Assembly (NCBI RefSeq): GCF_004349065.1
Contig: NZ_SMKZ01000015.1
Location: 1-64,000 of the forward strand
DNA from: Jiangella asiatica
GTDB taxonomy: Bacteria > Actinomycetota > Actinomycetes > Jiangellales > Jiangellaceae
Length of the DNA: 64,000 nucleotides
Direction: 5' to 3'
Position 1 is the stretch's first letter. Each line of letters starts with the position of its first letter. Below, one piece after another: positions 1 through 64,000 of the stretch. The position numbers were made by a program, and so were the translations under genes. The notes below the pieces were generated by a model. It was not told where the DNA came from. It saw only the letters and a program-made list of their open reading frames with translations, and did no database searches.

Positions 1-2443
1 CCGACGGGGTAGGCAGCGACGGGGAGGGCGCCGACGGGGTGCGTACGACGCCGAAGCCGCGCCGAGGGCCGCCCGCCGGAGCGGAGCCGCCAGCACCGGA
101 ACCCACCAGCGACTCGGCCTTGTTCACCCGGACGGTGCTCTGCTCGGCGGTGTGCCGCGGCTTGACGTGCAGGTAGTAGGTGGTCTTGACGCCCTTGGCC
201 CAGGCCGCGGAGTAGATGTCGACCATTTCACCGATGTCGCGGGTCTCGAGGTACATGTTCCGGCTGATCGCCTGGTCGATCCACTTCTGCGCCCGCGCCG
301 CCACCTCGATGAAGGCGTACGGGGAGAGCTGGAACGAGGTCTTGTAGACGGCCTGGAGGTCGGCCGGGACCGCCGCCAGCGCCGCGACGTCGCCTTGGGC
401 CCGCAGCAGGTCGTCACGGACGTCCTCCCAGAGGCCGCGCGCCTTGAGGTCGGCCACCAGGTTCCGGTTGACCTCCAGGAACTTGCCGGAGCTGGTGGCG
501 CGGCTGAACAGCTGCGAGAAGCGGGGGTCCAGCCCAGGCGTGGTAGCGGCGACCAGCCCGATGGACGCCGTCGGCGCGATGGCCATCAGGGTGGCGTTAC
601 GCATACCACCGCGCACCTTGGCCCGCAGCTCGTCCCAGTCCAGGCGGCTGGCGCGGGAGACCGTGATCGGCACGCCACGCTCCCGCTCGGCGACGTCGAT
701 GGTGTCGATGGGCACCAGGCCCTGGCTCCACCGCGAGCCGTCGAAGTTGGGGTAGGCCCCGCGTTCGCGCGCCAGGTCGGCGCTCTTGTCGATGGCGTGG
801 TAGCTGATGAACTCCATCACGCGGTCGATGAGGTCGTAGGCCTGCTCGCTCTCGTACGACCAGCCCAGCCGCTCGACGACGTCGCTGAAGCCCATGATGC
901 CCAGCCCGACGGCGCGGTTCAGCTCGTTGGAGCGCTCGGACTCCGGCACCGACGAGATGGTGATGTCGATGAGGTTGTCCAGCTGCCGGACGGCGAGCCG
1001 GACGCTCTCGCGCAGGCGGTCCCAGTCGACGACGCCGTCGACGAGATGCTGGGACAGGTTCACCGACGCCAGGTTGCAGACGGCGATGTTGTCGCGGTCC
1101 TGCGGCAGCGTGATCTCGGTGCACAGGTTCGACAGGTGGATGGTGCCGGTGTTGTTGTTCAGGGCACGGTTGTTGATGGTGTCCTTCCAGGTCAACCAGG
1201 GGTGCGAGGTGGTTTGGAGGCTGACCAGGATGGCCCGGAACTGCTCGCGCGCCTTGATCTTGGTGAACGTGCGCAGCTCGCCCGCCTCGGCCGCGGCGAC
1301 GTACTCGGCGTAGCGCCGGCTGAACGCGGCGCCGTGGAGCTCGGGCAGGTCGGGGACCTCGAGCGGGTCGAACAGGTACCAGTCGTCGTCGCCGGCGACC
1401 CGGGTCATGAACTCGTCGGAGATCCAGACCGCGGTGTTCGCCGTGCGCACCCGGCGGTAGGGGTCGCCGGCGTTCTGCTTGAGGTCGAGGAACTGCGGGA
1501 AGTCCAGGTGCCAGTTCTCGATGTAGAAGCACAGCGCGCCGAACTTCTTGCCGCCGCGCGACACCGCACGCAGCGTCGAGTCGATGGTGTGCATGAACGG
1601 GACCGGCCCGGTCGAGACGGTGTTGTTGCTGCGGATCGGCGAGCCCTCGGCGCGCAGCTTGGTGACCGACAGCCCGATGCCTCCGGTCCCCTTCGTCAGC
1701 CACATGACGTCTCGGACGCTCTTGGCGATGTGCTCGATGTCGTCGTGCATCTCCATGACGAAGCAGTTCGACAGCTGCGCGTACGCGGTGCCGGCGTTGA
1801 CCAGCGTGGAACCGGCCGCCAGGTAGTCCAGCCGCGACATCTTGTCGTAGAACGCGGTCGCTGCGGCCGTGGCGTCGGCTTCGTTCAGCGACAGCCCCAT
1901 CGCGACCCGCATCCAGAAGAACTGAGGCACTTCCAGGCGGTGGCCGTCCCGGTCGTTGATCATGTACCGGTTGCTCATGGTGACCGCGCCGGTGTAGGTC
2001 AGCCGGTCGTCGCGGGACGGGTCCAGCGCGGCGGCCAGCCGGTCCACGTCGAAGTGGGTCGCGAGCCGTTCGTCGAGAAGCCCGGCGGCCACGCCGTCCG
2101 CAACGTAGCCGGCGAACCTCGTGCGGTGCAGCTGCGCCAGTTGGGCCGGTGTCTCGTAGTCGCCGAGCACTCGCTTGTAGACCGTCTTGAGCAGCACCCG
2201 GGCGGCGACCGTGTCGAACGCCGGGTCGTCGCGGACGTTCTGCAGCGCCACCTGGACGACCGCCTCGTCCAGCTGCTGGCTGGTGATGCCGTCGAAGAGG
2301 GTGATCTCGAGTTCGGACTGGAGCTGGGTGACGCGGGCGACCTGGATGTCCAGGCCGACGCTGGCGGCCTCTATGGCGGCCGCGATCTTGTAGCCGTCGT
2401 ACGGCTCGACCGATCCGTCGCGCTTGACGACGTTGACGCTCAT
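1..2443 (-). CDS. nrdA: Class I ribonucleoside-diphosphate reductase, large (alpha) subunit, cut by left edge
   Basis: Reduces ribonucleoside diphosphates to deoxyribonucleotides for DNA synthesis, with a radical-generating beta subunit not in view. The frame is open from the ATG at 2443 to base 1, about 814 codons, so the C-terminal cysteine pair is outside the window. An ATP-cone (start MSVNVVKRDGSVEPYDGYKI) occupies the first 90 or so residues. The catalytic core is intact: SNCFVME (first redox cysteine), NLCTEI (thiyl-radical cysteine and glutamate) and CNLASVNL (second redox cysteine). TTYYLHVKPR near the right end of the visible part is typical of actinobacterial class Ia enzymes. A GAGGAG ribosome site precedes the ATG. 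A class II (B12-dependent) enzyme is less likely because B12 would then not repress it, and the leader is a cobalamin riboswitch. Confidence 0.92.
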   Translation of the reverse strand, partial: MSVNVVKRDGSVEPYDGYKIAAAIEAASVGLDIQVARVTQLQSELEITLFDGITSQQLDEAVVQVALQNVRDDPAFDTVAARVLLKTVYKRVLGDYETPAQLAQLHRTRFAGYVADGVAAGLLDERLATHFDVDRLAAALDPSRDDRLTYTGAVTMSNRYMINDRDGHRLEVPQFFWMRVAMGLSLNEADATAAATAFYDKMSRLDYLAAGSTLVNAGTAYAQLSNCFVMEMHDDIEHIAKSVRDVMWLTKGTGGIGLSVTKLRAEGSPIRSNNTVSTGPVPFMHTIDSTLRAVSRGGKKFGALCFYIENWHLDFPQFLDLKQNAGDPYRRVRTANTAVWISDEFMTRVAGDDDWYLFDPLEVPDLPELHGAAFSRRYAEYVAAAEAGELRTFTKIKAREQFRAILVSLQTTSHPWLTWKDTINNRALNNNTGTIHLSNLCTEITLPQDRDNIAVCNLASVNLSQHLVDGVVDWDRLRESVRLAVRQLDNLIDITISSVPESERSNELNRAVGLGIMGFSDVVERLGWSYESEQAYDLIDRVMEFISYHAIDKSADLARERGAYPNFDGSRWSQGLVPIDTIDVAERERGVPITVSRASRLDWDELRAKVRGGMRNATLMAIAPTASIGLVAATTPGLDPRFSQLFSRATSSGKFLEVNRNLVADLKARGLWEDVRDDLLRAQGDVAALAAVPADLQAVYKTSFQLSPYAFIEVAARAQKWIDQAISRNMYLETRDIGEMVDIYSAAWAKGVKTTYYLHVKPRHTAEQSTVRVNKAESLVGSGAGGSAPAGGPRRGFGVVRTPSAPSPSLPTPS

Positions 2444-2601
2444 GCTCTCTCCTCGCGAGCTCGGCGGGCTCGGACCGCGGCCGGAGCGGGAGAGGCAGGA
2501 GAGATGCGCCGCCGGCGCCACGCCGGCGCGGATGCGGCCGGTGCGGCGGTGAGTACGTCGCCGTATCGTCCCCTGGCCCCTCCCTCGGGGGCCGCGGACC
2601 A

Positions 2602-2623
2602 CCGCACACGTGGCTGTGTGCGG
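2602..2623 (-). terminator. Hairpin after the cobalamin aptamer (expression platform)
   Basis: CCGCACAC at 2602-2609 pairs with GTGTGCGG at 2616-2623 around a 6-base loop, directly downstream of the aptamer on the minus-strand transcript and about 160 bases before nrdA. No U-tract follows, so it could be a factor-dependent or U-less actinobacterial terminator, or one of two alternative folds. Confidence 0.55.
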
Positions 2624-2627
2624 CGCG

Positions 2628-2834
2628 CTGGCAGGTCTTCGGACTCACGGGCTCGAGCGGCCACCTGGCTGATGGCTGATCACCTACTGGCCGTCGCTTC
2701 CCAGACCGGATGGTTGCGGCCCAGTGCTTCGTTGACGGCGGTCGTTCCCGTTCACCGCTGCGGGGCAGTCCCGGACTCACACCGGGTTCCCTGTTGCCTC
2801 CGTCGATCTGGGTGACCGGCGGAACCAGCTGCAG
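2628..2834 (-). promoter_or_regulatory. Cobalamin riboswitch controlling nrdA
   Basis: Read on the minus strand, the leader carries the conserved cobalamin-aptamer elements in order: GGGAACCCGGTGTGAGTCC, then GGGACTGCCCCGCAGCGGTG (about 2755-2790), and finally the B12 box GTGAGTCCGAAGACCTGCC at 2630-2648. In Streptomyces a riboswitch of this type turns off the B12-independent class Ia reductase when adenosylcobalamin is present, so that the class II enzyme takes over. The same logic is inferred here; a class II gene is not in the window. Confidence 0.9.
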
Positions 2835-2839
2835 AAGCC

Positions 2840-2855
2840 ACACTATCTGGTAGTT
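2840..2855 (-). promoter_or_regulatory. NrdR box, proximal
   Basis: AACTACCAGATAGTGT on the minus strand is a 16-base imperfect palindrome matching the NrdR consensus (acaCwAtATaTwGtgt). It overlaps the proposed -10 element, so NrdR binding would block transcription. It is 30 bases centre to centre from a second box, close to three helical turns. Confidence 0.75.
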
Positions 2856-2867
2856 ACAAAGATGCAA
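2840..2867 (-). promoter_or_regulatory. Probable nrdA promoter
   Basis: TTGCAT (2862-2867) and TAGTGT (2840-2845) on the minus strand are separated by 16 bases. Initiation would fall a few bases before the riboswitch aptamer, which is what a riboswitch leader needs. This is read by eye; the start site is not mapped. Confidence 0.5.
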
Positions 2868-2869
2868 GT

Positions 2870-2885
2870 CACCTACATGTAGTGT
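2870..2885 (-). promoter_or_regulatory. NrdR box, distal
   Basis: ACACTACATGTAGGTG on the minus strand is the second NrdR-type palindrome, just upstream of the -35 element. Paired boxes are the usual arrangement for this ATP/dATP-sensing repressor of nrd genes. Confidence 0.75.
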
Positions 2886-3086
2886 CTCGCGTGTCGGGCA
2901 CGTGAGTCGCATCAGCAGGCCAGCAGCCAAGCGCCGGACTTGTCACCCTTCTCCGAGATGCCGGCCGATCCGGGTCGTCGGCGGGTTGTCGCGATGTGTG
3001 AACCACATGGCCGAAACTCGCTGTCGCTCTGCGGTGCGCGTACCCCACAATGAGCGTCGGTACAGTACCCATCTCTGGAGACGCTC

Positions 3087-4037
3087 ATGACACCGACGCC
3101 CGCCCGGCCGGCCCTGATCTGGGCCGCCCTGATCACGGTGTACGTGGTGTGGGGGTCGACCTACCTGGGCATCCGCATCATGGTCGAGGCGGACATGCCG
3201 CCACTGCTCGGCATGGGCATGCGTTTCCTCGCCGCAGGGCTGCTGCTGGCCGGATTCATCGCCGTCCGGCACGGCCCCACCCGGCTGCGGGTCACGATCC
3301 ACGAGCTGCGTGGCGCGGCTACCATGGGCCTCCTGCTGCTGGTCCTCGGCAACGGCATGGTCGCCGTCGCCGAGCAGACCGTCCCCAGCGGGCTGGCCGC
3401 TCTCATCGTCGCGGCCGTCTCGCTGTGGTTCGTACTGCTGCAGGTCGCCGGTGGGCAGCGCCCTCCGGTCATGACCTGGATCGGCGTACTGATAGGCCTG
3501 ATCGGTGTCGGCGTGATCAGCCTGCCCCGGGGCGGCATCGAAGGCGTCGAGCTGTGGGGAGTGCTCCTCCTGCTGTTCGCGACGATGTCCTGGGCGTGCG
3601 GATCCTACTTCTCACCCCGCCTCGGCCTGCCACGCAACGCCCTCGTGGCATCGGCCTACGAGATGCTCGCCGCCGGTGTCCTGCTGACGTTGGCTTCGGT
3701 CGTGACCGGCGAGCCCGCGGAGTTCAGCCCGGGCGCGGTGCCCGCCGACGGCTGGCTGGCCCTCGTCTATCTGATCGTCATCGGCTCGATCGTCGGCTAC
3801 ACCGCGTACGGCTACGCGCTGGCGAACGCGCCGCTGTCGCTGGTGGGCACCTACGCCTACGTCAACCCCGTCGTCGCCGTGTTGCTCGGCTGGGCGATCC
3901 TGTCCGAGCCGGTGACCGCGGTCGTGCTCGGCGGTGGCGCCCTGGTGGTGGGAGGCGTCTCCCTCGTCGTCAGCAGCGAGCGACCGGCCAGGCGCGCCAC
4001 GACGAACGAACCCGCACCGGAGACCGCGACGGTGTGA
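3087..4037 (+). CDS. EamA/DMT-family transporter
   Basis: A 316-residue integral membrane protein of the drug/metabolite transporter superfamily. It has about ten hydrophobic segments and two EamA repeats; the opening VVWGSTYLGIRIMVEADMPP is a textbook EamA start, and the second repeat ends with LVGTYAYVNPVVAVLLGW. It probably exports a small metabolite, but the substrate cannot be read from the sequence. The ATG at 3087 follows CTGGAG. An overlapping longer frame starting at 3050 is a different frame and is not used. The gene stands alone and converges on the XRE regulator across a strong hairpin. A GGTACAGTACC palindrome at 3059-3069 just before it could be a binding site. Confidence 0.88.
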   Translation: MTPTPARPALIWAALITVYVVWGSTYLGIRIMVEADMPPLLGMGMRFLAAGLLLAGFIAVRHGPTRLRVTIHELRGAATMGLLLLVLGNGMVAVAEQTVPSGLAALIVAAVSLWFVLLQVAGGQRPPVMTWIGVLIGLIGVGVISLPRGGIEGVELWGVLLLLFATMSWACGSYFSPRLGLPRNALVASAYEMLAAGVLLTLASVVTGEPAEFSPGAVPADGWLALVYLIVIGSIVGYTAYGYALANAPLSLVGTYAYVNPVVAVLLGWAILSEPVTAVVLGGGALVVGGVSLVVSSERPARRATTNEPAPETATV

Positions 4038-4110
4038 CAGCCGGCGCGGCGCCTGGTCGTGCCGCCGCGCCGCCCCGTTCCCCCGGCCGGTGCGGGCGGG
4101 CGGCACGCGA

Positions 4111-4160
4111 ACGGCGGGCGGCGCAGGGAACGTTGCCGTCCCGCTCGCGCCGCCCGCCGT
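4111..4160. terminator. Bidirectional terminator between convergent genes
   Basis: Perfect 14-base arms, ACGGCGGGCGGCGC at 4111-4124 and its complement at 4147-4160, with extra pairing inside the loop. It lies between the ends of the EamA gene and the XRE-TPR gene and has no U-tract in either direction. Confidence 0.7.
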
Positions 4161-4180
4161 GATGCGTGCGTTCGCCCGCC

Positions 4181-5587
4181 CTACGTGTTGGCGAGCTCCG
4201 AGCGCGCGATGTCGATGCCGGCGGCCGGCTCCTCGTCGACCAGACTCGCACCCAGACGCGGCGCCACCCGGACCGACCGGAGCGCGTTGTCGTAGGCGTC
4301 CAGGGCCTCGTCGGCGCGACCGAGTTCGCGGTAGAGGTCGGCCAGCTCCCGCCAGGCCGACGCCGCGACCCGAGAGGCGCCCATGGACTCCAGCATCGAG
4401 GCGGCCAGCGCCGCGACGCGGATGCTCTCGTCGACCTCGCCCTGAGCGCGCAGGATGCGAGCCAGACTGAGCTGCGCCAGTGCGGTGACGACGCGCGGCT
4501 GCTGGTCGCCCAGCTCGCTCAGCGCGGACTCGGCCGCCGTGCGCGCCTCGTCGAGCCGGCCGAGCTGGAGCAGCGCGTCGGCACGTCGGACGTGGAAATT
4601 GGCGATGTCGGTCTTGCCGCCGTACCGCTTGATGTTCTCGGCGACGCCGTCGAGGATCTCCAGCGACTTCTGCGGCTCCGGCTCGCTGCCCTGCAGCAGC
4701 AGCCAGGCGTGCGCCACCCGCAGCCGGGCGAGGTTGCGCAGGTCGTCGCCCTCGCCGAACATGGCCAGCGCCCGGTCGACCAGGTTGAGCGCCAGTGCCA
4801 GCTCGCCGCGCGACTCCGCGACCAGGGAGGCGTTCCAGTACGCCGCACCGCGGGTCTGCGGGGTGCCGATCCTGTCGGCGGCGGCGACCAGTTCCGCGGC
4901 GAGCGCCTTGGAGCGCACCATGTCACCGCGGCCGCCGTAGGCGCCGAGCACCGTGCAGCCGAGACGGATGTACTCGTCGGTGCTCTCCAGGCCGAGGTCG
5001 GCCGCCGAGCGGCGGGCCTCCTCGCCGATCTGGATGGCCATGTCGAAGTCGCCCGCGCGGTCGTAGCAGCGGGTCAGCGCGATCGCGACGTCGAGCCAGG
5101 ACTGGACGGCAGGAGTCTGCCGTGCCTCGTCGGCCAGCTCGCTGAGCAGGTCGATGGCACCCTCGAGGTCGCCCTTGAGCTCACGGGAGAGCGCGCGGCC
5201 CAGGCGGGCACTGCGGCTCTGCTCGTCGTTGAGCCCCGGATCCCCCACCAGCTCGGTGAACTGCTCGTACGCCTCCTCGGCGCGGCCCTCGCGCAACGCC
5301 ATCTCGGCGCGGCCGAGGGAGAGGCGGGCCTTGGTGCGCACGGACGCGTCGACGCCGTCACGCAGGTACTCCACGTCGATGCGCAGCCGCTCGGCGATGT
5401 GCGCGAGCGCTGACGCGGCCGGCTGACGGCGGCCGCTCTCGACGAGGGAGACGTAGCTCGGCGACAGCATGCCCTCAGCGATCTCGGCCTGCGAGAGGCC
5501 GAGCTCCAACCGGCGGGACCGGATACGCTGCCCGACGGGCGTCGGAAGCGGCGCCTCGTCCACTGTTGCTGGCTGGTCTTCTGTCAT
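4181..5587 (-). CDS. XRE-family regulator with TPR repeats (RRNPP-like layout)
   Basis: A 468-residue cytoplasmic protein. Residues about 17-72 form an XRE/Cro helix-turn-helix (LGLSQAEIAEGMLSPSYVSL). The rest, about 80-445, is a chain of degenerate tetratricopeptide helices (for example ADLYRELGRADEALDAYDNA). DNA-binding domain plus long TPR solenoid is the layout of peptide-sensing RRNPP regulators, where the solenoid binds a short imported peptide. A 40-residue secreted-peptide gene starts 68 bases away on the opposite strand, which fits that role, but peptide sensing is an inference. The ATG at 5587 sits inside the palindrome CTGTCATGACAG (5581-5592), suggesting self-regulation. I see no Shine-Dalgarno, so the message may be leaderless. 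Confidence 0.85.
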   Translation of the reverse strand: MTEDQPATVDEAPLPTPVGQRIRSRRLELGLSQAEIAEGMLSPSYVSLVESGRRQPAASALAHIAERLRIDVEYLRDGVDASVRTKARLSLGRAEMALREGRAEEAYEQFTELVGDPGLNDEQSRSARLGRALSRELKGDLEGAIDLLSELADEARQTPAVQSWLDVAIALTRCYDRAGDFDMAIQIGEEARRSAADLGLESTDEYIRLGCTVLGAYGGRGDMVRSKALAAELVAAADRIGTPQTRGAAYWNASLVAESRGELALALNLVDRALAMFGEGDDLRNLARLRVAHAWLLLQGSEPEPQKSLEILDGVAENIKRYGGKTDIANFHVRRADALLQLGRLDEARTAAESALSELGDQQPRVVTALAQLSLARILRAQGEVDESIRVAALAASMLESMGASRVAASAWRELADLYRELGRADEALDAYDNALRSVRVAPRLGASLVDEEPAAGIDIARSELANT

Positions 5588-5628
5588 GACAGTATTGGAC
5601 TACAGCCAGTCACATTTTGCCAGTCCAA
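5581..5628. promoter_or_regulatory. Repeat-rich divergent control region (operator candidates)
   Basis: Between the XRE-TPR gene and the peptide gene lie three repeat sets: a 12-base perfect palindrome CTGTCATGACAG at 5581-5592 covering the regulator start codon; an inverted repeat TTGGACT (5595-5601) / AGTCCAA (5622-5628); and a direct repeat GCCAGTC at 5605-5611 and 5619-5625, spaced 14 bases. Any could bind the XRE regulator. Assignment is by position only. Confidence 0.45.
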
Positions 5629-5655
5629 ATGCCGACTTTAGGAGTTCGATCAAGG

Positions 5656-5778
5656 ATGGGGCGTGCTAAGCGAGTTGTGATCGCCGTCGCCGCAGCGTTC
5701 GCGCTCTCGTTCATGGTGTCTGCTCCCGCCGTGGCTGGGCCGAACGAGATGAACGACCCAGGGCAGTACTGCTGCTGA
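5656..5778 (+). CDS. Small secreted peptide precursor (40 residues), putative signalling peptide
   Basis: A 41-codon ORF with an AGGAG site at 5640-5644, eleven bases before the ATG. The product has a basic start (MGRAKR), a hydrophobic core (VVIAVAAAFALSFMV) and a signal-peptidase I motif, APAVA before G28. Cleavage would release a 13-residue peptide, GPNEMNDPGQYCC, ending in two cysteines. A strong hairpin follows 15 bases after the stop. The divergent neighbour is an XRE-TPR regulator, the typical partner of secreted signalling peptides in RRNPP systems. I do not recognise the peptide family. It could instead be an unrelated small exported protein; the cysteine pair could carry a disulfide or a modification. 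Confidence 0.7.
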   Translation: MGRAKRVVIAVAAAFALSFMVSAPAVAGPNEMNDPGQYCC

Positions 5779-5792
5779 AGCAGCCATAGACC

Positions 5793-5844
5793 GCACGGAC
5801 GGCATCCGGCGTCTCGCCCCCCGAACGCTGGATGCCGTCCGTGC
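5793..5844 (+). terminator. Strong hairpin after the small peptide gene
   Basis: Perfect 15-base arms, GCACGGACGGCATCC at 5793-5807 and its complement at 5830-5844, extended by four more pairs inward. It begins 15 bases after the peptide stop codon. No U-tract is present. Confidence 0.7.
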
Positions 5845-5880
5845 TCACATCACCGGTCTCGGCGGGCCGGATGCCGGATT

Positions 5881-5917
5881 GGCCGCCTGATCGGCGCCGT
5901 TGGCGCGACAGGCGGCC
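5881..5917 (-). terminator. Hairpin downstream of hisC
   Basis: GGCCGCCTG (5881-5889) pairs with CAGGCGGCC (5909-5917), with GGCGCC/GGCGC pairing nested in the loop. It lies 51 bases past the end of the minus-strand aminotransferase gene. Confidence 0.5.
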
Positions 5918-5967
5918 TCAGCTGGGCGGACGCCGCTCCCACGGCGCTGTTCGCCGCCCTCCTGCGC

Positions 5968-7107
5968 TCAACCCGCCAGCCACTGTTCGGCCAGTTCGAT
6001 AAGGCGGTCGTTGGCCTCGGGCTCGGCCACCGTGGCCCGGCATCCTTCGCCGGCGAAGGGCCTGACGATCAGGCCGGCTTGCTCGCAGTGGCGGGCGAAG
6101 TCGAGCGTCCGCTCCCCCAGCTCGAGCCAGACGAAGTTGGCCTCGCTGTGAGGAATCTCCCATCCGAGCTTCCGCAGGGCCTCGCCCACCCGCTCGCGCT
6201 CGGCGACCAGGGCCGTCACCCGCTCCAGCAGTTCGGCCTCGCGCGACAGCGACTCGATGGCCGCGTGCTGGGCCACCACCGAGACGCCGAACGGCACCGC
6301 TGTCTTGCGCAGCGCGTCGGCCACGGCGTCGTGCGCCACGGCGAAGCCCACCCGCAGGCCGGCCAGCCCGTACGCCTTGGAGAACGTGCGCAGCACGCAA
6401 ACGTTGGGGTGGTCGCGGTACAGCCGCAACCCGTCGACGGCGTCGGGGTCGCGCACGAACTCCCGGTAGGCCTCGTCCACCACCACGAGAACGTCCGCGG
6501 GCACTCGGCCGAGGAACCGCTCGAGCTCGTCGTGGTGCACCGCGGGGCCGGTGGGGTTGTTGGGGCTGCACACGAGGACGAGCCGGGTCCGGTCGGTGAT
6601 GGCCGCGGCCATGGCGTCCAGGTCGTGACGGGCGCCCGGTCCCAGCGGCACCCGGACGGAGGTCGCGCCCGAGATGCCCACGACGATCGGGTAGGCCTCG
6701 AAGGACCGCCAGGCATAGACCACCTCGTCGCCCTCCGCGGCCGTCGCCTGGACGATCTGCTGCAGGATGCCGACGCTGCCCGTGCCGGTGGCCAGGTGCG
6801 CCGGCGGAACACCGAACCGCTCGGCCAGCGCCGCCACGAGACCTGTGGCCAACATGTCGGGGTACCGGTTCATGGTGCCCGCGGCGGCGACGGCGGCCTC
6901 GAGGACCCCCGGCAGCGGCGGGTACGGGTTCTCGTTGGACGAGACCTTGAAGGCACGTTCGGCGCCGGCTGCCGGCGCGGCGGCCGGCTTGCCCGGCACG
7001 TAGGACGGCAGGCCCTCCAGGGCCCGCCGCAGCCGCACGCCGCCGGCGCCCGGCACGGCCGGGCCGGAGGCGGCGGCGTCGTCAGGAGTCTCGTCCGTTG
7101 GGCTCAT
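5968..7107 (-). CDS. hisC: Histidinol-phosphate / aromatic aminotransferase (HisC/Pat type)
   Basis: A 379-residue class I/II PLP-dependent aminotransferase. Seen: the substrate-side motif [21 protein letters not shown] for cofactor binding, the DEAYREF aspartate, and the Schiff-base lysine in [14 protein letters not shown]. The family transfers the amino group between glutamate and histidinol phosphate or aromatic 2-oxoacids. With no other his genes nearby, and a stretch resembling mycobacterial HisC2/Pat, a role in phenylalanine/tyrosine formation is as likely as histidine synthesis. The ATG at 7107 gives an extended low-complexity N-terminus of about 20 residues before the conserved [15 protein letters not shown]. 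It stands alone, divergent from the gene at 7165. Confidence 0.85.
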
Positions 7108-7164
7108 GACGGCACGATAGTCGCTCCCCAGCGGCGCCTCGGATGTGTACGCTCGGCCTCCGTG

Positions 7165-7536
7165 ATGTCCTTCCTCGTACGCCTGATCGTCAACGGCATA
7201 GCGCTGTGGGTGGCCACTCAGATCGTCGACGGTGTGACCATCAGCTCTGACAGCACGTCAGACGAGCTCCTGACCTTGCTTGTCGTGGCACTCATCTTCG
7301 GCGTGGTCAATGCCCTCATCAAACCGGTCGTACAGCTCTTGTCATTGCCACTGCTGATACTGACCCTGGGCCTGTTCACGCTGGTCGTGAACGCGCTGAT
7401 GTTCTGGTTGACCTCCTGGATCTCCGACCAGCTCGACGTGCCGTTCCACGTGGACGGATTCTTCTGGGAGGCCGTTCTGGGTGCACTGGTCGTATCGTTC
7501 GTCAGCTGGGTGCTGAATCTTCTCCTGCCGAACTGA
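7165..7536 (+). CDS. Small four-helix membrane protein of the phage-holin 4 superfamily
   Basis: A 123-residue protein made almost entirely of four hydrophobic segments, with the signature [41 protein letters not shown] region around residues 38-80 (positions 7276-7404). This matches the mycobacterial-type four-TM phage-holin-like family (PhageHol_4_2), which is chromosomal and widespread; function is not known and no phage genes surround it. The upstream in-frame extension is antisense to hisC, so the start is the ATG at 7165 or the GTG at 7162. There is no clear ribosome site, and a possible leaderless start with TACGCT about nine bases upstream is noted. Confidence 0.8.
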
Positions 7537-7735
7537 CGAACGTCCTACCAAAAGTTCATCCGTCCGGCCTTCCCGTATGGGCTCTCGGGCCATCCGGTGC
7601 AAACGCTTCTTCCGCTGCGGCGCGGGATGACGTACCTTTGGCCTAGCATCCTTCGCACGACGGATTGGGCGCCCGCGACTCGGGCGTCAACGGGGGTTCG
7701 TTGTGTCCTGACTTTCGCATGGGCATGGTGAACAT

Positions 7736-8176
7736 ATGACGATCGGCTACGGCCCCGTCGGTTCGGTCCTGACCGAGCAGCCTCCTTCCGGGCATGAGCG
7801 CAACGCCAGGCTGGGAGATCGCGGCTTCGCCGCGCCGCGCTCCGTACCGCTCGCGGTCACCACGCCGCCGGGGTATCCGGAGCCGGACACCAACCGGCAC
7901 GCACTCGTGGGATCCATGGTGTTCGAGGTCGTGTACGACGACCCGCAGGGCAACCCGATGCTGGCGTTCGCCGACGGTCAATGGTTCGACGTCACGTCCA
8001 TCGCGCCCCGGCCGGTCTCCGTCCGGCACGCGCTGCGGCGCGACCCGGCGTGGTCCGGCGCGGTCGTGCAGACCATCTGCCTGTGGATGCGCAGCAACCC
8101 GAATCACGAGCGGTCGTTCGATCTCGCCACCGAGCTCGCCCTGGCCGTCGGGGAGCTCGCCCGCCAGCGCCGTTGA
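7736..8176 (+). CDS. Protein of unknown function
   Basis: A 146-residue soluble protein I do not recognise. The first 45 residues look disordered and rich in proline and glycine. The rest (from about residue 58) has a compact fold signature with alternating hydrophobics, including MVFEVVYDDPQGNPMLAFADG and a helix SFDLATELALAVGELARQRR at the end. No signal peptide or membrane segment. It precedes the LMW phosphatase gene by 15 bases on the same strand, so the three genes could be co-transcribed. The preceding 199-base gap contains a CGCCCG/CGGGCG hairpin near 7670-7685 but no clear promoter. Confidence 0.65.
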   Translation: MTIGYGPVGSVLTEQPPSGHERNARLGDRGFAAPRSVPLAVTTPPGYPEPDTNRHALVGSMVFEVVYDDPQGNPMLAFADGQWFDVTSIAPRPVSVRHALRRDPAWSGAVVQTICLWMRSNPNHERSFDLATELALAVGELARQRR

Positions 8177-8191
8177 TCGGCGCGCCGGATT

Positions 8192-8725
8192 GTGAGTGAT
8201 TCGAGCCGCCCGTTCCGTCTCTGCGTTGTCTGCGCCGGGAACATCTGCCGGTCGCCCATCGCCGAGACCGTCATCCGCAGTCGCCTGGCCGACGCCGGCC
8301 TGGGCCGCCTGGTAGTCGTCGACTCCGCCGGCACCGGCGGCTGGCACTCCGGTGAGCCGGCCGACCACCGAGCGCTGGCCGCGCTCACCCGCCGCGGCTA
8401 CGACGGCAGTGCCCACCGTGCCCGGCAGTTCCGCCGCGACTGGTTCGACGACGTCGACATCGTCTTGGCCCTGGACCGCGAGAACTTCGCCGACCTCTAT
8501 GCGTTGGCGCCCGACGACGACGCCCGCGCCAGGATCCAGCTGCTGCGATCCTACGACCAGCTGGCGCTGGCCGCCGAGGACACCGACGTCCCCGACCCGT
8601 ACTACGGCGACGACGACGCATTCGAGCAGGTGCTGGTCATGATCGAGACCGCCGCCGACGGGCTCGTCGAGGCCATCCGCGACGAGCTGTCCCAGCCGCT
8701 TGACCCCGATCTCGCCGGGCGATGA
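8192..8725 (+). CDS. Low-molecular-weight protein-tyrosine-phosphatase family protein
   Basis: A 177-residue phosphatase. The active-site P-loop C-X5-R-S is CAGNICRS at residues 14-21, and the general acid lies in VPDPYYGD near residue 134. The family hydrolyses phosphotyrosine, but members encoded beside fructosamine kinases have been shown to dephosphorylate ribose- or erythrose-derived 5- and 4-phospho-ketoamines on proteins. The start is the GTG at 8192. The stop overlaps the start of the kinase gene by four bases (ATGA), so the two are translationally coupled, favouring the deglycation role. Confidence 0.88.
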   Translation: MSDSSRPFRLCVVCAGNICRSPIAETVIRSRLADAGLGRLVVVDSAGTGGWHSGEPADHRALAALTRRGYDGSAHRARQFRRDWFDDVDIVLALDRENFADLYALAPDDDARARIQLLRSYDQLALAAEDTDVPDPYYGDDDAFEQVLVMIETAADGLVEAIRDELSQPLDPDLAGR

Positions 8726-9588
8726 TCGACGACGAGGCTGAGCAGCTCAGCCGGCTGCTGAAGGCGACTGTGTCGTCGGTGAGCCCGGTCGGCGGTGGTT
8801 CCATCTGCGAGGCCCGCCGCGCCGAGCTCGGCGACGGCCGGACGGTGTTCGTCAAGACACGTGCGGGCGCACCAGCCGGCTTCTTCGCCGCCGAGGCAGG
8901 CGGGCTGCACCGGCTCGGCACCGCCCGCAACGGCGTCCCGGTACCGAAGGTGCTCGCCCACGACGACCACCACCTCGTCCTGGAGTGGGTCGCTACCGGC
9001 GTGCCCTCGGTCCAGGCGGCCGAGCGGCTCGGCCGCTCCCTGGCCGCCACCCACCGGCACGGCGCGGACACCTTCGGTTCCGACAGCGACGGCTGGATCG
9101 GCAGCCTGGAGCTCCCCGGCGGCCCGTGGCCCACCTGGCCGGAGCTGTGGGCGTACGGGCGCATCGAGCCGTACCTGCGCGCGGCCCGCAAGGCCGGCGC
9201 CGTAGACCGGCGCACCGTCGCCGACGTCGAACGGGTGATCACCGAACTGCCGCGGCTGGCCGGGCCGGCCGAGCCGCCGGCACTGATCCACGGCGACCTC
9301 TGGGCGGGCAACGTCTTGTGGAGCGTCACCGGTGCCACGTACCTCATCGACCCGGCCGTGCACGGCGGACACCGCGAGACCGACCTGGCCATGCTCGCGC
9401 TTTTCGGGCTGCCGCACCTGGAGCGGGTCGTCGCCGCATACGACGAGGTCTGGCCGCTGGCGCCGGGCTGGCGCGAGCGGGTCGCCCTGCACCAGTTGCA
9501 CCCGGTGCTCGTGCACGCGGTCCTGTTCGGCGGGTCCTACGGAGCCCAAGCCGGGCAACTGGCCCGCGCCGCTCTGCGCGCCGCCTGA
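8722..9588 (+). CDS. Fructosamine/ketosamine-3-kinase family protein
   Basis: A 288-residue small-molecule kinase of the APH-like fold. Seen: the catalytic loop LIHGDLWAGN near residue 190 and the metal-binding LIDPAVHGGHRE near 210, both diagnostic of the fructosamine kinase family. It phosphorylates the 3-hydroxyl of ketoamines formed when sugars react with protein lysines; the product breaks down spontaneously and frees the lysine. Bacterial members prefer ribulosamines and erythrulosamines. The coupled phosphatase at 8192 would remove the original phosphate when the glycating agent was a sugar phosphate. Confidence 0.87.
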   Translation: MIDDEAEQLSRLLKATVSSVSPVGGGSICEARRAELGDGRTVFVKTRAGAPAGFFAAEAGGLHRLGTARNGVPVPKVLAHDDHHLVLEWVATGVPSVQAAERLGRSLAATHRHGADTFGSDSDGWIGSLELPGGPWPTWPELWAYGRIEPYLRAARKAGAVDRRTVADVERVITELPRLAGPAEPPALIHGDLWAGNVLWSVTGATYLIDPAVHGGHRETDLAMLALFGLPHLERVVAAYDEVWPLAPGWRERVALHQLHPVLVHAVLFGGSYGAQAGQLARAALRAA

Positions 9589-9723
9589 TCGTTCTGCGGG
9601 GGTTCGCCGGGCTTGCGGCTCCGTCTGAGGGCGGACACGCATCCTCGGCATCACGAATGAGCTGGCCCCGTGGGTCGAGCCGGTAGGTTCTCAGTCGACC
9701 GATCGATCGAGCTGGAGATATCC

Positions 9724-10779
9724 GTGATCACGGCCCAAGGACTGCACAAGCGATACGGCGCCAAAGTCGCCGTCGACGACCTCTCGTTCGAGGTCCGCCC
9801 CGGCATGGTGACCGGCTTCCTCGGACCCAACGGGGCCGGCAAGTCAACGACCATGCGCCTGATGCTCGACCTGGACAACGGCAGCGGCCAGACCCTGTTC
9901 GACGGCCGCCGCTTCGGCACCATCCGCCACCCGATGCGCGAAATCGGCGCGGTCCTAGAAGCCAAGGCGTTCCACCCCACCCGCACCGCCCGCAACCACC
10001 TGCGCATGCTCGCCGCGGGTAGCGGCATCCCCGCGACCCGCGCCGACGAGGTCCTTGAGTTCGTCGGTCTCGCCGACGTCAAACGCAAGAAGCCCAAGAG
10101 CTTCTCCCTCGGCATGGCCCAACGCCTCGGCCTGGCCCAGGCCCTGCTCGGCGACCCAGGCACCCTCATCCTCGACGAACCCGCCAACGGCCTGGACCCC
10201 CACGGCATCCACTGGCTGCGTGACGTCCTCAAATCGCTGGCCGGCCAGGGCCGGACCATCTTCGTCTCCAGCCACCTGCTCTCCGAGATGTCGCTCATGG
10301 CCGACCAACTCGTCGTCATCGGCCGCGGCCGCATGATCTACAACGGCGACGTCGACGGCTTCGTCCGCGAGTTCACCCAGGCCACCGTGCTCGTCCGCAC
10401 CCCGCACACCACTCAGCTCACCACCGCCCTGGGCAGCCTCGACGGCGTCACCGTCGAGGCGCTGCCCGCGGCGGCGGCCGTCGCGGCGGCCACCGCCGAT
10501 CCGGTCGACCCGGCCGCGGTTGCCGCCCTGCCGGCCGGCTCGCAGCCGTCGGGGGCGCTGCGAGTGGCAGGCACCGACGCCGCCACCGTCGGCGAGGTCG
10601 CCTTCCACGCGGGCGTCCTGCTGCACGAGCTCACCACCCAGACCGCATCGCTGGAGACCGCCTTCATCACCGCCACCGGGGCCAGCGAGGAGTACGTGGC
10701 GCACGATCTGGGCCCGGCGCCGCCACCACCGCAACCGCCGCCAGCGGCCGGTGCCGAGACCACTGGGGGTGCGGCGTGA
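9724..10779 (+). CDS. ABC transporter ATP-binding protein (ABC-2 type exporter)
   Basis: A 351-residue ATPase. Walker A GPNGAGKST, signature SFSLGMAQRLGLAQALL, Walker B TLILDEPANGLDP and switch SSHLL are all present in the first 215 residues. The remaining 130 residues hold an alanine-rich linker and a proline-rich tail (PPPPQPPP). The family powers export or membrane remodelling with an ABC-2 permease, here the next gene. The GTG at 9724 follows GGAG; an earlier in-frame GTG at 9670 would add 18 residues without a ribosome site and is rejected. The stop overlaps the permease start. Confidence 0.9.
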   Translation: MITAQGLHKRYGAKVAVDDLSFEVRPGMVTGFLGPNGAGKSTTMRLMLDLDNGSGQTLFDGRRFGTIRHPMREIGAVLEAKAFHPTRTARNHLRMLAAGSGIPATRADEVLEFVGLADVKRKKPKSFSLGMAQRLGLAQALLGDPGTLILDEPANGLDPHGIHWLRDVLKSLAGQGRTIFVSSHLLSEMSLMADQLVVIGRGRMIYNGDVDGFVREFTQATVLVRTPHTTQLTTALGSLDGVTVEALPAAAAVAAATADPVDPAAVAALPAGSQPSGALRVAGTDAATVGEVAFHAGVLLHELTTQTASLETAFITATGASEEYVAHDLGPAPPPPQPPPAAGAETTGGAA

Positions 10780-11552
10780 CCGACGCACTGCGCTTCGAGT
10801 GGGTGCGGCTGCGCACCCTTCGGTCCACCTACTGGCTCATCGGGCTGGGCCTGCTGGTCACCGCCGGTGTGGCGTTCATCATTGCGTTCGCCACCCGCAA
10901 CGATCCGCTGGACGCCACCAATGTCGCGGCGGTCCTCACCGGCGGTGCGGAGTTCGCCACGTTCATCCCGGTGTTCATGGCCATCATCGGCATCTTCGCC
11001 ACCGGTCACGAGTATCGGCACGGGACCATCCAGCCCACGCTGACCGCGATCCCCCAACGCTCCCGGCTGCTCCTCGCCAAGATCATCATGACCAGCCTCG
11101 TGGCTGTGGTCGTCGTGGCACTCTCTCTCGTGATCAACCTGGTGATCGGGCTGATCTTCTGGGGTGAGGTGCCGTCGTTCGACGCTCCCCTCGACGAGGT
11201 CGTCCCCGGCTACTTCCTGCTCGTCGTGCTCTACACGATCCTCGGCCTGGCACTGGCGCAGCTGTTCCGCGGCGTGCCGTCGGCGCTGGTCGTCCTGCTG
11301 GTCACGCCGCTGCTGGTGGAAGGGCTGATCTCCGGGCTGTCGCTGGTGCCGGCGCTGGACTGGCTGCAGCCGGCGCTGAAGTTCCTACCGTTCTCGGCCG
11401 GCGCCCGGCTGCTGGCCACCGAGCCGTACGAGCCGAACGGCGGGCCCGAGTTCGACTACCTCGACCGCTGGGCCTCCGGCGGGGTGTTCGCGGTGTTCGT
11501 CGCGATCATCCTGGCCGTCGCCTGGATGCTGTTCAAGAAGCGCGACGCCTGA
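10776..11552 (+). CDS. ABC-2 type permease
   Basis: A 258-residue membrane protein with about six hydrophobic segments, the partner of the upstream ATPase (4-base GTGA overlap). It begins with a short cytoplasmic stretch typical of this family (MTDALRFEWVRLRTLRSTYW) and ends with a basic tail after the last helix. Two such permeases usually dimerise around two ATPases. The substrate is unknown; antibiotic or lipid export are common roles of the family. Confidence 0.85.
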   Translation: MTDALRFEWVRLRTLRSTYWLIGLGLLVTAGVAFIIAFATRNDPLDATNVAAVLTGGAEFATFIPVFMAIIGIFATGHEYRHGTIQPTLTAIPQRSRLLLAKIIMTSLVAVVVVALSLVINLVIGLIFWGEVPSFDAPLDEVVPGYFLLVVLYTILGLALAQLFRGVPSALVVLLVTPLLVEGLISGLSLVPALDWLQPALKFLPFSAGARLLATEPYEPNGGPEFDYLDRWASGGVFAVFVAIILAVAWMLFKKRDA

Positions 11553-11571
11553 GCGGCCGGACGGCCCGCGG

Positions 11572-12207
11572 TCAGACGCGCACCACGCCGCGGGCCGTCC
11601 GGAACGACACCGCCTGCACGCCGGGCGCACCGTCCGGCGCCGACCACACCACGTCCACATCGTCGAGCGGGTGGTTCTCCGGCTCGCCCAACCACTCCGA
11701 CACGCGGTGCGGGTCGCCGGCGATCTCGATGCTGAGCAGCTCGACGTCGTGCCCGCCCTTCGACGGATGCTCGGCCGGGTCGGACTCCCAGTGCACGAAG
11801 AACGGCAGCTGGGAGTCGTTCATCAGGCCCATCACGCCGATCTGGCGCCACAGCAGTTCGAACCCGTCCGGGCGCTTGCGGTTGCCGGCGACGGCGGGCC
11901 GGCCGAGCCGCCGCTCGACCGGTTCGAGCTCGTCAACGGCCACCACCCAGCCCAGCCAGCCGCCGCCGGCCTCCGACCGCGCTTTGACCGCCTGGCCGAA
12001 CGGCACGTTGTCGGCGGCGGGGTGATCGAGGACCGCCACCACCTCGAGATAGTGGCCACCGGAGAGCGGGAGCACCCGGTTGCGGGTGCCGAAGCGGGGG
12101 TGCAGGCCGCCCTCGACGAGGTCGACACCGAGGTCGGCGGCGAGTTTGCCGGCCGTGGCGTCGAGTCCGTCGGGCCCCGCGGCGTACGACACGTGATCGA
12201 GGCGCAT
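11572..12207 (-). CDS. VOC-superfamily (glyoxalase-like) protein
   Basis: A 211-residue protein with a glyoxalase-like domain: the start MRLDHVSYAAGPDGLDATA and PRFGTRNRVLPLSGGHYLEV match VOC proteins of actinobacteria, which use paired beta-alpha-beta units to bind a metal. The reaction is unknown. The frame is open up to 12333 but the ATG at 12207 aligns with the domain start. It converges on the ABC permease and is divergent from the GNAT gene at 12400. Confidence 0.75.
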   Translation of the reverse strand: MRLDHVSYAAGPDGLDATAGKLAADLGVDLVEGGLHPRFGTRNRVLPLSGGHYLEVVAVLDHPAADNVPFGQAVKARSEAGGGWLGWVVAVDELEPVERRLGRPAVAGNRKRPDGFELLWRQIGVMGLMNDSQLPFFVHWESDPAEHPSKGGHDVELLSIEIAGDPHRVSEWLGEPENHPLDDVDVVWSAPDGAPGVQAVSFRTARGVVRV

Positions 12208-12399
12208 TCGTGCATCGTGGCAGCCGCACGATCCATTGGCCAACCCGACCGGGCCCACCAGGACGTGAGACCGCGGTGCGTTACGGTTGCCGACCATAGC
12301 CGGCAACAGGACCAAAGGGCGGCGAAGAACCACGAACAGCGCAATGGATCAAGTACGTTCTCTGGCATCGGTTTCAGCGACACCTGGAGGCGAGCGCGC

Positions 12400-12675
12400 G
12401 TGAGCATCGAGATCACCAGGACCGCTCGAAGCTACGCCGCCTATCTGGACGGAACCCGGGTCGGCGAACTCACCTATGCCCGCCGGGGCGACCAGATCGT
12501 CGCCCTGCACACCGAGGTCGACCCGGCCGCCGAGGGCAAGGGCATCGGCGGCGCCCTGGCCCGTGCCCTGCTCGACGACGCCCGCCAAAGCGGGTCCTCA
12601 GTGGTGCCGCAGTGCCCGTTCGTGGCCTCCTACCTGGACCGGCACCCGGAGTACGGCGACCTGGTGGCCAGCTGA
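12400..12675 (+). CDS. Small GNAT-family N-acetyltransferase
   Basis: A 91-residue protein. A GTG at 12400 follows CTGGAGG. The acetyl-CoA loop appears as AEGKGIGGALARALL, and VVPQCPFVASYLDRHPEYGDLV at the end is typical of the short YjdJ/GNAT-like group. These proteins bind acetyl-CoA; their acceptors are mostly unknown. The longer frame upstream (from 11671) is antisense to the VOC gene and is not coding. Confidence 0.82.
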   Translation: MSIEITRTARSYAAYLDGTRVGELTYARRGDQIVALHTEVDPAAEGKGIGGALARALLDDARQSGSSVVPQCPFVASYLDRHPEYGDLVAS

Positions 12676-12710
12676 CCTCACGGCGGCATGGCGACATTGG
12701 CGCGAACACG

Positions 12711-13451
12711 TCACCGCTGGGCCTGGTCCCCGCCTGCCGGCCGATCCACAGTGATGTCGGGGCCGGGCGCTCCTTCCCGCCCGGCCCCACCCGAACCACC
12801 GGTGACGGCGGCGCGCAGCCGGCGGGCCGCCCGCGTCGGGTCGTCCGCGGCGGTGATGGCGCGCACCACGACGACGCGGCGGGCGCCCGCCTCAACGACC
12901 AGCTCGACGGTGCGCTCGTCGATGCCGCCGATGGCGAACCACGGCGTCGACGGGTTCGCCGCCGCGACAGCCCGGACCGTTCCGACGCCGACGGGCGGCC
13001 GGCCCGCTTTGGTGGGTGTCTCCCACACCGGGCCGACGCAGAAGTAGTCGACCTCCGGGTCGGCCTCGGCCACCGCGGCCTGGTCCACGCTGTGCGTCGA
13101 CCGGCCCAGCAGCACGTTCGGTCCGAGCAACCGGCGGGAGGCCGCGACCGGCAGGTCGGTCTGCCCGGTGTGGAAGGCGTGCGCGCCGGCCAGCTCGGCC
13201 AGGTCGGCGCGGTCGTTGACGGCGACCAGCGCGCCGTACTCGGCGGCGACTCTCGCGACCAGCGGCTGCAGGGCCAGCTCGTCCGCGGCGTCGAGGGTCT
13301 TGTCGCGCAACTGCACGATGTCGACGCCGCCGGCCAGCGCGGCGTGCAGGAAGCGTTCCAGATCGCCGCGCTCGCGGCGAGCATCGGTGCACAGGTACAG
13401 GCGGGCGTCGGCGAGCCGCCGGCGCCGGGTCTCACCAGTGGACGTGGTCAC
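12711..13451 (-). CDS. thiE: Thiamine-phosphate synthase
   Basis: A 246-residue TIM barrel that joins the thiazole phosphate and pyrimidine pyrophosphate halves of thiamine. Conserved stretches: [31 protein letters not shown] and WFAIGGI. The C-terminal 30 residues are glycine- and proline-rich and probably disordered. It is divergent from the thiO-thiS-thiG operon. I see no TPP aptamer on its own side, so it may be unregulated by TPP or share a bidirectional promoter in the gap 13452-13502. Confidence 0.93.
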
Positions 13452-13503
13452 GGCAGGGAGTCTGCCACCGAGCCGGCCGCGCGCACGCGCTACGGTGGGA
13501 AGT

Positions 13504-13587
13504 GCGCGGGAGCCCTGGCGGCAGGGCTGAGAGGGCCAGCAGGCCGACCGCTAGAACCTGACCTGGGTCATGCCAGCGGAGGGAGCG
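13504..13587 (+). promoter_or_regulatory. TPP riboswitch (THI element)
   Basis: The leader contains the conserved thi-box parts: GGGAGCCC, GGGCTGAGAGGG (13522-13533), then GAACCTGACCTGGGTCATGC and CCAGCGGAGGGA. The GGAG near the aptamer end also serves as ribosome site for the GTG at 13593, so TPP binding probably hides the ribosome site, the usual translational mode in actinobacteria. Confidence 0.95.
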
Positions 13588-13592
13588 AACTC

Positions 13593-14779
13593 GTGAACGA
13601 CGCCGTCGTGGTCGGCTGCGGCATCATCGGCGCCAGCGTGGCCTGGCGGCTGTCGCAGGTCGGTCTCTCCGTCACCTGCCTCGACCCTACGCCCGGCGAC
13701 GGTGCCACCTTCGCGGCCGCCGGCATGCTGGCCCCCGTCACCGAGGCGGAGTTCGGCGACGCAGAGCTGACCGGGCTGAACCTGGAGTCCGCCCGGGAGT
13801 GGCCGGGGTTCGCCGCCGAGCTCGCCGAGGCCGCCGGAACCGAGCTCGGCTTCGGCCGCACTGGGACGCTCACCGTCGCCTACGACGCCGGCGACCGGCA
13901 GGAGCTGCGCCGGCTCATGGAGCTGCGTGCCGGCCTCGGCCTGGCCACCGAGGAGGTCTCGGTCGACGCCGCCCGGGCTATGGAACCACTGCTCGGGCCG
14001 CGGATCGCCGGTGCCGCCTGGACCCCGGACGAGCACCAGGTCGACCCCCGCCGGGTGCACGCCGCACTGCTCGCGGTTCTGGCGGCGCGAGGCGTGGAGG
14101 TGGTGCGGCGCCGGGTGGTGGCGCTGGCCGAGCAGTCGCCCGGCGGGCCGGTCACGGGCGCCGTCGACGACCAGGGCACGACGCACTCGGCCGGGGTCCT
14201 GGTGCTGGCGGCCGGGTGGGCCAGCCGCGAGCTGACGCCGTCGTCGGGCGGCTACGGAGCGGCGACGACCACCACGCCGACCCGGCCGGTGAAGGGCCAG
14301 GTACTGCGGCTGGACGCCGGCCCGGAATCGGCGTTCTCGCTGGGCCGGGTGGTGCGCGGCTTCGTCCAGTCCCGCCAGGTCTACCTGGTGCCGCGCGCCG
14401 ACGGCGAGGTCGTGGTCGGCGCCACCAGTGAGGAGCAGCCCGACGATCGCCGGGTCACCGCCGGCGGCGCGTTCGGCATCCTGCGCGACGCCCGCGCCCT
14501 GGTGCCTGGCATCGACGAGCTGCCGTTGGTCGAGCTGACCGCCCGGGCCCGGCCGGGCAGTCCCGACAACTTGCCGATGATCGGCGGCTCGGGCCGGCCC
14601 GGACTGGTGCTGGCCACCGGCCACTACCGCAACGGCATCCTGCTCGCTCCGCTGACGGCCGCGGCGATCACCGCGTACGTTCGGGACGGAGCGGTACCGG
14701 CCTGGGCGGCCGCGGCCGACCCGCGGCGGTTCGTCCGCGCTGTCGGCCCGCGCCGCCTCGCACCCACGGGAGGACGACC

Positions 14780-14783
<4 letters not shown>
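13593..14783 (+). CDS. thiO: Glycine oxidase
   Basis: A 396-residue FAD-dependent amine oxidase of the DAO family that makes the imine of glycine for thiazole synthesis. The FAD-binding start VVGCGIIGASVAWRLSQVG and the C-terminal NLPMIGGSGRPGLVLATGHY are present. The GTG at 13593 lies right after the riboswitch. A longer in-frame extension from 12612 overlaps thiE on the other strand and is rejected. The stop overlaps thiS by four bases. Confidence 0.93.
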
Positions 14784-15794
<1,011 letters not shown>

Positions 15795-15805
15795 CGCCGC
15801 GGGAG

Positions 15806-16327
15806 TCAGACCGGCAGCGCGGTGACGGTCACGGCGGCGGGCCGCCCGCCGCGTTCGTTGCGGTAGGCGCCCGCGACCTTCGGACCGGCGCCGTAGAGCT
15901 GCAGGTGGATCCGGTCGTCCGGCTCGCTGTCGAGGTCCCAGCCGTGCCTGGTGCGCAGCAGATAGGAGCCGTCGTCGGCCTTGACATGCAGGATGCTGCC
16001 GGTGCTGTTGCGCCCCTTCTCGACGACGACGGCGTCGAGGACGCGGTCCGGGCGCTGCGCGGTCGCGGCGCGCCGCCACCGTCGTCCCTCCCGGGTGGCG
16101 AACAACCCGAGCGCCACCAGGAGTCCGAAAGCGGCCACCAGGACGAGCACGAGGGGGACGCTGAACTGCCACTCGACGTCGTCGCGGAACGCGGCACCGG
16201 TCATGGCGACGGCCATGAAACCGAGCATGAACCAGGTGGCGCGGCCAAGCCAGCGGAACGGCACACCGACCCGGCGCAACTGGCGCGATGACAGCAGCGG
16301 CTCCACCGGGTCATGGTACGCGGGCAC
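15806..16327 (-). CDS. Membrane protein of unknown function
   Basis: About 173 residues with two adjacent hydrophobic segments (WFMLGFMAVAMTGAAF and VPLVLVLVAAFGLLVALGLF) near residues 25-80, then a soluble domain containing SYLLRTRHGWDLDSEPDDRI and VAGAYRNERGGRPAAVTV. I do not recognise the family. The frame remains open far upstream (to 17077) but that part is antisense to the HAD gene; the GTG at 16327 is the best fit, with another GTG at 16306. No clear ribosome site. It converges on thiG. Confidence 0.6.
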   Translation of the reverse strand: MPAYHDPVEPLLSSRQLRRVGVPFRWLGRATWFMLGFMAVAMTGAAFRDDVEWQFSVPLVLVLVAAFGLLVALGLFATREGRRWRRAATAQRPDRVLDAVVVEKGRNSTGSILHVKADDGSYLLRTRHGWDLDSEPDDRIHLQLYGAGPKVAGAYRNERGGRPAAVTVTALPV

Positions 16328-16391
16328 CCGGGCGACCGATCTTCGGGTGCGGACTGTTGCCGGTTGATCGTTCCTGGCACGATTCGTCCTC

Positions 16392-16982
16392 ATGGGTCTG
16401 ATCGACGTCCTGCTGCTCGACCTCGACGGCGTGGTGCGCCACTTCGACCCGGAGGTGACGGAGGCGATCGAGAAGCGCAGCGGCCTGCCGCCGGGCAAGC
16501 TGCACGAGACGGCCTTCGAGCCGCGGCTGCTGCAGTCGGTGACCACCGGCACGATGACCCGGGCGGACTGGGTGACCCGTATCGCCGACACCGTCGGCCC
16601 GGTCGCCGCGACGGCCTGGGCGGCGCAGCGTCCCACCGTCGACCGCGACGTGCTGACCACGGCGCGTGCGGTCCGCGCCAGCGGCGTGCGGGTGTGCCTG
16701 CTCACCAACGGCACGGACCGCATCCGGGCCGAGCTGACCGAGCTGGGCATCGCCGACGACTTCGACGTGGTCTTCAACAGCGCCGAGCTCGGGGTCGCCA
16801 AACCGGACCTGCGCATCTTCATGCACGTGCTGCGCACCCTGCAGGTGGACCGGTCCGCCGTGCTGTTCCTCGACGACTCGGCGGGGCACGTCCGCAGCGC
16901 CGCGGCCGTCGGTATGCGGGCGCATGTGTTCCGCACGGCCGGCGACCTGAGCGACGCGTGCAAGACGTACCACCTGGATTGA
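16392..16982 (+). CDS. HAD-family hydrolase
   Basis: A 196-residue phosphatase-like protein with all four HAD motifs: LDLDGVV (Asp10 nucleophile, Asp12 acid/base), LLTNGT, the lysine in VAKPDLRIF, and LFLDDSAGH. A helical cap lies between motifs I and II. The family mostly dephosphorylates small metabolites; the substrate is not deducible. The ATG at 16392 is the only reasonable start, divergent from the membrane protein. Confidence 0.85.
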   Translation: MGLIDVLLLDLDGVVRHFDPEVTEAIEKRSGLPPGKLHETAFEPRLLQSVTTGTMTRADWVTRIADTVGPVAATAWAAQRPTVDRDVLTTARAVRASGVRVCLLTNGTDRIRAELTELGIADDFDVVFNSAELGVAKPDLRIFMHVLRTLQVDRSAVLFLDDSAGHVRSAAAVGMRAHVFRTAGDLSDACKTYHLD

Positions 16983-17031
16983 CCCGCACGGCACCGCCAT
17001 CCGCTACGGTCTGAGCCACGAGGTGAGGCCG

Positions 17032-17547
17032 ATGACCGACGTCGATGCCGTCGTCCCGCTCGACCGGGTGGAACCACCGCTGCGGGCGAACGAGAAGGAC
17101 GCCCTCGTGCTGCGACTGGACTTCCTGCGCGAGACCGTCGTCAACAAGGTCGCCGGGCTCAGCACCGAGCAGGCCACGACGGCGTCGGTGCCACCCAGCA
17201 CGCTGACGCCGGCCGGGATCGTACGGCATCTCATGTGCATCGAGCGGTGGTGGTTCGCCATCGACTTCGCCGCGATGGACGTCCCGGAGCCCTGGTCCGA
17301 CGACGACGCCGGCGGGTTCGACCTGGCGCCCGGCGAGAGCCTCGCCACCGTCGTGCGCACCTACCTCGCCGAATGTGCCCGCTCCAACGAGGTGATCGCG
17401 GCACACGACCTCGACGAGGTGGCCCGCGGCGAAGGCATGGATTTCGACCTGCGCTATGCCGTCGTGCACGTCATCGAGGAGACCGCGCGCCACTGCGGCC
17501 ACATCGACCTGTTGCGCGAGGCCATCGACGGCACCGTCGGCGAGTGA
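17032..17547 (+). CDS. DinB-like protein (DUF664)
   Basis: A 171-residue four-helix-bundle protein of the DinB/DUF664 group, with histidines suited to metal binding in VRHLMCIERWW and ETARHCGHIDLLR. Members act as bacillithiol/mycothiol transferases or have unknown roles. The ATG at 17032 follows GAGGTGAGG by four bases; the GTG at 17023 is part of that ribosome site and is not the start. Confidence 0.85.
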   Translation: MTDVDAVVPLDRVEPPLRANEKDALVLRLDFLRETVVNKVAGLSTEQATTASVPPSTLTPAGIVRHLMCIERWWFAIDFAAMDVPEPWSDDDAGGFDLAPGESLATVVRTYLAECARSNEVIAAHDLDEVARGEGMDFDLRYAVVHVIEETARHCGHIDLLREAIDGTVGE

Positions 17548-17585
17548 CGCCACGGCGTCCCTGCCGTTGAGCTGCGGCGACGCGA

Positions 17586-18323
17586 TCAGGTGGGCAGGGT
17601 GATGCGCACCCGGCGGAACCCGCGGCCCTTGTTCTCGACCTTCGTCACCTCGATCCGGCCGATCTGCCGGGTCGAGGCAACGTGGGTGCCGCCGTCGGCC
17701 TGGAGGTCCAGTCCGACGACGTCGACCAGTCGCACGACCTCGAGGTCGGGCGGCAGCAGGTCGGTGGCGGTCTTGATGATGGGCCCGAGCGCGTATGCCT
17801 CGTCGCGCGGCAGCACCCGGACCTGGATGGCGCGGTCGGCGGCCACCTCGGCGTTGAGCGCCTCGGTCAGGGTGTCCTTGAAGCCGGCGGGCACCTCGGC
17901 CAGGTCGAAGTCGAGCCTGGCCTGACCCGGCTCCATGTTGCCGCCGGTGACCGGCACCCCGAAGTCGCGGAACATCACGCCGCACAGCACGTGCAACCCG
18001 GAGTGGGTACGCATGAGCATGCTGCGCCGCGTGTCGTCCACCGCGCCGCGGACCTGGGTGCCCACCGGCGGCAGGGGATCGTCCGCGTCCGGGACCAGCC
18101 ACAGGTCGTCGCGGGGACGGACGCCGACGATGCGGGTCTGCACGCCACCCCACAGCAGCACGCCCTGGTCCGGCGGCTGGCCGCCACCGCCGGGGTAGAA
18201 GGCGGACCGATCCAGAACCAGACCGTCCTCGGGATCGCTCGCGAGCACCGTGCAGTCCCACTCGCGCAGCGTCTGGTCGTCCAACTCGAGCCGGTGAGTC
18301 CGGCCATGATGATCGTGACGCAC
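17586..18323 (-). CDS. Alanyl-tRNA editing protein (AlaX type)
   Basis: About 245 residues, homologous to the editing domain of alanyl-tRNA synthetase; it hydrolyses serine or glycine wrongly attached to tRNA-Ala. Seen: FYPGGGGQPPDQG, the first zinc-site pair in RTHSGLHVLCG, and the second zinc site in DGGTHVAST, where the usual cysteine of C-x-GTH is aspartate. Start is uncertain: the GTG at 18323 abuts GGGGAG with no spacer. A large inverted repeat lies upstream, between it and gabD on the same strand. Confidence 0.82.
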   Translation of the reverse strand: MRHDHHGRTHRLELDDQTLREWDCTVLASDPEDGLVLDRSAFYPGGGGQPPDQGVLLWGGVQTRIVGVRPRDDLWLVPDADDPLPPVGTQVRGAVDDTRRSMLMRTHSGLHVLCGVMFRDFGVPVTGGNMEPGQARLDFDLAEVPAGFKDTLTEALNAEVAADRAIQVRVLPRDEAYALGPIIKTATDLLPPDLEVVRLVDVVGLDLQADGGTHVASTRQIGRIEVTKVENKGRGFRRVRITLPT

Positions 18324-18406
18324 CTCCCCGACGCTACTCCCCCGATGAGTGGCTGGCCGATACGGCGGCGGATGTCGGCCCAAGGCTCGCACCGGGCAGA
18401 CCACCG

Positions 18407-18505
18407 CGGGGTGGTGGCGGGGGATGTCGGCCAGGGTTCGGTCGGGCATCGGGGGTGAGGAACGAGCCCCCGCGGGCGGGGCCGGCATCGCCCGCCACCA
18501 CCCCG
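18407..18505 (-). repeat. Large imperfect inverted repeat between gabD and the AlaX gene
   Basis: A perfect 15-base arm pair (18407-18421 and 18491-18505) extends inward by about ten more pairs (GATGTCGGCC against GGCCGGCATC with one G-U), and an inner GGGGG/CCCCC stem follows. The whole could fold as one long hairpin. It probably terminates gabD transcription, but size and GC content exceed what a terminator needs. Confidence 0.55.
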
Positions 18506-18536
18506 CCCCGGGCAGGACCTGGACCCGAAGAAGGCC

Positions 18537-20006
18537 TCAGGACGGCAGGCTCACCGCGACGTACTTGGTCTCCAGGTACTCCTCGATGCCCTCGACACCG
18601 CCTTCGCGGCCGAAGCCACTGGCCTTGACCCCGCCGAACGGCGCGGCCGGGTTGGAGACGATGCCGGCGTTGAGGCCGACCATGCCGACCTCGAGCCCTT
18701 CGGATACGCGCAGCGCGCGCTCGAGGTCGCGGGTGAACACGTAGGCGACCAGGCCGAACTCGGTGTCGTTGGCCGCGGCGAGCGCCTCCTCGTCGGAGGA
18801 GAACGTGGAGATGGGCGCGACCGGCCCGAAGACCTCCTCGGCCAGGATGCGGGCGTCCGGCGCCACCTGCCCGAGCACCGTCGGCTGATAGAAGTAGCCG
18901 GCGTCGCCCCAGCGGCCGCCGCCGGTGACGACCTTGGCGCCGCGGTCGACGGCGTCCGCGACCAGCTCCTCGACGGTGCCGCGTTGCTTCGCGCTGACCA
19001 GCGGGCCGACGTCAACGCCGGCGTCGGTGCCGCGGCCCAAGCGCAGCGCGGACATCCGCTCGGCCAGCCGGTCGGTGAACTCCGCGGCCACCGACTCGTG
19101 GACGTGGAAGCGGTTGGCGGCGGTACAGGCCTCGCCGACGTTGCGCATCTTCGCGAGCATGGCGCCGTCGACGGCGGCGTCGAGGTCGGCGTCGGCGAAG
19201 ACGAGGAACGGAGCGTTGCCGCCCAGCTCCATGGAGACCCGCAGCACCTGCTGCGCGGACTGCTCGATGAGCGTGCGTCCGACCGCCGTCGAGCCGGTGA
19301 AGGACAGCTTGCGCAGCCGTGGGTCGCGGATGATGGGCTCGGAGACCGTGCCGCTGGTCGACGTCGGGATGACGTTGAGCACGCCGTCGGGCAGCCCGGC
19401 CTCGCGCAGGATCTCGGCGAGGGCCAGCATGGACAGCGGGGTCTCGTGTGCGGGCTTCACCACCATGGTGCAGCCGGCCGCCACCGCCGGGGCGATCTTG
19501 CGGGTACCCATGGCCGTCGGGAAGTTCCACGGCATGATGAAGAACGACGGCCCGACCGGCTGCTTCATGGTCAGCAGCCGGCTGCCGCCGGCCGGGGCCT
19601 GCGAGTACCGGCCGGCCACCCGCGCGGCCTCTTCAGAGAACCAGCGCAGGAACTCCGCCGCATAGGTGATCTCGGCGCGTGACTCCTTCACCGCCTTGCC
19701 CATCTCGAGCGTCATGAGCACGGCGAGGTCGTCGCTGCGCTCCCTCACCAGCTCGAACGCCCGGCGCAGCAGCTCGCCGCGCTCCCGCGCCGCAGTGGCC
19801 GCCCACGACGGCTGCGCCGCGACGGCCGCGCTCAGGGCCGCGTCGCCATCGTCGACGGTCGCGTCGGCGACGGTCGCGATGACCTCCCCGGTGGACGGGT
19901 CCTCGACCTCGAACCGCCCACCGGAGCCGGACTCCCGCCACTCACTCCCGATCAGCAGCCCGGTCGGCACTGCGGACACCACGTCACGCTCTTTGTCGGC
20001 AGTCAT
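18537..20006 (-). CDS. gabD: NAD(P)-dependent succinate-semialdehyde dehydrogenase family protein
   Basis: A 489-residue aldehyde dehydrogenase. Catalytic glutamate in MELGGNAPF and cysteine in VGEACTAANR are present, as are the cofactor motif FTGSTAVGRTLI and PWNFPTAMGTRKIAPAVAAG. The closest family is GabD, which oxidises succinate semialdehyde to succinate in GABA breakdown; substrate specificity within the family is not certain. The N-terminus is about 10 residues longer than usual. It stands alone and is followed by a large inverted repeat. Confidence 0.85.
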   Translation of the reverse strand: MTADKERDVVSAVPTGLLIGSEWRESGSGGRFEVEDPSTGEVIATVADATVDDGDAALSAAVAAQPSWAATAARERGELLRRAFELVRERSDDLAVLMTLEMGKAVKESRAEITYAAEFLRWFSEEAARVAGRYSQAPAGGSRLLTMKQPVGPSFFIMPWNFPTAMGTRKIAPAVAAGCTMVVKPAHETPLSMLALAEILREAGLPDGVLNVIPTSTSGTVSEPIIRDPRLRKLSFTGSTAVGRTLIEQSAQQVLRVSMELGGNAPFLVFADADLDAAVDGAMLAKMRNVGEACTAANRFHVHESVAAEFTDRLAERMSALRLGRGTDAGVDVGPLVSAKQRGTVEELVADAVDRGAKVVTGGGRWGDAGYFYQPTVLGQVAPDARILAEEVFGPVAPISTFSSDEEALAAANDTEFGLVAYVFTRDLERALRVSEGLEVGMVGLNAGIVSNPAAPFGGVKASGFGREGGVEGIEEYLETKYVAVSLPS

Positions 20007-20060
20007 GTATCCATTCCTACCCCGCCGGCGCGTGCCATGTCGCGGCCCGGTCCACCGGAC

Positions 20061-23000
20061 TCATGAGCCGCGCCCGGGAATGGTCACCTCCGGCCCGCTC
20101 ACGTCGAGGACGTCGCCGTCGATGGTCAGCTCCGCACCCAGCGTGTACGTGCCGCCGGGCAGCCCGGACAGCACGTGCAGGTATCGCACCATCACCCAGC
20201 GCAAGTCGTGGCGAGCCACCTCGGCGCCGCCGGTGTCGCGAACGACGAGCTCGGCGCCCTCGGCCGGCTCGTCCGCGGTGGTCCGGCCGTCCAGGGCGAG
20301 CATGACCGGCCGGCTCCGGCCGGAGCCGGTCACCGTCCACTCCGGCTGCCACCGCTCGACACGCACCGCCGGCGACGGTCTCGACTCACCCGCCGCGTTG
20401 GCCGCGACCGCTGTCAGCTCGTTCGCGCCGACGGCCACCGGCACCGACGCCGTCCACGTGCCGTCCGCCGCGGTGTCGGCCCGCGCCGCGACCGCGCCGT
20501 CGACCAGCACGGACACCGTCGACGGCCAGTCCGCACGGCCGGTGACCTCGACCGTCTCGGTCGCCGTCACCGCGGGCGCCTCGGCCGTCGGGGCACCGGG
20601 CGCCGTCAGCTCCGCGTCGCGGGCCCACGCCACGGCGTTGAGAAGCAGCTGGCCGCCGCCGGCGGTCCAACCGCGGCCGGGCCCGACTGCGCCGGTGACG
20701 GCGCTGGCGGAGAGCACCACCTCGACGCTGTCGGCGGTGCGCCAGTCGTAGCCGGCGGCGATGCCGGTGACCGGCTCGGCTCCCTCACGAGGCACCGTGA
20801 GGGTCGCGAGCGGGCGGCCGGCGTAGTCGTCCAGCGCGCTGTAGTAGCCACCGTCGGTGATGATGGTCGCCGGGTCGGCCAGCCCCGCGAACAGGTCGTG
20901 CGCCGGGTCGAAGCCGGTCACGGTCACCGGGCCGTCGCCGTAGCCTTGGGCTCCGACGGTGACCCGGTCGGTGTAGGTCTCCAGCAGCCGCACGCCACCC
21001 TGGTCGACACCCCAGGTGCCGGTGAAGACCAGGCTGGTCTCGGCCTCGTCGGCCGCGGTGAGCAGTGCCTCGAACGTCGCCCGGTCCGGGTCGCCGCCGT
21101 TGACGACGATCACCTCGTACGGGTCGAGGTCGCCGGCCGCGTCGCTCCAGTCCAGCTCGGCCGCCGCCACGTCCGCCGCGCGCAGGTGACCGGTCACCGT
21201 GCCGTCCACGTCGCCGAGCACCCCGACGTCCAGCGGCCGCAGCGCCACGTCGACCCGGGAGGCGTCACCGGCGCGCACCGTGATCGACGCGGACCCGGGC
21301 AGGAACCCGTCGGCGGTGACGGTGACGGCGTACTCGCCCTCGAGCAGCCCGTCGGCGGCGAACGCGCCATCGTCGTCCGTCGTCGCGGTCCAGCCGTCCG
21401 GCCCGGTCCCGGTGACGACGGCGCCCGCGACGGGCTCGCCGTCGGCCGAGGTGACGGTGCCGGCGACACCACCGCGCGGCAGCGGCTCGAGCTCGATGTC
21501 GAGCGTGACGGTCCCGGACGACGGCACCTCGACGCTGTGGATGGCCGCGGCGAAGCCGAACACCTCGACCCGGATCGTGTGCGTGCCGGCCGCGAGGCCG
21601 AGGGTGTACGCGCCGTCGGCCGCGGTGGTGACGGCGACGCCGGCCTCGACCGCGGTGACCGTCGCGCCACTCACCGGCTCGCCGCCCGACGACACGACGC
21701 CGGTCAGCTCGGCCTGCCGGGCCTGGGTGGCCCAGCCGACCGCGTTGAGGTAGATGTCCTCGGCGCCGGCGGTCCAGCCGTCGCCGGGGCGTCCGTAGCT
21801 GCTGGCGGCGAGGCCGCCGAGGAGGATCTCGACGCTGGTCGGTGAGCTGAACCGGTAGCCGACCGCGTTGCCGAGGTCGGCGCCGTCCGTCGCCGAGCGC
21901 AGGTTGGCGATCGTGGTGCCGCTGTAGCCGGTGTAGGCCAGGTACTGCTGGTTGCCGCCGGGGTTGGCCAGCAGCGGCACCGGCTCACCGACCGGGTGCC
22001 CGGCGAAGATCGGGTGCTGGGTCGCCGGCACGTAGTCCACCGCCTCCGGCACGAAGTCGTACTCCACCTCGGCCGGGTCGCCGCGCAGGTCCGACAGCGC
22101 ACCGATGGCGTAGCCGCCCCACTGGCCGGCGAAGATGACCGAGACGCCGGCCGCCTGCGCCGCATCCACCACGTGGCCGAACGCAGCCCGTTCGGAGGTG
22201 AGGATCGTGCCGTTGAAGATCACCAGCCGGTAGTCCGCGACCCGGGTGGCCAGGTCGGCCAGCTGCGCTCCGGTGACCTGCTCCACGGCGTAGCCCTCGG
22301 CGGCCAGCAGCCCGGTGATCGAGCTGGACAGGTCCTTCACCACCGCGACCGGCAGCGACGCGACGAGGCTGACGTCCGCCGTCAGCGCCTGGCCGGCGGT
22401 CACCGCGATCGCCCGCTCCGACGCCTGGAAGCCGTCGGCGGTGACGCGCAGTGTCCACGAGTCCGCCGGCACGTTCATCAGCGTGAACCGGCCGTCCGCA
22501 CCGGTGGTGGCCGACAGCGGGGTGTCGTTGAGGCTGACCGAGGCGCCGGCGACGGGCGCGCCGTCGCTTCCGGTGACGGTGCCCGCGACGGTCCCGGCCG
22601 GCCGGGCCGCCAGCTGGATCGAGCGGTTGAGCACCTCACCCGCGGTCACGGTCACCGCGACGTCCGCGGTGGCGTGGCCGAAGCTGGCCGCGCGCAGCGT
22701 CCACGTCCCGGCGTCCAGCGGCACGACGAAGCTGCCGTCGCCGGGCCGCGCGGACACCGTCTCGCCGGTCTCCACGACGGTGACCGTCCCGGTCAGCGCG
22801 GTGCCGCCGGCGTCGGTCAGCGCACCGCGGACCTCCGCGCCGAGGCGGTCGGCGTCCAGCGCGTAGCCCAGCGCGTTGCGCAGCAGCCGCTCCGCCTCCG
22901 GCGACCAGCTCAGCCCGGCCGCGTCGCCGTAGGACGGGTAGCCGTACGTGCTCACCGAGAGCGTGCCCAGCAGCACGTCGACGGCCCGGGCGCCGCGGTG

Positions 23001-26000
23001 CCGGACCCCGGCCAGGCCGCGTCCGGACTCGCCGGCCGAGCTGACCGTCGCCACGGTGGTGCCGCTGAACTCGTCGAACCAGGAGAACTCGCCCTCGTCG
23101 GCCACCAGCGGGAATGTCGCAGGCAGGCCGGCGAGCAGCGGGTGGTCCGGGTCGACACCGGTGGCCGTCACAGCGCCGTCGTCGCGGGTCTCCCCGGCGA
23201 CGCCCGGGTCGCCGCCGTAGTCGGACAGGTACCGGAACGAGCCGCGGCCGAACTGGTCCAGCCAGACCGCCGGCACGCTCGCGCGGTTCAACGCGTCGGC
23301 GAACTCCGCCCAGCCCGCGGCGCCGGGGTCGAACCCGGACGACGAGCCGAGGTTGCCCACCACCAGGTCCAGCTCACCGATCCTGGCGGTGTCCTGCCAG
23401 GTCAGCGGTTCCGGAGCGTAGCCCCAGTACTCGAGGTAGCCGGCCAGCCGGCCCTGGTAGTCGTCCACGACTCCGACCACGGGCGACGCCCGCAGCTCGA
23501 CGTTCGCGACCGTCTGCTCGCCGATCGAGACGGTCACCGCGACCCGGGTGCGCACATGGTCGGCCGTCGCGACCTCCAGCTCGTACGTGCCCGGCTCCAC
23601 CAGGTCGATCCGATACGTGCCGTCCTCGGCCGCCGTGGTGCTCAGCCCGGTGCCCAGCAGGGTCACCGTCGCGCCGGCCACCGGGTCGCCCAGCGCCGAC
23701 GGGCCGCTGATGTCGGCCTCGCCGGTGACGGTGCCGGTGACGGTGCCGGCGACGGAGCCGGTCTCGCCCGGGGACAGCTCGACATCGAGGCGGACCGTGC
23801 CGTTGCGCTCGACGGTGACGACATGCTCGACCGGCTCGTAACCGAAGGCGGTGAAGCGCAGCGTGTGCTCGCCGGCCTCGAGCGGCACGACGTACCGGCC
23901 GGCGGCGTCGGCGGTGGCCGTGCGCTCGGTCTCCAGCACCTCGACGCTGGCCGGTACCGGGACGCCGTCGACGCCGGTCACCGACCCCTCGACGCTGCCG
24001 AGCCCGGGGGCGGCCGCCCAGCGCACGGCGTTGAGGTACAGCGCGCGCCCGTCGTCGGTCCAGTCCTCGGTGGGGTTCTGCAGGATGGTCGCGGCCAGCC
24101 CGGCCAGTAGCAGGTGCACGCTGCCCGGGGTGCGCGCGGTGTAGGAAGCGCCGACACCGCGGTCGCCGCCTTCTTCGGTGATCGTGTCGGCCAGCGGCGT
24201 GCCGGAGTACCCGACGATACCGGCCGCGTACCGGTCGGCAAGCAAGATCTCCGGCTGCGCGGCCAGACCGGCGAAAAGCGGGTGGTCGCGAACGCGCGGT
24301 GCATACGAGACGATGCCCTCACCGCTCACCGGAGTGGTGCCGGCGGGGTCGCCCAGGTACTTGCGCAGCAGCCGCGCACCGCCGTCGGAGCTGAACCTGT
24401 CGTCCGGGAAGATGCCACTGACCTGGGCGGCGTCCATCGCGTCGAGGAAGGCGAGGAACGTCTCCTCTCCCGGGTCCGGCGGATCGTTGAACACGACGAC
24501 GTCGAACTCGCCCACCCGCGCGACGTCGTCGAAGCCGATCGACTCGGCCGTGACCTCCGCGGCGGTCAGCAGGGCGATGACACCGTCGCTGCCGTAGTCG
24601 CCGATGACGCCGACCCGCGGCGCCGCCTCGAGCTCGACGTAGGCGAGGCTCTCCTGCCCGGCGACGACGTCGACCGCGGCCGTCGCGGTGAAGTGGCCGG
24701 CCGCGGCGACCCGCAGCTCGTACGAACCGCCGGGCACGTCGTCGATCCGGAAGACGCCGTCGGTGCCGGTGGTCGCGCTCAGCTCGGTGCCGGCCAGGCT
24801 CACCTGCGCGCCGGCGACCGCCGTGCCGTCGCGGTCACTGGTGACGACGCCGCGCACGGCGCCCAGCCCGGAGCCGGCCAGCGCCACGTCGACGGTGGCC
24901 GACCCGCCGGCCGCGACGGCGACGGCCCGCTCCACCGGCGCGCTGCCGACCCGGCTGTACCGCAGCGTGTGCTCGCCGGGCTCCAGCAGCAGCCGGTACG
25001 TACCGTCGGCGGCCGTGGTCGCGGTTCGCGCCGTCCCTGTGACCTCGACCGTCGCACCGGCCAGCGGCGCGCCGGACTCGTCGGTCACGGTTCCGTCGAC
25101 GGCACCGAACGAGGCGTCGGCGGCGTAGCGGATCGCGTTGTCGAGCACCGTCTCGGCGGCGGGCAGCCAGTCGCTGTCCGGCACGCCCCAGCTGGCCGCA
25201 GCGGCCAGCGAGCCGAGCAGCACGTGCGCGCTGTCCACACCGCGTGGTGCGTAGCCGATGCCGCCGCCGGCCACGCCGTCGTCGTCGGTGTGCAGCTCAG
25301 CGACCGTGACACCGGAGTGGCCCTCGAACGCCGACCAGCCGCTGTTCGGGACCAGGATCTCGGTGCGCTCACCCAGCGGCAGCCCGGCGGTCAGCGGGTG
25401 CTCCACGGTCGGAAGCAGCGACACCCGGCCGGAGCCGCCGCTGTCGCCCGGGGCGCTGACGGGGTCGCCGACGTAGTCGACGAGGTGGTTGATGGCGCCC
25501 CAGCCCAGCGACCACTGGTCGAGCCAGACGACGCTGGTGCCGGCGGCGTCGGTGGCCGCGAGGAAGTCGAGGAACGGCTGCTGCCCCGGCTCGGTGCCGT
25601 CGGCTCCGTTGGCCACGACCACCTCGAAGTCGGCGGGGCGGGCGGCGACGTCGGCGTAGTCGGTGGCCTGTGCCTGGTAGCCCAGGTCCTCCAGGACGGC
25701 CAGGATGCGGCCGTCGTCGTCACCGACCACGGCCACCTCGTAGCGGGTGAGCGTGAGGTCCGCCGTCGCGGTCGCACCGGCGACGACGGCGACCTGCTGG
25801 CGCAGCGGCGCGTAGCCGGTCAGCTCCGCCTCCAGCACGTAGGTGCCGGCCGCGACACCGTCCAGCGCGAAGCTCCCGTCGTCGCCGGTGGTGACGGGGT
25901 CCAGCGGCGTCCCGGCCAGCCCGACGGTGACGCCGGGCAGCGGTGCTCCGGACTCGTCGCGGACCGTTCCGGTGACGGCGCCCGCCTCGACGGCGGCGAG

Positions 26001-29000
26001 CTCGGCGTCGACGGTGACCGTGCCGCCGGCGGCCAGCTCCACCGTCCGCGTCTGCCTGGTCAGGCCGTAGTGCGCGATGGTGACCGTGTAGGAGCCGGGC
26101 GGCTGGGTGAGCTCGAACCGGCCGGTCCGTGGGTCCGCGGTGATCTCCGTGCCGGTCTCGGCACCGGCCGCCGTGACGTGCACGGTGGCGGCGACCGGTC
26201 CGTCCGGTCCCGTGACCGTGCCGTCGATGGTGCCGGTCGGGTTGAAGGCGTGGATGTTGCCGCGCACGTCCGCGCCGACCAGGAGCCCGTCGGCGTAGGC
26301 CGGCGCCGTCGTCACGTTGCCGCCGGCCGGTGCCTCCCAGACCAGCTCGCCGGTCGCCGCGTCCAGCGCCCACAGCCGGAAGTCCAGCTGCGAGCCACCG
26401 ACGACGAACCCGTCGTCGGTGACCATGACGGACGCGCTGACCGCGCCGGCCACCGCGTACTGCCAGACGGGCACGCCGGTCGCGCGGTCGTAGGCGACCA
26501 CCAGGCCCAGGCCGTGCGAGCCGGCGATGACGAGGTCGCCGTAGACGGCCGGCGTGGTGCCCTGCCCGTCACCGTGCCGGTCGGCCTCCCACCTCAGCTG
26601 GCCGGTGGCCGCGTCGACCGCGAGCAGGCTGCCGCCGCCGTCGCCGTCGGTGGTGGGGATGTAGACGGTGCCGTCGACGATGCTGGCGCCGCCGATGAAG
26701 TAGTCGCCGGTGCGTGTGAGTGTCCACCGATGCGCACCGGTGGCGGCGTCGAGCGCGGTCAGCTCGCCGGCGTCGGCGTTCCCGACGACCGCCAGGCCCT
26801 CGCCGACCGCCGGACCGGCGAAGACCGAGGTGCCGACGTCGGTAGCCCACACCTGCTCGCCGGTCGCCGCGTCGAGGGCGTAGACGGTGTCCTCGCGGTC
26901 CTGGCTCGGGCCGGTCGCGGCGTAGACGACGCCGTCGACGATGCTCGGCGCGGTGTAGACGGTGAGCCGGCCGGGCGTGGGCACGGACCAGCGCTGCTCG
27001 CCGGTCGCCGCGTCCAGCCCGTAGAGTCCGCCGGCCAGCCCGCCACCGGTGACGACGAGGTCATCGACGACGGCGGGAGTGCCGCGCAGCGCGTCACCGG
27101 CCTCGAAGATCCAGAGGCGGTCACCGGTGCCGGCGTCGCGGGCGACCAGTTGCCCGCCGTCGGAGCCGAGGAACACCCGGCCGTCGGCGAGCACCGGCGA
27201 GGCGAACGTGACCGCGCTGTCGGCCTCGGCGGCCCAGCTGGGCTGGAGCGTGGACGCGGCCAGTGGGTCGCCGGTCATGCCGCTGCGGGTCGCGTTGTTC
27301 TGGTACTGCGACCAGCCCGGATCGGTCGGCTGGTCGAGCGGTTCGAGCGTGACGTCGAGGTGGTCGTCGCCGTCGACGACGACCTCCTGCGTGCGCGGCT
27401 CGTGGCCGGTCGCGCTGACCCGAAGGGTATACGTGCCCGCGGCGACGTCATCGAAGGCGAAGCCGCCGTCAGCGTCGGTGGTGGCCGGGTCGAGCCGGGT
27501 GCCGCCGAGGACGACCCGGGCGTGCTCGACCGGCGCGCCGTCGGCGGTGACGACCCCGGTGACCTCGTGCCGGTCTGCCGCGGCCAAGTCGACGTCGAGC
27601 GTCGTCGTCGCGTCGATCTCGACCGTGACGCCGGCGGTCGCGGTGACGTAGCCGTAGGCGGCGACGGTAACGGTGTGCTCGCCGGCGGCGACGGCGACGC
27701 TGTAGGCGCCGGACTCGTCGGTCGTCGCCGTCGCGGCCGTCGGAGTGTCGTCGCCGACGGTGACGGTCGCGTTCGCGACGGGACCCTCCGGGCCGGTGAT
27801 CGTCCCGGTGACGGTGCCGGCGTACGCGGCCCGGGTGACCGCGGCGTAGGCGTCGACGATCCCGGTGCCGTAGTTGTCGTTGGGCAGCTCGCCCATGTGC
27901 GGCTCGGTGCGGGCGGTCTCCTCGAGCACCGTCCTGATCTCGTCGATCGTGAGATCCGGGTTGGCCGAGAGCATCAGCGCGACGACACCGGTGGCATGCG
28001 GCGCGGCCATCGAGGTGCCGGAGATGGTGTTGTAACCGTCCTCGCTCAGCTGCCGCGGCCAGGTGGAGCGGATCTGGTGGCCGGGTGCGCTGACCTGGGG
28101 CTTGCGGACACGCTCGCCGTCCCAGACCGCCGGGCCGCGGCTGGAGAAGCCGGCGATCAGGTCGTTGACGTCGGTGGCGCCGATGCCGATGGCGTTGGGG
28201 AAGCTGGCCGGCGACCCGACCGTCCCGGGTGCCGGCCCGTTGTTGCCGTTGGCGAAGACCGGCACGATGCCCGCCGCCTCCCACGCGGCGACGTCGTCCC
28301 AGAACGTGGTGGCCGCGCCGGCGTCGGAGCCCCAGGAGTTGTTGACGACGTCGGGTGCGGCCGCCGGGTCGCCGCCGGGCGCGAGCATCCACTGGAACCC
28401 GTCGTGGATGATCGACTCGGTGGAGCTGCCGGAGTCGCGGAAGATCTTCGCCGCGATCCACTGCGCGCCGGGGGCGACCCCCGTCAGCTCGCCCGGGGCG
28501 GTGCCGACGATGCTGCCGGTGACGTGGGTGCCGTGGCCGTCGCCGTCGCCGGGCGCCGGGTAGTTCTCACCGGTCGGTGCGTACCAGCTGCTTGCCGGGT
28601 CGCCGGTGGTGCCGCGCCACGACGCCGCGAGCGCCGGGTGTCCGCCGTCGGCGCCGCCGTCCATGATGCCGACGACGACGCCCTCGCCGCGCACGCCGTA
28701 GTCGCCCCACACGTCGGGCGCATTGATCGACTCCAGGCTCCAGCTGGGCAGCAGCGGCTCCCCGGGCTCCGGCTCGATCGGCTCCTCGAGCGTGATCACC
28801 TCGTCCAGGCCGACGCTGGCGACGTCCGGGTGCCGCTCAAGTGCCCGCAGCGTTCCGGCGTCGATGGTGGCCGCGACACCGTTGAAGATCCAGTACGGCG
28901 TGACGGCGGTGGCGGCGGCGTCGGCGAGCAGGTCCAGGACGGCCGGCTGGCTGGTCTCCGCGGTGTCCCGGAGCTCGCCGACGACGGTGGCCGTTCGGGC

Positions 29001-29456
29001 CGCGCGGGCCTCGTCGGCGACCAGCCGCTCGGTGTCGGCGTCGGGGCGGCCGGTCGTGGCAAGCAGCCGGGAACGGGCATCTGCGGCCGCGGCGCTGGCG
29101 GCCTCGGTGGCCCGGACCGCGGCGGCGTCCAGGTCCACCTGGTCTCGCAGCCGGACCACCACCGCGGCGGTGCCGTCGGCCTCGATGGTGGAGCGGACCG
29201 CGTCCTCGACCCCGGTCGGCTCGGCGGAGGTGGCGGGCGGCGGCTCGGCAGGATCGAGGCCGAACGTGTCGGGGTTCAACGGCAGGCCGGTGGTGAGGTC
29301 GAGCGGATCGGCGGGTGTTGACGTGGGCGCCGCGAGCGCGCCGGTCGCCGAGGGCAGTGGACCGGACGCCGCCGCCGTCGGCGACAGCAGGCCCCCCAGC
29401 AGCAGTGGCCCGGCAAGAGCGGCGAAGATCCTGGGCACCAGCGTCTGAACAGCCAT
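20061..29456 (-). CDS. Giant secreted subtilisin-like protein with five tandem modules
   Basis: 3131 residues. A signal peptide (hydrophobic core AALAGPLLLGGLL, then TAAAS) leads to an inhibitor-like propeptide (about 75-220) and a peptidase S8 domain (about 240-545) with Asp near 266 (GIMDGGADG), His near 308 (GDGHGTHVTG) and Ser near 482 (SGTSMAAPHATG). Two carboxypeptidase-regulatory-like beta domains follow, then a PQQ-type beta-propeller (about 713-1070). From about 1070 on, five repeats of roughly 375 residues each combine two regulatory-like domains with one Rossmann-like domain of about 205 residues (starts near 1239, 1614, 1992, 2369, 2742). A bacterial Ig-like domain is near 2950-3050. 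No sortase or lipid anchor. Start: ATG at 29456 after GAAGGG. Likely a scavenging or surface-modifying protease; targets unknown. Confidence 0.85.
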   Translation of the reverse strand: MAVQTLVPRIFAALAGPLLLGGLLSPTAAASGPLPSATGALAAPTSTPADPLDLTTGLPLNPDTFGLDPAEPPPATSAEPTGVEDAVRSTIEADGTAAVVVRLRDQVDLDAAAVRATEAASAAAADARSRLLATTGRPDADTERLVADEARAARTATVVGELRDTAETSQPAVLDLLADAAATAVTPYWIFNGVAATIDAGTLRALERHPDVASVGLDEVITLEEPIEPEPGEPLLPSWSLESINAPDVWGDYGVRGEGVVVGIMDGGADGGHPALAASWRGTTGDPASSWYAPTGENYPAPGDGDGHGTHVTGSIVGTAPGELTGVAPGAQWIAAKIFRDSGSSTESIIHDGFQWMLAPGGDPAAAPDVVNNSWGSDAGAATTFWDDVAAWEAAGIVPVFANGNNGPAPGTVGSPASFPNAIGIGATDVNDLIAGFSSRGPAVWDGERVRKPQVSAPGHQIRSTWPRQLSEDGYNTISGTSMAAPHATGVVALMLSANPDLTIDEIRTVLEETARTEPHMGELPNDNYGTGIVDAYAAVTRAAYAGTVTGTITGPEGPVANATVTVGDDTPTAATATTDESGAYSVAVAAGEHTVTVAAYGYVTATAGVTVEIDATTTLDVDLAAADRHEVTGVVTADGAPVEHARVVLGGTRLDPATTDADGGFAFDDVAAGTYTLRVSATGHEPRTQEVVVDGDDHLDVTLEPLDQPTDPGWSQYQNNATRSGMTGDPLAASTLQPSWAAEADSAVTFASPVLADGRVFLGSDGGQLVARDAGTGDRLWIFEAGDALRGTPAVVDDLVVTGGGLAGGLYGLDAATGEQRWSVPTPGRLTVYTAPSIVDGVVYAATGPSQDREDTVYALDAATGEQVWATDVGTSVFAGPAVGEGLAVVGNADAGELTALDAATGAHRWTLTRTGDYFIGGASIVDGTVYIPTTDGDGGGSLLAVDAATGQLRWEADRHGDGQGTTPAVYGDLVIAGSHGLGLVVAYDRATGVPVWQYAVAGAVSASVMVTDDGFVVGGSQLDFRLWALDAATGELVWEAPAGGNVTTAPAYADGLLVGADVRGNIHAFNPTGTIDGTVTGPDGPVAATVHVTAAGAETGTEITADPRTGRFELTQPPGSYTVTIAHYGLTRQTRTVELAAGGTVTVDAELAAVEAGAVTGTVRDESGAPLPGVTVGLAGTPLDPVTTGDDGSFALDGVAAGTYVLEAELTGYAPLRQQVAVVAGATATADLTLTRYEVAVVGDDDGRILAVLEDLGYQAQATDYADVAARPADFEVVVANGADGTEPGQQPFLDFLAATDAAGTSVVWLDQWSLGWGAINHLVDYVGDPVSAPGDSGGSGRVSLLPTVEHPLTAGLPLGERTEILVPNSGWSAFEGHSGVTVAELHTDDDGVAGGGIGYAPRGVDSAHVLLGSLAAAASWGVPDSDWLPAAETVLDNAIRYAADASFGAVDGTVTDESGAPLAGATVEVTGTARTATTAADGTYRLLLEPGEHTLRYSRVGSAPVERAVAVAAGGSATVDVALAGSGLGAVRGVVTSDRDGTAVAGAQVSLAGTELSATTGTDGVFRIDDVPGGSYELRVAAAGHFTATAAVDVVAGQESLAYVELEAAPRVGVIGDYGSDGVIALLTAAEVTAESIGFDDVARVGEFDVVVFNDPPDPGEETFLAFLDAMDAAQVSGIFPDDRFSSDGGARLLRKYLGDPAGTTPVSGEGIVSYAPRVRDHPLFAGLAAQPEILLADRYAAGIVGYSGTPLADTITEEGGDRGVGASYTARTPGSVHLLLAGLAATILQNPTEDWTDDGRALYLNAVRWAAAPGLGSVEGSVTGVDGVPVPASVEVLETERTATADAAGRYVVPLEAGEHTLRFTAFGYEPVEHVVTVERNGTVRLDVELSPGETGSVAGTVTGTVTGEADISGPSALGDPVAGATVTLLGTGLSTTAAEDGTYRIDLVEPGTYELEVATADHVRTRVAVTVSIGEQTVANVELRASPVVGVVDDYQGRLAGYLEYWGYAPEPLTWQDTARIGELDLVVGNLGSSSGFDPGAAGWAEFADALNRASVPAVWLDQFGRGSFRYLSDYGGDPGVAGETRDDGAVTATGVDPDHPLLAGLPATFPLVADEGEFSWFDEFSGTTVATVSSAGESGRGLAGVRHRGARAVDVLLGTLSVSTYGYPSYGDAAGLSWSPEAERLLRNALGYALDADRLGAEVRGALTDAGGTALTGTVTVVETGETVSARPGDGSFVVPLDAGTWTLRAASFGHATADVAVTVTAGEVLNRSIQLAARPAGTVAGTVTGSDGAPVAGASVSLNDTPLSATTGADGRFTLMNVPADSWTLRVTADGFQASERAIAVTAGQALTADVSLVASLPVAVVKDLSSSITGLLAAEGYAVEQVTGAQLADLATRVADYRLVIFNGTILTSERAAFGHVVDAAQAAGVSVIFAGQWGGYAIGALSDLRGDPAEVEYDFVPEAVDYVPATQHPIFAGHPVGEPVPLLANPGGNQQYLAYTGYSGTTIANLRSATDGADLGNAVGYRFSSPTSVEILLGGLAASSYGRPGDGWTAGAEDIYLNAVGWATQARQAELTGVVSSGGEPVSGATVTAVEAGVAVTTAADGAYTLGLAAGTHTIRVEVFGFAAAIHSVEVPSSGTVTLDIELEPLPRGGVAGTVTSADGEPVAGAVVTGTGPDGWTATTDDDGAFAADGLLEGEYAVTVTADGFLPGSASITVRAGDASRVDVALRPLDVGVLGDVDGTVTGHLRAADVAAAELDWSDAAGDLDPYEVIVVNGGDPDRATFEALLTAADEAETSLVFTGTWGVDQGGVRLLETYTDRVTVGAQGYGDGPVTVTGFDPAHDLFAGLADPATIITDGGYYSALDDYAGRPLATLTVPREGAEPVTGIAAGYDWRTADSVEVVLSASAVTGAVGPGRGWTAGGGQLLLNAVAWARDAELTAPGAPTAEAPAVTATETVEVTGRADWPSTVSVLVDGAVAARADTAADGTWTASVPVAVGANELTAVAANAAGESRPSPAVRVERWQPEWTVTGSGRSRPVMLALDGRTTADEPAEGAELVVRDTGGAEVARHDLRWVMVRYLHVLSGLPGGTYTLGAELTIDGDVLDVSGPEVTIPGRGS

Positions 29457-29537
29457 GATGACCGCCCTTCACCATGAGGTCAGCGACCCTCGTCCCCCCC
29501 ATTTGGCCGGACGAACCGCTGCATTGTGGTGCGTAAC

Positions 29538-29565
29538 GGTATAGATCAGTCACTGAGGGTGTAAA
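29538..29565 (-). promoter_or_regulatory. Probable promoter of the giant protease gene
   Basis: On the minus strand TTTACA (29560-29565) and TATACC (29538-29543) are 16 bases apart in an AT-richer patch, about 82 bases upstream of the start codon. Confidence 0.45.
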
Positions 29566-29616
29566 GGCTGATTCATGCCAATGGCGGAAACCCGACACGC
29601 CGCCCGGACACCGGGA

Positions 29617-30618
29617 TCAACCGGGCAGGTGCGTGCCGCCGCGCTGATGGGCGTCCCGGTAGGCGGTCGGCGCGACTCCGATGCGGCGGCGGAAGTGCTG
29701 ACGCAGGTTGCTCGCGGTCCCGAAGCCGGTCAGCCTGGCCACCTCGGACACGTCGAGGCCGGTGGTCTCCAGCAGCGACCGGGCGTGGTCGATGCGCTCG
29801 TGGTGCAGCCAGCGCAGCGGCGTGGTTCCGACCTCGGCCTGGAACCGGCGGTGCAACGTGCTCGGGCTCATCGCCGCCCGTCCGGCCAGCGCGGCCACCG
29901 TCAGCGGCTGGTCGAGGTGCGCGAGCGCCCACTCCATGACCTCGGCGAGCGCTATACCGGGTCTGCTCGGCACCGGCCGCTCGATGTACTGCTGCTGCCC
30001 GCCGGGCCGGTGCGTCGGGAAGACCAGCCGCCGGCTGACGGCGTTCGCGACGGCCGCGCCGTGGTCGGCCTGGATCAGGTGCAGGCTCAGGTCCATCGCC
30101 GCCGCGCTGCCGGCCGCGGTCAGCACCCGGCCGTCGTCGACGAACAGCACGTCGGGCCGCAGGTGAACGCCGGGGTACCGGCGGCGGAACTCGTCGGTCC
30201 AGCGCCAGTGCGTCGTGACCGTGTGCCCGTCGAGGAGGCCGGCCTCCGCCAGGGTGAACGTGCCGGTGCAGAAGCTCACCAGCCGCGCACCGCGAGCCGC
30301 GGCCGCACGCAGGGCATTGAGCACCTCGGCACCGAAGCCGCACTCGGGGTCCGGGCGGTTCGGCGCGATGACGGTGTCGGCGGCCGCCACGTCGGCGAGC
30401 GAGCCGGGGCAGGTCAGGGTGAACAGCTGATCGCGCACCGGCACAGCGCCGTCGGCGGCGCAGACGACGAAGTCGTACCACTGGACGTCGAGCTCCGGAC
30501 GGGGCATGCCGAACAGCTCCATCGCGATGCCCATCTCGAACGGGTTCGAGCCGGGCCCGACGACCAGCGCGACGCGGTGTCGTTCCCCTCGGCGAGGCTG
30601 CGAGGATCGTTGCGACAT
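29617..30618 (-). CDS. GlxA-family transcriptional regulator (DJ-1/PfpI plus AraC domain)
   Basis: 333 residues. The first 190 or so form a DJ-1/PfpI-like domain (VALVVGPGSNPFEMGIAMELFG; nucleophile-elbow region LVSFCTGTFTLAEAGLL). The C-terminus is an AraC-type pair of helix-turn-helices (LAGRAAMSPSTLHRRFQAEVG and VARLTGFGTASNLRQHFRRR). Such proteins sense unknown ligands and often activate catabolic genes for amines or betaines. ATG at 30618. It is divergent from the cupin gene with a 51-base gap, which is its most likely target. Confidence 0.88.
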   Translation of the reverse strand: MSQRSSQPRRGERHRVALVVGPGSNPFEMGIAMELFGMPRPELDVQWYDFVVCAADGAVPVRDQLFTLTCPGSLADVAAADTVIAPNRPDPECGFGAEVLNALRAAAARGARLVSFCTGTFTLAEAGLLDGHTVTTHWRWTDEFRRRYPGVHLRPDVLFVDDGRVLTAAGSAAAMDLSLHLIQADHGAAVANAVSRRLVFPTHRPGGQQQYIERPVPSRPGIALAEVMEWALAHLDQPLTVAALAGRAAMSPSTLHRRFQAEVGTTPLRWLHHERIDHARSLLETTGLDVSEVARLTGFGTASNLRQHFRRRIGVAPTAYRDAHQRGGTHLPG

Positions 30619-30669
30619 GCGCCATTTCTACTACTCGCCGGACGGCGGCGACAGCGGCAGGCTGGCGAT

Positions 30670-31068
30670 GTGAGCAACCAGCCGATCAACCTCGACACCG
30701 CCCTGGCCTCCTTCGACGCGCTGTGGAGTCCGCGCATCGTCACTCGCGTCAACGACTACGACGTGCGCATCGCGAAGGTGGCCGGCGACTTCGTCTGGCA
30801 CTCCCACGAAGACACCGACGAGTTCTTCCTCGTGCTCGACGGCGAGCTGGACATCGCGCTCCGGCAGGGCCGAACCGCCGAGCGCACCGTACATCTGAGC
30901 CGAGGCGACGTCTTCGTCGTGCCGCGCGGCACCGAGCACCGCCCGTCGTCGGCGGCCGGCGCGTCGATCCTCATGTTCGAGCCGACCGGCACCGTGAACA
31001 CCGGCGACCGCCACGATGAGGTCCCCGGCCACATCGCCAGTTCCACCGGCCAGGCACTCTCCGGGTGA
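30670..31068 (+). CDS. Cupin-domain protein
   Basis: A 132-residue single-domain cupin. The first cupin motif is HSHEDTDEFFLVLDGELDI, with two His and a Glu for a metal; the second is GDVFVVPRGTEHRP. Members range from isomerases to dioxygenases and regulators; no specific role can be assigned. The GTG at 30670 is chosen because upstream sequence is antisense to the GlxA regulator. It ends seven bases before the convergent nitroreductase gene. Confidence 0.82.
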   Translation: MSNQPINLDTALASFDALWSPRIVTRVNDYDVRIAKVAGDFVWHSHEDTDEFFLVLDGELDIALRQGRTAERTVHLSRGDVFVVPRGTEHRPSSAAGASILMFEPTGTVNTGDRHDEVPGHIASSTGQALSG

Positions 31069-31075
31069 GGCGCGG

Positions 31076-31720
31076 TCAGAACAGCGGTGAGCCCCAGCGG
31101 TCGAGGTAGCTCAGCTCCTCGACCGGCTGCCGCGTGCCGGGCTTGAAGTCCTGCGACGTCGTGTACGCCACCGGCAGCAGGCCGACCTGCGTGACGCCGT
31201 CGGGGATGCCGAGGATGCGTGCGGCCTGCTCCTCCCGCTCCAGGTGGTACGACGTGAGCGTTGAGCCCAGCCCGCGCGAGCGCAGCGCCAGCTGGAAGCT
31301 CCACACTGCCGGGAAGATACCGCCGTAGAAGACGGAGTCAGCGGCGTTGCGCCCGGTCGGCCGGCCCACGACGCACGGGATGACCAATACCGGCACCCGG
31401 TCGATGATGTCCACGAGGTGCTGCCCGGACTCCAGGATCCGCTTCATCGGCGCCTCGTTCGCCGCGGCACCCGCGACGGCGATCCGGTCACGCATGTACT
31501 GCGCACCCACCTCGCGGAAGAGCTCGGCGATGCGACCTCTGGTCTCCTGGTCACGCACCACCAGCCAGCGCCAGCTCTGTGACGGTCCGGGTGTCGGCGC
31601 CTGGACGGCCAGCCGCAGGCACTGCGCGATGACCTCCGGCTCGACCTCCCGGTCCAGGTCGAGCTTGCGCCGCACCGCACGCGTGGTGCTCAGCAGGTGA
31701 TCAGTGACCCTGGTGTCCAT
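31076..31720 (-). CDS. Nitroreductase-family FMN protein
   Basis: A 214-residue flavoprotein of the nitroreductase superfamily. It has the N-terminal TTRAVRRKLDLDREVE helix that binds FMN phosphate, PTPGPSQSWRWLVVRD and the GLGSTLTSYHLEREEQAARILGI region (about 150-175). The family reduces nitro compounds or quinones or acts as dehalogenase; the substrate is unknown. ATG at 31720. Confidence 0.85.
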   Translation of the reverse strand: MDTRVTDHLLSTTRAVRRKLDLDREVEPEVIAQCLRLAVQAPTPGPSQSWRWLVVRDQETRGRIAELFREVGAQYMRDRIAVAGAAANEAPMKRILESGQHLVDIIDRVPVLVIPCVVGRPTGRNAADSVFYGGIFPAVWSFQLALRSRGLGSTLTSYHLEREEQAARILGIPDGVTQVGLLPVAYTTSQDFKPGTRQPVEELSYLDRWGSPLF

Positions 31721-31750
31721 GCGGCGCCTCCTCTGGGCCTGCCGTGACGT

Positions 31751-31975
31751 TCAGCTCGATGCTGCTTCGGCAGCTTCCACGCGCCTCGCGGCAGCACGCA
31801 GCGCCGCCTTGAGCCTCGTGTCACTGACGAAGTCCGCACCGTAGTGGGCCGCGTCCTCGACAGCCAGCGCGGCTGTCACCTGGCGAGCCAGGTCCTCGCC
31901 ATGAGGAGAGACGGCCGCCAGGCCGGCGCGACGGGCGCGGTCTTGATCCGGAGCAGGGCTGCGGACTATGGTCAT
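31751..31975 (-). CDS. Small ORF, doubtful (74 residues)
   Basis: Encodes an alanine- and arginine-rich, probably helical peptide (for example RLKAALRAAARRVEAAEA). I do not recognise it. There is no ribosome site, third-position GC is lower than in the neighbours, and its start overlaps the proposed promoter of the suyA operon on the other strand. It ends 30 bases upstream of the nitroreductase gene and could be its leader gene, or not a gene at all. Confidence 0.35.
   Translation of the reverse strand: MTIVRSPAPDQDRARRAGLAAVSPHGEDLARQVTAALAVEDAAHYGADFVSDTRLKAALRAAARRVEAAEAASS
31943..31972 (+). promoter_or_regulatory. Probable promoter of the sulfosugar operon
   Basis: TTGATC (31943-31948) and TATGGT (31967-31972) with an 18-base spacer. 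The FadR-type palindrome at 31983-31993 falls at about +5 to +15, so a repressor bound there would block the polymerase. Confidence 0.55.
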
Positions 31976-31982
31976 GGGACAG

Positions 31983-31993
31983 AGGTCAGACCA
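31983..31993. promoter_or_regulatory. FadR-type GntR operator, site A
   Basis: AGGTCAGACCA contains the perfect odd-centred palindrome GGTC-A-GACC, the core of the E. coli FadR site (TGGTCNGACCA). It lies 14 bases before the suyA-like start codon. Related sites occur before the ABC-transporter unit and the GH59 unit. Confidence 0.65.
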
Positions 31994-32007
31994 GATGGGA
32001 TGGTGCC

Positions 32008-32310
32008 ATGCCAGAACAACCTCCGGACTTCCTCGCCCACCGGGTCGGTGACTCCGTCGCCGTCGCCGTGCGGAACCTGACCGCGGGACCGGCGCGGGGA
32101 GCCCACCTCGACGACCCCGGCACCATCGAGGTCACGGTCGCCAGCGACGTCCCGCTGGGTCACAAGATCGCGTTGACCGACATCGTCGCCGGCGCCGACG
32201 TCGTCGAGTACGGCGTCCGGATCGGCGTGGCCTCCACCGACATCGCGACGGGCGACTACGTGCACACACACAACCTGAGGAGCGCCAGATGGCACAGCAG
32301 CGTCGCCTGA
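32008..32310 (+). CDS. suyA: (R)-sulfolactate sulfo-lyase small subunit (SuyA-like; UxaA N-terminal/SAF domain)
   Basis: A 100-residue SAF-domain protein matching the N-terminal part of UxaA dehydratases; VPLGHKIALTDI and YVHTHNLRSARW are family signatures. In most altronate dehydratases this part is fused to the large domain; separate small and large subunits are the SuyAB arrangement, which splits 3-sulfolactate into pyruvate and sulfite. ATG at 32008 after GGGATGG. It overlaps the next gene by 22 bases, so the two are coupled. First gene of the ten-gene operon. Alternative: small subunit of a sugar-acid dehydratase. Confidence 0.75.
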   Translation: MPEQPPDFLAHRVGDSVAVAVRNLTAGPARGAHLDDPGTIEVTVASDVPLGHKIALTDIVAGADVVEYGVRIGVASTDIATGDYVHTHNLRSARWHSSVA

Positions 32311-33452
32311 ACGGGTACCGGCGCGAGGACGGTGCCGTCGGCATCCGCAACCACACGGTCGTGATCCCGGTCGACGACCTGTCGAACGCCGCGGCCGAGG
32401 CGGTCGCCGCGGTCGTGCCGGGGGTGCTGGCGCTGCCGCACGCCTACGGTCGGCTGCAGTTCGGGCCGGACCTGGAGCTGACGTTCCGCACCCTGATCGG
32501 CACCGGCAGCAACCCCAACGTCGCCTCGGTGGTGGTCATCGGCATCGAGCCGAACTGGACGGCGCGCGTGGCCGACGGCATCGCCGCCACCGGAAAGAAG
32601 GTCGCGTCGTTCTCCATCGAGGGCAACGGCGACCTGCGCACCATCGAGCAGGCGGCGCGTGCCGCGGCCGGGTTCCTGCAGGACGACTCCGAACGCACCC
32701 GCGAGCCGGTGGAGCGCGGCGAGATCATGATGTCCATCAAGTGCGGGGAGTCCGACACCACCAGCGGCCTGGGCTCCTGTCCCACCACGGCGCAGGCGGT
32801 CGACCGGTGGGTCGACGCCGGCGGGACGGTGCTGTTCGGCGAGACGACGGAGTTGACCGGCGGGGAGCACCTGATCGCCGAGCGGTGCGTGAACGACGAG
32901 GTCAGGAAACGGTTCCAGAACCTCTACGACAGCTACATCGACATCGTGGAGCGGACCGGCGCCAACCTCCTCGGCTCGCAGCCGACGCAGGGCAACATCG
33001 CCGGCGGGCTGTCGACCATCGAGGAGAAGGCGATGGGCAACATCGCCAAGACAGGTACGAAGCCGGTGGTCGGCGCGCTGGCCGCGGCGGAGCAGCCGGC
33101 GTCCGGTCCGGGCCTGTACTTCATGGACACCTCGTCGGCCGCCGCCGAATGCATCACCTTGATGGCCGCCGCCGGTGCCGCGATCCACCTGTTCCCGACC
33201 GGCCAGGGCAACGTCATTGGGCACCCGATCGAGCCGGTCGTCAAGCTCACCGCCAACCCGCACACTGCCGCCACCATGACCGAGCACATCGACCTGGACG
33301 TGTCCGGGCTGCTGCGCCGCGAGTACGACCTGACGACGGCCGGAGACCAGCTGATGGAGGTCATCGACCGGACGGTGAACGGCCGCCTCACCGGCGCGGA
33401 GGTGATAGGGCACCGTGAGTTCTCGCTCACCCGTCTCTACCCGAGTGCGTAG
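32289..33452 (+). CDS. suyB: (R)-sulfolactate sulfo-lyase large subunit (SuyB-like; UxaA family)
   Basis: A 387-residue UxaA-family protein. The stretch around residues 45-80, with LPHAYGRLQFGPDLELTFRT and LIGTGSNPNVASVVVIGIEP, differs from altronate/galactarate dehydratases as I know them and resembles SuyB. IKCGESDTTSGLGSCPT, TIEEKAMGNIAKTG and GLYFMDTSSAAAECITLMAA are further family blocks. With SuyA it would cleave (R)-sulfolactate to pyruvate and sulfite. Two sulfolactate-dehydrogenase-like genes follow in the same operon, strengthening this call. It remains a homology and context inference; assay of sulfite release would settle it. Confidence 0.72.
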   Translation: MAQQRRLNGYRREDGAVGIRNHTVVIPVDDLSNAAAEAVAAVVPGVLALPHAYGRLQFGPDLELTFRTLIGTGSNPNVASVVVIGIEPNWTARVADGIAATGKKVASFSIEGNGDLRTIEQAARAAAGFLQDDSERTREPVERGEIMMSIKCGESDTTSGLGSCPTTAQAVDRWVDAGGTVLFGETTELTGGEHLIAERCVNDEVRKRFQNLYDSYIDIVERTGANLLGSQPTQGNIAGGLSTIEEKAMGNIAKTGTKPVVGALAAAEQPASGPGLYFMDTSSAAAECITLMAAAGAAIHLFPTGQGNVIGHPIEPVVKLTANPHTAATMTEHIDLDVSGLLRREYDLTTAGDQLMEVIDRTVNGRLTGAEVIGHREFSLTRLYPSA

Positions 33453-34881
33453 CGGCACGGCGGTCGCGGCCGACCTGGTCGGCGGGGTGTGGGATCGCCC
33501 CGCCGACACGGTCCCGGTGCTGGATCCGGCGGACGGGAGCCTGGTCGGCGAGGTCGGCCGTAGCGGCGCGGCAGAGGCCACCGCGGCCGCCGATGCCGCC
33601 GCGGCGGCCTTCCCGGCCTGGGCGGAGCTGCCCGCGCGCGGCCGCACCGACCTGCTGCTGCGCGGCGCGGACGCCATCGCCGCCCGCGCCGACGAGCTCG
33701 GCCTGCTGCTCGCACGCGAGGCGGGCAAGCGGTTGCCGGAGGCGGTCGCCGAGATCGGGTTGTCCGCGGAGTACTTCCGCTGGTTCGTCGAGGAGGCTCG
33801 GCGCCCGGCCGGCGCCGTGCATCCGCACGAGGCGGCCGACCGGCGCCACCTCACGCTGCACCGGCCGAGCGGCGTGGCGGCCTGCCTGACGCCGTGGAAC
33901 TTCCCCTGCTCCATCCAGGCCCGCAAGCTCGCCGCCGCGCTAGCCGCCGGCTGCACCGTCGTCGCCCGGGTCTCGGAGAAGGCGCCGCTCGCCGTCACCG
34001 AGCTGATCCGCTGCCTGGTCGACGCCGGCCTGCCGCCCGGCGTGGTCAACCTGGTGCACGGCCCGGCCGCGGAGATCACCGACGCGTACCTGGCGCACCC
34101 GGCGGTGCGCGTCGTGTCGTTCACCGGGTCGACGCCGGTGGGCGCGGCCGTCATGGCGACGGCCTCGCGGCGGATCGTGCGCCCGCTGCTCGAGCTGGGC
34201 GGCAACGCGCCGTTCATCGTCTTCGAGGACGCCGACCTCGACCGAGCGGTCGGCGCGGCGATGCTCGCGAAGTTCCGCAACACCGGGCAGTCGTGCATCG
34301 CGGCCAATCGCTTCCTCGTCCACGACACCGTGCACGACGAGTTCGTCTCGCGGTTCGCCGCGCGCATCGACGCGATGACCGTGGGCGCGGGGACGGCCGA
34401 TCCGGTGCCCGACCTCGGGCCCTGCATCGACGACGACCGCGTGCGGGACGTCGCCCGGCTGGTCGAGGATGCCGTCGAGCGCGGCGGCCGGCTCGCGACC
34501 CGGGCCGCAGACGTACCCGCCGGCGGCGCGTTCCACCCACCGGCGCTCGTGGTCGACGCGCCGGAGGACTGCGAGCTGACCAGCACCGAGGTGTTCGGAC
34601 CGGCCGCCGGCGTGTTCCGGTTCGCGTCCGAGGAGGAAGCGGTGCGCCGGGCGAACGCCACCGAGATGGGCCTGGCCGCGTACGCGTTCACTCGCGACGC
34701 CGACCGGCTGTGGCGGCTGGGCGAACGACTCGAGGCCGGCATCGTCGGCTTCAACCATCCGCTGCCGACCGCCGTGTTCGCCCCGATGGGCGGGGTGAAG
34801 CAGTCCGGCCTCGGCCGCGAGGGCAGCGACCTCGGGCTGGCGGAGTTCCAGGACGTCCACTACGTGGCGGTGGGCCTGTGA
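33415..34881 (+). CDS. Aldehyde dehydrogenase (candidate sulfolactaldehyde dehydrogenase)
   Basis: A 488-residue NAD(P)-dependent aldehyde dehydrogenase with the catalytic glutamate in LELGGNAPF and cysteine in GQSCIAANR. General family GabD/SSADH-like, as are the sulfolactaldehyde dehydrogenases of the sulfo-Entner-Doudoroff pathway. In this operon it would oxidise the three-carbon aldehyde released by the aldolase to sulfolactate. The GTG at 33415 is preceded by GGAGGTGAT at ten bases, which decides the start despite a 38-base overlap with suyB; a GTG at 33445 is less well placed. Confidence 0.82.
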   Translation: MSSRSPVSTRVRSGTAVAADLVGGVWDRPADTVPVLDPADGSLVGEVGRSGAAEATAAADAAAAAFPAWAELPARGRTDLLLRGADAIAARADELGLLLAREAGKRLPEAVAEIGLSAEYFRWFVEEARRPAGAVHPHEAADRRHLTLHRPSGVAACLTPWNFPCSIQARKLAAALAAGCTVVARVSEKAPLAVTELIRCLVDAGLPPGVVNLVHGPAAEITDAYLAHPAVRVVSFTGSTPVGAAVMATASRRIVRPLLELGGNAPFIVFEDADLDRAVGAAMLAKFRNTGQSCIAANRFLVHDTVHDEFVSRFAARIDAMTVGAGTADPVPDLGPCIDDDRVRDVARLVEDAVERGGRLATRAADVPAGGAFHPPALVVDAPEDCELTSTEVFGPAAGVFRFASEEEAVRRANATEMGLAAYAFTRDADRLWRLGERLEAGIVGFNHPLPTAVFAPMGGVKQSGLGREGSDLGLAEFQDVHYVAVGL

Positions 34882-35864
34882 GCGCCGGTGCCACCGACAC
34901 CGCCGAGGCGGAGATCGTCGTGGCCGAGGACGTGTGGGGCGAGCCGTTCGACCGGTTGGCGGCGGCGCGCAAGGTACGCCGCATCGACGGCCTGCCCTGC
35001 GCCGACGACCTCGCCGGAGCCGCCGCGCTGGTGGTCCGCAACCGCACCCAGGTGACCCGCGAGCTGCTGGCGGCGGCGCCCGGGCTGCGGGTGGTCGCCC
35101 GCGCCGGCGTCGGGCTGGACAACATCGACCTGGCCGCGGCCGACGACCTCGGCGTCGTCGTGGTGGCCGCGCTGGGCGCCAACGCGGTGAGCGTCGCCGA
35201 GCACGCCGTCGGACTGGCGCTGGCGGTGGCCCGGCGCATCGTCGAGCTGGACCGGTCGACGCGGGCCGGAGGCTGGCAGCGCCGGCCCGGCCGGGAACTG
35301 GCCGGCGGGGTCTGGGGCCTGCTGTCGGCCGGCGCGACCGCGCGGGCGACCGGGCGGCTGGCCCGCGGCCTCGGCATGTCGGTGCTGGCCAGCGACCCGT
35401 ACTGTGACCCGGCCGACCCGGAGCTGGCCGAGCTCGGCATCGAGCTGCGGACCCTGGAGGACGTGATGGCCGTCGCCGACGTCGTCAGCATTCATCTGCC
35501 CGCGACCACGGAGACCCGCGGCCTGGTCGGCCAGCGGCTGCTCGACCTCGCCAAGCCCGGCGTGATCCTGGTCAACGTCGGCCGGGGCGAGGTGATCGAC
35601 GAGGCGGCACTCGCCCAGGCGCTGCGGGACGGGCGCGTCGCCGGCGCCGGCCTGGACGTGCGCGGCGACGAACCGCCGCGGCCGGGCGAGCTGGAGACGC
35701 TGCCCAACGTCGTGCTCACCCCGCACGTGGCCGGCATCACCGGCGCGTCGCAGGCGCGGATCGCCGAGGTGCTGTGCGCCGGCATCGAGGCCGTGCTCGC
35801 CGGCGGCGCCGCACCGAGCGCCGTCACCCGGTCGGCCCGGTCCACCCGGGTGGTGGCCGCGTGA
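34878..35864 (+). CDS. D-2-hydroxyacid dehydrogenase (candidate (S)-sulfolactate dehydrogenase, SlcC-like)
   Basis: A 328-residue NAD-dependent dehydrogenase of the phosphoglycerate-dehydrogenase family. Catalytic residues are in VNVGRGEVID (Arg), DVRGDEPPRPG (Glu) and TPHVAGIT (His). The nucleotide-binding loop is odd: GLLSAGATAR in place of G-x-x-G-x-G-x-x-G/A-R, so the first glycine of the GxG pair is serine. In sulfolactate degraders, SlcC oxidises (S)-sulfolactate to sulfopyruvate and ComC reduces it to the (R)-form for SuyAB; the next gene is a ComC-family protein. GTGA overlap on both sides. Confidence 0.75.
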   Translation: MSAGATDTAEAEIVVAEDVWGEPFDRLAAARKVRRIDGLPCADDLAGAAALVVRNRTQVTRELLAAAPGLRVVARAGVGLDNIDLAAADDLGVVVVAALGANAVSVAEHAVGLALAVARRIVELDRSTRAGGWQRRPGRELAGGVWGLLSAGATARATGRLARGLGMSVLASDPYCDPADPELAELGIELRTLEDVMAVADVVSIHLPATTETRGLVGQRLLDLAKPGVILVNVGRGEVIDEAALAQALRDGRVAGAGLDVRGDEPPRPGELETLPNVVLTPHVAGITGASQARIAEVLCAGIEAVLAGGAAPSAVTRSARSTRVVAA

Positions 35865-36952
35865 TCGCCGTCGGCACCGCGCGTGACCTCGCCGCCTCGG
35901 CACTGCGCGCCGCGGGCGTACCGGCGGACAAGGCGGACCGGACGGCGCAGCTGCTGGTCACCGCCGACGTGTGGGGCGTGGGCTCGCACGGGCTGATGCG
36001 ACTGCCGCGTTACCTGGCTCGCCTCGCCGCCGGCGGCCTGCGGGCCGACGCCGAGCTCACGGCGGTTCGCACCACCGGTCCGGTCGTCGCGTTCGACGGC
36101 CACGACGGGCTCGGGCACTGGCAGCTGTGGGACGCCGCCGCGGCGGCCGCGGAGCGGGCCGCCCGGTACGGCGTGGCCGCGGCCTCGGTCGGCAACTCGT
36201 CGCACTGCGGTGCCCTCGGCCTCTACACCGCGCCCGCGCTGCGCCGTGGCCTGGTCAGCCTGGTCTTCTCGACCGGCCCCGCGGTGATGGCACCGCCCGG
36301 AACCGCGACGCCGCTGCTGTCCACCAGTCCGCTGGCCGCCGGCGTGCCGGGCGCCGCGACGGGCACCACCCCAGGCAGCCAGTCCGGCGGGCACACGATC
36401 GTCGACCTGGCGACCTCGGCGGTCGCCCGCGGCCGCATCGCCGCGGCCGCCCGCCGCGGCGAGCCGCTGCCCGCGGGCTGGGCAGTCGACACCGACGGCC
36501 TACCGACGACCGACGCCGCGGCGGCGCTGACCGGCATGCTCGCCCCGATGGGCGGCGCCAAGGGGTTCGCGCTGGCCTTCCTCGTCGAGGCGCTGGCCGG
36601 GGCCGCGGTCGGGCCGGCGCTCGCGACCGGCGTGCCGGACATGTTCGACGCCGCCAGCGACACCGAGCCGCAGCGCATCGGCCACCTGGTCATCACGCTG
36701 GACCCCGCGCTCGTCGACGTGGACGGCGGCGGCCCGGACCGGCTGGCGCGGCTGCGCGCGGACGTCACCGCCGCCGGTGGACGGGTGCCCGGCGCGGGCA
36801 AACCGCTGCCGTGGGAGATCGACCCGGACGCGGTCGTCGACATCGCCGACGACGTGATCGCCGAGCTGCGATCCTGGCCGGGCGGCGACACCCACGCTCC
36901 ACCGGACGGGGAGGGCACATGTGGCAGCCTGTCACGCAGCGCGGAAGCCTGA
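35861..36952 (+). CDS. Malate/L-lactate dehydrogenase family protein (candidate ComC, (R)-sulfolactate dehydrogenase)
   Basis: A 363-residue NAD(P)-dependent dehydrogenase of the Ldh2/YlbC/ComC family, unrelated to classical lactate dehydrogenases. The catalytic histidine is in NSSHCGALGLYT; SHGLMRLPRYL and MGGAKGFALAFLVEALAG are family blocks. ComC proteins interconvert sulfopyruvate and (R)-sulfolactate. Paired with the SlcC-like enzyme, it would invert the stereocentre of sulfolactate. Other family members act on malate, ureidoglycolate or ketoacids of amino acids. GTG at 35861 overlaps the previous stop; the last 34 bases overlap the regulator gene. Confidence 0.77.
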   Translation: MIAVGTARDLAASALRAAGVPADKADRTAQLLVTADVWGVGSHGLMRLPRYLARLAAGGLRADAELTAVRTTGPVVAFDGHDGLGHWQLWDAAAAAAERAARYGVAAASVGNSSHCGALGLYTAPALRRGLVSLVFSTGPAVMAPPGTATPLLSTSPLAAGVPGAATGTTPGSQSGGHTIVDLATSAVARGRIAAAARRGEPLPAGWAVDTDGLPTTDAAAALTGMLAPMGGAKGFALAFLVEALAGAAVGPALATGVPDMFDAASDTEPQRIGHLVITLDPALVDVDGGGPDRLARLRADVTAAGGRVPGAGKPLPWEIDPDAVVDIADDVIAELRSWPGGDTHAPPDGEGTCGSLSRSAEA

Positions 36953-37643
36953 CCGAGCGCATCGTCGAGCAGGTCGAGCAGCTCATCCTCGACCAGAGCC
37001 TGCGCCCGGGCGACCGGCTGCCGTCCGAGCGCGAGATGGCCGCGCTGCTCGGCGTCAGCCGCCCGTCCATGCGCGAGGCCGTCCGTATCCTGCAGGCGGG
37101 CGGCCGGTTGACGGTCCGGCACGGGCAGGGCGTGTTCGTGACGACACCGCGCTCCGAGCGTGACCTGCGCGCCCGGCTGGCGAAGGAGGAGATCACCTTC
37201 AACGAGCTCTACGCCATGCGCGAGGTGCTGGAGGTGCCGGCGGCCGGCTGGGCGGCGGAGAAGGCCAGCGACGATCAGCTGGCCTCGCTGCGCGACATCC
37301 TCGGCCGGATGGACGCGCTGCTGGCCACCGGCGAGCCGGACATGGAGCGGCTCGCCCACCTGGACATCGACTTCCACATGGGCATCGCGGCCGCCGCGGG
37401 CAACAGGTTCCTGCAGCAGAGCTCGCACGTCCTCTACGACATCCTCCGCTCGGGCATGCAGACGACGCTGGCCATCCCCGGCCGCACCGAGATCGCCCGG
37501 GCCGACCATGAGCGCATCTGGTCCGGGCTCGCCGGCCGGGACCCCGCCGCCACCCGGCGGGCCGTCCGTGCGCACATCCGCGGCGCGCACGCGGCCGCGC
37601 TGCGCCGTGTCGAGGAGCGCCAGCCCGGAGCACAGGAGGACAC

Positions 37644-37647
<4 letters not shown>
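36919..37647 (+). CDS. GntR regulator, FadR subfamily (in-operon regulator)
   Basis: 242 residues: winged helix-turn-helix (about 8-75, recognition region VSRPSMREAVRILQAGGRL) followed by an all-helical FCD ligand domain with the metal-binding pattern DIDFHMGIAAAAGN and histidines in HERIW and HIRGAH. The family usually represses sugar-acid catabolism and is released by a pathway intermediate. Very similar in layout to the second regulator at 47276-48007 (both begin WQ and share SRPS-REAVRILQA). GGTC-N-GACC palindromes in the cluster fit its FadR-like recognition helix. ATG at 36919 after GGGGAGGG. Confidence 0.88.
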
Positions 37648-38452
<805 letters not shown>

Positions 38453-38456
<4 letters not shown>

Positions 38457-39625
38457 CCGCGACCCGGATCGAGAAGATCGAGACGTTCCAGATCCCGCCC
38501 CGGTGGCTGCTGGTCCGGGTGACGACGGCGGACGGCGCGGCCGGGTGGGGCGAGTGCATCGTGCCGAAGCGGGTCCGGGCCGTCACCGGCGCGGTCGCCG
38601 ACCTGGCCGACAACGTCGTCGGCCGCGACGCGCGGCACATCGAGGACCTCTGGCAGCGCATGTACCGGGGCGGCTTCTTCCGCGGCGGCCCGATCCTCGC
38701 CACCGCCTCGGCCGGCATCGAGCAGGCGCTGTGGGACCTCAAGGCCCGCGCGGTGGGGCTGCCGGTGCACGACTTCCTCGGCGGTGCTGTCCGCGAGCGC
38801 ATCCGCGCCTACGCGTGGGTCGGTGGCGATGCGCCCGCCGACGTGGTCGAGCACGCGCGCGAGCGCGTGGAACAGGGCTTCACCGCGGTCAAGATGAACG
38901 CCACGGCGACCGCGGACCACCTGGACCGGCGCGCCGTCGTCGACGACGTCCTCGGCCGGGTGGGCGCGCTGCGCGACGCGTTCGGCGCGGACCTGGACAT
39001 CGCGCTGGACTTCCACGGCCGAGTGCCGCGCACCGTCGCGAAGATCCTGCTCCGCGAGCTGGAACCGTTCCGGCTGCTGTGGGTCGAGGAGCCGATCACG
39101 CCGGACACCGACGACGCGCTGCGGCACGTCGTCCCGCCGGGCTCGTCGGTGCCGATAGCGACCGGCGAGCGGCTGACATCGCGCTGGCAGGTCAAGGAGC
39201 TGCTGGCCGCGGGCGTGGTCGACATCCTGCAGCCGGACGTCTCGCTGACCGGTCTGTTCGAGCTGGAGAAGATCGCCAGGATGGCCGAGCCGTACGACGT
39301 CGCCGTCGCGCCGCACTGCCCCAACGGGCCGGTGTCGCTGGCCGCGTCCCTGCAGGTCGGGTTCTGCTGTCCGAACGTCGTCATCCAGGAGCAGAGCGGC
39401 GGCATCCACTACCACCAGGGCTACGCCGGGCTGCCGGCCGCGGACCTGTTCGACTACCTGCGCGATCCCGATCCGCTGCGCACGCCCGATGGATACTTCC
39501 GCCATGGCACGGCGCCCGGCCTGGGCATCGACGTCGACGACGACGCCGTCCAGGCCGCGGTGGCACAGTGGCGGCTGCCGGACCCGGACTGGCGGCACGA
39601 CGACGGGCGGTACGCGGAATGGTGA
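38453..39625 (+). CDS. Mandelate racemase/muconate lactonizing family sugar-acid dehydratase
   Basis: A 390-residue enolase-superfamily enzyme. Metal ligands are the Asp of DIALDFHGRV, the Glu of LLWVEEPI and the Glu of ATGERLTS; the base histidines are in DFHGR and APHCPNGP. The D-x-H pattern is that of D-galactonate dehydratase (DgoD). It removes water from a sugar acid to give a 2-keto-3-deoxy acid. In known sulfo-Entner-Doudoroff clusters this step is done by an unrelated IlvD/Edd enzyme, so this would be a non-homologous replacement, or the true substrate is galactonate. Confidence 0.8.
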
Positions 39626-40512
39626 GCTCGAGTGATCTGCACGGCATGCACGTCGCGCTGGCCACGCCGATCGGCGACGACGGCGAACCGGACCCCGCCG
39701 GCCTCGGCCGGCTGCTGGACCGGGTCAGCGACGGCGGCATCGACGCGGTCTGCCCCACCGGATCGACCGGTGAGGGTCCGCGACTCACGGTGGCCCAGCG
39801 CCGCGCCGTGACCGCCGCGGTCCGGGCGCACCTCGGGACCGGCCACCTGGTGCTGTCCGGCGCGTCGGCCATGACCCCGGCCGACGCGGTCGACGAGATC
39901 GCCGGGCTGGCCGCCGCCGGTACGGACGCGGTGCTGCTGGCACCTCCCTCGTACTACCCGATGGCGCCGGCGGAGCTGGTCGCGTGGTACCGCGCGGTGG
40001 CGGGCCGGACGGCGCTGCCGATCGTGCTGTACAACATCCCGGCGATGACGGGGGTCACGCTCGCGCCGCACGCTGTCGCCGAGCTCGCCGGGGTCCCCGG
40101 TGTGGTCGGCATCAAGGACAGCAGCCGCGACCTGGAGTACCTGCAGGAGGTGCTCTACGCGACCAGTGGCGCCGATTTCGCGGTGCTGACGGGCACCGAC
40201 ACCATGCTGCTGGCGTCACTCACCATCGGTGCGGTGGGCGCCATCGCGGCCAGCGCCAACCTGGTGCCGTCTCTGGGTCGGGCGGTCCATGCGGCGTTCG
40301 TGGCCGGAGACGCCGACGAGGCGGCGGCGGCGCAGCGGCGCCTGGTCGACATCGTCACCGCATGCCGGCGCGGTACGACGCCGGCGGGCTGGAAGGCGGC
40401 ATTGGCCTGGGCCGGCGTCTGCTCCGCGAACTTGGTGCCGCCGGCCGCGCCACTGCCGAAGCCGGATCAGGATGCGCTCGGAGCACGGCTGGAGGAGCTC
40501 GGTGTCCGCTGA
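39619..40512 (+). CDS. Dihydrodipicolinate synthase/N-acetylneuraminate lyase family aldolase
   Basis: A 297-residue class I aldolase. Schiff-base lysine in GIKDSSRD, tyrosine in VLYNIPAMTG, and the pyruvate-carboxylate loop PTGSTGEG. Family members cleave 2-keto-3-deoxy acids into pyruvate and an aldehyde. Here it would release pyruvate plus a three-carbon aldehyde (sulfolactaldehyde, or glyceraldehyde if the sugar is not sulfonated). Starts at ATG 39619 or the GTG at 39622, which would give the 4-base overlap usual in this operon. A longer upstream reading in this frame overlaps the dehydratase and is not real. Confidence 0.82.
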   Translation: MVSSSDLHGMHVALATPIGDDGEPDPAGLGRLLDRVSDGGIDAVCPTGSTGEGPRLTVAQRRAVTAAVRAHLGTGHLVLSGASAMTPADAVDEIAGLAAAGTDAVLLAPPSYYPMAPAELVAWYRAVAGRTALPIVLYNIPAMTGVTLAPHAVAELAGVPGVVGIKDSSRDLEYLQEVLYATSGADFAVLTGTDTMLLASLTIGAVGAIAASANLVPSLGRAVHAAFVAGDADEAAAAQRRLVDIVTACRRGTTPAGWKAALAWAGVCSANLVPPAAPLPKPDQDALGARLEELGVR

Positions 40513-41401
40513 TCCGGTCGAGGTCGCGGCGCCGGCCCGGCTCGGCGAGGGGCCGCTGTGGGACCCGGTCCGGGCCCGGCTGATGTGGGTGGACCTGCTC
40601 GCCTCGACCGTTCACGAGTTCGACCCGGCGACGGGTCACGACGCCGTGGTGGAATTCGACCGGCCGGTGGCGGCGCTGGCCCTGCTCTCCGGCGGCGACG
40701 GTTACCTCGTCGCGGCCGGGCTCGAGGTCGCGGTCTGCGCGTGGCCGTCGCCGCGGCTGCGCCCGGTCGCCGGTCTGGACCGAGGTGAGCGCGCGAACGA
40801 CGGCGCCGTCGACCCGGCCGGGCGGTTCGTCGTCGGCACCATGGCCGACGAGGCCACCCCCGGCCAGGCCGCGCTGTACTCCGTCGCAGGCGTGACGGCG
40901 CGGGTCGTGGTCGAGGGCGTGACCATCTCCAACGGCCTGGACTGGAGCCCGGACGGCATGACGATGTACTACGTCGACACGCCCCTTGAACGCGTCGACG
41001 CCTTCGACTACGACATCGCCACCGGTGCGCTGTCCCGCCGGCGGGTCCTCGCCGACCTGCGCGACGTGCCGGGCCGGCCCGACGGGCTGACGGTCGACGC
41101 CGAGGGCGGTGTCTGGGTCGCGATGGCACGTGGCGGTGCCGCGGTGCGGCGCTTCGCCCCGGACGGCCGCGCCGACCACGTCGTCGGCCTGCCGGTGCCC
41201 AACGCGACCAGCGTCGCATTCGGCGGGCCTGACCTCGGTGACCTCTACGTCACCACGTCCCAGCTGCGAATGACCGAGGACGACCTGCGCACGTGGCCGT
41301 CCGCCGGCGCGCTGTTCCGGGTCGACGACCTCGGCGTCACCGGCCGCCCGCCGGTGCCGGCCCGCGTCCCCCTCGACCGTCCCGTCCCCCACTTCCGTTG
41401 A
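40502..41401 (+). CDS. SMP-30/gluconolactonase family lactonase
   Basis: A 299-residue six-bladed beta-propeller lactonase. Metal ligands: Glu in LGEGPLWD, Asn in ISNGLDWSPD and Asp in RPDGLTVDAEG; RANDGAVDPAGR is another family block. It opens the lactone made by the sugar dehydrogenase. GTG at 40502 overlaps the aldolase end. Last gene of the operon; its last seven codons form half of a perfect 22-base hairpin. Confidence 0.86.
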   Translation: MSADPVEVAAPARLGEGPLWDPVRARLMWVDLLASTVHEFDPATGHDAVVEFDRPVAALALLSGGDGYLVAAGLEVAVCAWPSPRLRPVAGLDRGERANDGAVDPAGRFVVGTMADEATPGQAALYSVAGVTARVVVEGVTISNGLDWSPDGMTMYYVDTPLERVDAFDYDIATGALSRRRVLADLRDVPGRPDGLTVDAEGGVWVAMARGGAAVRRFAPDGRADHVVGLPVPNATSVAFGGPDLGDLYVTTSQLRMTEDDLRTWPSAGALFRVDDLGVTGRPPVPARVPLDRPVPHFR

Positions 41402-41428
41402 TCCAAGATCAACGGAAGTGGGGGACGG
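41382..41428. terminator. Perfect 22-bp hairpin, bidirectional terminator between convergent operons
   Basis: The 22-base arm at 41382-41403 is exactly complementary to 41407-41428 around a three-base loop. It includes the last codons and stop of the lactonase gene and ends three bases before the stop of the convergent GH42 gene. No U-tract. Confidence 0.75.
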
Positions 41429-41431
41429 ATC

Positions 41432-43507
41432 TCAGTCCTCGGCGACGACGCGGATGTCCCAGGCGCTCAGGTGCAGCGGCCGGCCGGGGCCTACCGCGGC
41501 GTCGGCGAACAGGTCGGTTCCCTTCAGCAGGTCGTCCGGGAGCGTGTGCTCGTCGAAGGACCAGTTCGAGACGAACCACAGCCGCCGTCCGTCGCGTGCC
41601 CGGGCACGAGTGACGCGGACCGGCTCGGGGAGCCCCGCGCCCAGCGGCTGGACCCCGGCCGAACGCAGCACCCAGTCGCCGACCGCACGGGCCAGCGCCG
41701 CGTCCGGCAGCGTGCCGACGTACGTGACCCGCCCGGCGCCGTAGGGGTGCGAGGTGACCGCCGGGAACCGCCCGAAGTGCGGATGCGTGTAGCTCGCCAG
41801 CACCTCCGTCGACTCGTCCTCGACGACCAGCTCGTCCATCCAGCCCAGCGCCTGCGCACCGGACGCCACCTCGAACCCAGCACCGTCGCCGGCGACGCCG
41901 ACCGGGGCCGCCAGGTTGGAGTACAGGTTGTAGCCGACGCCGGCCGCCTCGCGAAGCGGTCCCGGTGAGCGGACCCAGCGGGCACGCGCGTACTCGTCGG
42001 CGTACCCGGTGCGGATGGTCAGCACCAGGTGGCCGCCGTCGCGGGCGTAGTGGGCCAGTCCCTCGAGCAGCGCGTCGTCGGCCGAGTACAGCGCCGGTGC
42101 GACGACGACGGGGTACGCCGACACGTCCGCGCCGGCCCGCAGCACGACGGACTGCGCCCGGGCGTCGAAGAAGCCGCGGTAGGTGGTGTCGAAGATGCGC
42201 TCGTAGCTGCGCGGGTCTGGGCCGGCGCCGTCGGCGGTCTTCAGCGGCGGCTGGCACGCCATCGCCCAGCGGCTGTCGTAGGAGTAGAGGAACGCCACCT
42301 CGGCCTCCGGGGTCAGCCCGGTGAGGGTGTCGCCGTGCCGGGCCAGGTCGCGCCCGATGGTCGCCACCTCGTCGTAGTTGCGGTTCGGTTCCAGGTCGTG
42401 GTTGAGGATGCCGTGCGAGTAGATCTCGTGCCCGTAGTGCAGGCTGTGCCAGTGCCAGTAGGCGACCATGTCGGCGCCGCGGGAGATGGTCGAGAACGCC
42501 GCCATCCGCCACTGGCCGTCGTAGCACGGGAACACGTTGTCCGACCCGGCGATGCTGATCGGGTTCATCTCGGTGATGAAGAAGTTGGCCTTCTTGACCC
42601 CGTAGGCCATGTCCGCGCGCTGGTACAGCTGGGCCGGGCCGGTCCCCGTCGTGCGGGCGGGGTACATCGCCAGCCCGTCCACCGGCGGGTGTGCCAGGCC
42701 GTCCTGGGTGGCGTGCGGGAAGTTCTCCGCCACCACGTCCATCACGTCGCCGATGGTGTACCGGTCGGCGTCGGACTTGCCGTGGAAGCCGACGACGTCC
42801 TGGATGACGATCTGGTCCGCGCGGGCGTACTCGCGCACGATACCGACCTGCCAGGTCAGGAACTCCGTCGTCATGGCCGCCTGGAACCGCCGCCACTCGA
42901 GGTCGTAGCCGGGGCTGGTGTTGCCGGCCGGCGCCCACAGGTCGGCCCAGTCGCCCAGCCGGTGCGACCAGTACGTCAGCCCCCACAGCTCGTTGACACG
43001 ATCGACCGAGCCGTACGTCCGCTTGAGATGCTCGACGAACGCATCGACGACGGCGCGGTTCTGCGCGCCCGCGGTGCCGGTCTCGTTGTCCACCTGGAAC
43101 CCGATGATGCTCGGGTGCTGGGCGTAGCGCTCGAGCAGCAGCCGGGTGATCCGCTCGGCGTAGTGCCGGTAGGTCGGGTTGGTGACGTCGAAGTTCTGCC
43201 GCGCGCCGTACGGGATGGGGCGGCCGTCGCCGCGCACGGCCATGACCTCGGGGTACCGGCGGTGCAGCCACGGCGGGATCGCGTACGTCGGCGTCGTCAG
43301 GATGACCTTGATGCCGGCGGCGTGCAGCGCGTCCAGGACCCGCTCCAGCCACTCGATGTCGAACGCGCCCTCGGCCGGTTCGCACAGCGACCAGATCGAG
43401 TCGCCGATCCGGGCGTAGTCGATGCCGGCCTCGGCCATCATGCGCACGTCGTCGTCGAGGCGGTCGAACGGCTGGTACTCGAAGTAGTAGGACACGCCGT
43501 AGAGCAC
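41432..43507 (-). CDS. GH42-family beta-galactosidase
   Basis: A 691-residue cytoplasmic (no signal peptide) glycosidase. TIM barrel with the acid/base in VDNETGT (about Glu142) and nucleophile in ITEMNP (about Glu313), then a trimerisation domain (GATase-like, about 400-600) and a small C-terminal beta domain. GH42 enzymes hydrolyse terminal beta-D-galactosides and sometimes alpha-L-arabinopyranosides. GTG at 43507 follows AAGGAGAG; the open frame further upstream overlaps the permease genes and is not used. Last gene of the transporter operon, so it probably acts on the imported oligosaccharide or glycoside. Confidence 0.9.
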   Translation of the reverse strand: MLYGVSYYFEYQPFDRLDDDVRMMAEAGIDYARIGDSIWSLCEPAEGAFDIEWLERVLDALHAAGIKVILTTPTYAIPPWLHRRYPEVMAVRGDGRPIPYGARQNFDVTNPTYRHYAERITRLLLERYAQHPSIIGFQVDNETGTAGAQNRAVVDAFVEHLKRTYGSVDRVNELWGLTYWSHRLGDWADLWAPAGNTSPGYDLEWRRFQAAMTTEFLTWQVGIVREYARADQIVIQDVVGFHGKSDADRYTIGDVMDVVAENFPHATQDGLAHPPVDGLAMYPARTTGTGPAQLYQRADMAYGVKKANFFITEMNPISIAGSDNVFPCYDGQWRMAAFSTISRGADMVAYWHWHSLHYGHEIYSHGILNHDLEPNRNYDEVATIGRDLARHGDTLTGLTPEAEVAFLYSYDSRWAMACQPPLKTADGAGPDPRSYERIFDTTYRGFFDARAQSVVLRAGADVSAYPVVVAPALYSADDALLEGLAHYARDGGHLVLTIRTGYADEYARARWVRSPGPLREAAGVGYNLYSNLAAPVGVAGDGAGFEVASGAQALGWMDELVVEDESTEVLASYTHPHFGRFPAVTSHPYGAGRVTYVGTLPDAALARAVGDWVLRSAGVQPLGAGLPEPVRVTRARARDGRRLWFVSNWSFDEHTLPDDLLKGTDLFADAAVGPGRPLHLSAWDIRVVAED

Positions 43508-43557
43508 GAGGTTTCTCTCCTTCGCAGGTGGACGGTTCGGCCGCTGGGCGGTGCCGG

Positions 43558-44475
43558 TCAGCCGCGGACGGCGCCGGCGACGCCCTCGACGAAGTAGCGC
43601 TGCAGCGCCAGGAAGACCAGCACGATCGGCAGCAGTGCGATGGTCGACGCCGCGGCCATGCCGGACCAGTCGGTCATGTTCTCGCCCTGGAACGAGTAGA
43701 CGCCGACGGCGAGCGTGCGCAGCTCCGGCCGTGGCAGCGTGAGCACCAGCGGGATCAGGAAGCTGTTCCACACCCTCATCAGCGAGAGGATGATCGCGGT
43801 CGCGATGGCCGGCTTGGTCAGCGGGAGCATGACCTTCCAGAAGATGCGCAGGAAGCCGGCGCCGTCGATGCGAGCCGCCTCGTCCAGCTCGTTCGGCAGC
43901 TGCCGGAAGTACCCGGCGAACAGCATGATCTGGATGACGTGCGCGCCGCCGGACTCGGCCAGGATGATGCCCCACAGCGACCCCGACAGCCCGAGCTGGT
44001 TGATCAGGTCGAACACCGGGATGATCGTGTAGCCCTCGGGCAGGAACAGCGTGGCGATCAACACCACCACGAGGACCTTCTTGCCCGGGAACGTGTACCG
44101 CCCGATGACGTAGCCGATCATCGCGGTGGTGATGGTGACGACCGCGATGGTGAACGCCGTGATGAAGATCGTGTTCCAGAAGTACGGGCCGATGTTCGCC
44201 TCGTACCAGGCCCGCGAGTAGTTTTCCCACTGCGGTTGTTCCGGCAGGACGCTGACGCTGCCGAAGATCTCGGTGTCGGTCTTCAGGGAGGCGCCGACCA
44301 TCCACAGGAACGGGTAGATCCAGATCAGGCAGATCGGCAGCAGGACGATGCTGACGATGATCTCGCGCCGCCAACTGCGCCAGCCGCGGTGCTTCCTCGG
44401 CTTGGTCCCCGCCGGCTGCTGGCGACCGGCGCGCGCGGGCGCGGCCTGGCCGGACACCGTCGTCGGGACACTCAT
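43558..44475 (-). CDS. Carbohydrate ABC transporter permease (MalG type)
   Basis: A 305-residue inner-membrane permease with six hydrophobic segments and the EAA loop ELDEAARIDGAGFLRIFWKV that contacts the ATPase. The basic N-terminal tail (about 35 residues) is cytoplasmic. No ATPase is encoded in the cluster; such systems usually share a general MsiK-type ATPase in actinobacteria. ATG at 44475 overlaps the stop of the upstream permease by four bases. Confidence 0.9.
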   Translation of the reverse strand: MSVPTTVSGQAAPARAGRQQPAGTKPRKHRGWRSWRREIIVSIVLLPICLIWIYPFLWMVGASLKTDTEIFGSVSVLPEQPQWENYSRAWYEANIGPYFWNTIFITAFTIAVVTITTAMIGYVIGRYTFPGKKVLVVVLIATLFLPEGYTIIPVFDLINQLGLSGSLWGIILAESGGAHVIQIMLFAGYFRQLPNELDEAARIDGAGFLRIFWKVMLPLTKPAIATAIILSLMRVWNSFLIPLVLTLPRPELRTLAVGVYSFQGENMTDWSGMAAASTIALLPIVLVFLALQRYFVEGVAGAVRG

Positions 44476-45458
44476 GCCTGCCCTCCCTGCTTGACGTCGC
44501 GCTGCAAGGCCGACGCCCGGCGCAGGCCCCACGCCTGCGCGAGCGTGAACACCAGGACGGTGATGCCGAAGAAGACGGCGACGGCGGAGGCGTAGCCCAG
44601 CCGCGGGGTGCTCCCGGAGGCGAAGGCCAGCCGGTAGATGTAGAGCTCGACCAGCTCGGTCGCGAACGCCGGCCCGCCGGAGGTCATCGCCTGCACGAGC
44701 GGAAACGTCTGCAGCGCGCCGACGAACGTGATGAGGACGATGACGATGCCGAACGGCATGATCAGCGGGATGGTGACGTCGCGGTGCATCCGCCAGCGCG
44801 ACGCGCCGTCGACGCGGGCCGCCTCGTACAGCTCCTGCGGTACCGTCTGCAGCGCCACCAGCCAGTAGATCATCGACATGCCCATCCACTTCCAGACGAA
44901 CACTCCGGAGACCGACCAGAGCGCGAGGTCGGGGTCACCGAGGAAGTCGATGGGCCGGTCGATGATGCCGATGTCGAGCAGCACCGCGTTCAGCGGGCCG
45001 TCGAACGGGTTCATGATCAACGACATGACGACGCCGACGATCGCCGTCGTCGTCACCACGGGCAGGAAGAACATGGTGCGGAAGACGGTGCGCATCCGCA
45101 GCGAGGTGTCGTTGAGCACCAGCGCCGCGAGCAGCGCCAGCGTCAGCATCACCGGGACGGTGACGAAGGTGAACGCGAACGTGCGCCCGAACGATCCCCA
45201 GAACGCCGAGTCGGCGACCGCCTCGCTGTAGTTGTCCAGCCCCACGAAGTGGCGGTCGGAGTCCAGCCCGGACCAGTCGAGGAACGAGATGTACCACGAC
45301 GCGATCATCGGGTAGAGCGTGAACAGCGTCCCGAGGATCACCGAGGGCAGCATGAACGCGTAGCACCAGCGCGCGTTCCACAGTCGTTGCCGCAGCGTGC
45401 CGGCGTCGCCGCCACGGCGGGCGTCGGCCAGCTGCCGGGCCGGTCGGATGATGGCCAT
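44472..45458 (-). CDS. Carbohydrate ABC transporter permease (MalF type)
   Basis: A 328-residue permease with six hydrophobic segments; EAA loop ELYEAARVDGASRWRMHRDV. Pairs with the downstream MalG-type permease. ATG at 45458 lies 12 bases after the binding-protein stop, so SBP, MalF-type, MalG-type and GH42 form one transcript. Confidence 0.9.
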   Translation of the reverse strand: MAIIRPARQLADARRGGDAGTLRQRLWNARWCYAFMLPSVILGTLFTLYPMIASWYISFLDWSGLDSDRHFVGLDNYSEAVADSAFWGSFGRTFAFTFVTVPVMLTLALLAALVLNDTSLRMRTVFRTMFFLPVVTTTAIVGVVMSLIMNPFDGPLNAVLLDIGIIDRPIDFLGDPDLALWSVSGVFVWKWMGMSMIYWLVALQTVPQELYEAARVDGASRWRMHRDVTIPLIMPFGIVIVLITFVGALQTFPLVQAMTSGGPAFATELVELYIYRLAFASGSTPRLGYASAVAVFFGITVLVFTLAQAWGLRRASALQRDVKQGGQA

Positions 45459-45470
45459 GCGTCTCCCCGC

Positions 45471-47072
45471 TCAGCGGCCCGCGTAGTCCTCGGTCGTGTA
45501 GTCCCGGGTGGGGTCCCAGTTGGAAAACACCCAGTCCTGCCGGGTCGCGGTGCTGCCGTCGCGGGTGGTGGCCTCCTGGATGGCGGCGTCGCGAGCCCGC
45601 TCGTGCCGGTCCTTCAGGTCGGTGAGCGCGGCACGGATGTCGGTGACCTCGCCGACCAGGATGCTCTGGATCACCTCGCCGAAGTTCGGGCTGGGCGCCA
45701 CCTCGCGCTGGGCGACCAACGCCACGTCCGGGTTGACGATGGCCGGCTGCGGCAGCGCGGTCATGGTGTCCGCCAGGTCGAGGCAGGCGCGTGCCTGCTC
45801 GCTGTAGTCCGCGGCGCTGGCCTCGCGCGCCTCGTCGTGCATGGGCGGGTTGCCGACGCCGGTGATCTCGCCCCAGCGGGTCTGCCCGTTCAACGACGTG
45901 ACATAGGCGAGGACGTGGCCGGCCACCTCCTTGACCTGACTGGTGGCCGACATCACCAGGGCGTCCGCGCCGAACGGGATGTAGCCGACGGGGAGCGGGT
46001 CGCCACCGCCCGGGGTGGGCAGCGCACCGACGCCGAACTCGAAGTCGGGGTTCTCGTTCTCCCACTGGACGGTGACCCACGGGCCGGCGAAGACCATGCC
46101 GGCGTTGCCGCGGACGACGCGCGGCCAGCACTCCGGCGCCGTCAGCGAGTTGGAGCCGGGGAACAGGCTGCCGTCGCTCTGGACGGCCAGCAACAGCTCG
46201 ATGGCCTCGACGATCTCGTCGCCGGTGTGGATGAACTCGCCGGAGGGCTGCAGGATGTTGCCGGTGGCGGGCAGCCCGGCGATGCGGGCCATGTACTCGA
46301 CCCACATCGAGAGCCGGCCGGGCTGGTTGATCTCGAGGATCAGCCCGTACGCCTGCCCGTCGCCGGCCTCGGTGACCTTGCGCGCGGCCTCCCGGAACGT
46401 GTCCCAGGTGAGCGGCTCGCTCTGAGGGTCGAAGCCGGCGTCGTTGACCAGCTGCTTGTTGTAGTGAACCGCCTGCTGATAGCGCTGGTCGGTGGCCAAC
46501 GGCACCTGGTACAGCAGACCGTCGAAGACCTGCACGCCCTCGACTTGCAGGGTGTCCGGAAGTGCACCGCGCCACTGCTCGACGTCGGGGATGAACTCGT
46601 CCAGCGGGCTCACCCAGCCCTCGGACACCGCCTGCGCCAACGTGATCGAGCCGGGCAGCTGGATGAGGTCGTGACCCGACCCGTTGCGGAAGCCCAGCGG
46701 CACGACCTCCTCGATGCGGTTCCACGGCAGCCCGTCGTACTGGCAGGTGACGTTCTCGAACTTGGCCTGGTAGGCCTCGAAGAACGCCTCCCAGTAGGGC
46801 GCCTTGGTGTCGTTGCTGTCCACGAGCCGGAACGTGACGTCACCGGTCGGGAAGCCGCTGGGTGCGTCCGGGATGTCGAACTCGGGACCGTCACCGCCGC
46901 TGCCGCCGCCACTGGTGCCACCGCTGCTGTCACCGAATCCGCCGCCACAGCCGGCCAGGGCGGCAGCCACGCCGAGGCCGGCGCTCGCGGTCAGGAACGA
47001 CCGCCGAGTGAGCCGGGCCTGTGCCTGGCGACCGAGCCGAGCCTGAGCGGAGAGGGAACGCCGCACTGTCAT
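45471..47072 (-). CDS. Carbohydrate ABC transporter substrate-binding lipoprotein
   Basis: A 533-residue extracellular solute-binding protein (family 1). The N-terminus has a twin-arginine motif, TRRSFLTAS (Arg23-Arg24), and a lipobox with the acylated cysteine at 42 (ALAGC), so it is probably exported folded by Tat and lipid-anchored. A glycine/serine linker follows (about 43-62). At over 530 residues it is larger than the usual 420-450. ATG at 47072 with GAAAGGTAGG upstream. The promoter region carries FadR-type operator sites B and C. Confidence 0.9.
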   Translation of the reverse strand: MTVRRSLSAQARLGRQAQARLTRRSFLTASAGLGVAAALAGCGGGFGDSSGGTSGGGSGGDGPEFDIPDAPSGFPTGDVTFRLVDSNDTKAPYWEAFFEAYQAKFENVTCQYDGLPWNRIEEVVPLGFRNGSGHDLIQLPGSITLAQAVSEGWVSPLDEFIPDVEQWRGALPDTLQVEGVQVFDGLLYQVPLATDQRYQQAVHYNKQLVNDAGFDPQSEPLTWDTFREAARKVTEAGDGQAYGLILEINQPGRLSMWVEYMARIAGLPATGNILQPSGEFIHTGDEIVEAIELLLAVQSDGSLFPGSNSLTAPECWPRVVRGNAGMVFAGPWVTVQWENENPDFEFGVGALPTPGGGDPLPVGYIPFGADALVMSATSQVKEVAGHVLAYVTSLNGQTRWGEITGVGNPPMHDEAREASAADYSEQARACLDLADTMTALPQPAIVNPDVALVAQREVAPSPNFGEVIQSILVGEVTDIRAALTDLKDRHERARDAAIQEATTRDGSTATRQDWVFSNWDPTRDYTTEDYAGR

Positions 47073-47127
47073 CGGGCCGACCTACCTTTCGAAGCTCCAC
47101 GCCGAGCAATCGATTTCTAGTGGTAAG

Positions 47128-47138
47128 AGGTTAGACCC
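47128..47138. promoter_or_regulatory. FadR-type GntR operator, site B (imperfect)
   Basis: AGGTTAGACCC holds GGTTAGACC, one mismatch from GGTC-N-GACC. On the minus strand it follows a TTGACC (-35-like, 47152-47157) by about 17 bases, so it would overlap the -10 region of the binding-protein gene. Confidence 0.5.
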
Positions 47139-47188
47139 CCGATCTCGGCAGGGTCAATGGAGGAGAAGGGGTTTCTTCCGATCCTGCG

Positions 47189-47199
47189 AGGTCAGACCG
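47189..47199. promoter_or_regulatory. FadR-type GntR operator, site C
   Basis: AGGTCAGACCG contains the perfect core GGTC-A-GACC at 47190-47198. It lies 61 bases centre to centre from site B, about six helical turns, between the end of the second GntR gene and the transporter operon. Confidence 0.6.
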
Positions 47200-47275
47200 G
47201 GGTCGCGAGAGGTGACGGAGCTGGGCCTGCGGTGCGATAGAGCGCCGATGCGTTCTCCGACTGCCTCGCCCGCAG

Positions 47276-48007
47276 CTAGGTGGTGGTGCGGCGCTTGTCC
47301 TTGTCCTCGGCGGCCAACCGGGCCAGGGCGGCGCGATGGGCGCTGCGGATGTGGGAGCGCGCCGCCCGGCCGGCGGCGGCCGGGTCGTTGCCGGCAAGCG
47401 CGTCAAGGATGCGCTCGTGCTGCGCGCGCGACTTCTCCCGCCGTCCGGGGATCAGCAGCGTCGTCTTCATGCCGGAGATGAGGATGTCGTGCAGCACATG
47501 GCTGGTCTGGCGCAGGAAGCGGTTGTCGGCGATGTCCGCGATGGTCAGGTGGAACGCGGCATCCAGCCGGGCGAGCTGCTGGAAGTCGGCGGGGTCGGCG
47601 TCGAACGCGGCGTCGAGGTCGTCGAGTATGCCGCGCAACGACTCGACCTCGGCCTCGGTGATGCGCTCGGCCGCCCACGAGGCGGCCGGCACCTCGAGCA
47701 CCTCACGCATCGAGAACAGCTCGTCGATGTCGAGCTCGGGGTGGTTGAGCGCCGCGCCAAGGTCGGGCGCCTGCGGCGGCTCGGTGACGAAGACGCCGAG
47801 ACCGTGCTTGACGTCGAGGCGGCCCTGGGCCTGCAGGATGCGGACCGCCTCACGCACCGACGGCCGGCTCGCGCCCACCAGCTGCGCGAGATCGCGCTCG
47901 GTGGGCAGCCGGTCACCCGGTTTGAGCTCCCCGCTGTCCAGCAGGTGCTCGATCTGCGTCACGATGCGCTGGGAGACGCTGCCCGACTCGTTAACTCGCT
48001 GCCACAC
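47276..48007 (-). CDS. GntR regulator, FadR subfamily (second copy)
   Basis: 243 residues: winged helix-turn-helix (recognition region ASRPSVREAVRILQAQGRL) and FCD ligand domain (RLDAAFHLTIADIADN, QHERILDAL, HIRSAHRAALARL). It is a clear paralogue of the regulator at 36919, sharing segment order and many motifs (for example SMREVLEVPAASWAAE against AMREVLEVPAAGWAAE). The GTG at 48007 follows GGAGG and aligns with the start of the paralogue; the ORF start at 48052 would add 15 poorly conserved residues. It lies between the exporter gene and the transporter operon on the same strand. Confidence 0.88.
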   Translation of the reverse strand: MWQRVNESGSVSQRIVTQIEHLLDSGELKPGDRLPTERDLAQLVGASRPSVREAVRILQAQGRLDVKHGLGVFVTEPPQAPDLGAALNHPELDIDELFSMREVLEVPAASWAAERITEAEVESLRGILDDLDAAFDADPADFQQLARLDAAFHLTIADIADNRFLRQTSHVLHDILISGMKTTLLIPGRREKSRAQHERILDALAGNDPAAAGRAARSHIRSAHRAALARLAAEDKDKRRTTT

Positions 48008-48067
48008 CCGCAGCCACCTCCATCGACGCAGACAGCATAGACGCGTCACCACGTCCGCAGCCCGGAA

Positions 48068-49099
48068 TCACGCCCCGGCCAGCACCAGGCCCGCGTATGC
48101 GACGCCGGCCGCGATCAGCGTCGACACCGCACCCAGCGCGGCGGACCGGCCGCCCGTGCGGATCAAGGTCCGCAGGTGGACCCCGGCGCCCAGCCCGAAC
48201 ATCGCACCGGCCAGCAGCAACGTCGACACCGTCTCGGCGGTGGACACCACACCCGACGGCAGTAGACCGGTGCTGCGGACCGTCGCCATCGCCAGGAAGC
48301 CGGCGACGAACAGCGGCACGACCGGCGGCCGGCGGACACCTCGTCTCGGGTCCTCGGCCGCGGCATCGGTCGCGCCGCCCGTGGCACGTCTCGCGGTGGG
48401 TTCGGCGCCTCGGTCGGCCAGTGCCACGCAGGTGACCAGCGGCGCCAGCATCACCACCCGGCCGAGCTTCGCCAGCACCGCGACGACGAGCGCGGCCTCG
48501 CCCGCGACCGCCGCCGCGGCGACCACCTGCGCCACCTCGTGCACGCTCGCACCCACCCACACGCCGAACGCCGCGTCGTCCAGGCCGAGCGGCCCCTGCA
48601 ACAGCGGCAGCACCACGATGGCCAGGCTGCCGTAGAGCGTCACCAGCGCGACGCTCGTCGCGGTGTCGTCCTCGTCGGCGTCGACGACGCTGCTCATCGC
48701 CGCCACCGCCGACGCGCCACAGATGGAGAACCCGGTGGCCAGCAAGAGCGAACGGTCCCGGCCGACCCCCAGCCGCGGCCCCAGCCACCAGGTGCCCGCG
48801 AAGGTCACGACGACGGTGGCCGCCACCACCAGCAGGTGGGCCGGGCCCAGGTCCAGCAGGTCCGGCACCGCGAGCTGCAGGCCCAGCAGCACCACCCCCG
48901 CCCGCAGCAAACCCCTGGTCATCGCGGCCAGCACGGTCTGGGCGGGCCTGCTCAGCAGGTTCAGGTTGCGAGCAGTCACCCCGGCCAGCATGGCCATGGT
49001 CAGTGGGCCGACCACGCCGGCGGCCCGGCTGGCCAGGTACGCGGCACCGACCCCGGCGGCCAGCGCGATCACCGCCGGGACGGTGCCAGCTGGCCTCAC
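48068..49099 (-). CDS. UPF0324 family membrane protein (putative sulfite/sulfate exporter, YeiH/TauZ type)
   Basis: A 343-residue protein with about ten hydrophobic segments. It matches the Cons_hypoth698 family: LRAGVVLLGLQLAVPDLLDLG, ATGFSICGASAVAAMSSVVDADEDDTA region (about 120-150) and GVWVGASVHEVAQVVAAA are hallmark blocks. Members encoded with sulfonate-degrading enzymes (TauZ, SuyZ) are proposed sulfite exporters. GTG at 49099 overlaps the GH59 stop by four bases, so the exporter is made together with an extracellular glycosidase, unusual unless the substrate carries sulfur. A longer in-frame ORF upstream overlaps the GH59 gene and is rejected. Confidence 0.85.
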   Translation of the reverse strand: MRPAGTVPAVIALAAGVGAAYLASRAAGVVGPLTMAMLAGVTARNLNLLSRPAQTVLAAMTRGLLRAGVVLLGLQLAVPDLLDLGPAHLLVVAATVVVTFAGTWWLGPRLGVGRDRSLLLATGFSICGASAVAAMSSVVDADEDDTATSVALVTLYGSLAIVVLPLLQGPLGLDDAAFGVWVGASVHEVAQVVAAAAVAGEAALVVAVLAKLGRVVMLAPLVTCVALADRGAEPTARRATGGATDAAAEDPRRGVRRPPVVPLFVAGFLAMATVRSTGLLPSGVVSTAETVSTLLLAGAMFGLGAGVHLRTLIRTGGRSAALGAVSTLIAAGVAYAGLVLAGA

Positions 49100-52068
49100 G
49101 GCACGTGGCCCACGTGCAGCTCCGCGGCCGACGCGACGTTGAAGTGGCCGGCGGTGGCGGTGAGCCGGACGTACCGGGCGGTCGTCGGCGACCACGTCGC
49201 GTACTTCTGCGCCGGAGTGTCCTGCCACGATCCGGCCGCCACCTCGGTGAACGTCTGCCCGTCCGCGCTCACCTCGACGCGGTAGCTGGTGACCGTCCCG
49301 TTGAGGTTGCCGTCCTGCCGAGGCAGGTAGGCCAGGCCGCCGATGTCGTGCCCGGCACCCAGGTCGAGGGTCACGCTGGCCGGCAGCGGACCCGTCACCG
49401 CGGGCGCGGAGTGCCAGAACGTCGTGCGCTTGCCGTCGATCGCCTTGCACGGCACGTTCGGCGGGCTGTGCACGCTGCTGGCGGTGGCCGTCATGGCGTC
49501 CTGCGGCACCAGGTGGTCGAAAGCGGCCGGGGCGTCGGGCGGCAGGTCGGCCCGGTCCGGTGCCGGCGGCGTCGTCTCCAGCTCCGGTCCGGTCGCGCTC
49601 ACCACGCCGAGCTCGTTGCCGGCCGCCGTCGTCTCGGCGCAGGCGTTCTCGTCGTCGGGTGCGACCAGCCGCACGTAACGGGCCGTCGTCCGGTCCCAGG
49701 CGGCCACCTTCGTGGAGCTGTCGGCGCTCCAGGTGCCATCGGCGACCAGCTCGTAGGTCTCGCCGTCGCGGCTCACGTACACCTCGTAGCTGGTGATCAT
49801 CCCGTTGGTGTTGCCGTCGAGCCGCGGCTGGTAGGTCAGCGCCTGGATCGGCTGGGTGCGGCCGAGGTCGAGCGTCACCGACTGCGGGAGCCCTACCGGC
49901 GGGTTGAAGGAGGAGCTCCACATCGTCTCCGGACGGTCGTCGACGAGGTTCTCCACCTCGCGGGTCCAGCCGCGGTCGAAGCCGTGCTCGCTGGTCGCCG
50001 TCACGGTGATCTCGTCCTTGGGTACGAACCGCGGCGCCCGCGCGGTGGGTGTCACCGCGACGTCGTCGAACTGTGCCTGCTGCCAGGCGCTGACGCTCAG
50101 GGCGACGTTGCCGGTGCGCTGGGTGGTGTCGCGCACCTGGCCGAGCCGGACGCCGTCGACGTGGACGCCGAGCTCGTCGCCGTGCATGCTCAGCGCGACC
50201 TCGTGCCATTCGCCGACGCCGATGGCCTCTTCGCCGGAGGCGAGCACGACGTCGCGGCGCCCGGCGTGGTCGCGGCTGTGCAGCGCCCAGCCGTCGGTGC
50301 CGACGCGCAGGTGGTAGCCGCTGGCCTGGCTGCCCCACGACTGCCCGGACACCCGGCCGCCGACCTCGACGTACCCGGGCTCGGTCAGCATGACGTCGGC
50401 ACGGACCGTGTAGTCGCCCCACCAGCGCGGATCGCCGACGAGCGTGCTCAGTGGCAGCTCACCGACCAGGCCCCAGCTGATGGGAGCCTCGGTGATCTGC
50501 TGCTGGTAACAGGTGCCGGAGCGCCCGGCCAGGCACGGAGCCGCCTCGAAGCCGCCGGCCAGGTCGGAGAAGTACCGCGCGAGCTGCCCGTGCTCGATGC
50601 CCTCGAAGTCCTCGCGGAACGGGATCGCGAGCTGCCCGGTGACGTCGGCGCTCGGCCGCGCGTCGCCCTTGGCCTGCCCGTCGGTGGTGGTGACCGAGTA
50701 CACGTGTCCCGGCTCGACGTCGATGGTGGCCTGCCCGCCCTGAGGGACGACGGTGCCGACGTGGCGGAACCGGTCGGCGGGGTCGTCGGAGCCGAAGTCG
50801 GTGGACCACACCTGGAGCTCGCCGGCCGGAGCCTCGCTCAGGTCGAACGTGATGCTGCCCGGCCCGGTGGCGTCCAGGGTCTCGACGACGGCGCTGACGT
50901 CGCCGCCGTCGGGCGACAGCAGGGACACCACCGTCGCGCCGGACGACAGCCGCCGGCTGCCGGAGTCCAGGTACCGCCAGCCCGGCTGCGCGAACTGCGT
51001 GGTGTGTGCGTACGCCCAGATGCTGTCGCCGACGTCGTAGAACCCGGACCACGGCCACTCGGCCACCATCAACCCGGTGTCGGCCAGCGTGATGTTCGAG
51101 TACCAGGCGGAGATCGGGGTCCACGCCATCATCGCGGTGATGTCGGCGTCGATGTACATGCGGTTGGCGACCCGCGCGAGCGGTTCCGCCCCCGCGTCGT
51201 GCGCCATCGCGCTCAGCTCGCCGATCCACAGCGGCTTGCCCAGGTCGCGGGCGGTCTGGGTGCTCTGGCAGACCTGGTAGAGCGTGCGGTGCCCGCAGGG
51301 CGAGTGCAGGTTCGCGACGTCCACCGCGGCCCCGAACTCCGGGTTCGCGGCGAGGTCGTCGGCCACCCGCCAGCCGCGGTGCGGTTCGTCGTCGGCGGCC
51401 GCCAGCCGGACGTCCGGATGATGCTCGGCCAGTGCCCGCTCGAACGCGACGAACCAGTCCTCGTCGTAGCCGGACTCGTTCCAGCCGCCCATGTAGTCGA
51501 TCTCCAGGCCCTGCTGCTCCGCGCAGTCGAGCCAGTTGATCAAGTAGTCGATGTTGTCCTGGCTCCAGAAGCCGCCCTCGAACCAGCCCGGCGCGCCCCA
51601 CTGCAACCCGCTGAGGACGATGTCGGGGTTGCGCTTCCTGGCCTCCTTCATCAGCCACCACGCGTAGCCCCGGTCGCAGTCGACGTCGCCGCGGGTGCGT
51701 TCGTGGCTGGGCTCGGCACCGGACGTGGAGTTCGTGTCGGCGCCGATCTCGACCTTCAACAGCTGCAACCCCGCGCCGTAGCCGGGCTTGAACAGGTAGT
51801 CGAGGATCTGGGAGCGCTCGGGCTCGGGGTAGTCGTAGAGCAGCCGGCTGGACGCGCTGGCGCTCACCGCCCCGAGCCCGTCGAACGTCCGCCCTGGGCT
51901 CGCCGGATCGATGACGACGATGTCCTGCGTGCCCGCTGCGGCTGCCGGTGGATCGGTCGCGGCGGTTCCGTCCGCGCTGGCTGGTCCGGCTTCCACCAGC
52001 CCAACGGTCGCGACCGCCACCGCGACCAACCCGCTTGCCATCCCTGTCAACCGTCGCCGACGCCGCAT
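49096..52068 (-). CDS. Secreted GH59 galactocerebrosidase-like glycosidase with two CBM32 domains
   Basis: 990 residues. A basic start (MRRRRRLTG) and hydrophobic core form a signal peptide ending near ASA32. The next 600 or so residues follow animal galactosylceramidase closely: TFDGLGAVSASASSRLLYDY, SQILDYLFKPGYGAGLQLLK, GYAWWLMKEARKRNPDIVL, then the acid/base in GGWNESGYD (about Glu198) and the nucleophile in LWIGELSAMA (about Glu284), and a lectin-like C-terminal domain (to about 680). Two F5/8-type (CBM32) modules follow (about 690-830 and 860-985). GH59 cleaves beta-galactosyl groups from glycolipids. Start ATG 52068 after GGGAG; operator D is 36-46 bases upstream. Coupled to the exporter gene. 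Confidence 0.88.
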   Translation of the reverse strand: MRRRRRLTGMASGLVAVAVATVGLVEAGPASADGTAATDPPAAAAGTQDIVVIDPASPGRTFDGLGAVSASASSRLLYDYPEPERSQILDYLFKPGYGAGLQLLKVEIGADTNSTSGAEPSHERTRGDVDCDRGYAWWLMKEARKRNPDIVLSGLQWGAPGWFEGGFWSQDNIDYLINWLDCAEQQGLEIDYMGGWNESGYDEDWFVAFERALAEHHPDVRLAAADDEPHRGWRVADDLAANPEFGAAVDVANLHSPCGHRTLYQVCQSTQTARDLGKPLWIGELSAMAHDAGAEPLARVANRMYIDADITAMMAWTPISAWYSNITLADTGLMVAEWPWSGFYDVGDSIWAYAHTTQFAQPGWRYLDSGSRRLSSGATVVSLLSPDGGDVSAVVETLDATGPGSITFDLSEAPAGELQVWSTDFGSDDPADRFRHVGTVVPQGGQATIDVEPGHVYSVTTTDGQAKGDARPSADVTGQLAIPFREDFEGIEHGQLARYFSDLAGGFEAAPCLAGRSGTCYQQQITEAPISWGLVGELPLSTLVGDPRWWGDYTVRADVMLTEPGYVEVGGRVSGQSWGSQASGYHLRVGTDGWALHSRDHAGRRDVVLASGEEAIGVGEWHEVALSMHGDELGVHVDGVRLGQVRDTTQRTGNVALSVSAWQQAQFDDVAVTPTARAPRFVPKDEITVTATSEHGFDRGWTREVENLVDDRPETMWSSSFNPPVGLPQSVTLDLGRTQPIQALTYQPRLDGNTNGMITSYEVYVSRDGETYELVADGTWSADSSTKVAAWDRTTARYVRLVAPDDENACAETTAAGNELGVVSATGPELETTPPAPDRADLPPDAPAAFDHLVPQDAMTATASSVHSPPNVPCKAIDGKRTTFWHSAPAVTGPLPASVTLDLGAGHDIGGLAYLPRQDGNLNGTVTSYRVEVSADGQTFTEVAAGSWQDTPAQKYATWSPTTARYVRLTATAGHFNVASAAELHVGHVP

Positions 52069-52103
52069 GGCGCACTCCCGCTTCCGTGAGGGTCCGACAT
52101 CAA

Positions 52104-52114
52104 AGGTCTGACCT
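52104..52114. promoter_or_regulatory. FadR-type GntR operator, site D
   Basis: AGGTCTGACCT is an 11-base perfect odd-centred palindrome with the same GGTC-N-GACC core, 36-46 bases before the GH59 start codon. A weaker GGTCCGACA lies at 52091-52099. Nothing else convincing is seen in the 273-base gap to the next gene. Confidence 0.65.
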
Positions 52115-52341
52115 CTGAACCCTAGAGATCAGTCGTTCGCGATGTCAATGGTCGATCGGTCACGGTGCAGGGGCGGGATTGGGTGGTTGCTGTCGTGTCG
52201 ATCTGCGTCACCAGGCGATCTCGCGCCTCACCAGGCTTACAAGCATGGTGGAGCACACACGATCCTCGTGATGTCAGCGATCGTTGATGATCAAGAGGCA
52301 CGGCGCACGCGAGTCTGTGCCCACACTCCCGGCGTCCCCGG

Positions 52342-55300
52342 TCAGCTGGTGGCGTACTCGACCAGGCGGCACAGCGTGTTGACGCCCTGGACCTGATCGA
52401 TGCTGCGGACCGGTGCGGTCAGCAGCGCCGGACTGCCGACCAGGACGGCCAGCGACCTAGCACGGGAGACCGCGACGTTGAGGCGGTTGCGGTTGGCGAC
52501 GAAGTCGACGCCGCGTGGGGCATCGGCGGCGGAGGAGGTGGTCAGCGAGACGATGACGACCGGTGCCTCCTGGCCTTGGAACTTGTCAACCGTGCCGACC
52601 CGGGCACGACCGTCCAGCACCGCGAGCAGCTGCCCCACCTGCGCGTTGTAGGGCGCGACCACCAGGATGTCGCGGGAGGTCAGGTCGCGCCGCACGCCGT
52701 CGGCGTCGGTCCAGAGCCGGCCGGTGAGCTGGTCGACCAGGTCGGAGACGACCGCGACCTCGGCGTCGCTGCGAACCGAGCAACCGGTGTGGGCGACAGG
52801 GAACCACCGGATCCCGGCACCGGCGAGCGGGCCGTCGCCGTGCACCTGCTGCCGCTCCAGCCCGTTGCGCGGCCCGAGCAGGCCGTCGTAGGACAGCTCG
52901 GAGACCGGGGCGCAGACGGCGGGGTGCATGCGCCACGTGGTGTCGAGGAACAGGCCGTACTCCGGCGGGATGGTGTCGTGCTCACCGAGCACGTGGTCGA
53001 GCGCGGACACGCCGGCGCCGTCGGGATGGATGCCCCGTGCCGGCTGGGGCAGCTGGCGGGGGTCGCCGAGGAGCACGACGGAGTCGGCGGCTGCCCCGGC
53101 TGCGACGGCGTTGGCCAGCGAGAACTGGCCCGCCTCGTCGACGACCAGGACGTCGACGTGGACGCCGGGCCGGGCGAACAGCCAGCCGGTGCCGGCGACC
53201 AGGTTGACCGACCCGGTGGCGAGCGCGGTCTCGACGTCGTCGTTGGACGTGGTGACCGTGACGTCGGGGTGGGCGGTGGCGTTGCCGTCGTCGGCCTTCT
53301 GGATGGCCCGGACCACCCGGCCGCGCCCGTCGGCGCCGTCGTCGGCCCTCAGCACCGCATCGAGCAGGTGCGTGATGACACGGTGGCTCAACGCGGTGAT
53401 GCCCACCGTCTTGCCCGACCGCAGCAGTTCGACGACGGCGTGCGAGCCGGCGTACGTCTTGCCGGCACCGGGCGGGCCCTGGACCGGCAGCGCTCCGTAG
53501 AGTGACGGCGCCACGCGGCGCAGGGCGTCGGCGCCGCTCTCGCCCGCAAGCCGCAGCTCGACGCCGTCGGCGAGCCGGGGCTGGCGGCCGAGCAGCAGGT
53601 CACGCACGCCGCGGTAGGGCCCGTCGGCGTCGAAGCCGTGGTCGGCCACCCAGCCGCCGACGCGGCAGAGGGACGCCTCGAGCACGCCGGCCGGGATGGG
53701 GTCGGGCGCCAGCAGCCCCAGCGGATGCGGCTGCTCCTTGGCCAGTGCGCGCTTGAGCTCGACGACGCCGTTCTCGAGGTCCAGCCGGAGGATCTTGCTG
53801 GTGCCGCCGTCCGGATCGGCGTGCCCGGCCTGGTCGCCCGGGCGCAGGCGGCACTCCTGCGGCGGTATGCCGTAACGCCACACGCCGGACCGTTTCTCGG
53901 TACGCAGCAGCTCCGGCGAGTGCAGGCCGCCGAGGGTGGCGGGGTCGTCGACGAGCTCGTCGACGGCGAGCGTGCGGACCCGGAAGTACTCCCACCACTC
54001 CGCGCGGTTCTCGCGGCGGTGCCACTCGAGCAGCCCGGCCAGCAGCGCACGCGCCTGCTGCTCGGCGGTGCGGGCGGCGGGGTCGCCGGGAACACCGTCG
54101 AGCAGCTTCTCCTCGACGGCGACGAGCTCGGGGGCGCGCTCCTTGAGATGCTCGGCGGGATGGTCGGGAACGTCGGTGGGCCGCGGCACGGCATGACCGT
54201 CGTCCAGGGCCTCGGCCCGGCGGTCCTCCAGCCAGTCGCGAAGCTGCCGCGTGCTGATGCAGTCGTCGCGGTTGTAGGCCTCGATGTCGTCGAGGATGGA
54301 CTGGTCGTGCTCGGCCAGCCACCGCTCGTACTCCACGATGCTCGACCCGGCGTCCTTGACCGCGGCGCCGGCGCGGCCGCGCGGATCGTAGAACCGCTCG
54401 AGGGCTTTGATGGAGTAGGACTCCGTGCCCACCCGCAGGCCCTGCCGGACTACGGCGTACAGGTCGACCAGGCGCTCGCCCCGCAGCAGGGCGTCGACCT
54501 CGTCGACGCGGGTGCCGTACCGCTGGGACAGCTCCTTGAGCCGGCTCGGCTCGTACGGCGCGTAGTGGTAGACGTGCATGCCGGGCCGGCGCTGCCAGGT
54601 GGCCATGATGTGGTCGACCACCTGCTCGAACGCGTGCTTCTCGGCGACCGCGTCGTGCGCCCACCAGGACCGGAACTCGTCGCCGACGTCGCTGATGCCC
54701 CACAGGTACTCGATGCCGTGGTCGCCGAAGAACGGGTCGCCCTCGAGGTCGAGGAACAGGTCGGCGGCGTCGGGCTCGGGCAGCAGTGTCAGGCCGCGGC
54801 GCGGCTCGACCGGCGTGACCAGCTGGTACGGAGGCACCTCCTGCGAACGGGCGGCGATCTGCAGCCGCGCCTGGGTGGCCAGCTTGCGCTTGGTGGACGC
54901 ACCGACTCGCGGGACGGCGGCGAGCTCCTGCGCGGACGCGGACGCCAGCGCGTCGACGGTGTCGATGCCGGCCGCACGCAGGGCCGCGCGCTGGTCGCGG
55001 CGCAGGAACGGCACGAGGACGAGGTCGTCGTCGGCGCGCCACCGGGTGTCGCAGGTGTCGTGCCACGGGCAGATGGCGCAGTGGTTGACCCGCAGCGGGT
55101 AGGTCTGCGGCGGGTCGGCCAGCCACTGCCCGTACTCGCGCATGGCATGCCGGGCGTAGGCCGCGACGTCGACGTACGCGACGCTGACCCGCAGCCGGTT
55201 GCCGAGGATGACGGTGAGCGTCTGCGGCGGCACGCCCTGGAGGTGCTCCAGCCGCTGGGCGTACACGGCCATCTGGAGCAGCGCGGACGCCTTGACCTGG

Positions 55301-55713
55301 CGCGCCAGCTTGGTGTCGGCGATGTCGTACGACCACGGGCCGAGGTGGCTCGGGTGCTCGTCGTTGCGGATCAGGAAGTCGGCGTACCCGCGCCAGCGGC
55401 CGTCGTAGAAGGTGGCCTGGAAGATCCGGTCCGCACCGTCCTTCATGGCGGTGAGAGTGAGGTCCTCGGCCTCGGCCGGCCCGACCGAGCGCGGGATGCT
55501 GACCACCCGGTGCGTGGCGGACATCTCGGCCAGGACGGCGGCCTCGTGCTCGTCGCCGCGCCGGCGAACGACGCCGGCGGCAGGGTCGTCGCCGGTGGGC
55601 CGCGGACGCCGGCCCTCGGCGACTTCACGGTTCAGCGTGGTGAGGTGTGGGCATTCGAGATGGGCGACCAGGTCGGTCGGGCTCAGGACCAGATGTCCGG
55701 CGACGACGTACAT
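52342..55713 (-). CDS. TM0106-family RecB-like nuclease fused to SF1 helicase
   Basis: 1123 residues. N-terminal RecB-like nuclease region (about 1-250) with a cysteine cluster in NHCAICPWHDTCDTRW near 215, which may hold an iron-sulfur cluster as in AddB or Dna2. A helix-hairpin-like stretch follows, then an RNase H-like exonuclease domain (LFLDLEGDPFFGDHGIEYL near 320). The C-terminal half is a superfamily 1 helicase: Walker A QGPPGAGKTYAG near 745, Walker B VLVVDEAGQFS near 857, VGTVDKFQGQEAPVVIVS and NVAVSRAR. Role is probably DNA repair or defence; it is widespread in actinobacteria. ATG at 55713 after AAGGGGTGAG; the ORF upstream start adds 13 residues without support. Confidence 0.87.
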   Translation of the reverse strand: MYVVAGHLVLSPTDLVAHLECPHLTTLNREVAEGRRPRPTGDDPAAGVVRRRGDEHEAAVLAEMSATHRVVSIPRSVGPAEAEDLTLTAMKDGADRIFQATFYDGRWRGYADFLIRNDEHPSHLGPWSYDIADTKLARQVKASALLQMAVYAQRLEHLQGVPPQTLTVILGNRLRVSVAYVDVAAYARHAMREYGQWLADPPQTYPLRVNHCAICPWHDTCDTRWRADDDLVLVPFLRRDQRAALRAAGIDTVDALASASAQELAAVPRVGASTKRKLATQARLQIAARSQEVPPYQLVTPVEPRRGLTLLPEPDAADLFLDLEGDPFFGDHGIEYLWGISDVGDEFRSWWAHDAVAEKHAFEQVVDHIMATWQRRPGMHVYHYAPYEPSRLKELSQRYGTRVDEVDALLRGERLVDLYAVVRQGLRVGTESYSIKALERFYDPRGRAGAAVKDAGSSIVEYERWLAEHDQSILDDIEAYNRDDCISTRQLRDWLEDRRAEALDDGHAVPRPTDVPDHPAEHLKERAPELVAVEEKLLDGVPGDPAARTAEQQARALLAGLLEWHRRENRAEWWEYFRVRTLAVDELVDDPATLGGLHSPELLRTEKRSGVWRYGIPPQECRLRPGDQAGHADPDGGTSKILRLDLENGVVELKRALAKEQPHPLGLLAPDPIPAGVLEASLCRVGGWVADHGFDADGPYRGVRDLLLGRQPRLADGVELRLAGESGADALRRVAPSLYGALPVQGPPGAGKTYAGSHAVVELLRSGKTVGITALSHRVITHLLDAVLRADDGADGRGRVVRAIQKADDGNATAHPDVTVTTSNDDVETALATGSVNLVAGTGWLFARPGVHVDVLVVDEAGQFSLANAVAAGAAADSVVLLGDPRQLPQPARGIHPDGAGVSALDHVLGEHDTIPPEYGLFLDTTWRMHPAVCAPVSELSYDGLLGPRNGLERQQVHGDGPLAGAGIRWFPVAHTGCSVRSDAEVAVVSDLVDQLTGRLWTDADGVRRDLTSRDILVVAPYNAQVGQLLAVLDGRARVGTVDKFQGQEAPVVIVSLTTSSAADAPRGVDFVANRNRLNVAVSRARSLAVLVGSPALLTAPVRSIDQVQGVNTLCRLVEYATS

Positions 55714-55722
55714 GCTCACCCC

Positions 55723-55760
55723 TTCTGTCGATCCAAGACTGCCGCATGCCACCGACAGAA
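55723..55760 (-). terminator. Inverted repeat after the TauE/SafE gene
   Basis: TTCTGTCG (55723-55730) and CGACAGAA (55753-55760) form 8-base arms with a 22-base loop, between the TauE/SafE stop and the start of the nuclease-helicase gene on the same strand. It could end the upstream transcript or serve as an operator. Confidence 0.4.
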
Positions 55761-55764
55761 TCCG

Positions 55765-56487
55765 TCAGCCGGCCAGCGAGCGGATGATCAGAGTCGTGGC
55801 CGACAGCGCGCAGACGACCATGACGACCACCCGCAGCAACGGGCCGTCGATTCTCCGACGCACGACGAGGGCGACGGCGAAAGCGGCGACCAGAAGCGGA
55901 GCGAGCGACAACGCCGTCGTGGTCTGGGCCATGGTCAGCTCGCCCACCACGGCGAGGGCGATCAGCGACACGGCCACGCCGACCACGAAGTAGACGCCGA
56001 GCGTCGCGCGCACGCGCGGTCCCAGTTCACGCTGGTACACCAGCGCGAGCGGCGGCCCGCCGATGGACGTCGCCGTGCCGGTGATGCCGGATAGCACACC
56101 GGCGGTGACCAGCACCGACGGACGCATCGGCAGCCGGAACGTCCGCAGCGTCAGCGCAACCGCGAGCAGGATGACCACGCCGATCGCGACGCCGAGTGCC
56201 CGGGCCGAGATCACCGTGACCACCCAGGCGCCCACCGCCGTCGCCGGCAGCCGGCCCAGCAGCGCCCACCGCAAGCCCCACCAGTCGACCTCCGCCCACT
56301 CGCGGGCGAGCGTGAACAGCGGGAGCACCAGGGTCAGCCACAGCAGGCCGCCGGGCATCAGCTCGGGCGCGACCAGCGCGATCACCGGCGCGGCGACCAG
56401 GCCCAGGCCCAGCCCGACGCAGCCCTGGATCACCGTGCCGGCGAACACCGCGACGGCCAGTACCACCATGATGTCTACCGGTGGCAT
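55765..56487 (-). CDS. TauE/SafE family sulfite exporter-like membrane protein
   Basis: A 240-residue membrane protein with about seven or eight hydrophobic segments. The repeated signature is seen in FAGTVIQGCVGLGLGLVAAP and in GVLSGITGTATSIGGPPLALVYQ. Family members move organosulfonates or sulfite, but many have unknown substrates. It lies 14 kb from the sulfosugar operon without an operator site in front, so a link to that pathway is only possible. It sits 61 bases after the DUF4862 gene on the same strand. Confidence 0.85.
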   Translation of the reverse strand: MPPVDIMVVLAVAVFAGTVIQGCVGLGLGLVAAPVIALVAPELMPGGLLWLTLVLPLFTLAREWAEVDWWGLRWALLGRLPATAVGAWVVTVISARALGVAIGVVILLAVALTLRTFRLPMRPSVLVTAGVLSGITGTATSIGGPPLALVYQRELGPRVRATLGVYFVVGVAVSLIALAVVGELTMAQTTTALSLAPLLVAAFAVALVVRRRIDGPLLRVVVMVVCALSATTLIIRSLAG

Positions 56488-56548
56488 CCGGCTCCAGTCG
56501 CGATCACGCCGCCCAGTCTTCCAGTGCCGCCGGTGTGGTTCGATGGCG

Positions 56549-57502
56549 TCAGCCGCGGGCCCGGGCGACGGCGGCCGCGACGACGGCAGTGTTGGCGGCG
56601 ACCAGCTCCAGGCACTCCGCGGCGGTGGCCGTGCTGGGCGACGAGACCTTCACACCGACGTAGCGCAGCTCCGGCGCGGCGACGGCCGCGGTCACGCACG
56701 CCGTCACCTCGTCCGCCGTGAGGAGGCTGCTGGCCGCCTCGGCCGCGACCGGCACCGTTGCCGACCAGTCGCGGATGGGCGCGTGCAGGTCGGCCCAGGC
56801 CTGGCCGTCGAGGGTGTCGTCGGCGGACGCGCCGGAGAAGATCAATCCGTCCAGGCGACCGGCGGCGACGACGGAGGCCAGGTGCTCGCGCGGCGTCGCG
56901 GCACTGCGCCCCTCGATGGCGGAGCGGCCCCAGTTCACGACAACGCCGAGGCCGAGCTCGGCCGCGAGCTTCACCTCGTCGGCCAGGTCGAGGAAGCCCT
57001 TCGCGGGCTCGTGGGCGTCGGAGTGCGCGTCGGAGTGCTCGATCATGAGCCGGACGCCGCCCCAGTCCCAGGCCGCGATCTCCTCCAGCGACGCCCGGAA
57101 CGCGTCGGCGGACGTGAGCGGATGCCGCGGCGCGGAGTGCAGCTCGATGCCCGTGAAGCGGCCGCCGGAGCCGCCGTTGACCTGCGCCATGAACTCCCAC
57201 GCGCGCCGCAGCAGGTCGATCGCCGCGCGCCGCCCGTCGCCGTCGGCGGAGGCCAGGCCGCATTCCGGCGCGGACCCGAGCGTCATGATGGTCGCCGGGA
57301 TCATGGTCAGTACGTGGCTCGTCGACGGGTCGGCGGCGCGCAGGTAGGCGAGGTCGTTCCATGGGGAGTCCGCGCCGATGTAGGGCACCTCGAGCCCGTC
57401 GACGCCCGGCAGCGCCAGCACGTCCTCGACGTAGCGCCGGAAGCCGGCGCCTGCGCCGATGTCCCGGGGAGCGGCCGCGTATGCACCGACGATCACCGAC
57501 AT
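56549..57502 (-). CDS. DUF4862-like TIM-barrel protein
   Basis: A 317-residue protein that I place in the DUF4862 group from its opening (MSVIVGAYAAAP) and overall pattern, related to sugar-phosphate isomerases/epimerases. Conserved acidic and histidine clusters that could bind a metal: LEVPYIG, GIELHSAP, LMIEHSDAHSDAHEPAKGF and VVNWGRSAIEGR. A short direct repeat SDAHSDAH sits in the third. Function unknown; such genes often accompany sugar transporters, here an MFS gene upstream. ATG at 57502 follows GAGGAG; the earlier in-frame start at 57583 lacks one. Confidence 0.65.
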   Translation of the reverse strand: MSVIVGAYAAAPRDIGAGAGFRRYVEDVLALPGVDGLEVPYIGADSPWNDLAYLRAADPSTSHVLTMIPATIMTLGSAPECGLASADGDGRRAAIDLLRRAWEFMAQVNGGSGGRFTGIELHSAPRHPLTSADAFRASLEEIAAWDWGGVRLMIEHSDAHSDAHEPAKGFLDLADEVKLAAELGLGVVVNWGRSAIEGRSAATPREHLASVVAAGRLDGLIFSGASADDTLDGQAWADLHAPIRDWSATVPVAAEAASSLLTADEVTACVTAAVAAPELRYVGVKVSSPSTATAAECLELVAANTAVVAAAVARARG

Positions 57503-57579
57503 GAGGTCTCCTCGCTGATGTTTGGTGGAGACCAGCGTAAAACGATGTGCCATGTCCCTGTCTGGCCGGGTCCGTCCAG

Positions 57580-58920
57580 TCACGACGGCGGCCCGGCGCC
57601 GCCGGGCGGGCCGTCCCCGTCGGGCGGGCCGTCCCCGTCGGGCGGGCGATCACTGTCGGGCCGGCCGCCGCCGTTGCGGGGGGTCCAGTGGCCCATCAGC
57701 GCCGCGGCGAGGAAGGCGACCACCCCGGCCGCGACGATGGCGGTGCCGAGCGTGGCCACCGCGGTGACGACGCTGACGAGCACCGGGCCGGCGCCGTTGC
57801 CGAGGTCGGCGAAGAGGCGCCACGCGCCGAGGAACGTCGCGCGGCTGACGGCGGGCGACACGTCGGACCCGATGGTCATGATGATCCCGCTGCCCAAGCC
57901 GTTGCCGAGCCCCATCAGCATGGCGACCGCGGCGAACGTGGCGGCACCGCCGGTGAGCGGCAGCACCACCAGCGACATCCCGAGGACCGCCATCGACGAG
58001 ACGACCACGCCGCGCCGGCCGAGCCGGTCCATCGCCAGGCCGGCGGGGTAGAACATCAGCATCTCGACCGCGCCGGACAGCCCGAACAGCAGGCTGGTCG
58101 TGGCCGGGTCGAGGCCGACGTGCTCGCCCCACAGCGGGATCGCCACCTGCCGCGACGCCCGTGCCGCACCGACCAGCAGCGCGCCGACACCGAGCGTGCG
58201 CAGAATCGGCAGGTGCCGCCGGATGACCCGTGCGGTGCTGTCGCGCCGCGACGCCGAGCCCGCCGCGTCAGCCCCACGGCCGGCCGGCACCGGCGGTTCA
58301 CGCACCACCAGTAGTACGACGCCGGCCGCGATCGCCGCCACGACATGCACCCAGTAGCCGCCGACGACACCCAGCCACGGCATCACGGCCGCGGCCAGGA
58401 ACGGCCCGGTGAAAAGCCCGATGCGCTGCATCCCGCCGAGCGTCGACAGCGCACGGCCGCGCAGCTCGAACGGGATCGCCTCGGTGACGTAGGCGTGGCG
58501 GGCCAGCCCGAACACCGACGACGACACCCCGATGGCGATCATCGCGACCGACAGCACGACTACGGATGACGCCAGGATGCAGGCGGCGAGCGCGACCAGC
58601 ACCACGCCCAGCGCGAGCAGCATCGCCCGCCGCTCCCCCAGCCGGACCGCCAAGAGCCCCGCGGGTAGGTCACCGGCGATCTTGCCGACGCCGAGCAGCG
58701 CCACGACCAGGCCGGCCATCGCGACCGAGCCGCCGAGCTCCCGCGCGGAGAGCGGGATGACCGGCGCGATCGCTCCCTGCCCGATGCCGAACAACAGCGA
58801 CGGGAGGTACACCGACGGGCCGATCGACCAGATGCCGACCTGTGGCCGGCCGGTCAACGCCGATTCCGTCGCACGTGCGTCCTCTCCGTCCCTGGCCAGG
58901 GTCCCGCCGTGGATATTCAA
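57580..58920 (-). CDS. Major facilitator superfamily transporter
   Basis: 446 residues, twelve hydrophobic segments, with the MFS loop motif RLGERRAML after helix 2 and MDRLGRRGVVV in the second half. It resembles drug/sugar efflux MFS proteins; substrate unknown. The C-terminal 30 residues are a Pro-Gly-Asp-rich tail built from six-residue repeats (PPDGDG) encoded by an 18-base tandem repeat at 57603-57656. The start is TTG at 58920, supported by GGAG eight bases upstream; no ATG or GTG fits before the first helix. Confidence 0.85.
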   Translation of the reverse strand: MNIHGGTLARDGEDARATESALTGRPQVGIWSIGPSVYLPSLLFGIGQGAIAPVIPLSARELGGSVAMAGLVVALLGVGKIAGDLPAGLLAVRLGERRAMLLALGVVLVALAACILASSVVVLSVAMIAIGVSSSVFGLARHAYVTEAIPFELRGRALSTLGGMQRIGLFTGPFLAAAVMPWLGVVGGYWVHVVAAIAAGVVLLVVREPPVPAGRGADAAGSASRRDSTARVIRRHLPILRTLGVGALLVGAARASRQVAIPLWGEHVGLDPATTSLLFGLSGAVEMLMFYPAGLAMDRLGRRGVVVSSMAVLGMSLVVLPLTGGAATFAAVAMLMGLGNGLGSGIIMTIGSDVSPAVSRATFLGAWRLFADLGNGAGPVLVSVVTAVATLGTAIVAAGVVAFLAAALMGHWTPRNGGGRPDSDRPPDGDGPPDGDGPPGGAGPPS

Positions 58921-59048
58921 TCAGGCCGCTCCGTCCACGCCGTCCCACGCGTTCCGCACCACCAGGACAGCGCCCGCCGGCGAATCCCAGCGGGCGCCAA
59001 AACCTCGTGACAGGGGCCGGGTGCCGAGGGGATGGTGGAGGCGTGCGG

Positions 59049-59543
59049 ATGTCGTGGCCGGTGCTGGTCGAAGAATGGCAGTTCGAGTGCTGCGGCGAGC
59101 CGTTCGCGGTCGGCGACCTCGTCCAGTGGCAGCTGTCGTTGGTCACCGATCTCGACCGGCCGGACGACGCGTCCATCACCGTCGACGGCGTCGCGCGCGG
59201 GACCGACCCTGGCGGCATCGGCCCGGCCGGCGCGTTCCTGGACATCGGGACGGCGACGGTGTTGCTGCGGCCGCCGCGACCGGCCGGGCCCGCCACGGTG
59301 ACCGGTGTGTTCGCCGAGGACCACCACGGACTGGTGCCGGAGGCGCTGCCGGCGGTGACCGGGCGCATCATCCGGGTCCGCGAGATCAGCGCGGAGTTCC
59401 AGGAGCGGGACCGGGTTCGCTGGCCGGTGTCCGGCACGTGGCAGCTGACCGACCTCCGCGGTTTCGCCGACCGGTCGCAGAGCTCGATCACCGCGCGGCG
59501 GGCCACCGTCGACCTCCTGGTCGATCTGGCGGTCGACGTCTGA
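59049..59543 (+). CDS. DUF6578-like protein
   Basis: A 164-residue soluble protein resembling DUF6578, with the start MSWPVLVEEWQFECCGEPFA and GDLVQW. Function unknown; mostly beta structure is expected. The ATG at 59049 is eight bases after GGTGGAGG; a GTG at 59043 is in the same frame but too close to it. The longer frame from 58842 overlaps the divergent MFS gene. Confidence 0.6.
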   Translation: MSWPVLVEEWQFECCGEPFAVGDLVQWQLSLVTDLDRPDDASITVDGVARGTDPGGIGPAGAFLDIGTATVLLRPPRPAGPATVTGVFAEDHHGLVPEALPAVTGRIIRVREISAEFQERDRVRWPVSGTWQLTDLRGFADRSQSSITARRATVDLLVDLAVDV

Positions 59544-59560
59544 GGGTTCCGACCGCCATC

Positions 59561-59929
59561 ATGACGGCCATGACAGCGACGGGGCGAGTGCTCGAGGTCG
59601 ACACCTGGCTGAACGACGAGGCGGCCGCGGCGGGGACCGTGGTCGAGTGCCACCCGGAGATCTCGTTCGCCGAGCTGAACGGCGGCCTGCCCGTCCCGTA
59701 CGGCAAGAAGACCTGGGCCGGTCACCACCTGCGCCGCGACCTGCTCGAGAAGGCCGGCATCGTCGTTCCGGCCGATCTCGGCACGGCGGGTGAGCGGGGT
59801 GCACCCGACGACGTCCTCGACGCCGCCGCGGCGGCGTGGACCGCCCGGCGGGTGGCGACGGGGGCGGCACGGTCACTCCCCGACCGGCCCGAGCCGTTCG
59901 GCGACCGCCGCGCCGCGATCGTCTACTGA
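59561..59929 (+). pseudogene. DUF429 protein, C-terminal half only
   Basis: 122 residues matching the C-terminal half of DUF429 proteins: RVLEVDTWLND, VVECHPEISFAELNG and the KKTWAGHHLRRDLLEKAGI block. Full-length members are about 220-250 residues and begin with a DGCxGGW-type metal-binding core, which is missing. The upstream region is occupied by the DUF6578-like gene, so the N-terminal half is not recoverable in any frame that I can see. Either a decayed gene or a short stand-alone form starting at ATG 59561 or 59570. Confidence 0.6.
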
Positions 59930-60066
59930 CCCCGGTCCGGCCGCGCCCGGGCCGAGCGCACCACCGTCACGCCGCCGATCCTGCCGGAAACGGGTCGAGC
60001 TGTGTCCATCGGCGGGCGTATTGTCCGTTTTCACAGGGGGTGCCATCGGCAAAACGGGGGCCGATC

Positions 60067-60834
60067 ATGCCAAACACCGTCACGAACGCGTCCCTACCAG
60101 CGGCACTGGTGGCGCTCGTCGACAAGTACGCGAACGTCCAGCCGCGACCGGTCCGCTTCCGACCGGCGACGTGGCAGCAGGCGCTCGTCGCCGCCCGGCC
60201 GCGGTTGCGGGTGGCCACGCTGCTGCGCGACGCCGCGTTCACCGAGCCGATCGCCGGGTCCAAGGCCGGCGACCGCACCGTCGCCAGGGACGCCGCCCTG
60301 AGTGCCTGCGCCACCATGGACCTCGGCGACGAGAAGGAGGTGCTCCAGGCGTTCGTCCTCACCATGGCCTGGAGCTCCGAGGGAGTCGGCAACCAGAGCC
60401 TTCGCGCGACGGCGCGCGCGGTGCGCAACCCCGAGCGCGCGCACCGCGTGCTCGCCGATTCCGCGCGTCGCCTGCGCTCCGCCGAGTCCCTCCGCGACGG
60501 CACGCTCGAGGCCAACCACCGGGCCTGGTCGCTGTGGGCGGTCGGTCAGTCGTTCGCCAGCCGGTGGTGGAGCCTCGCCGGCTACGTGCCGGGCCGGAGC
60601 TGGCAGCCGCTGGTGCTGGACGAGCGGGTCTACGCGTCGCTGAACCGGACGCTCATGATCGGCGGCACGACGCGGCTGGCCAGCTCGCGCCGGCGCGCGG
60701 ACCGCTACCGTGCCTACGTCGAGACCTTGCACCGCTGGGCGGTCGAGCTGGGCATCGAGGGCCGCCGCGTCGACGCTGCGCGCATCGCGTTCGTCCTCGG
60801 CCTGCACAACGGGGCGGTAGTACCGACGAGATAA
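60067..60834 (+). CDS. OGG-fold-like (8-oxoguanine DNA glycosylase-like) protein
   Basis: A 255-residue protein tentatively placed with OGG-fold proteins from the segments AWSSEGVGNQSLRATARAVR, WSLWAVGQSFASRWWSLAGY and PLVLDERVYASLNRTL, which resemble the FxxKFLYF ... PLILD pattern. A catalytic Lys/Asp pair is not obvious, so activity is uncertain. ATG at 60067 downstream of a G-rich stretch; the longer reading from 59836 overlaps the DUF429 remnant. It is followed 148 bases later by a helicase gene on the same strand, suggesting a DNA-repair or defence unit. Confidence 0.55.
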   Translation: MPNTVTNASLPAALVALVDKYANVQPRPVRFRPATWQQALVAARPRLRVATLLRDAAFTEPIAGSKAGDRTVARDAALSACATMDLGDEKEVLQAFVLTMAWSSEGVGNQSLRATARAVRNPERAHRVLADSARRLRSAESLRDGTLEANHRAWSLWAVGQSFASRWWSLAGYVPGRSWQPLVLDERVYASLNRTLMIGGTTRLASSRRRADRYRAYVETLHRWAVELGIEGRRVDAARIAFVLGLHNGAVVPTR

Positions 60835-60982
60835 CAGGAAGACACCTTTCCCATCGTTCGCCTGACCCGGACGGGCATCTGCGCAATCATGGTCAAATAC
60901 CGCAACGACGCGGGCCGTTCCGCGGGGTAGGTCGCCAGCTGTCGACGTCGATCCCGGCACACCGTGGTGAGGAAGGACTGAC

Positions 60983-62806
60983 GTGACGACTCATCCTGCG
61001 CTCGACGCCGAGCAGCAGAACCTCGACCGCGCCTACACCCTCCTCGGTGACGACGCGCCGGTCGACCAGCCGCTGGTCTTCGGCCGCATCGACGACCACA
61101 GCGGCTCCCGCTACGTCGGCCGCCAGCCGGTCGCCGCCGGGTCCGGGAATGTCGCCGTCGTCGCGTGGCACGACCCAGCGGCCGGACCGTTCTACGAGAC
61201 GTCCGCGACCGACCTCGGCACCGCGCAACTGAAGCGCATCCTCACCGTCAGCGGCCGGCAGGTCATCGCTCTGCACGACGAGATCGCCGACGGCAGCGCC
61301 TTCGACGTCACGTCCAGCCAGGCCAACCGGCCGATGGTCGGCAAGGTCGTGGTCGCCGCGCTGGAGCAGTTCCGCACCGGCACCATCGGCGACGCCACCG
61401 CCACCCTGCGACCGGAGCAGTACCGCATCATCCGCGAACCTGCCGCCGGCGTCCTCGTCGTCCAGGGCGGACCGGGGACCGGCAAGACCGTCACCGCCTT
61501 GCACCGAGCCGCCTGGCTCGCCGCGAACGACGAGGAGGTCCGCGCGGGCGGGGTGCTCGTCGTCACGCCGACGGTGGCGCTGCGCAGCTACGTCGCCAAC
61601 GTCCTGCCGTGCCTCGGCTTCGACGCGGTCACCGCGGACGTAGCGTCGCTCTACGACGGCGATGCCAGCCTGCGCGGACGCGACACCGCCACGGAGACCG
61701 CCCGGGTCAAGGGGTCGGCGGTCATGGCCGTCGTGCTGCGTCGGCTGGTCGAGAGCCAGGACGGGCCGTCCACCCCGGAGAATCTGCTGCGCACCCTGCT
61801 GGGCCGCCCGGCGCTGCTGGACCGCCTCGCCGACGACCTGCTCAAGGCCGGCCAGCAGGAGGCGTTGCGCCGCGAGCCGGCACCATCGGTCGCCGCGGAG
61901 CCGTGGACCGTCGACGACCTCGTCCTGCTCGACGAGCTGGCGCACCTGCTGGGTCGGCAGGCGCCCACCTACCGGCACGCCGTCGTCGACGAGGCGCAGA
62001 ACCTGTCGCCCATGCAGGCCCGCGCCGTCGCCCGCCGGTGCCGCTCCGTCACCCTGGCCGGCGACCTCGGCTTCTCCACCGGGCCCGGCAAACACGACTC
62101 CTGGGCCGAGCTGACCAGCTACTTCGCCGCTGAGTCGCGTGAGGCCACGCTCACCCTCGGCTACCGCGTGCCGCGGCCGGTGGTCGAGCTCTCGCGGCGG
62201 CAGCTCCCGGACGGGGCCAGCGCGCTCACGGTGCCGGGGTCGCTGCGCGACGGCCTGGGCAACCCACTGGTCCGCCGGGTCGATCCCGACGACGTCGTCC
62301 CGGTCGCGCTCTCGGCCGCCGATGCTGCCGCGGGCACCGGCTTCAAGGTCGGCGTCGTCGTCGCCGCCCACCGCTACGACGCCACCATGCGCTACTGCAG
62401 TGCATCCGGGCTCAAGGTCGGCGACGGGCGCGACGGCGACCTCGGCCTGCCAGTCACGCTGCTCCCCGCCGACATGACGAACGGCCTCGAGTTCGACGCG
62501 GTCGCCCTGGTGGCGCCAGACGAGATCGCCGACGGGACGGAGCTCGGCCGGCGCCGGCTCTACGTCGCCATGACGCGGTGCACCCAGTCGCTGGCCATCT
62601 TCCACTCCGAGCCCATGCCGGCGGGCTTGGAGCACCTGGACCGCAAGCCGTCGCCGGCGCGGGAGCCCGAGGTCGAGCACCGGCCCAAGCCGGCCGCCAC
62701 CGACGACCTGTTCGAGCTGTTCAACCTGCTCCGCGACGACGACCGCATGCTGGTCGAGGTCATGATCCGCCGGCTGCTGCGCGACTCGCTGGAACGGAAC
62801 GACTGA
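60983..62806 (+). CDS. HelD/UvrD-like SF1 helicase without N-terminal coiled coil
   Basis: 607 residues. Walker A is VQGGPGTGKTVTALHRAAWL (about 163-182), nearly the HelD sequence; VVDEAQNLSP near 334 is Walker B, and RRLYVAMTRCTQSLAIFH is motif VI. HelD proteins recycle stalled RNA polymerase using a long N-terminal antiparallel coiled coil that enters the secondary channel. Here the first 40 residues go directly into the FGRID..GSRYVGRQPV beta domain, so that arm is missing and the protein is shorter than usual HelD. GTG at 60983 after GAGGAAGGA. It may act on DNA or RNA in a different way. Confidence 0.78.
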   Translation: MTTHPALDAEQQNLDRAYTLLGDDAPVDQPLVFGRIDDHSGSRYVGRQPVAAGSGNVAVVAWHDPAAGPFYETSATDLGTAQLKRILTVSGRQVIALHDEIADGSAFDVTSSQANRPMVGKVVVAALEQFRTGTIGDATATLRPEQYRIIREPAAGVLVVQGGPGTGKTVTALHRAAWLAANDEEVRAGGVLVVTPTVALRSYVANVLPCLGFDAVTADVASLYDGDASLRGRDTATETARVKGSAVMAVVLRRLVESQDGPSTPENLLRTLLGRPALLDRLADDLLKAGQQEALRREPAPSVAAEPWTVDDLVLLDELAHLLGRQAPTYRHAVVDEAQNLSPMQARAVARRCRSVTLAGDLGFSTGPGKHDSWAELTSYFAAESREATLTLGYRVPRPVVELSRRQLPDGASALTVPGSLRDGLGNPLVRRVDPDDVVPVALSAADAAAGTGFKVGVVVAAHRYDATMRYCSASGLKVGDGRDGDLGLPVTLLPADMTNGLEFDAVALVAPDEIADGTELGRRRLYVAMTRCTQSLAIFHSEPMPAGLEHLDRKPSPAREPEVEHRPKPAATDDLFELFNLLRDDDRMLVEVMIRRLLRDSLERND

Positions 62807-62829
62807 GAAGGCCGCCTCGCGCTCCTGGG

Positions 62830-62933
62830 GAATTGCCGAACTCGAGAGCTACACCGCTTCCTGAGTTCACCTAGCGAAACGGCGCCCACAATCCACTCCT
62901 GTCTACTCGGGAGACTGGGCCTTGCGGCAATTC
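62830..62933. repeat. Inverted repeat before the WYL gene
   Basis: GAATTGCCG (62830-62838) and CGGCAATTC (62925-62933) are exact 9-base complements 86 bases apart, in a 230-base gap with lower GC than its surroundings. WYL regulators of defence loci often bind inverted repeats in their own promoters; nothing more can be said. Confidence 0.35.
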
Positions 62934-63036
62934 AGTACCGCCATTTCGGTGCACAATGAAAAGGGCGGTGTTTGCCTGGCGATTCCTCCAACTCGGGCAT
63001 AGCATGATCGCTTGGCAGTGCTGTGGAGGGGGCGCC

Positions 63037-63957
63037 ATGGCTGGTGGGCGGGACCAACTCGGTCCATTGGAAAGAGTCACACGCGTGCTCGTCGCGCTGA
63101 TCGCGGCCGAGCCGACTGGCATTCCAACGCCGCGGTTACTGAGGATCGCGGCATTCGGGGGTGGCGAGCAGCATCATGTGCGGCAGCTCAAACGCCTCAT
63201 CGAGTACCTCAATCGTGCCGGCTGGGACATCCGCAACACCATGCCGCCGGGACAGACCGCCGTCTATCGGGCGTATGCCGGCGACAACCGCCTGCGGGTG
63301 AACCTCACACCGGAACAGCAGACCGAGCTGGCCCGCGCCGCCATGATCGCCGGCGACCACACGTTCGCCGGACGCATCGGCGTCGACCTCGGCGAGCTGG
63401 CCGGCGTCCCGGAGCTGCGCACGTCGCGGCAGCCGCATCGGGCCGACGCCGCGCTCAACACCGTGCTGTACGCGCTGGAGCACCACTGCCGCCTGCGGTT
63501 CGTCTACAAGAAGCGCCCGCGGGTGGTCCACCCGCACTTCGTCTACCCGGGCACGTCGGGCTGGCACCTCGTCGCCCACGAGGACGGCAGCGATCGCGAC
63601 AAGCAGTTCATCACCGACCGCATGTCCGCCGTCACCGTCGACCTCCCACGCACCGCGGCAGCCCGCCACGAGCCGTACCACGACGAGCTCGACCCGCTGT
63701 CGTGGGCGGTCGACCCGCCCGTCGACGTCACCGTCGAGACCACGCCGGAGTTCCGCGGCCAGGTCGAGAACCTGCTGGGCACCCCGTCCTATCACGAGGT
63801 CGACGACGACGTCGTCCGTCTCACGATCCCGGTCACGCACCGGGCGGCCTTCCGAAACCGGGTCTACGAGCTGGGCCCGCGGGTCCACGTCCTGGGCCCG
63901 GCGGACATCCGCGGCGAGCTCATCGCCGGGCTCGAGTCACTCCTGGAACGCCTATGA
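63037..63957 (+). CDS. WYL-domain protein (probable transcriptional regulator)
   Basis: 306 residues. The N-terminus (about 1-90) is a helix-turn-helix-like region (LERVTRVLVALIAAEPTGIP, then HHVRQLKRLIEYLNRAGWDI). Residues about 140-225 form the WYL domain (LEHHCRLRFVYKKR, HPHFVYPGTSGWHLVAHED) and the last 75 are the WCX extension. WYL proteins sense nucleic acids or nucleotides and control DNA-damage or anti-phage genes. ATG at 63037 after GTGGAGGGGG; the in-frame ATG at 62956 has no ribosome site. Its stop overlaps the next gene by four bases. Confidence 0.82.
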   Translation: MAGGRDQLGPLERVTRVLVALIAAEPTGIPTPRLLRIAAFGGGEQHHVRQLKRLIEYLNRAGWDIRNTMPPGQTAVYRAYAGDNRLRVNLTPEQQTELARAAMIAGDHTFAGRIGVDLGELAGVPELRTSRQPHRADAALNTVLYALEHHCRLRFVYKKRPRVVHPHFVYPGTSGWHLVAHEDGSDRDKQFITDRMSAVTVDLPRTAAARHEPYHDELDPLSWAVDPPVDVTVETTPEFRGQVENLLGTPSYHEVDDDVVRLTIPVTHRAAFRNRVYELGPRVHVLGPADIRGELIAGLESLLERL

Positions 63958-64000
63958 CCAACCCGCCCACGTTCGTGCTCCGCTTCGAGCGGGTCACGCG
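63954..64000 (+). CDS. Start of a gene cut by the right edge
   Basis: ATG at 63954 overlaps the WYL gene stop (ATGA); 15 full codons are visible (MTNPPTFVLRFERVT). Translational coupling suggests a partner of the WYL regulator, for instance a second WYL protein, but the family cannot be told. Confidence 0.5.
   Translation, partial: MTNPPTFVLRFERVT

What the first reader, a model, noticed from the sequence alone, without database searches (positions are those of the whole stretch)
32008..41401. Ten-gene operon that looks like a complete sulfosugar-to-pyruvate pathway ending in sulfite release
Seen: SuyA-like, SuyB-like, aldehyde dehydrogenase, D-2-hydroxyacid dehydrogenase, Ldh2/ComC-family dehydrogenase, GntR, SDR, enolase-superfamily dehydratase, DHDPS-family aldolase and SMP-30 lactonase, all on one strand and nearly all overlapping. 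Known: the sulfo-Entner-Doudoroff route uses SDR, lactonase, dehydratase, aldolase and aldehyde dehydrogenase to make sulfolactate; SlcC plus ComC invert its stereocentre and SuyAB splits it into pyruvate and sulfite. Inferred: this organism carries both halves in one operon, so one cell would fully degrade a C6 sulfosugar. UPF0324 and TauE-type sulfite exporters lie nearby. Competing view: a galactose or other sugar-acid pathway with UxaA acting as dehydratase.
Basis: partly seen in the sequence, partly recalled or inferred. Interest (0 to 1): 0.9.

Follow-up and report, generated by a model that had tools for sequence, protein, structure and literature searches.

The report
Candidate actinobacterial sulfofucose-degradation operon
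An actinobacterium carries one ten-gene operon that looks able to break a sulfonated galactose (sulfofucose) all the way to pyruvate and sulfite, with galactosidase-like enzymes and a sulfite-exporter-like protein next door that appear to share its control site.

Summary
The ten genes are present as described (32008-41401, + strand, every neighbouring pair overlapping). The sugar half is best read as the sulfofucose (6-deoxy-6-sulfo-D-galactose) Entner-Doudoroff route published in 2025 for Paracoccus wurundjeri, not the sulfoquinovose route: the dehydratase is enolase-superfamily, forms a 100/100 clade with that of Sinorhizobium mexicanum (a candidate in that paper), and differs at fixed positions from 28 ordinary galactonate dehydratases, one kind of which the genome keeps elsewhere on the contig. 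New relative to print as searched: an actinobacterial, single-operon version; a resident candidate for the sulfolactaldehyde dehydrogenase not identified in Paracoccus; a DHDPS-type aldolase in place of HpcH/HpaI; and a neighbouring module (GH59, UPF0324 exporter-like protein, GntR, sugar ABC importer, GH42) that shares the operon's palindromic promoter motif and is conserved in two related genomes. This makes GH59/GH42 candidate sulfofucosidases, for which that paper found none. No function was assayed; sulfofucose as substrate is inferred.

The parts
31983..31993 (+). palindromic operator-like site AGGTCAGACCA just upstream of suyA
   Evidence: same site at the same place in G164 and G090
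32008..32310 (+). SuyA-like subunit (SAF domain, 100 aa)
32289..33452 (+). SuyB-like subunit, predicted (R)-sulfolactate sulfo-lyase with SuyA
33415..34881 (+). aldehyde dehydrogenase, predicted sulfolactaldehyde dehydrogenase (GabD/SlaB type)
   Evidence: two of 3395 matching plasmid records reach 60%, both in sulfonate clusters
34878..35864 (+). D-2-hydroxyacid dehydrogenase, predicted SlcC ((S)-sulfolactate dehydrogenase)
   Evidence: homologue beside SuyAB in 34 of 80 named SuyB loci
35861..36952 (+). Ldh2-family dehydrogenase, predicted ComC ((R)-sulfolactate dehydrogenase)
   Evidence: best NCBIfam match L-sulfolactate dehydrogenase, 177 bits, below its cut-off of 500
36919..37647 (+). 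GntR/FCD regulator
37644..38456 (+). SDR, predicted sulfofucose dehydrogenase (SfcH role)
38453..39625 (+). enolase-superfamily dehydratase, predicted sulfogalactonate dehydratase (SfcF role)
39622..40512 (+). DHDPS-family aldolase, predicted 2-keto-3-deoxysulfogalactonate aldolase (SfcE role, different family)
40502..41401 (+). SMP-30/gluconolactonase, predicted sulfogalactonolactone lactonase (SfcD role)
41432..43510 (-). GH42 glycosidase, candidate intracellular sulfofucosidase
43558..44475 (-). ABC sugar permease
44472..45458 (-). ABC sugar permease
45471..47072 (-). ABC solute-binding protein
47128..47199 (-). two operator-like sites (47128-47138, 47189-47199) upstream of the solute-binding protein gene
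47276..48052 (-). second GntR/FCD regulator, paralogue of 36919-37647
48068..49099 (-). PF03601 (UPF0324) protein, predicted sulfite exporter; start codon overlaps the GH59 stop
49096..52068 (-). GH59 galactocerebrosidase-like protein with a signal-peptide-like N terminus (judged by eye), candidate secreted sulfofucosidase
52104..52114 (-). operator-like site upstream of GH59

Best explanation
This is a complete catabolic operon for a galacto-configured 6-sulfosugar, most likely sulfofucose. The SDR oxidises it to sulfogalactonolactone, the SMP-30 protein opens the lactone, the enolase-superfamily enzyme dehydrates sulfogalactonate, and the DHDPS-family aldolase cuts the product into pyruvate and (S)-sulfolactaldehyde. 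The ALDH makes (S)-sulfolactate, SlcC and ComC invert it via sulfopyruvate to (R)-sulfolactate, and SuyAB eliminates sulfite to leave a second pyruvate. Sulfite leaves through the UPF0324 protein. The nearby secreted GH59, the ABC importer and GH42 are proposed to release and import the sugar under the same regulator family and operator. Shown here: gene content, order, clade membership, co-conservation and a shared promoter motif. Inferred: every enzyme activity, the transport roles, the substrate and the regulation. The (R)/(S) assignments follow PMC12421959.
For: SuyB: 56-60% to the S. mexicanum, alphaproteobacterial and betaproteobacterial proteins and 82-83% to Rhodococcus, against 39% or less for the rest of the 40 best-listed of 316 plasmid records; two of the former sit beside HpsN/O/P and UPF0324 genes. 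In 393 class genomes the matches split into 70-100% (23 genomes, one partial) and at most 35%. SuyB clade 100/100. Dehydratase: 62.8% to S. mexicanum ITTG R7, named as a sulfofucose candidate in PMC12421959, whose locus holds SDR, HpcH aldolase, SMP-30, SuyAB, UPF0324, SlcC and ComC. E<=1e-130 in 3 of 393 class genomes, each with SuyB of at least 79% within about 12 kb. Clade 100/100 apart from 28 DgoD rows; K39, F76, W210, N291 and a GLP insertion fixed in 5 of 5 and absent in 28 of 28. Best plasmid match of the aldolase (47%, next listed 36%) and second best of the ALDH (62%) are in one Arthrobacter cluster with SDR, dehydratase (61%), SMP-30, sulfo-EMP-like genes and TauE. GH59-UPF0324-GntR-SBP-perm-perm-GH42 conserved near the operon in G164 and G090. 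Shared promoter palindrome.
Against: No activity was measured and the P. wurundjeri proteins themselves were not compared; S. mexicanum is itself only a candidate. The aldolase is a different family from SfcE, and the lactonase is only 35% identical to the S. mexicanum one. The ALDH is missing from the G090 contig, where SuyB is followed by SlcC. The residues proposed for substrate binding in SLA dehydrogenase (PMC10599462 passages) are present in the ALDH but also in the succinate-semialdehyde dehydrogenases aligned, so they do not discriminate. The lack of two UxaA/GarD cysteines is shared by 3 of 10 outgroup rows. G019 has the operon but no GH42 of this type, and its GH59 lies on another contig without the UPF0324 gene; its suyA site is degenerate. 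The operator motif was chosen from the window, and a looser form was no commoner than chance.
Confidence: 0.7

Rival explanations
1. Sulfoquinovose is the substrate: the same chemistry runs on the C4 epimer, a sulfo-ED operon with SuyAB attached.
For: Sulfoquinovose is far more abundant than sulfofucose (PMC12890257 abstract; PMC12421959); sulfo-EMP-like genes lie beside the operon in G164 and with the G-J genes on the Arthrobacter plasmid.
Against: Sulfo-ED uses a PF00920 dehydratase (PMC12421959, PMC10599462), and none of the ten operon proteins matches it. The dehydratase is galactonate-dehydratase-like and the neighbours are GH42 and GH59, both galactosidase families.
Confidence: 0.13
2. 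Two independent pathways share one operon: an ordinary De Ley-Doudoroff galactose route (G-J) and a sulfolactate route (A-E), for example for plant thylakoid lipids, where galactolipid galactose comes through GH59/GH42 and sulfolactate comes from outside.
For: NCBIfam calls the dehydratase galactonate dehydratase at 500 bits, cut-off 311. GH42, GH59 and a sugar ABC importer are next door. SuyAB-SlcC-ComC clusters without a sugar half are common.
Against: The genome has a second, ordinary DgoD at C32:73572-74711 beside an SDR; of the 11 other genus members, ten show only matches of 53% or less and one shows none at that threshold. The operon's dehydratase is a separate clade with fixed substitutions and an insertion, shared with a published sulfofucose candidate. 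Without the sugar half no sulfo-EMP aldolase/kinase pair was found to feed the ALDH: the own genome has one 42% aldolase match at C112, with no PfkB match in the 40 kb taken around and before it; the kinase was not sought genome-wide.
Confidence: 0.12
3. The A-B pair is a sugar-acid dehydratase of the UxaA/GarD kind, not a sulfo-lyase.
For: Pfam and NCBIfam give galactarate/altronate dehydratase names.
Against: Tree, identity gap, split subunits and gene neighbourhood all point to SuyAB.
Confidence: 0.03
4. The substrate is a sulfate ester (galactose 6-sulfate), and SuyAB-like chemistry eliminates sulfate.
For: Galacto-type enzymes nearby.
Against: SuyAB, SlcC, ComC and UPF0324 neighbours are those of C-sulfonate loci; no sulfatase among the window proteins scanned (which do not cover every ORF).
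Confidence: 0.02

Closest known systems
Sulfofucolytic Entner-Doudoroff plus sulfolactate sulfolyase pathway of Paracoccus wurundjeri Merri (PMC12421959; introduction, results, most of the discussion and the bioinformatics method read)
   Same: Same chain of steps and same families for SDR, lactonase (SGL/SMP-30), enolase-superfamily dehydratase, SlcC, ComC, SuyA and SuyB; ABC importer linked.
   Different: Actinobacterium, not proteobacterium; one overlapping operon; an ALDH present where Paracoccus has no identified SLA dehydrogenase; DHDPS aldolase instead of PF03328; GH59 and GH42 candidates for glycoside release.
Sulfo-ED pathway of Pseudomonas putida SQ1 (as described in PMC12421959 and in PMC12890257 passages)
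   Same: SDR, SMP-30-type lactonase, aldehyde dehydrogenase, ED logic.
   Different: Dehydratase family differs (PF00920 there), aldolase family differs (PF03328 there), and it stops at sulfolactate (recalled).
Sulfo-EMP of Arthrobacter AK01/AK04 and relatives (PMC8873060 passages)
   Same: Actinobacterial GabD-type SLA dehydrogenase in a sulfosugar cluster.
   Different: Kinase/aldolase chemistry; sulfolactate is excreted; no SuyAB in the passages seen.
C3-sulfonate clusters such as that on a Rhodococcus koreensis plasmid
   Same: GntR, SuyA, SuyB, ALDH, SlcC, ComC all homologues at 49-83%.
   Different: No sugar half.

Membership tests
SuyAB (R)-sulfolactate sulfo-lyase | two separate subunits (only SuyAB is heteromeric among the four functional enzymes of the superfamily, PMC6336799 section 8) | tested here: met
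   A 100 aa and B 387 aa are separate ORFs; the same paper infers another heteromeric member from gene context, so this is not unique
SuyAB (R)-sulfolactate sulfo-lyase | SuyB in the SuyAB clade, apart from UxaA/GarD | tested here: met
   27 SuyB rows form one clade, 100/100; E. coli UxaA, GarD and 8 actinobacterial UxaA-like rows are outside. No biochemically tested SuyB was itself in the tree.
SuyAB (R)-sulfolactate sulfo-lyase | lack of cysteines conserved in UxaA/GarD | tested here: inconclusive
   at two columns Cys in 0 of 27 SuyB rows and 7 of 10 outgroup rows; 3 outgroup rows lack them too
SuyAB (R)-sulfolactate sulfo-lyase | sulfite release from (R)-sulfolactate | not testable with these tools
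   needs assay
Sulfofucolytic ED pathway | enolase-superfamily (PF13378/PF02746) sulfogalactonate dehydratase | tested here: met
   Pfam; 62.8% to the published candidate S. mexicanum and 100/100 clade. Activity not tested.
Sulfofucolytic ED pathway | SDR sulfofucose dehydrogenase and SMP-30/SGL lactonase in the cluster | tested here: met
   (53% and 35% to S. mexicanum)
Sulfofucolytic ED pathway | PF03328 (HpcH/HpaI) aldolase | tested here: not met
   aldolase is PF00701; S. mexicanum has PF03328. So it works like, but is not an orthologous member, at this step.
Sulfofucolytic ED pathway | linked ABC importer | tested here: met
   SBP and two permeases at 43558-47072; no ATPase found in the window cluster, one present in the G164 and G090 operons
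Sulfo-ED of sulfoquinovose | PF00920 SG dehydratase | tested here: not met
   not among the ten operon proteins
De Ley-Doudoroff galactose pathway | dehydratase of the ordinary DgoD clade | tested here: not met
   the ordinary DgoD is elsewhere
SLA dehydrogenase (SlaB/GabD type) | Arg pair, Trp-Asn-Phe, catalytic Cys/Glu proposed in PMC10599462 | tested here: inconclusive
   present by counting on the alignments, but shared with succinate-semialdehyde dehydrogenases
GH42 beta-galactosidase | Trp326 and His369 (BiBga42A numbers) that bind O6, reported conserved in the solved GH42 beta-galactosidases (PMC10688820 passages) | tested here: not met
   by counting from the nucleophile and Glu366: the His369 position is Ser in 3 of 3 operon-linked GH42 and Trp in 6 of 6 family relatives; no Trp at the 326 position

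The most novel reading that the evidence does not exclude
The GH59 and GH42 enzymes are dedicated sulfofucosidases, the first of their kind. With the ABC importer, the UPF0324 exporter and the ten-gene operon they form one regulon under two paralogous GntR proteins, for feeding on a beta-linked sulfofucosyl glycolipid or glycoside not yet known as a bacterial substrate.
Probability: 0.4. Interest if true: 0.85.

Novelty: new variant of a known kind. Interest (0 to 1): 0.7.

Why it matters
PMC12421959 left two gaps: no identified sulfolactaldehyde dehydrogenase for the sulfofucose route and no candidate sulfofucosidase. This locus offers a concrete candidate for each, in a different phylum, in a single operon that can be cloned whole. 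If right, it would also mean that sulfofucose, documented by that paper's account only in Fucaceae algae and one archaeon, is met by actinobacteria often enough to keep a dedicated regulon, and that one cell can return both its carbon and its sulfur.

Tried and rejected
Considered and rejected: SuyAB-like pair as UxaA/GarD; plain galactose operon; sulfo-EMP feeding the lower half in this genome. TauE at 55765-56487 was dropped as a part because the 60 kb G164 stretch had no match to the TauE query and it sits with a DUF4862/MFS pair; that stretch does not cover the rest of G164. The cysteine test for SuyB was only partly useful. The pattern TGGTCNGACCA with up to two mismatches was no commoner than chance in the window (32 found, 36.7 expected); only the tighter motif and its position are informative. 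The dehydratase search over 396 phylum genomes found only the own genome. Searches for sulfoquinovose with Nanopelagicales (0 papers) and with freshwater and acI (3 papers, none on the subject by title and abstract) gave no report of the side finding. That 5xb7 is an alpha-L-arabinopyranosidase is recalled; the paper is not held. Structure prediction and fold search were not used.
Full report
OBSERVATION. The ten ORFs lie at 32008-41401 on the + strand and every junction overlaps as called. Pfam gives SAF, GD_AH_second/GD_AH_C, Aldedh, 2-Hacid_dh, Ldh_2, GntR/FCD, SDR, MR_MLE, DHDPS and SGL. The window is the start of a 135.5 kb contig of a 7.03 Mb genome. G090, of the same family, has a contig of the same length and with the same matches as one titled Actinomycetes bacterium DX1.bin79, so the host is an actinobacterium. 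Its habitat is not known to me.

LOWER HALF: SULFOLACTATE TO PYRUVATE AND SULFITE. The SuyB-like protein matches 316 plasmid records, of which 40 were listed. The best are Rhodococcus (82-83%), S. mexicanum (60%) and further alpha- and betaproteobacterial proteins (56-59%); the next listed is at 39%. Two alphaproteobacterial records opened sit with HpsN/O/P-type genes and UPF0324-type exporters, the setting of DHPS/sulfolactate loci (PMC9594981 passages for Hps and SuyAB). In 393 class genomes the matches fall at 70-100% (23 genomes, one a partial hit) or at 35% and below (at most four candidates per genome were scored, so misses are possible). A tree of 37 rows puts 27 SuyB rows, the window's included, in one 100/100 clade that excludes E. 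coli UxaA and GarD and eight actinobacterial UxaA-like proteins. SuyB rows lack two cysteines shared by E. coli UxaA and GarD (0 of 27), but 3 of 10 outgroup rows lack them too, so this is weak support. Of the 80 named SuyB loci fetched (the best 80 of 588 confirmed), 78 have a SuyA match, 34 a SlcC-like and 48 a ComC-like match in the stretch held, which is short for some.

THE MISSING STEP. PMC12421959 (introduction, results, first part of the discussion and bioinformatics method read) reports no identified sulfolactaldehyde dehydrogenase in P. wurundjeri. Here an ALDH lies between SuyB and SlcC. Among 3395 matching plasmid records only two reach 60%: the Rhodococcus SuyAB cluster and an Arthrobacter cluster with TauE. 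It has the Arg pair and Trp-Asn-Phe proposed for substrate binding in PMC10599462 (passages read), but so do the succinate-semialdehyde dehydrogenases aligned. S. mexicanum has an ALDH in its cluster too, at 45%. The ALDH is absent from the G090 contig.

UPPER HALF: WHICH SUGAR. The dehydratase is enolase-superfamily; NCBIfam calls it galactonate dehydratase, 500 bits against a cut-off of 311. Its best plasmid match is S. mexicanum ITTG R7 (62.8%). That strain is one of the candidates in Fig. 6 and the discussion of PMC12421959. Its locus, unannotated in the record and read here, holds GH2, ABC genes, ALDH, aldose epimerase, dehydratase, SDR, HpcH/HpaI aldolase, SMP-30, SuyA, SuyB, UPF0324, SlcC and ComC within about 22 kb. 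At E<=1e-130 the dehydratase occurs in 3 of 393 class genomes (own, G164, G019), each with SuyB at 79% or more within about 12 kb, and in 1 of 396 phylum genomes, the own one. At E<=1e-85, 65 of 393 genomes match; apart from those three genes every match is at 53% or less, including a second gene in the own genome at C32:73572-74711 beside an SDR. A tree of 33 rows separates window, G164, G019, S. mexicanum and Arthrobacter from 28 DgoD rows with 100/100; 27 of those are the remaining loci of the 30 that one search returned, the other is E. coli DgoD. K39, F76, W210, N291 and a GLP insertion are fixed in 5 of 5 and absent in 28 of 28. K39 follows the WGE strand, where a capping loop of the superfamily should lie (recalled), a plausible place to read a sulfonate at C6. 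The aldolase is DHDPS-type, not PF03328; its best plasmid match (47%, next of the 12 listed 36%) is the Arthrobacter cluster, which has SDR, dehydratase, DHDPS, SMP-30 in the same order as here.

CONSERVED NEIGHBOURHOOD. G019 has A-B-C-D-E-G-H-I-J in order with an ABC set upstream; G164 has A-F, an ABC set, G, an ATPase, H-I-J, and sulfo-EMP-like genes upstream. On the - strand beyond the operon the window has GH59, UPF0324, GntR2, SBP, two permeases and GH42; the GTG start of UPF0324 overlaps the GH59 stop. The same series is in G164, separated from the operon by about 5 kb with a peptidase and a hydrolase gene. In G090 contig C20 holds the tail of GH59, UPF0324, GntR2, SBP, both permeases, GH42 and then the lactonase and aldolase genes tail to tail with it, as in the window; the operon's front part is on another contig. 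In 22 family genomes, GH42 at 80% or more is in 3 (own, G164, G090) and GH59 at 69% or more is in 4 (those plus G019); the four genomes with the sugar half are own, G164, G090 (dehydratase cut by a contig end) and G019. Fisher P is 1.4e-4 for GH59 and 2.6e-3 for GH42, ignoring shared ancestry. None of the 11 other members of the genus has a SuyB match above 33%.

SHARED CONTROL SITE. A palindrome AGGTCAGACC lies 15 bp before suyA; related sites lie before the SBP gene (two) and before GH59. Of sites of the form GGTYNRACC the window has 7, 4 of them in 390 bp of these three promoters, where 0.018 would be expected from the rest; this is the set the motif was drawn from. In G164, 4 of 15 lie in four promoters, expected 0.07, P about 1e-6; there the motif was not tuned, but the promoter list was written after one search had shown the hits. 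AGGTCWGACC has 18 strand-hits in the own genome (reversed-pattern control 11), three sites being in this 20 kb. In G019 the suyA site is degenerate, while the SBP promoter has AGGTTAGACCT. The two window GntR proteins are clear paralogues. No binding was tested.

GLYCOSIDASES. GH42 is closest in the PDB to 5xb7 (348 bits; next 224). In BiBga42A, O6 is bound by Trp326 and His369, and O4 by Arg121 and Glu366 (PMC10688820 passages). Counting on the alignments, the GH42 here keeps the O4 residues but has Ser at the His369 position in 3 of 3 operon-linked copies, where 6 of 6 family relatives have Trp, and no Trp at the 326 position. The pocket for the C6 substituent is therefore changed; this alone does not say what it binds. 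GH59 keeps the catalytic Asn-Glu and the second Glu by alignment with galactocerebrosidase (catalytic roles recalled). PMC12421959 says that no candidate sulfofucosidase was identified in that study; a search for sulfofucosidase, sulfogalactonate or sulfofucoside found only that paper, and sulfofucose itself is in five.

NOVELTY. The tandem pathway is published for Paracoccus. PMC10599462 (section 12 read) already notes sulfo-ED clusters in several Actinobacteria, marked there by a PF00920 dehydratase, and a possible complete SQ mineraliser (Ensifer); PMC9594981 (passages) notes SuyAB inside sulfo-TAL clusters of Thermotogae and Chloroflexi. I found no paper on an actinobacterial sulfofucose operon in this library (listings plus the passages cited), which holds only open-licence papers. 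Hence: new variant of a known kind.

Noticed in passing
L034 (IMCC19121, CP015605.1; the same stretch as L021) 498-14102; also L018, L019, L020, L022/L028, L023, L029, L030, L032, L033, L035: Small actinobacterial genomes of the freshwater acI/Nanopelagicales kind (label partly recalled) carry a Fucose_iso_C-like isomerase, SBP, permeases, GntR, PfkB, DeoC/LacD aldolase, SuyA, SuyB, SlcC, ComC and PF03601 in one cluster (domains checked for L034 only). It looks like sulfo-EMP plus SuyAB, a possible complete sulfoquinovose mineralisation. Against it: no ALDH match in these loci, the aldolase query matched only L018, L019, L021/L034, L022/L028, L029 and L033, and L035 showed neither kinase nor aldolase.
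   Followed up: partly
L009 (Arthrobacter sp. YA7-1 plasmid pYA7-1a), 7984-19209: A plasmid typed as conjugative carries an ABC importer, SDR, SfcF-clade dehydratase, DHDPS, SMP-30, PfkB, aldolase, GabD-type ALDH and TauE: a possibly mobile sulfofucose and sulfoquinovose pathway ending in sulfolactate export.
   Followed up: partly
G164 C1:376001-436000 (L105, L014, L104): Sulfo-EMP-like kinase and aldolase, a GH116-type protein and the sulfofucose-type operon lie within about 21 kb, suggesting one genome that handles both sulfohexoses.
   Followed up: no
L039 and L037: Two further actinobacterial SuyAB contigs carry other sugar-acid enzymes (SDR 54%, DHDPS 44%, ALDH 59% in L039; enolase-type 50% in L037), possible further sulfosugar variants on short contigs.
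   Followed up: no
window 20061-29456 (-): 3131-aa protein with a subtilase domain, 12 carboxypeptidase-regulatory-like stretches and PQQ-type repeats.
   Followed up: no
window 55765-58920 (-): TauE/SafE protein followed by a DUF4862 protein and an MFS transporter; no link to the operon found.
   Followed up: no
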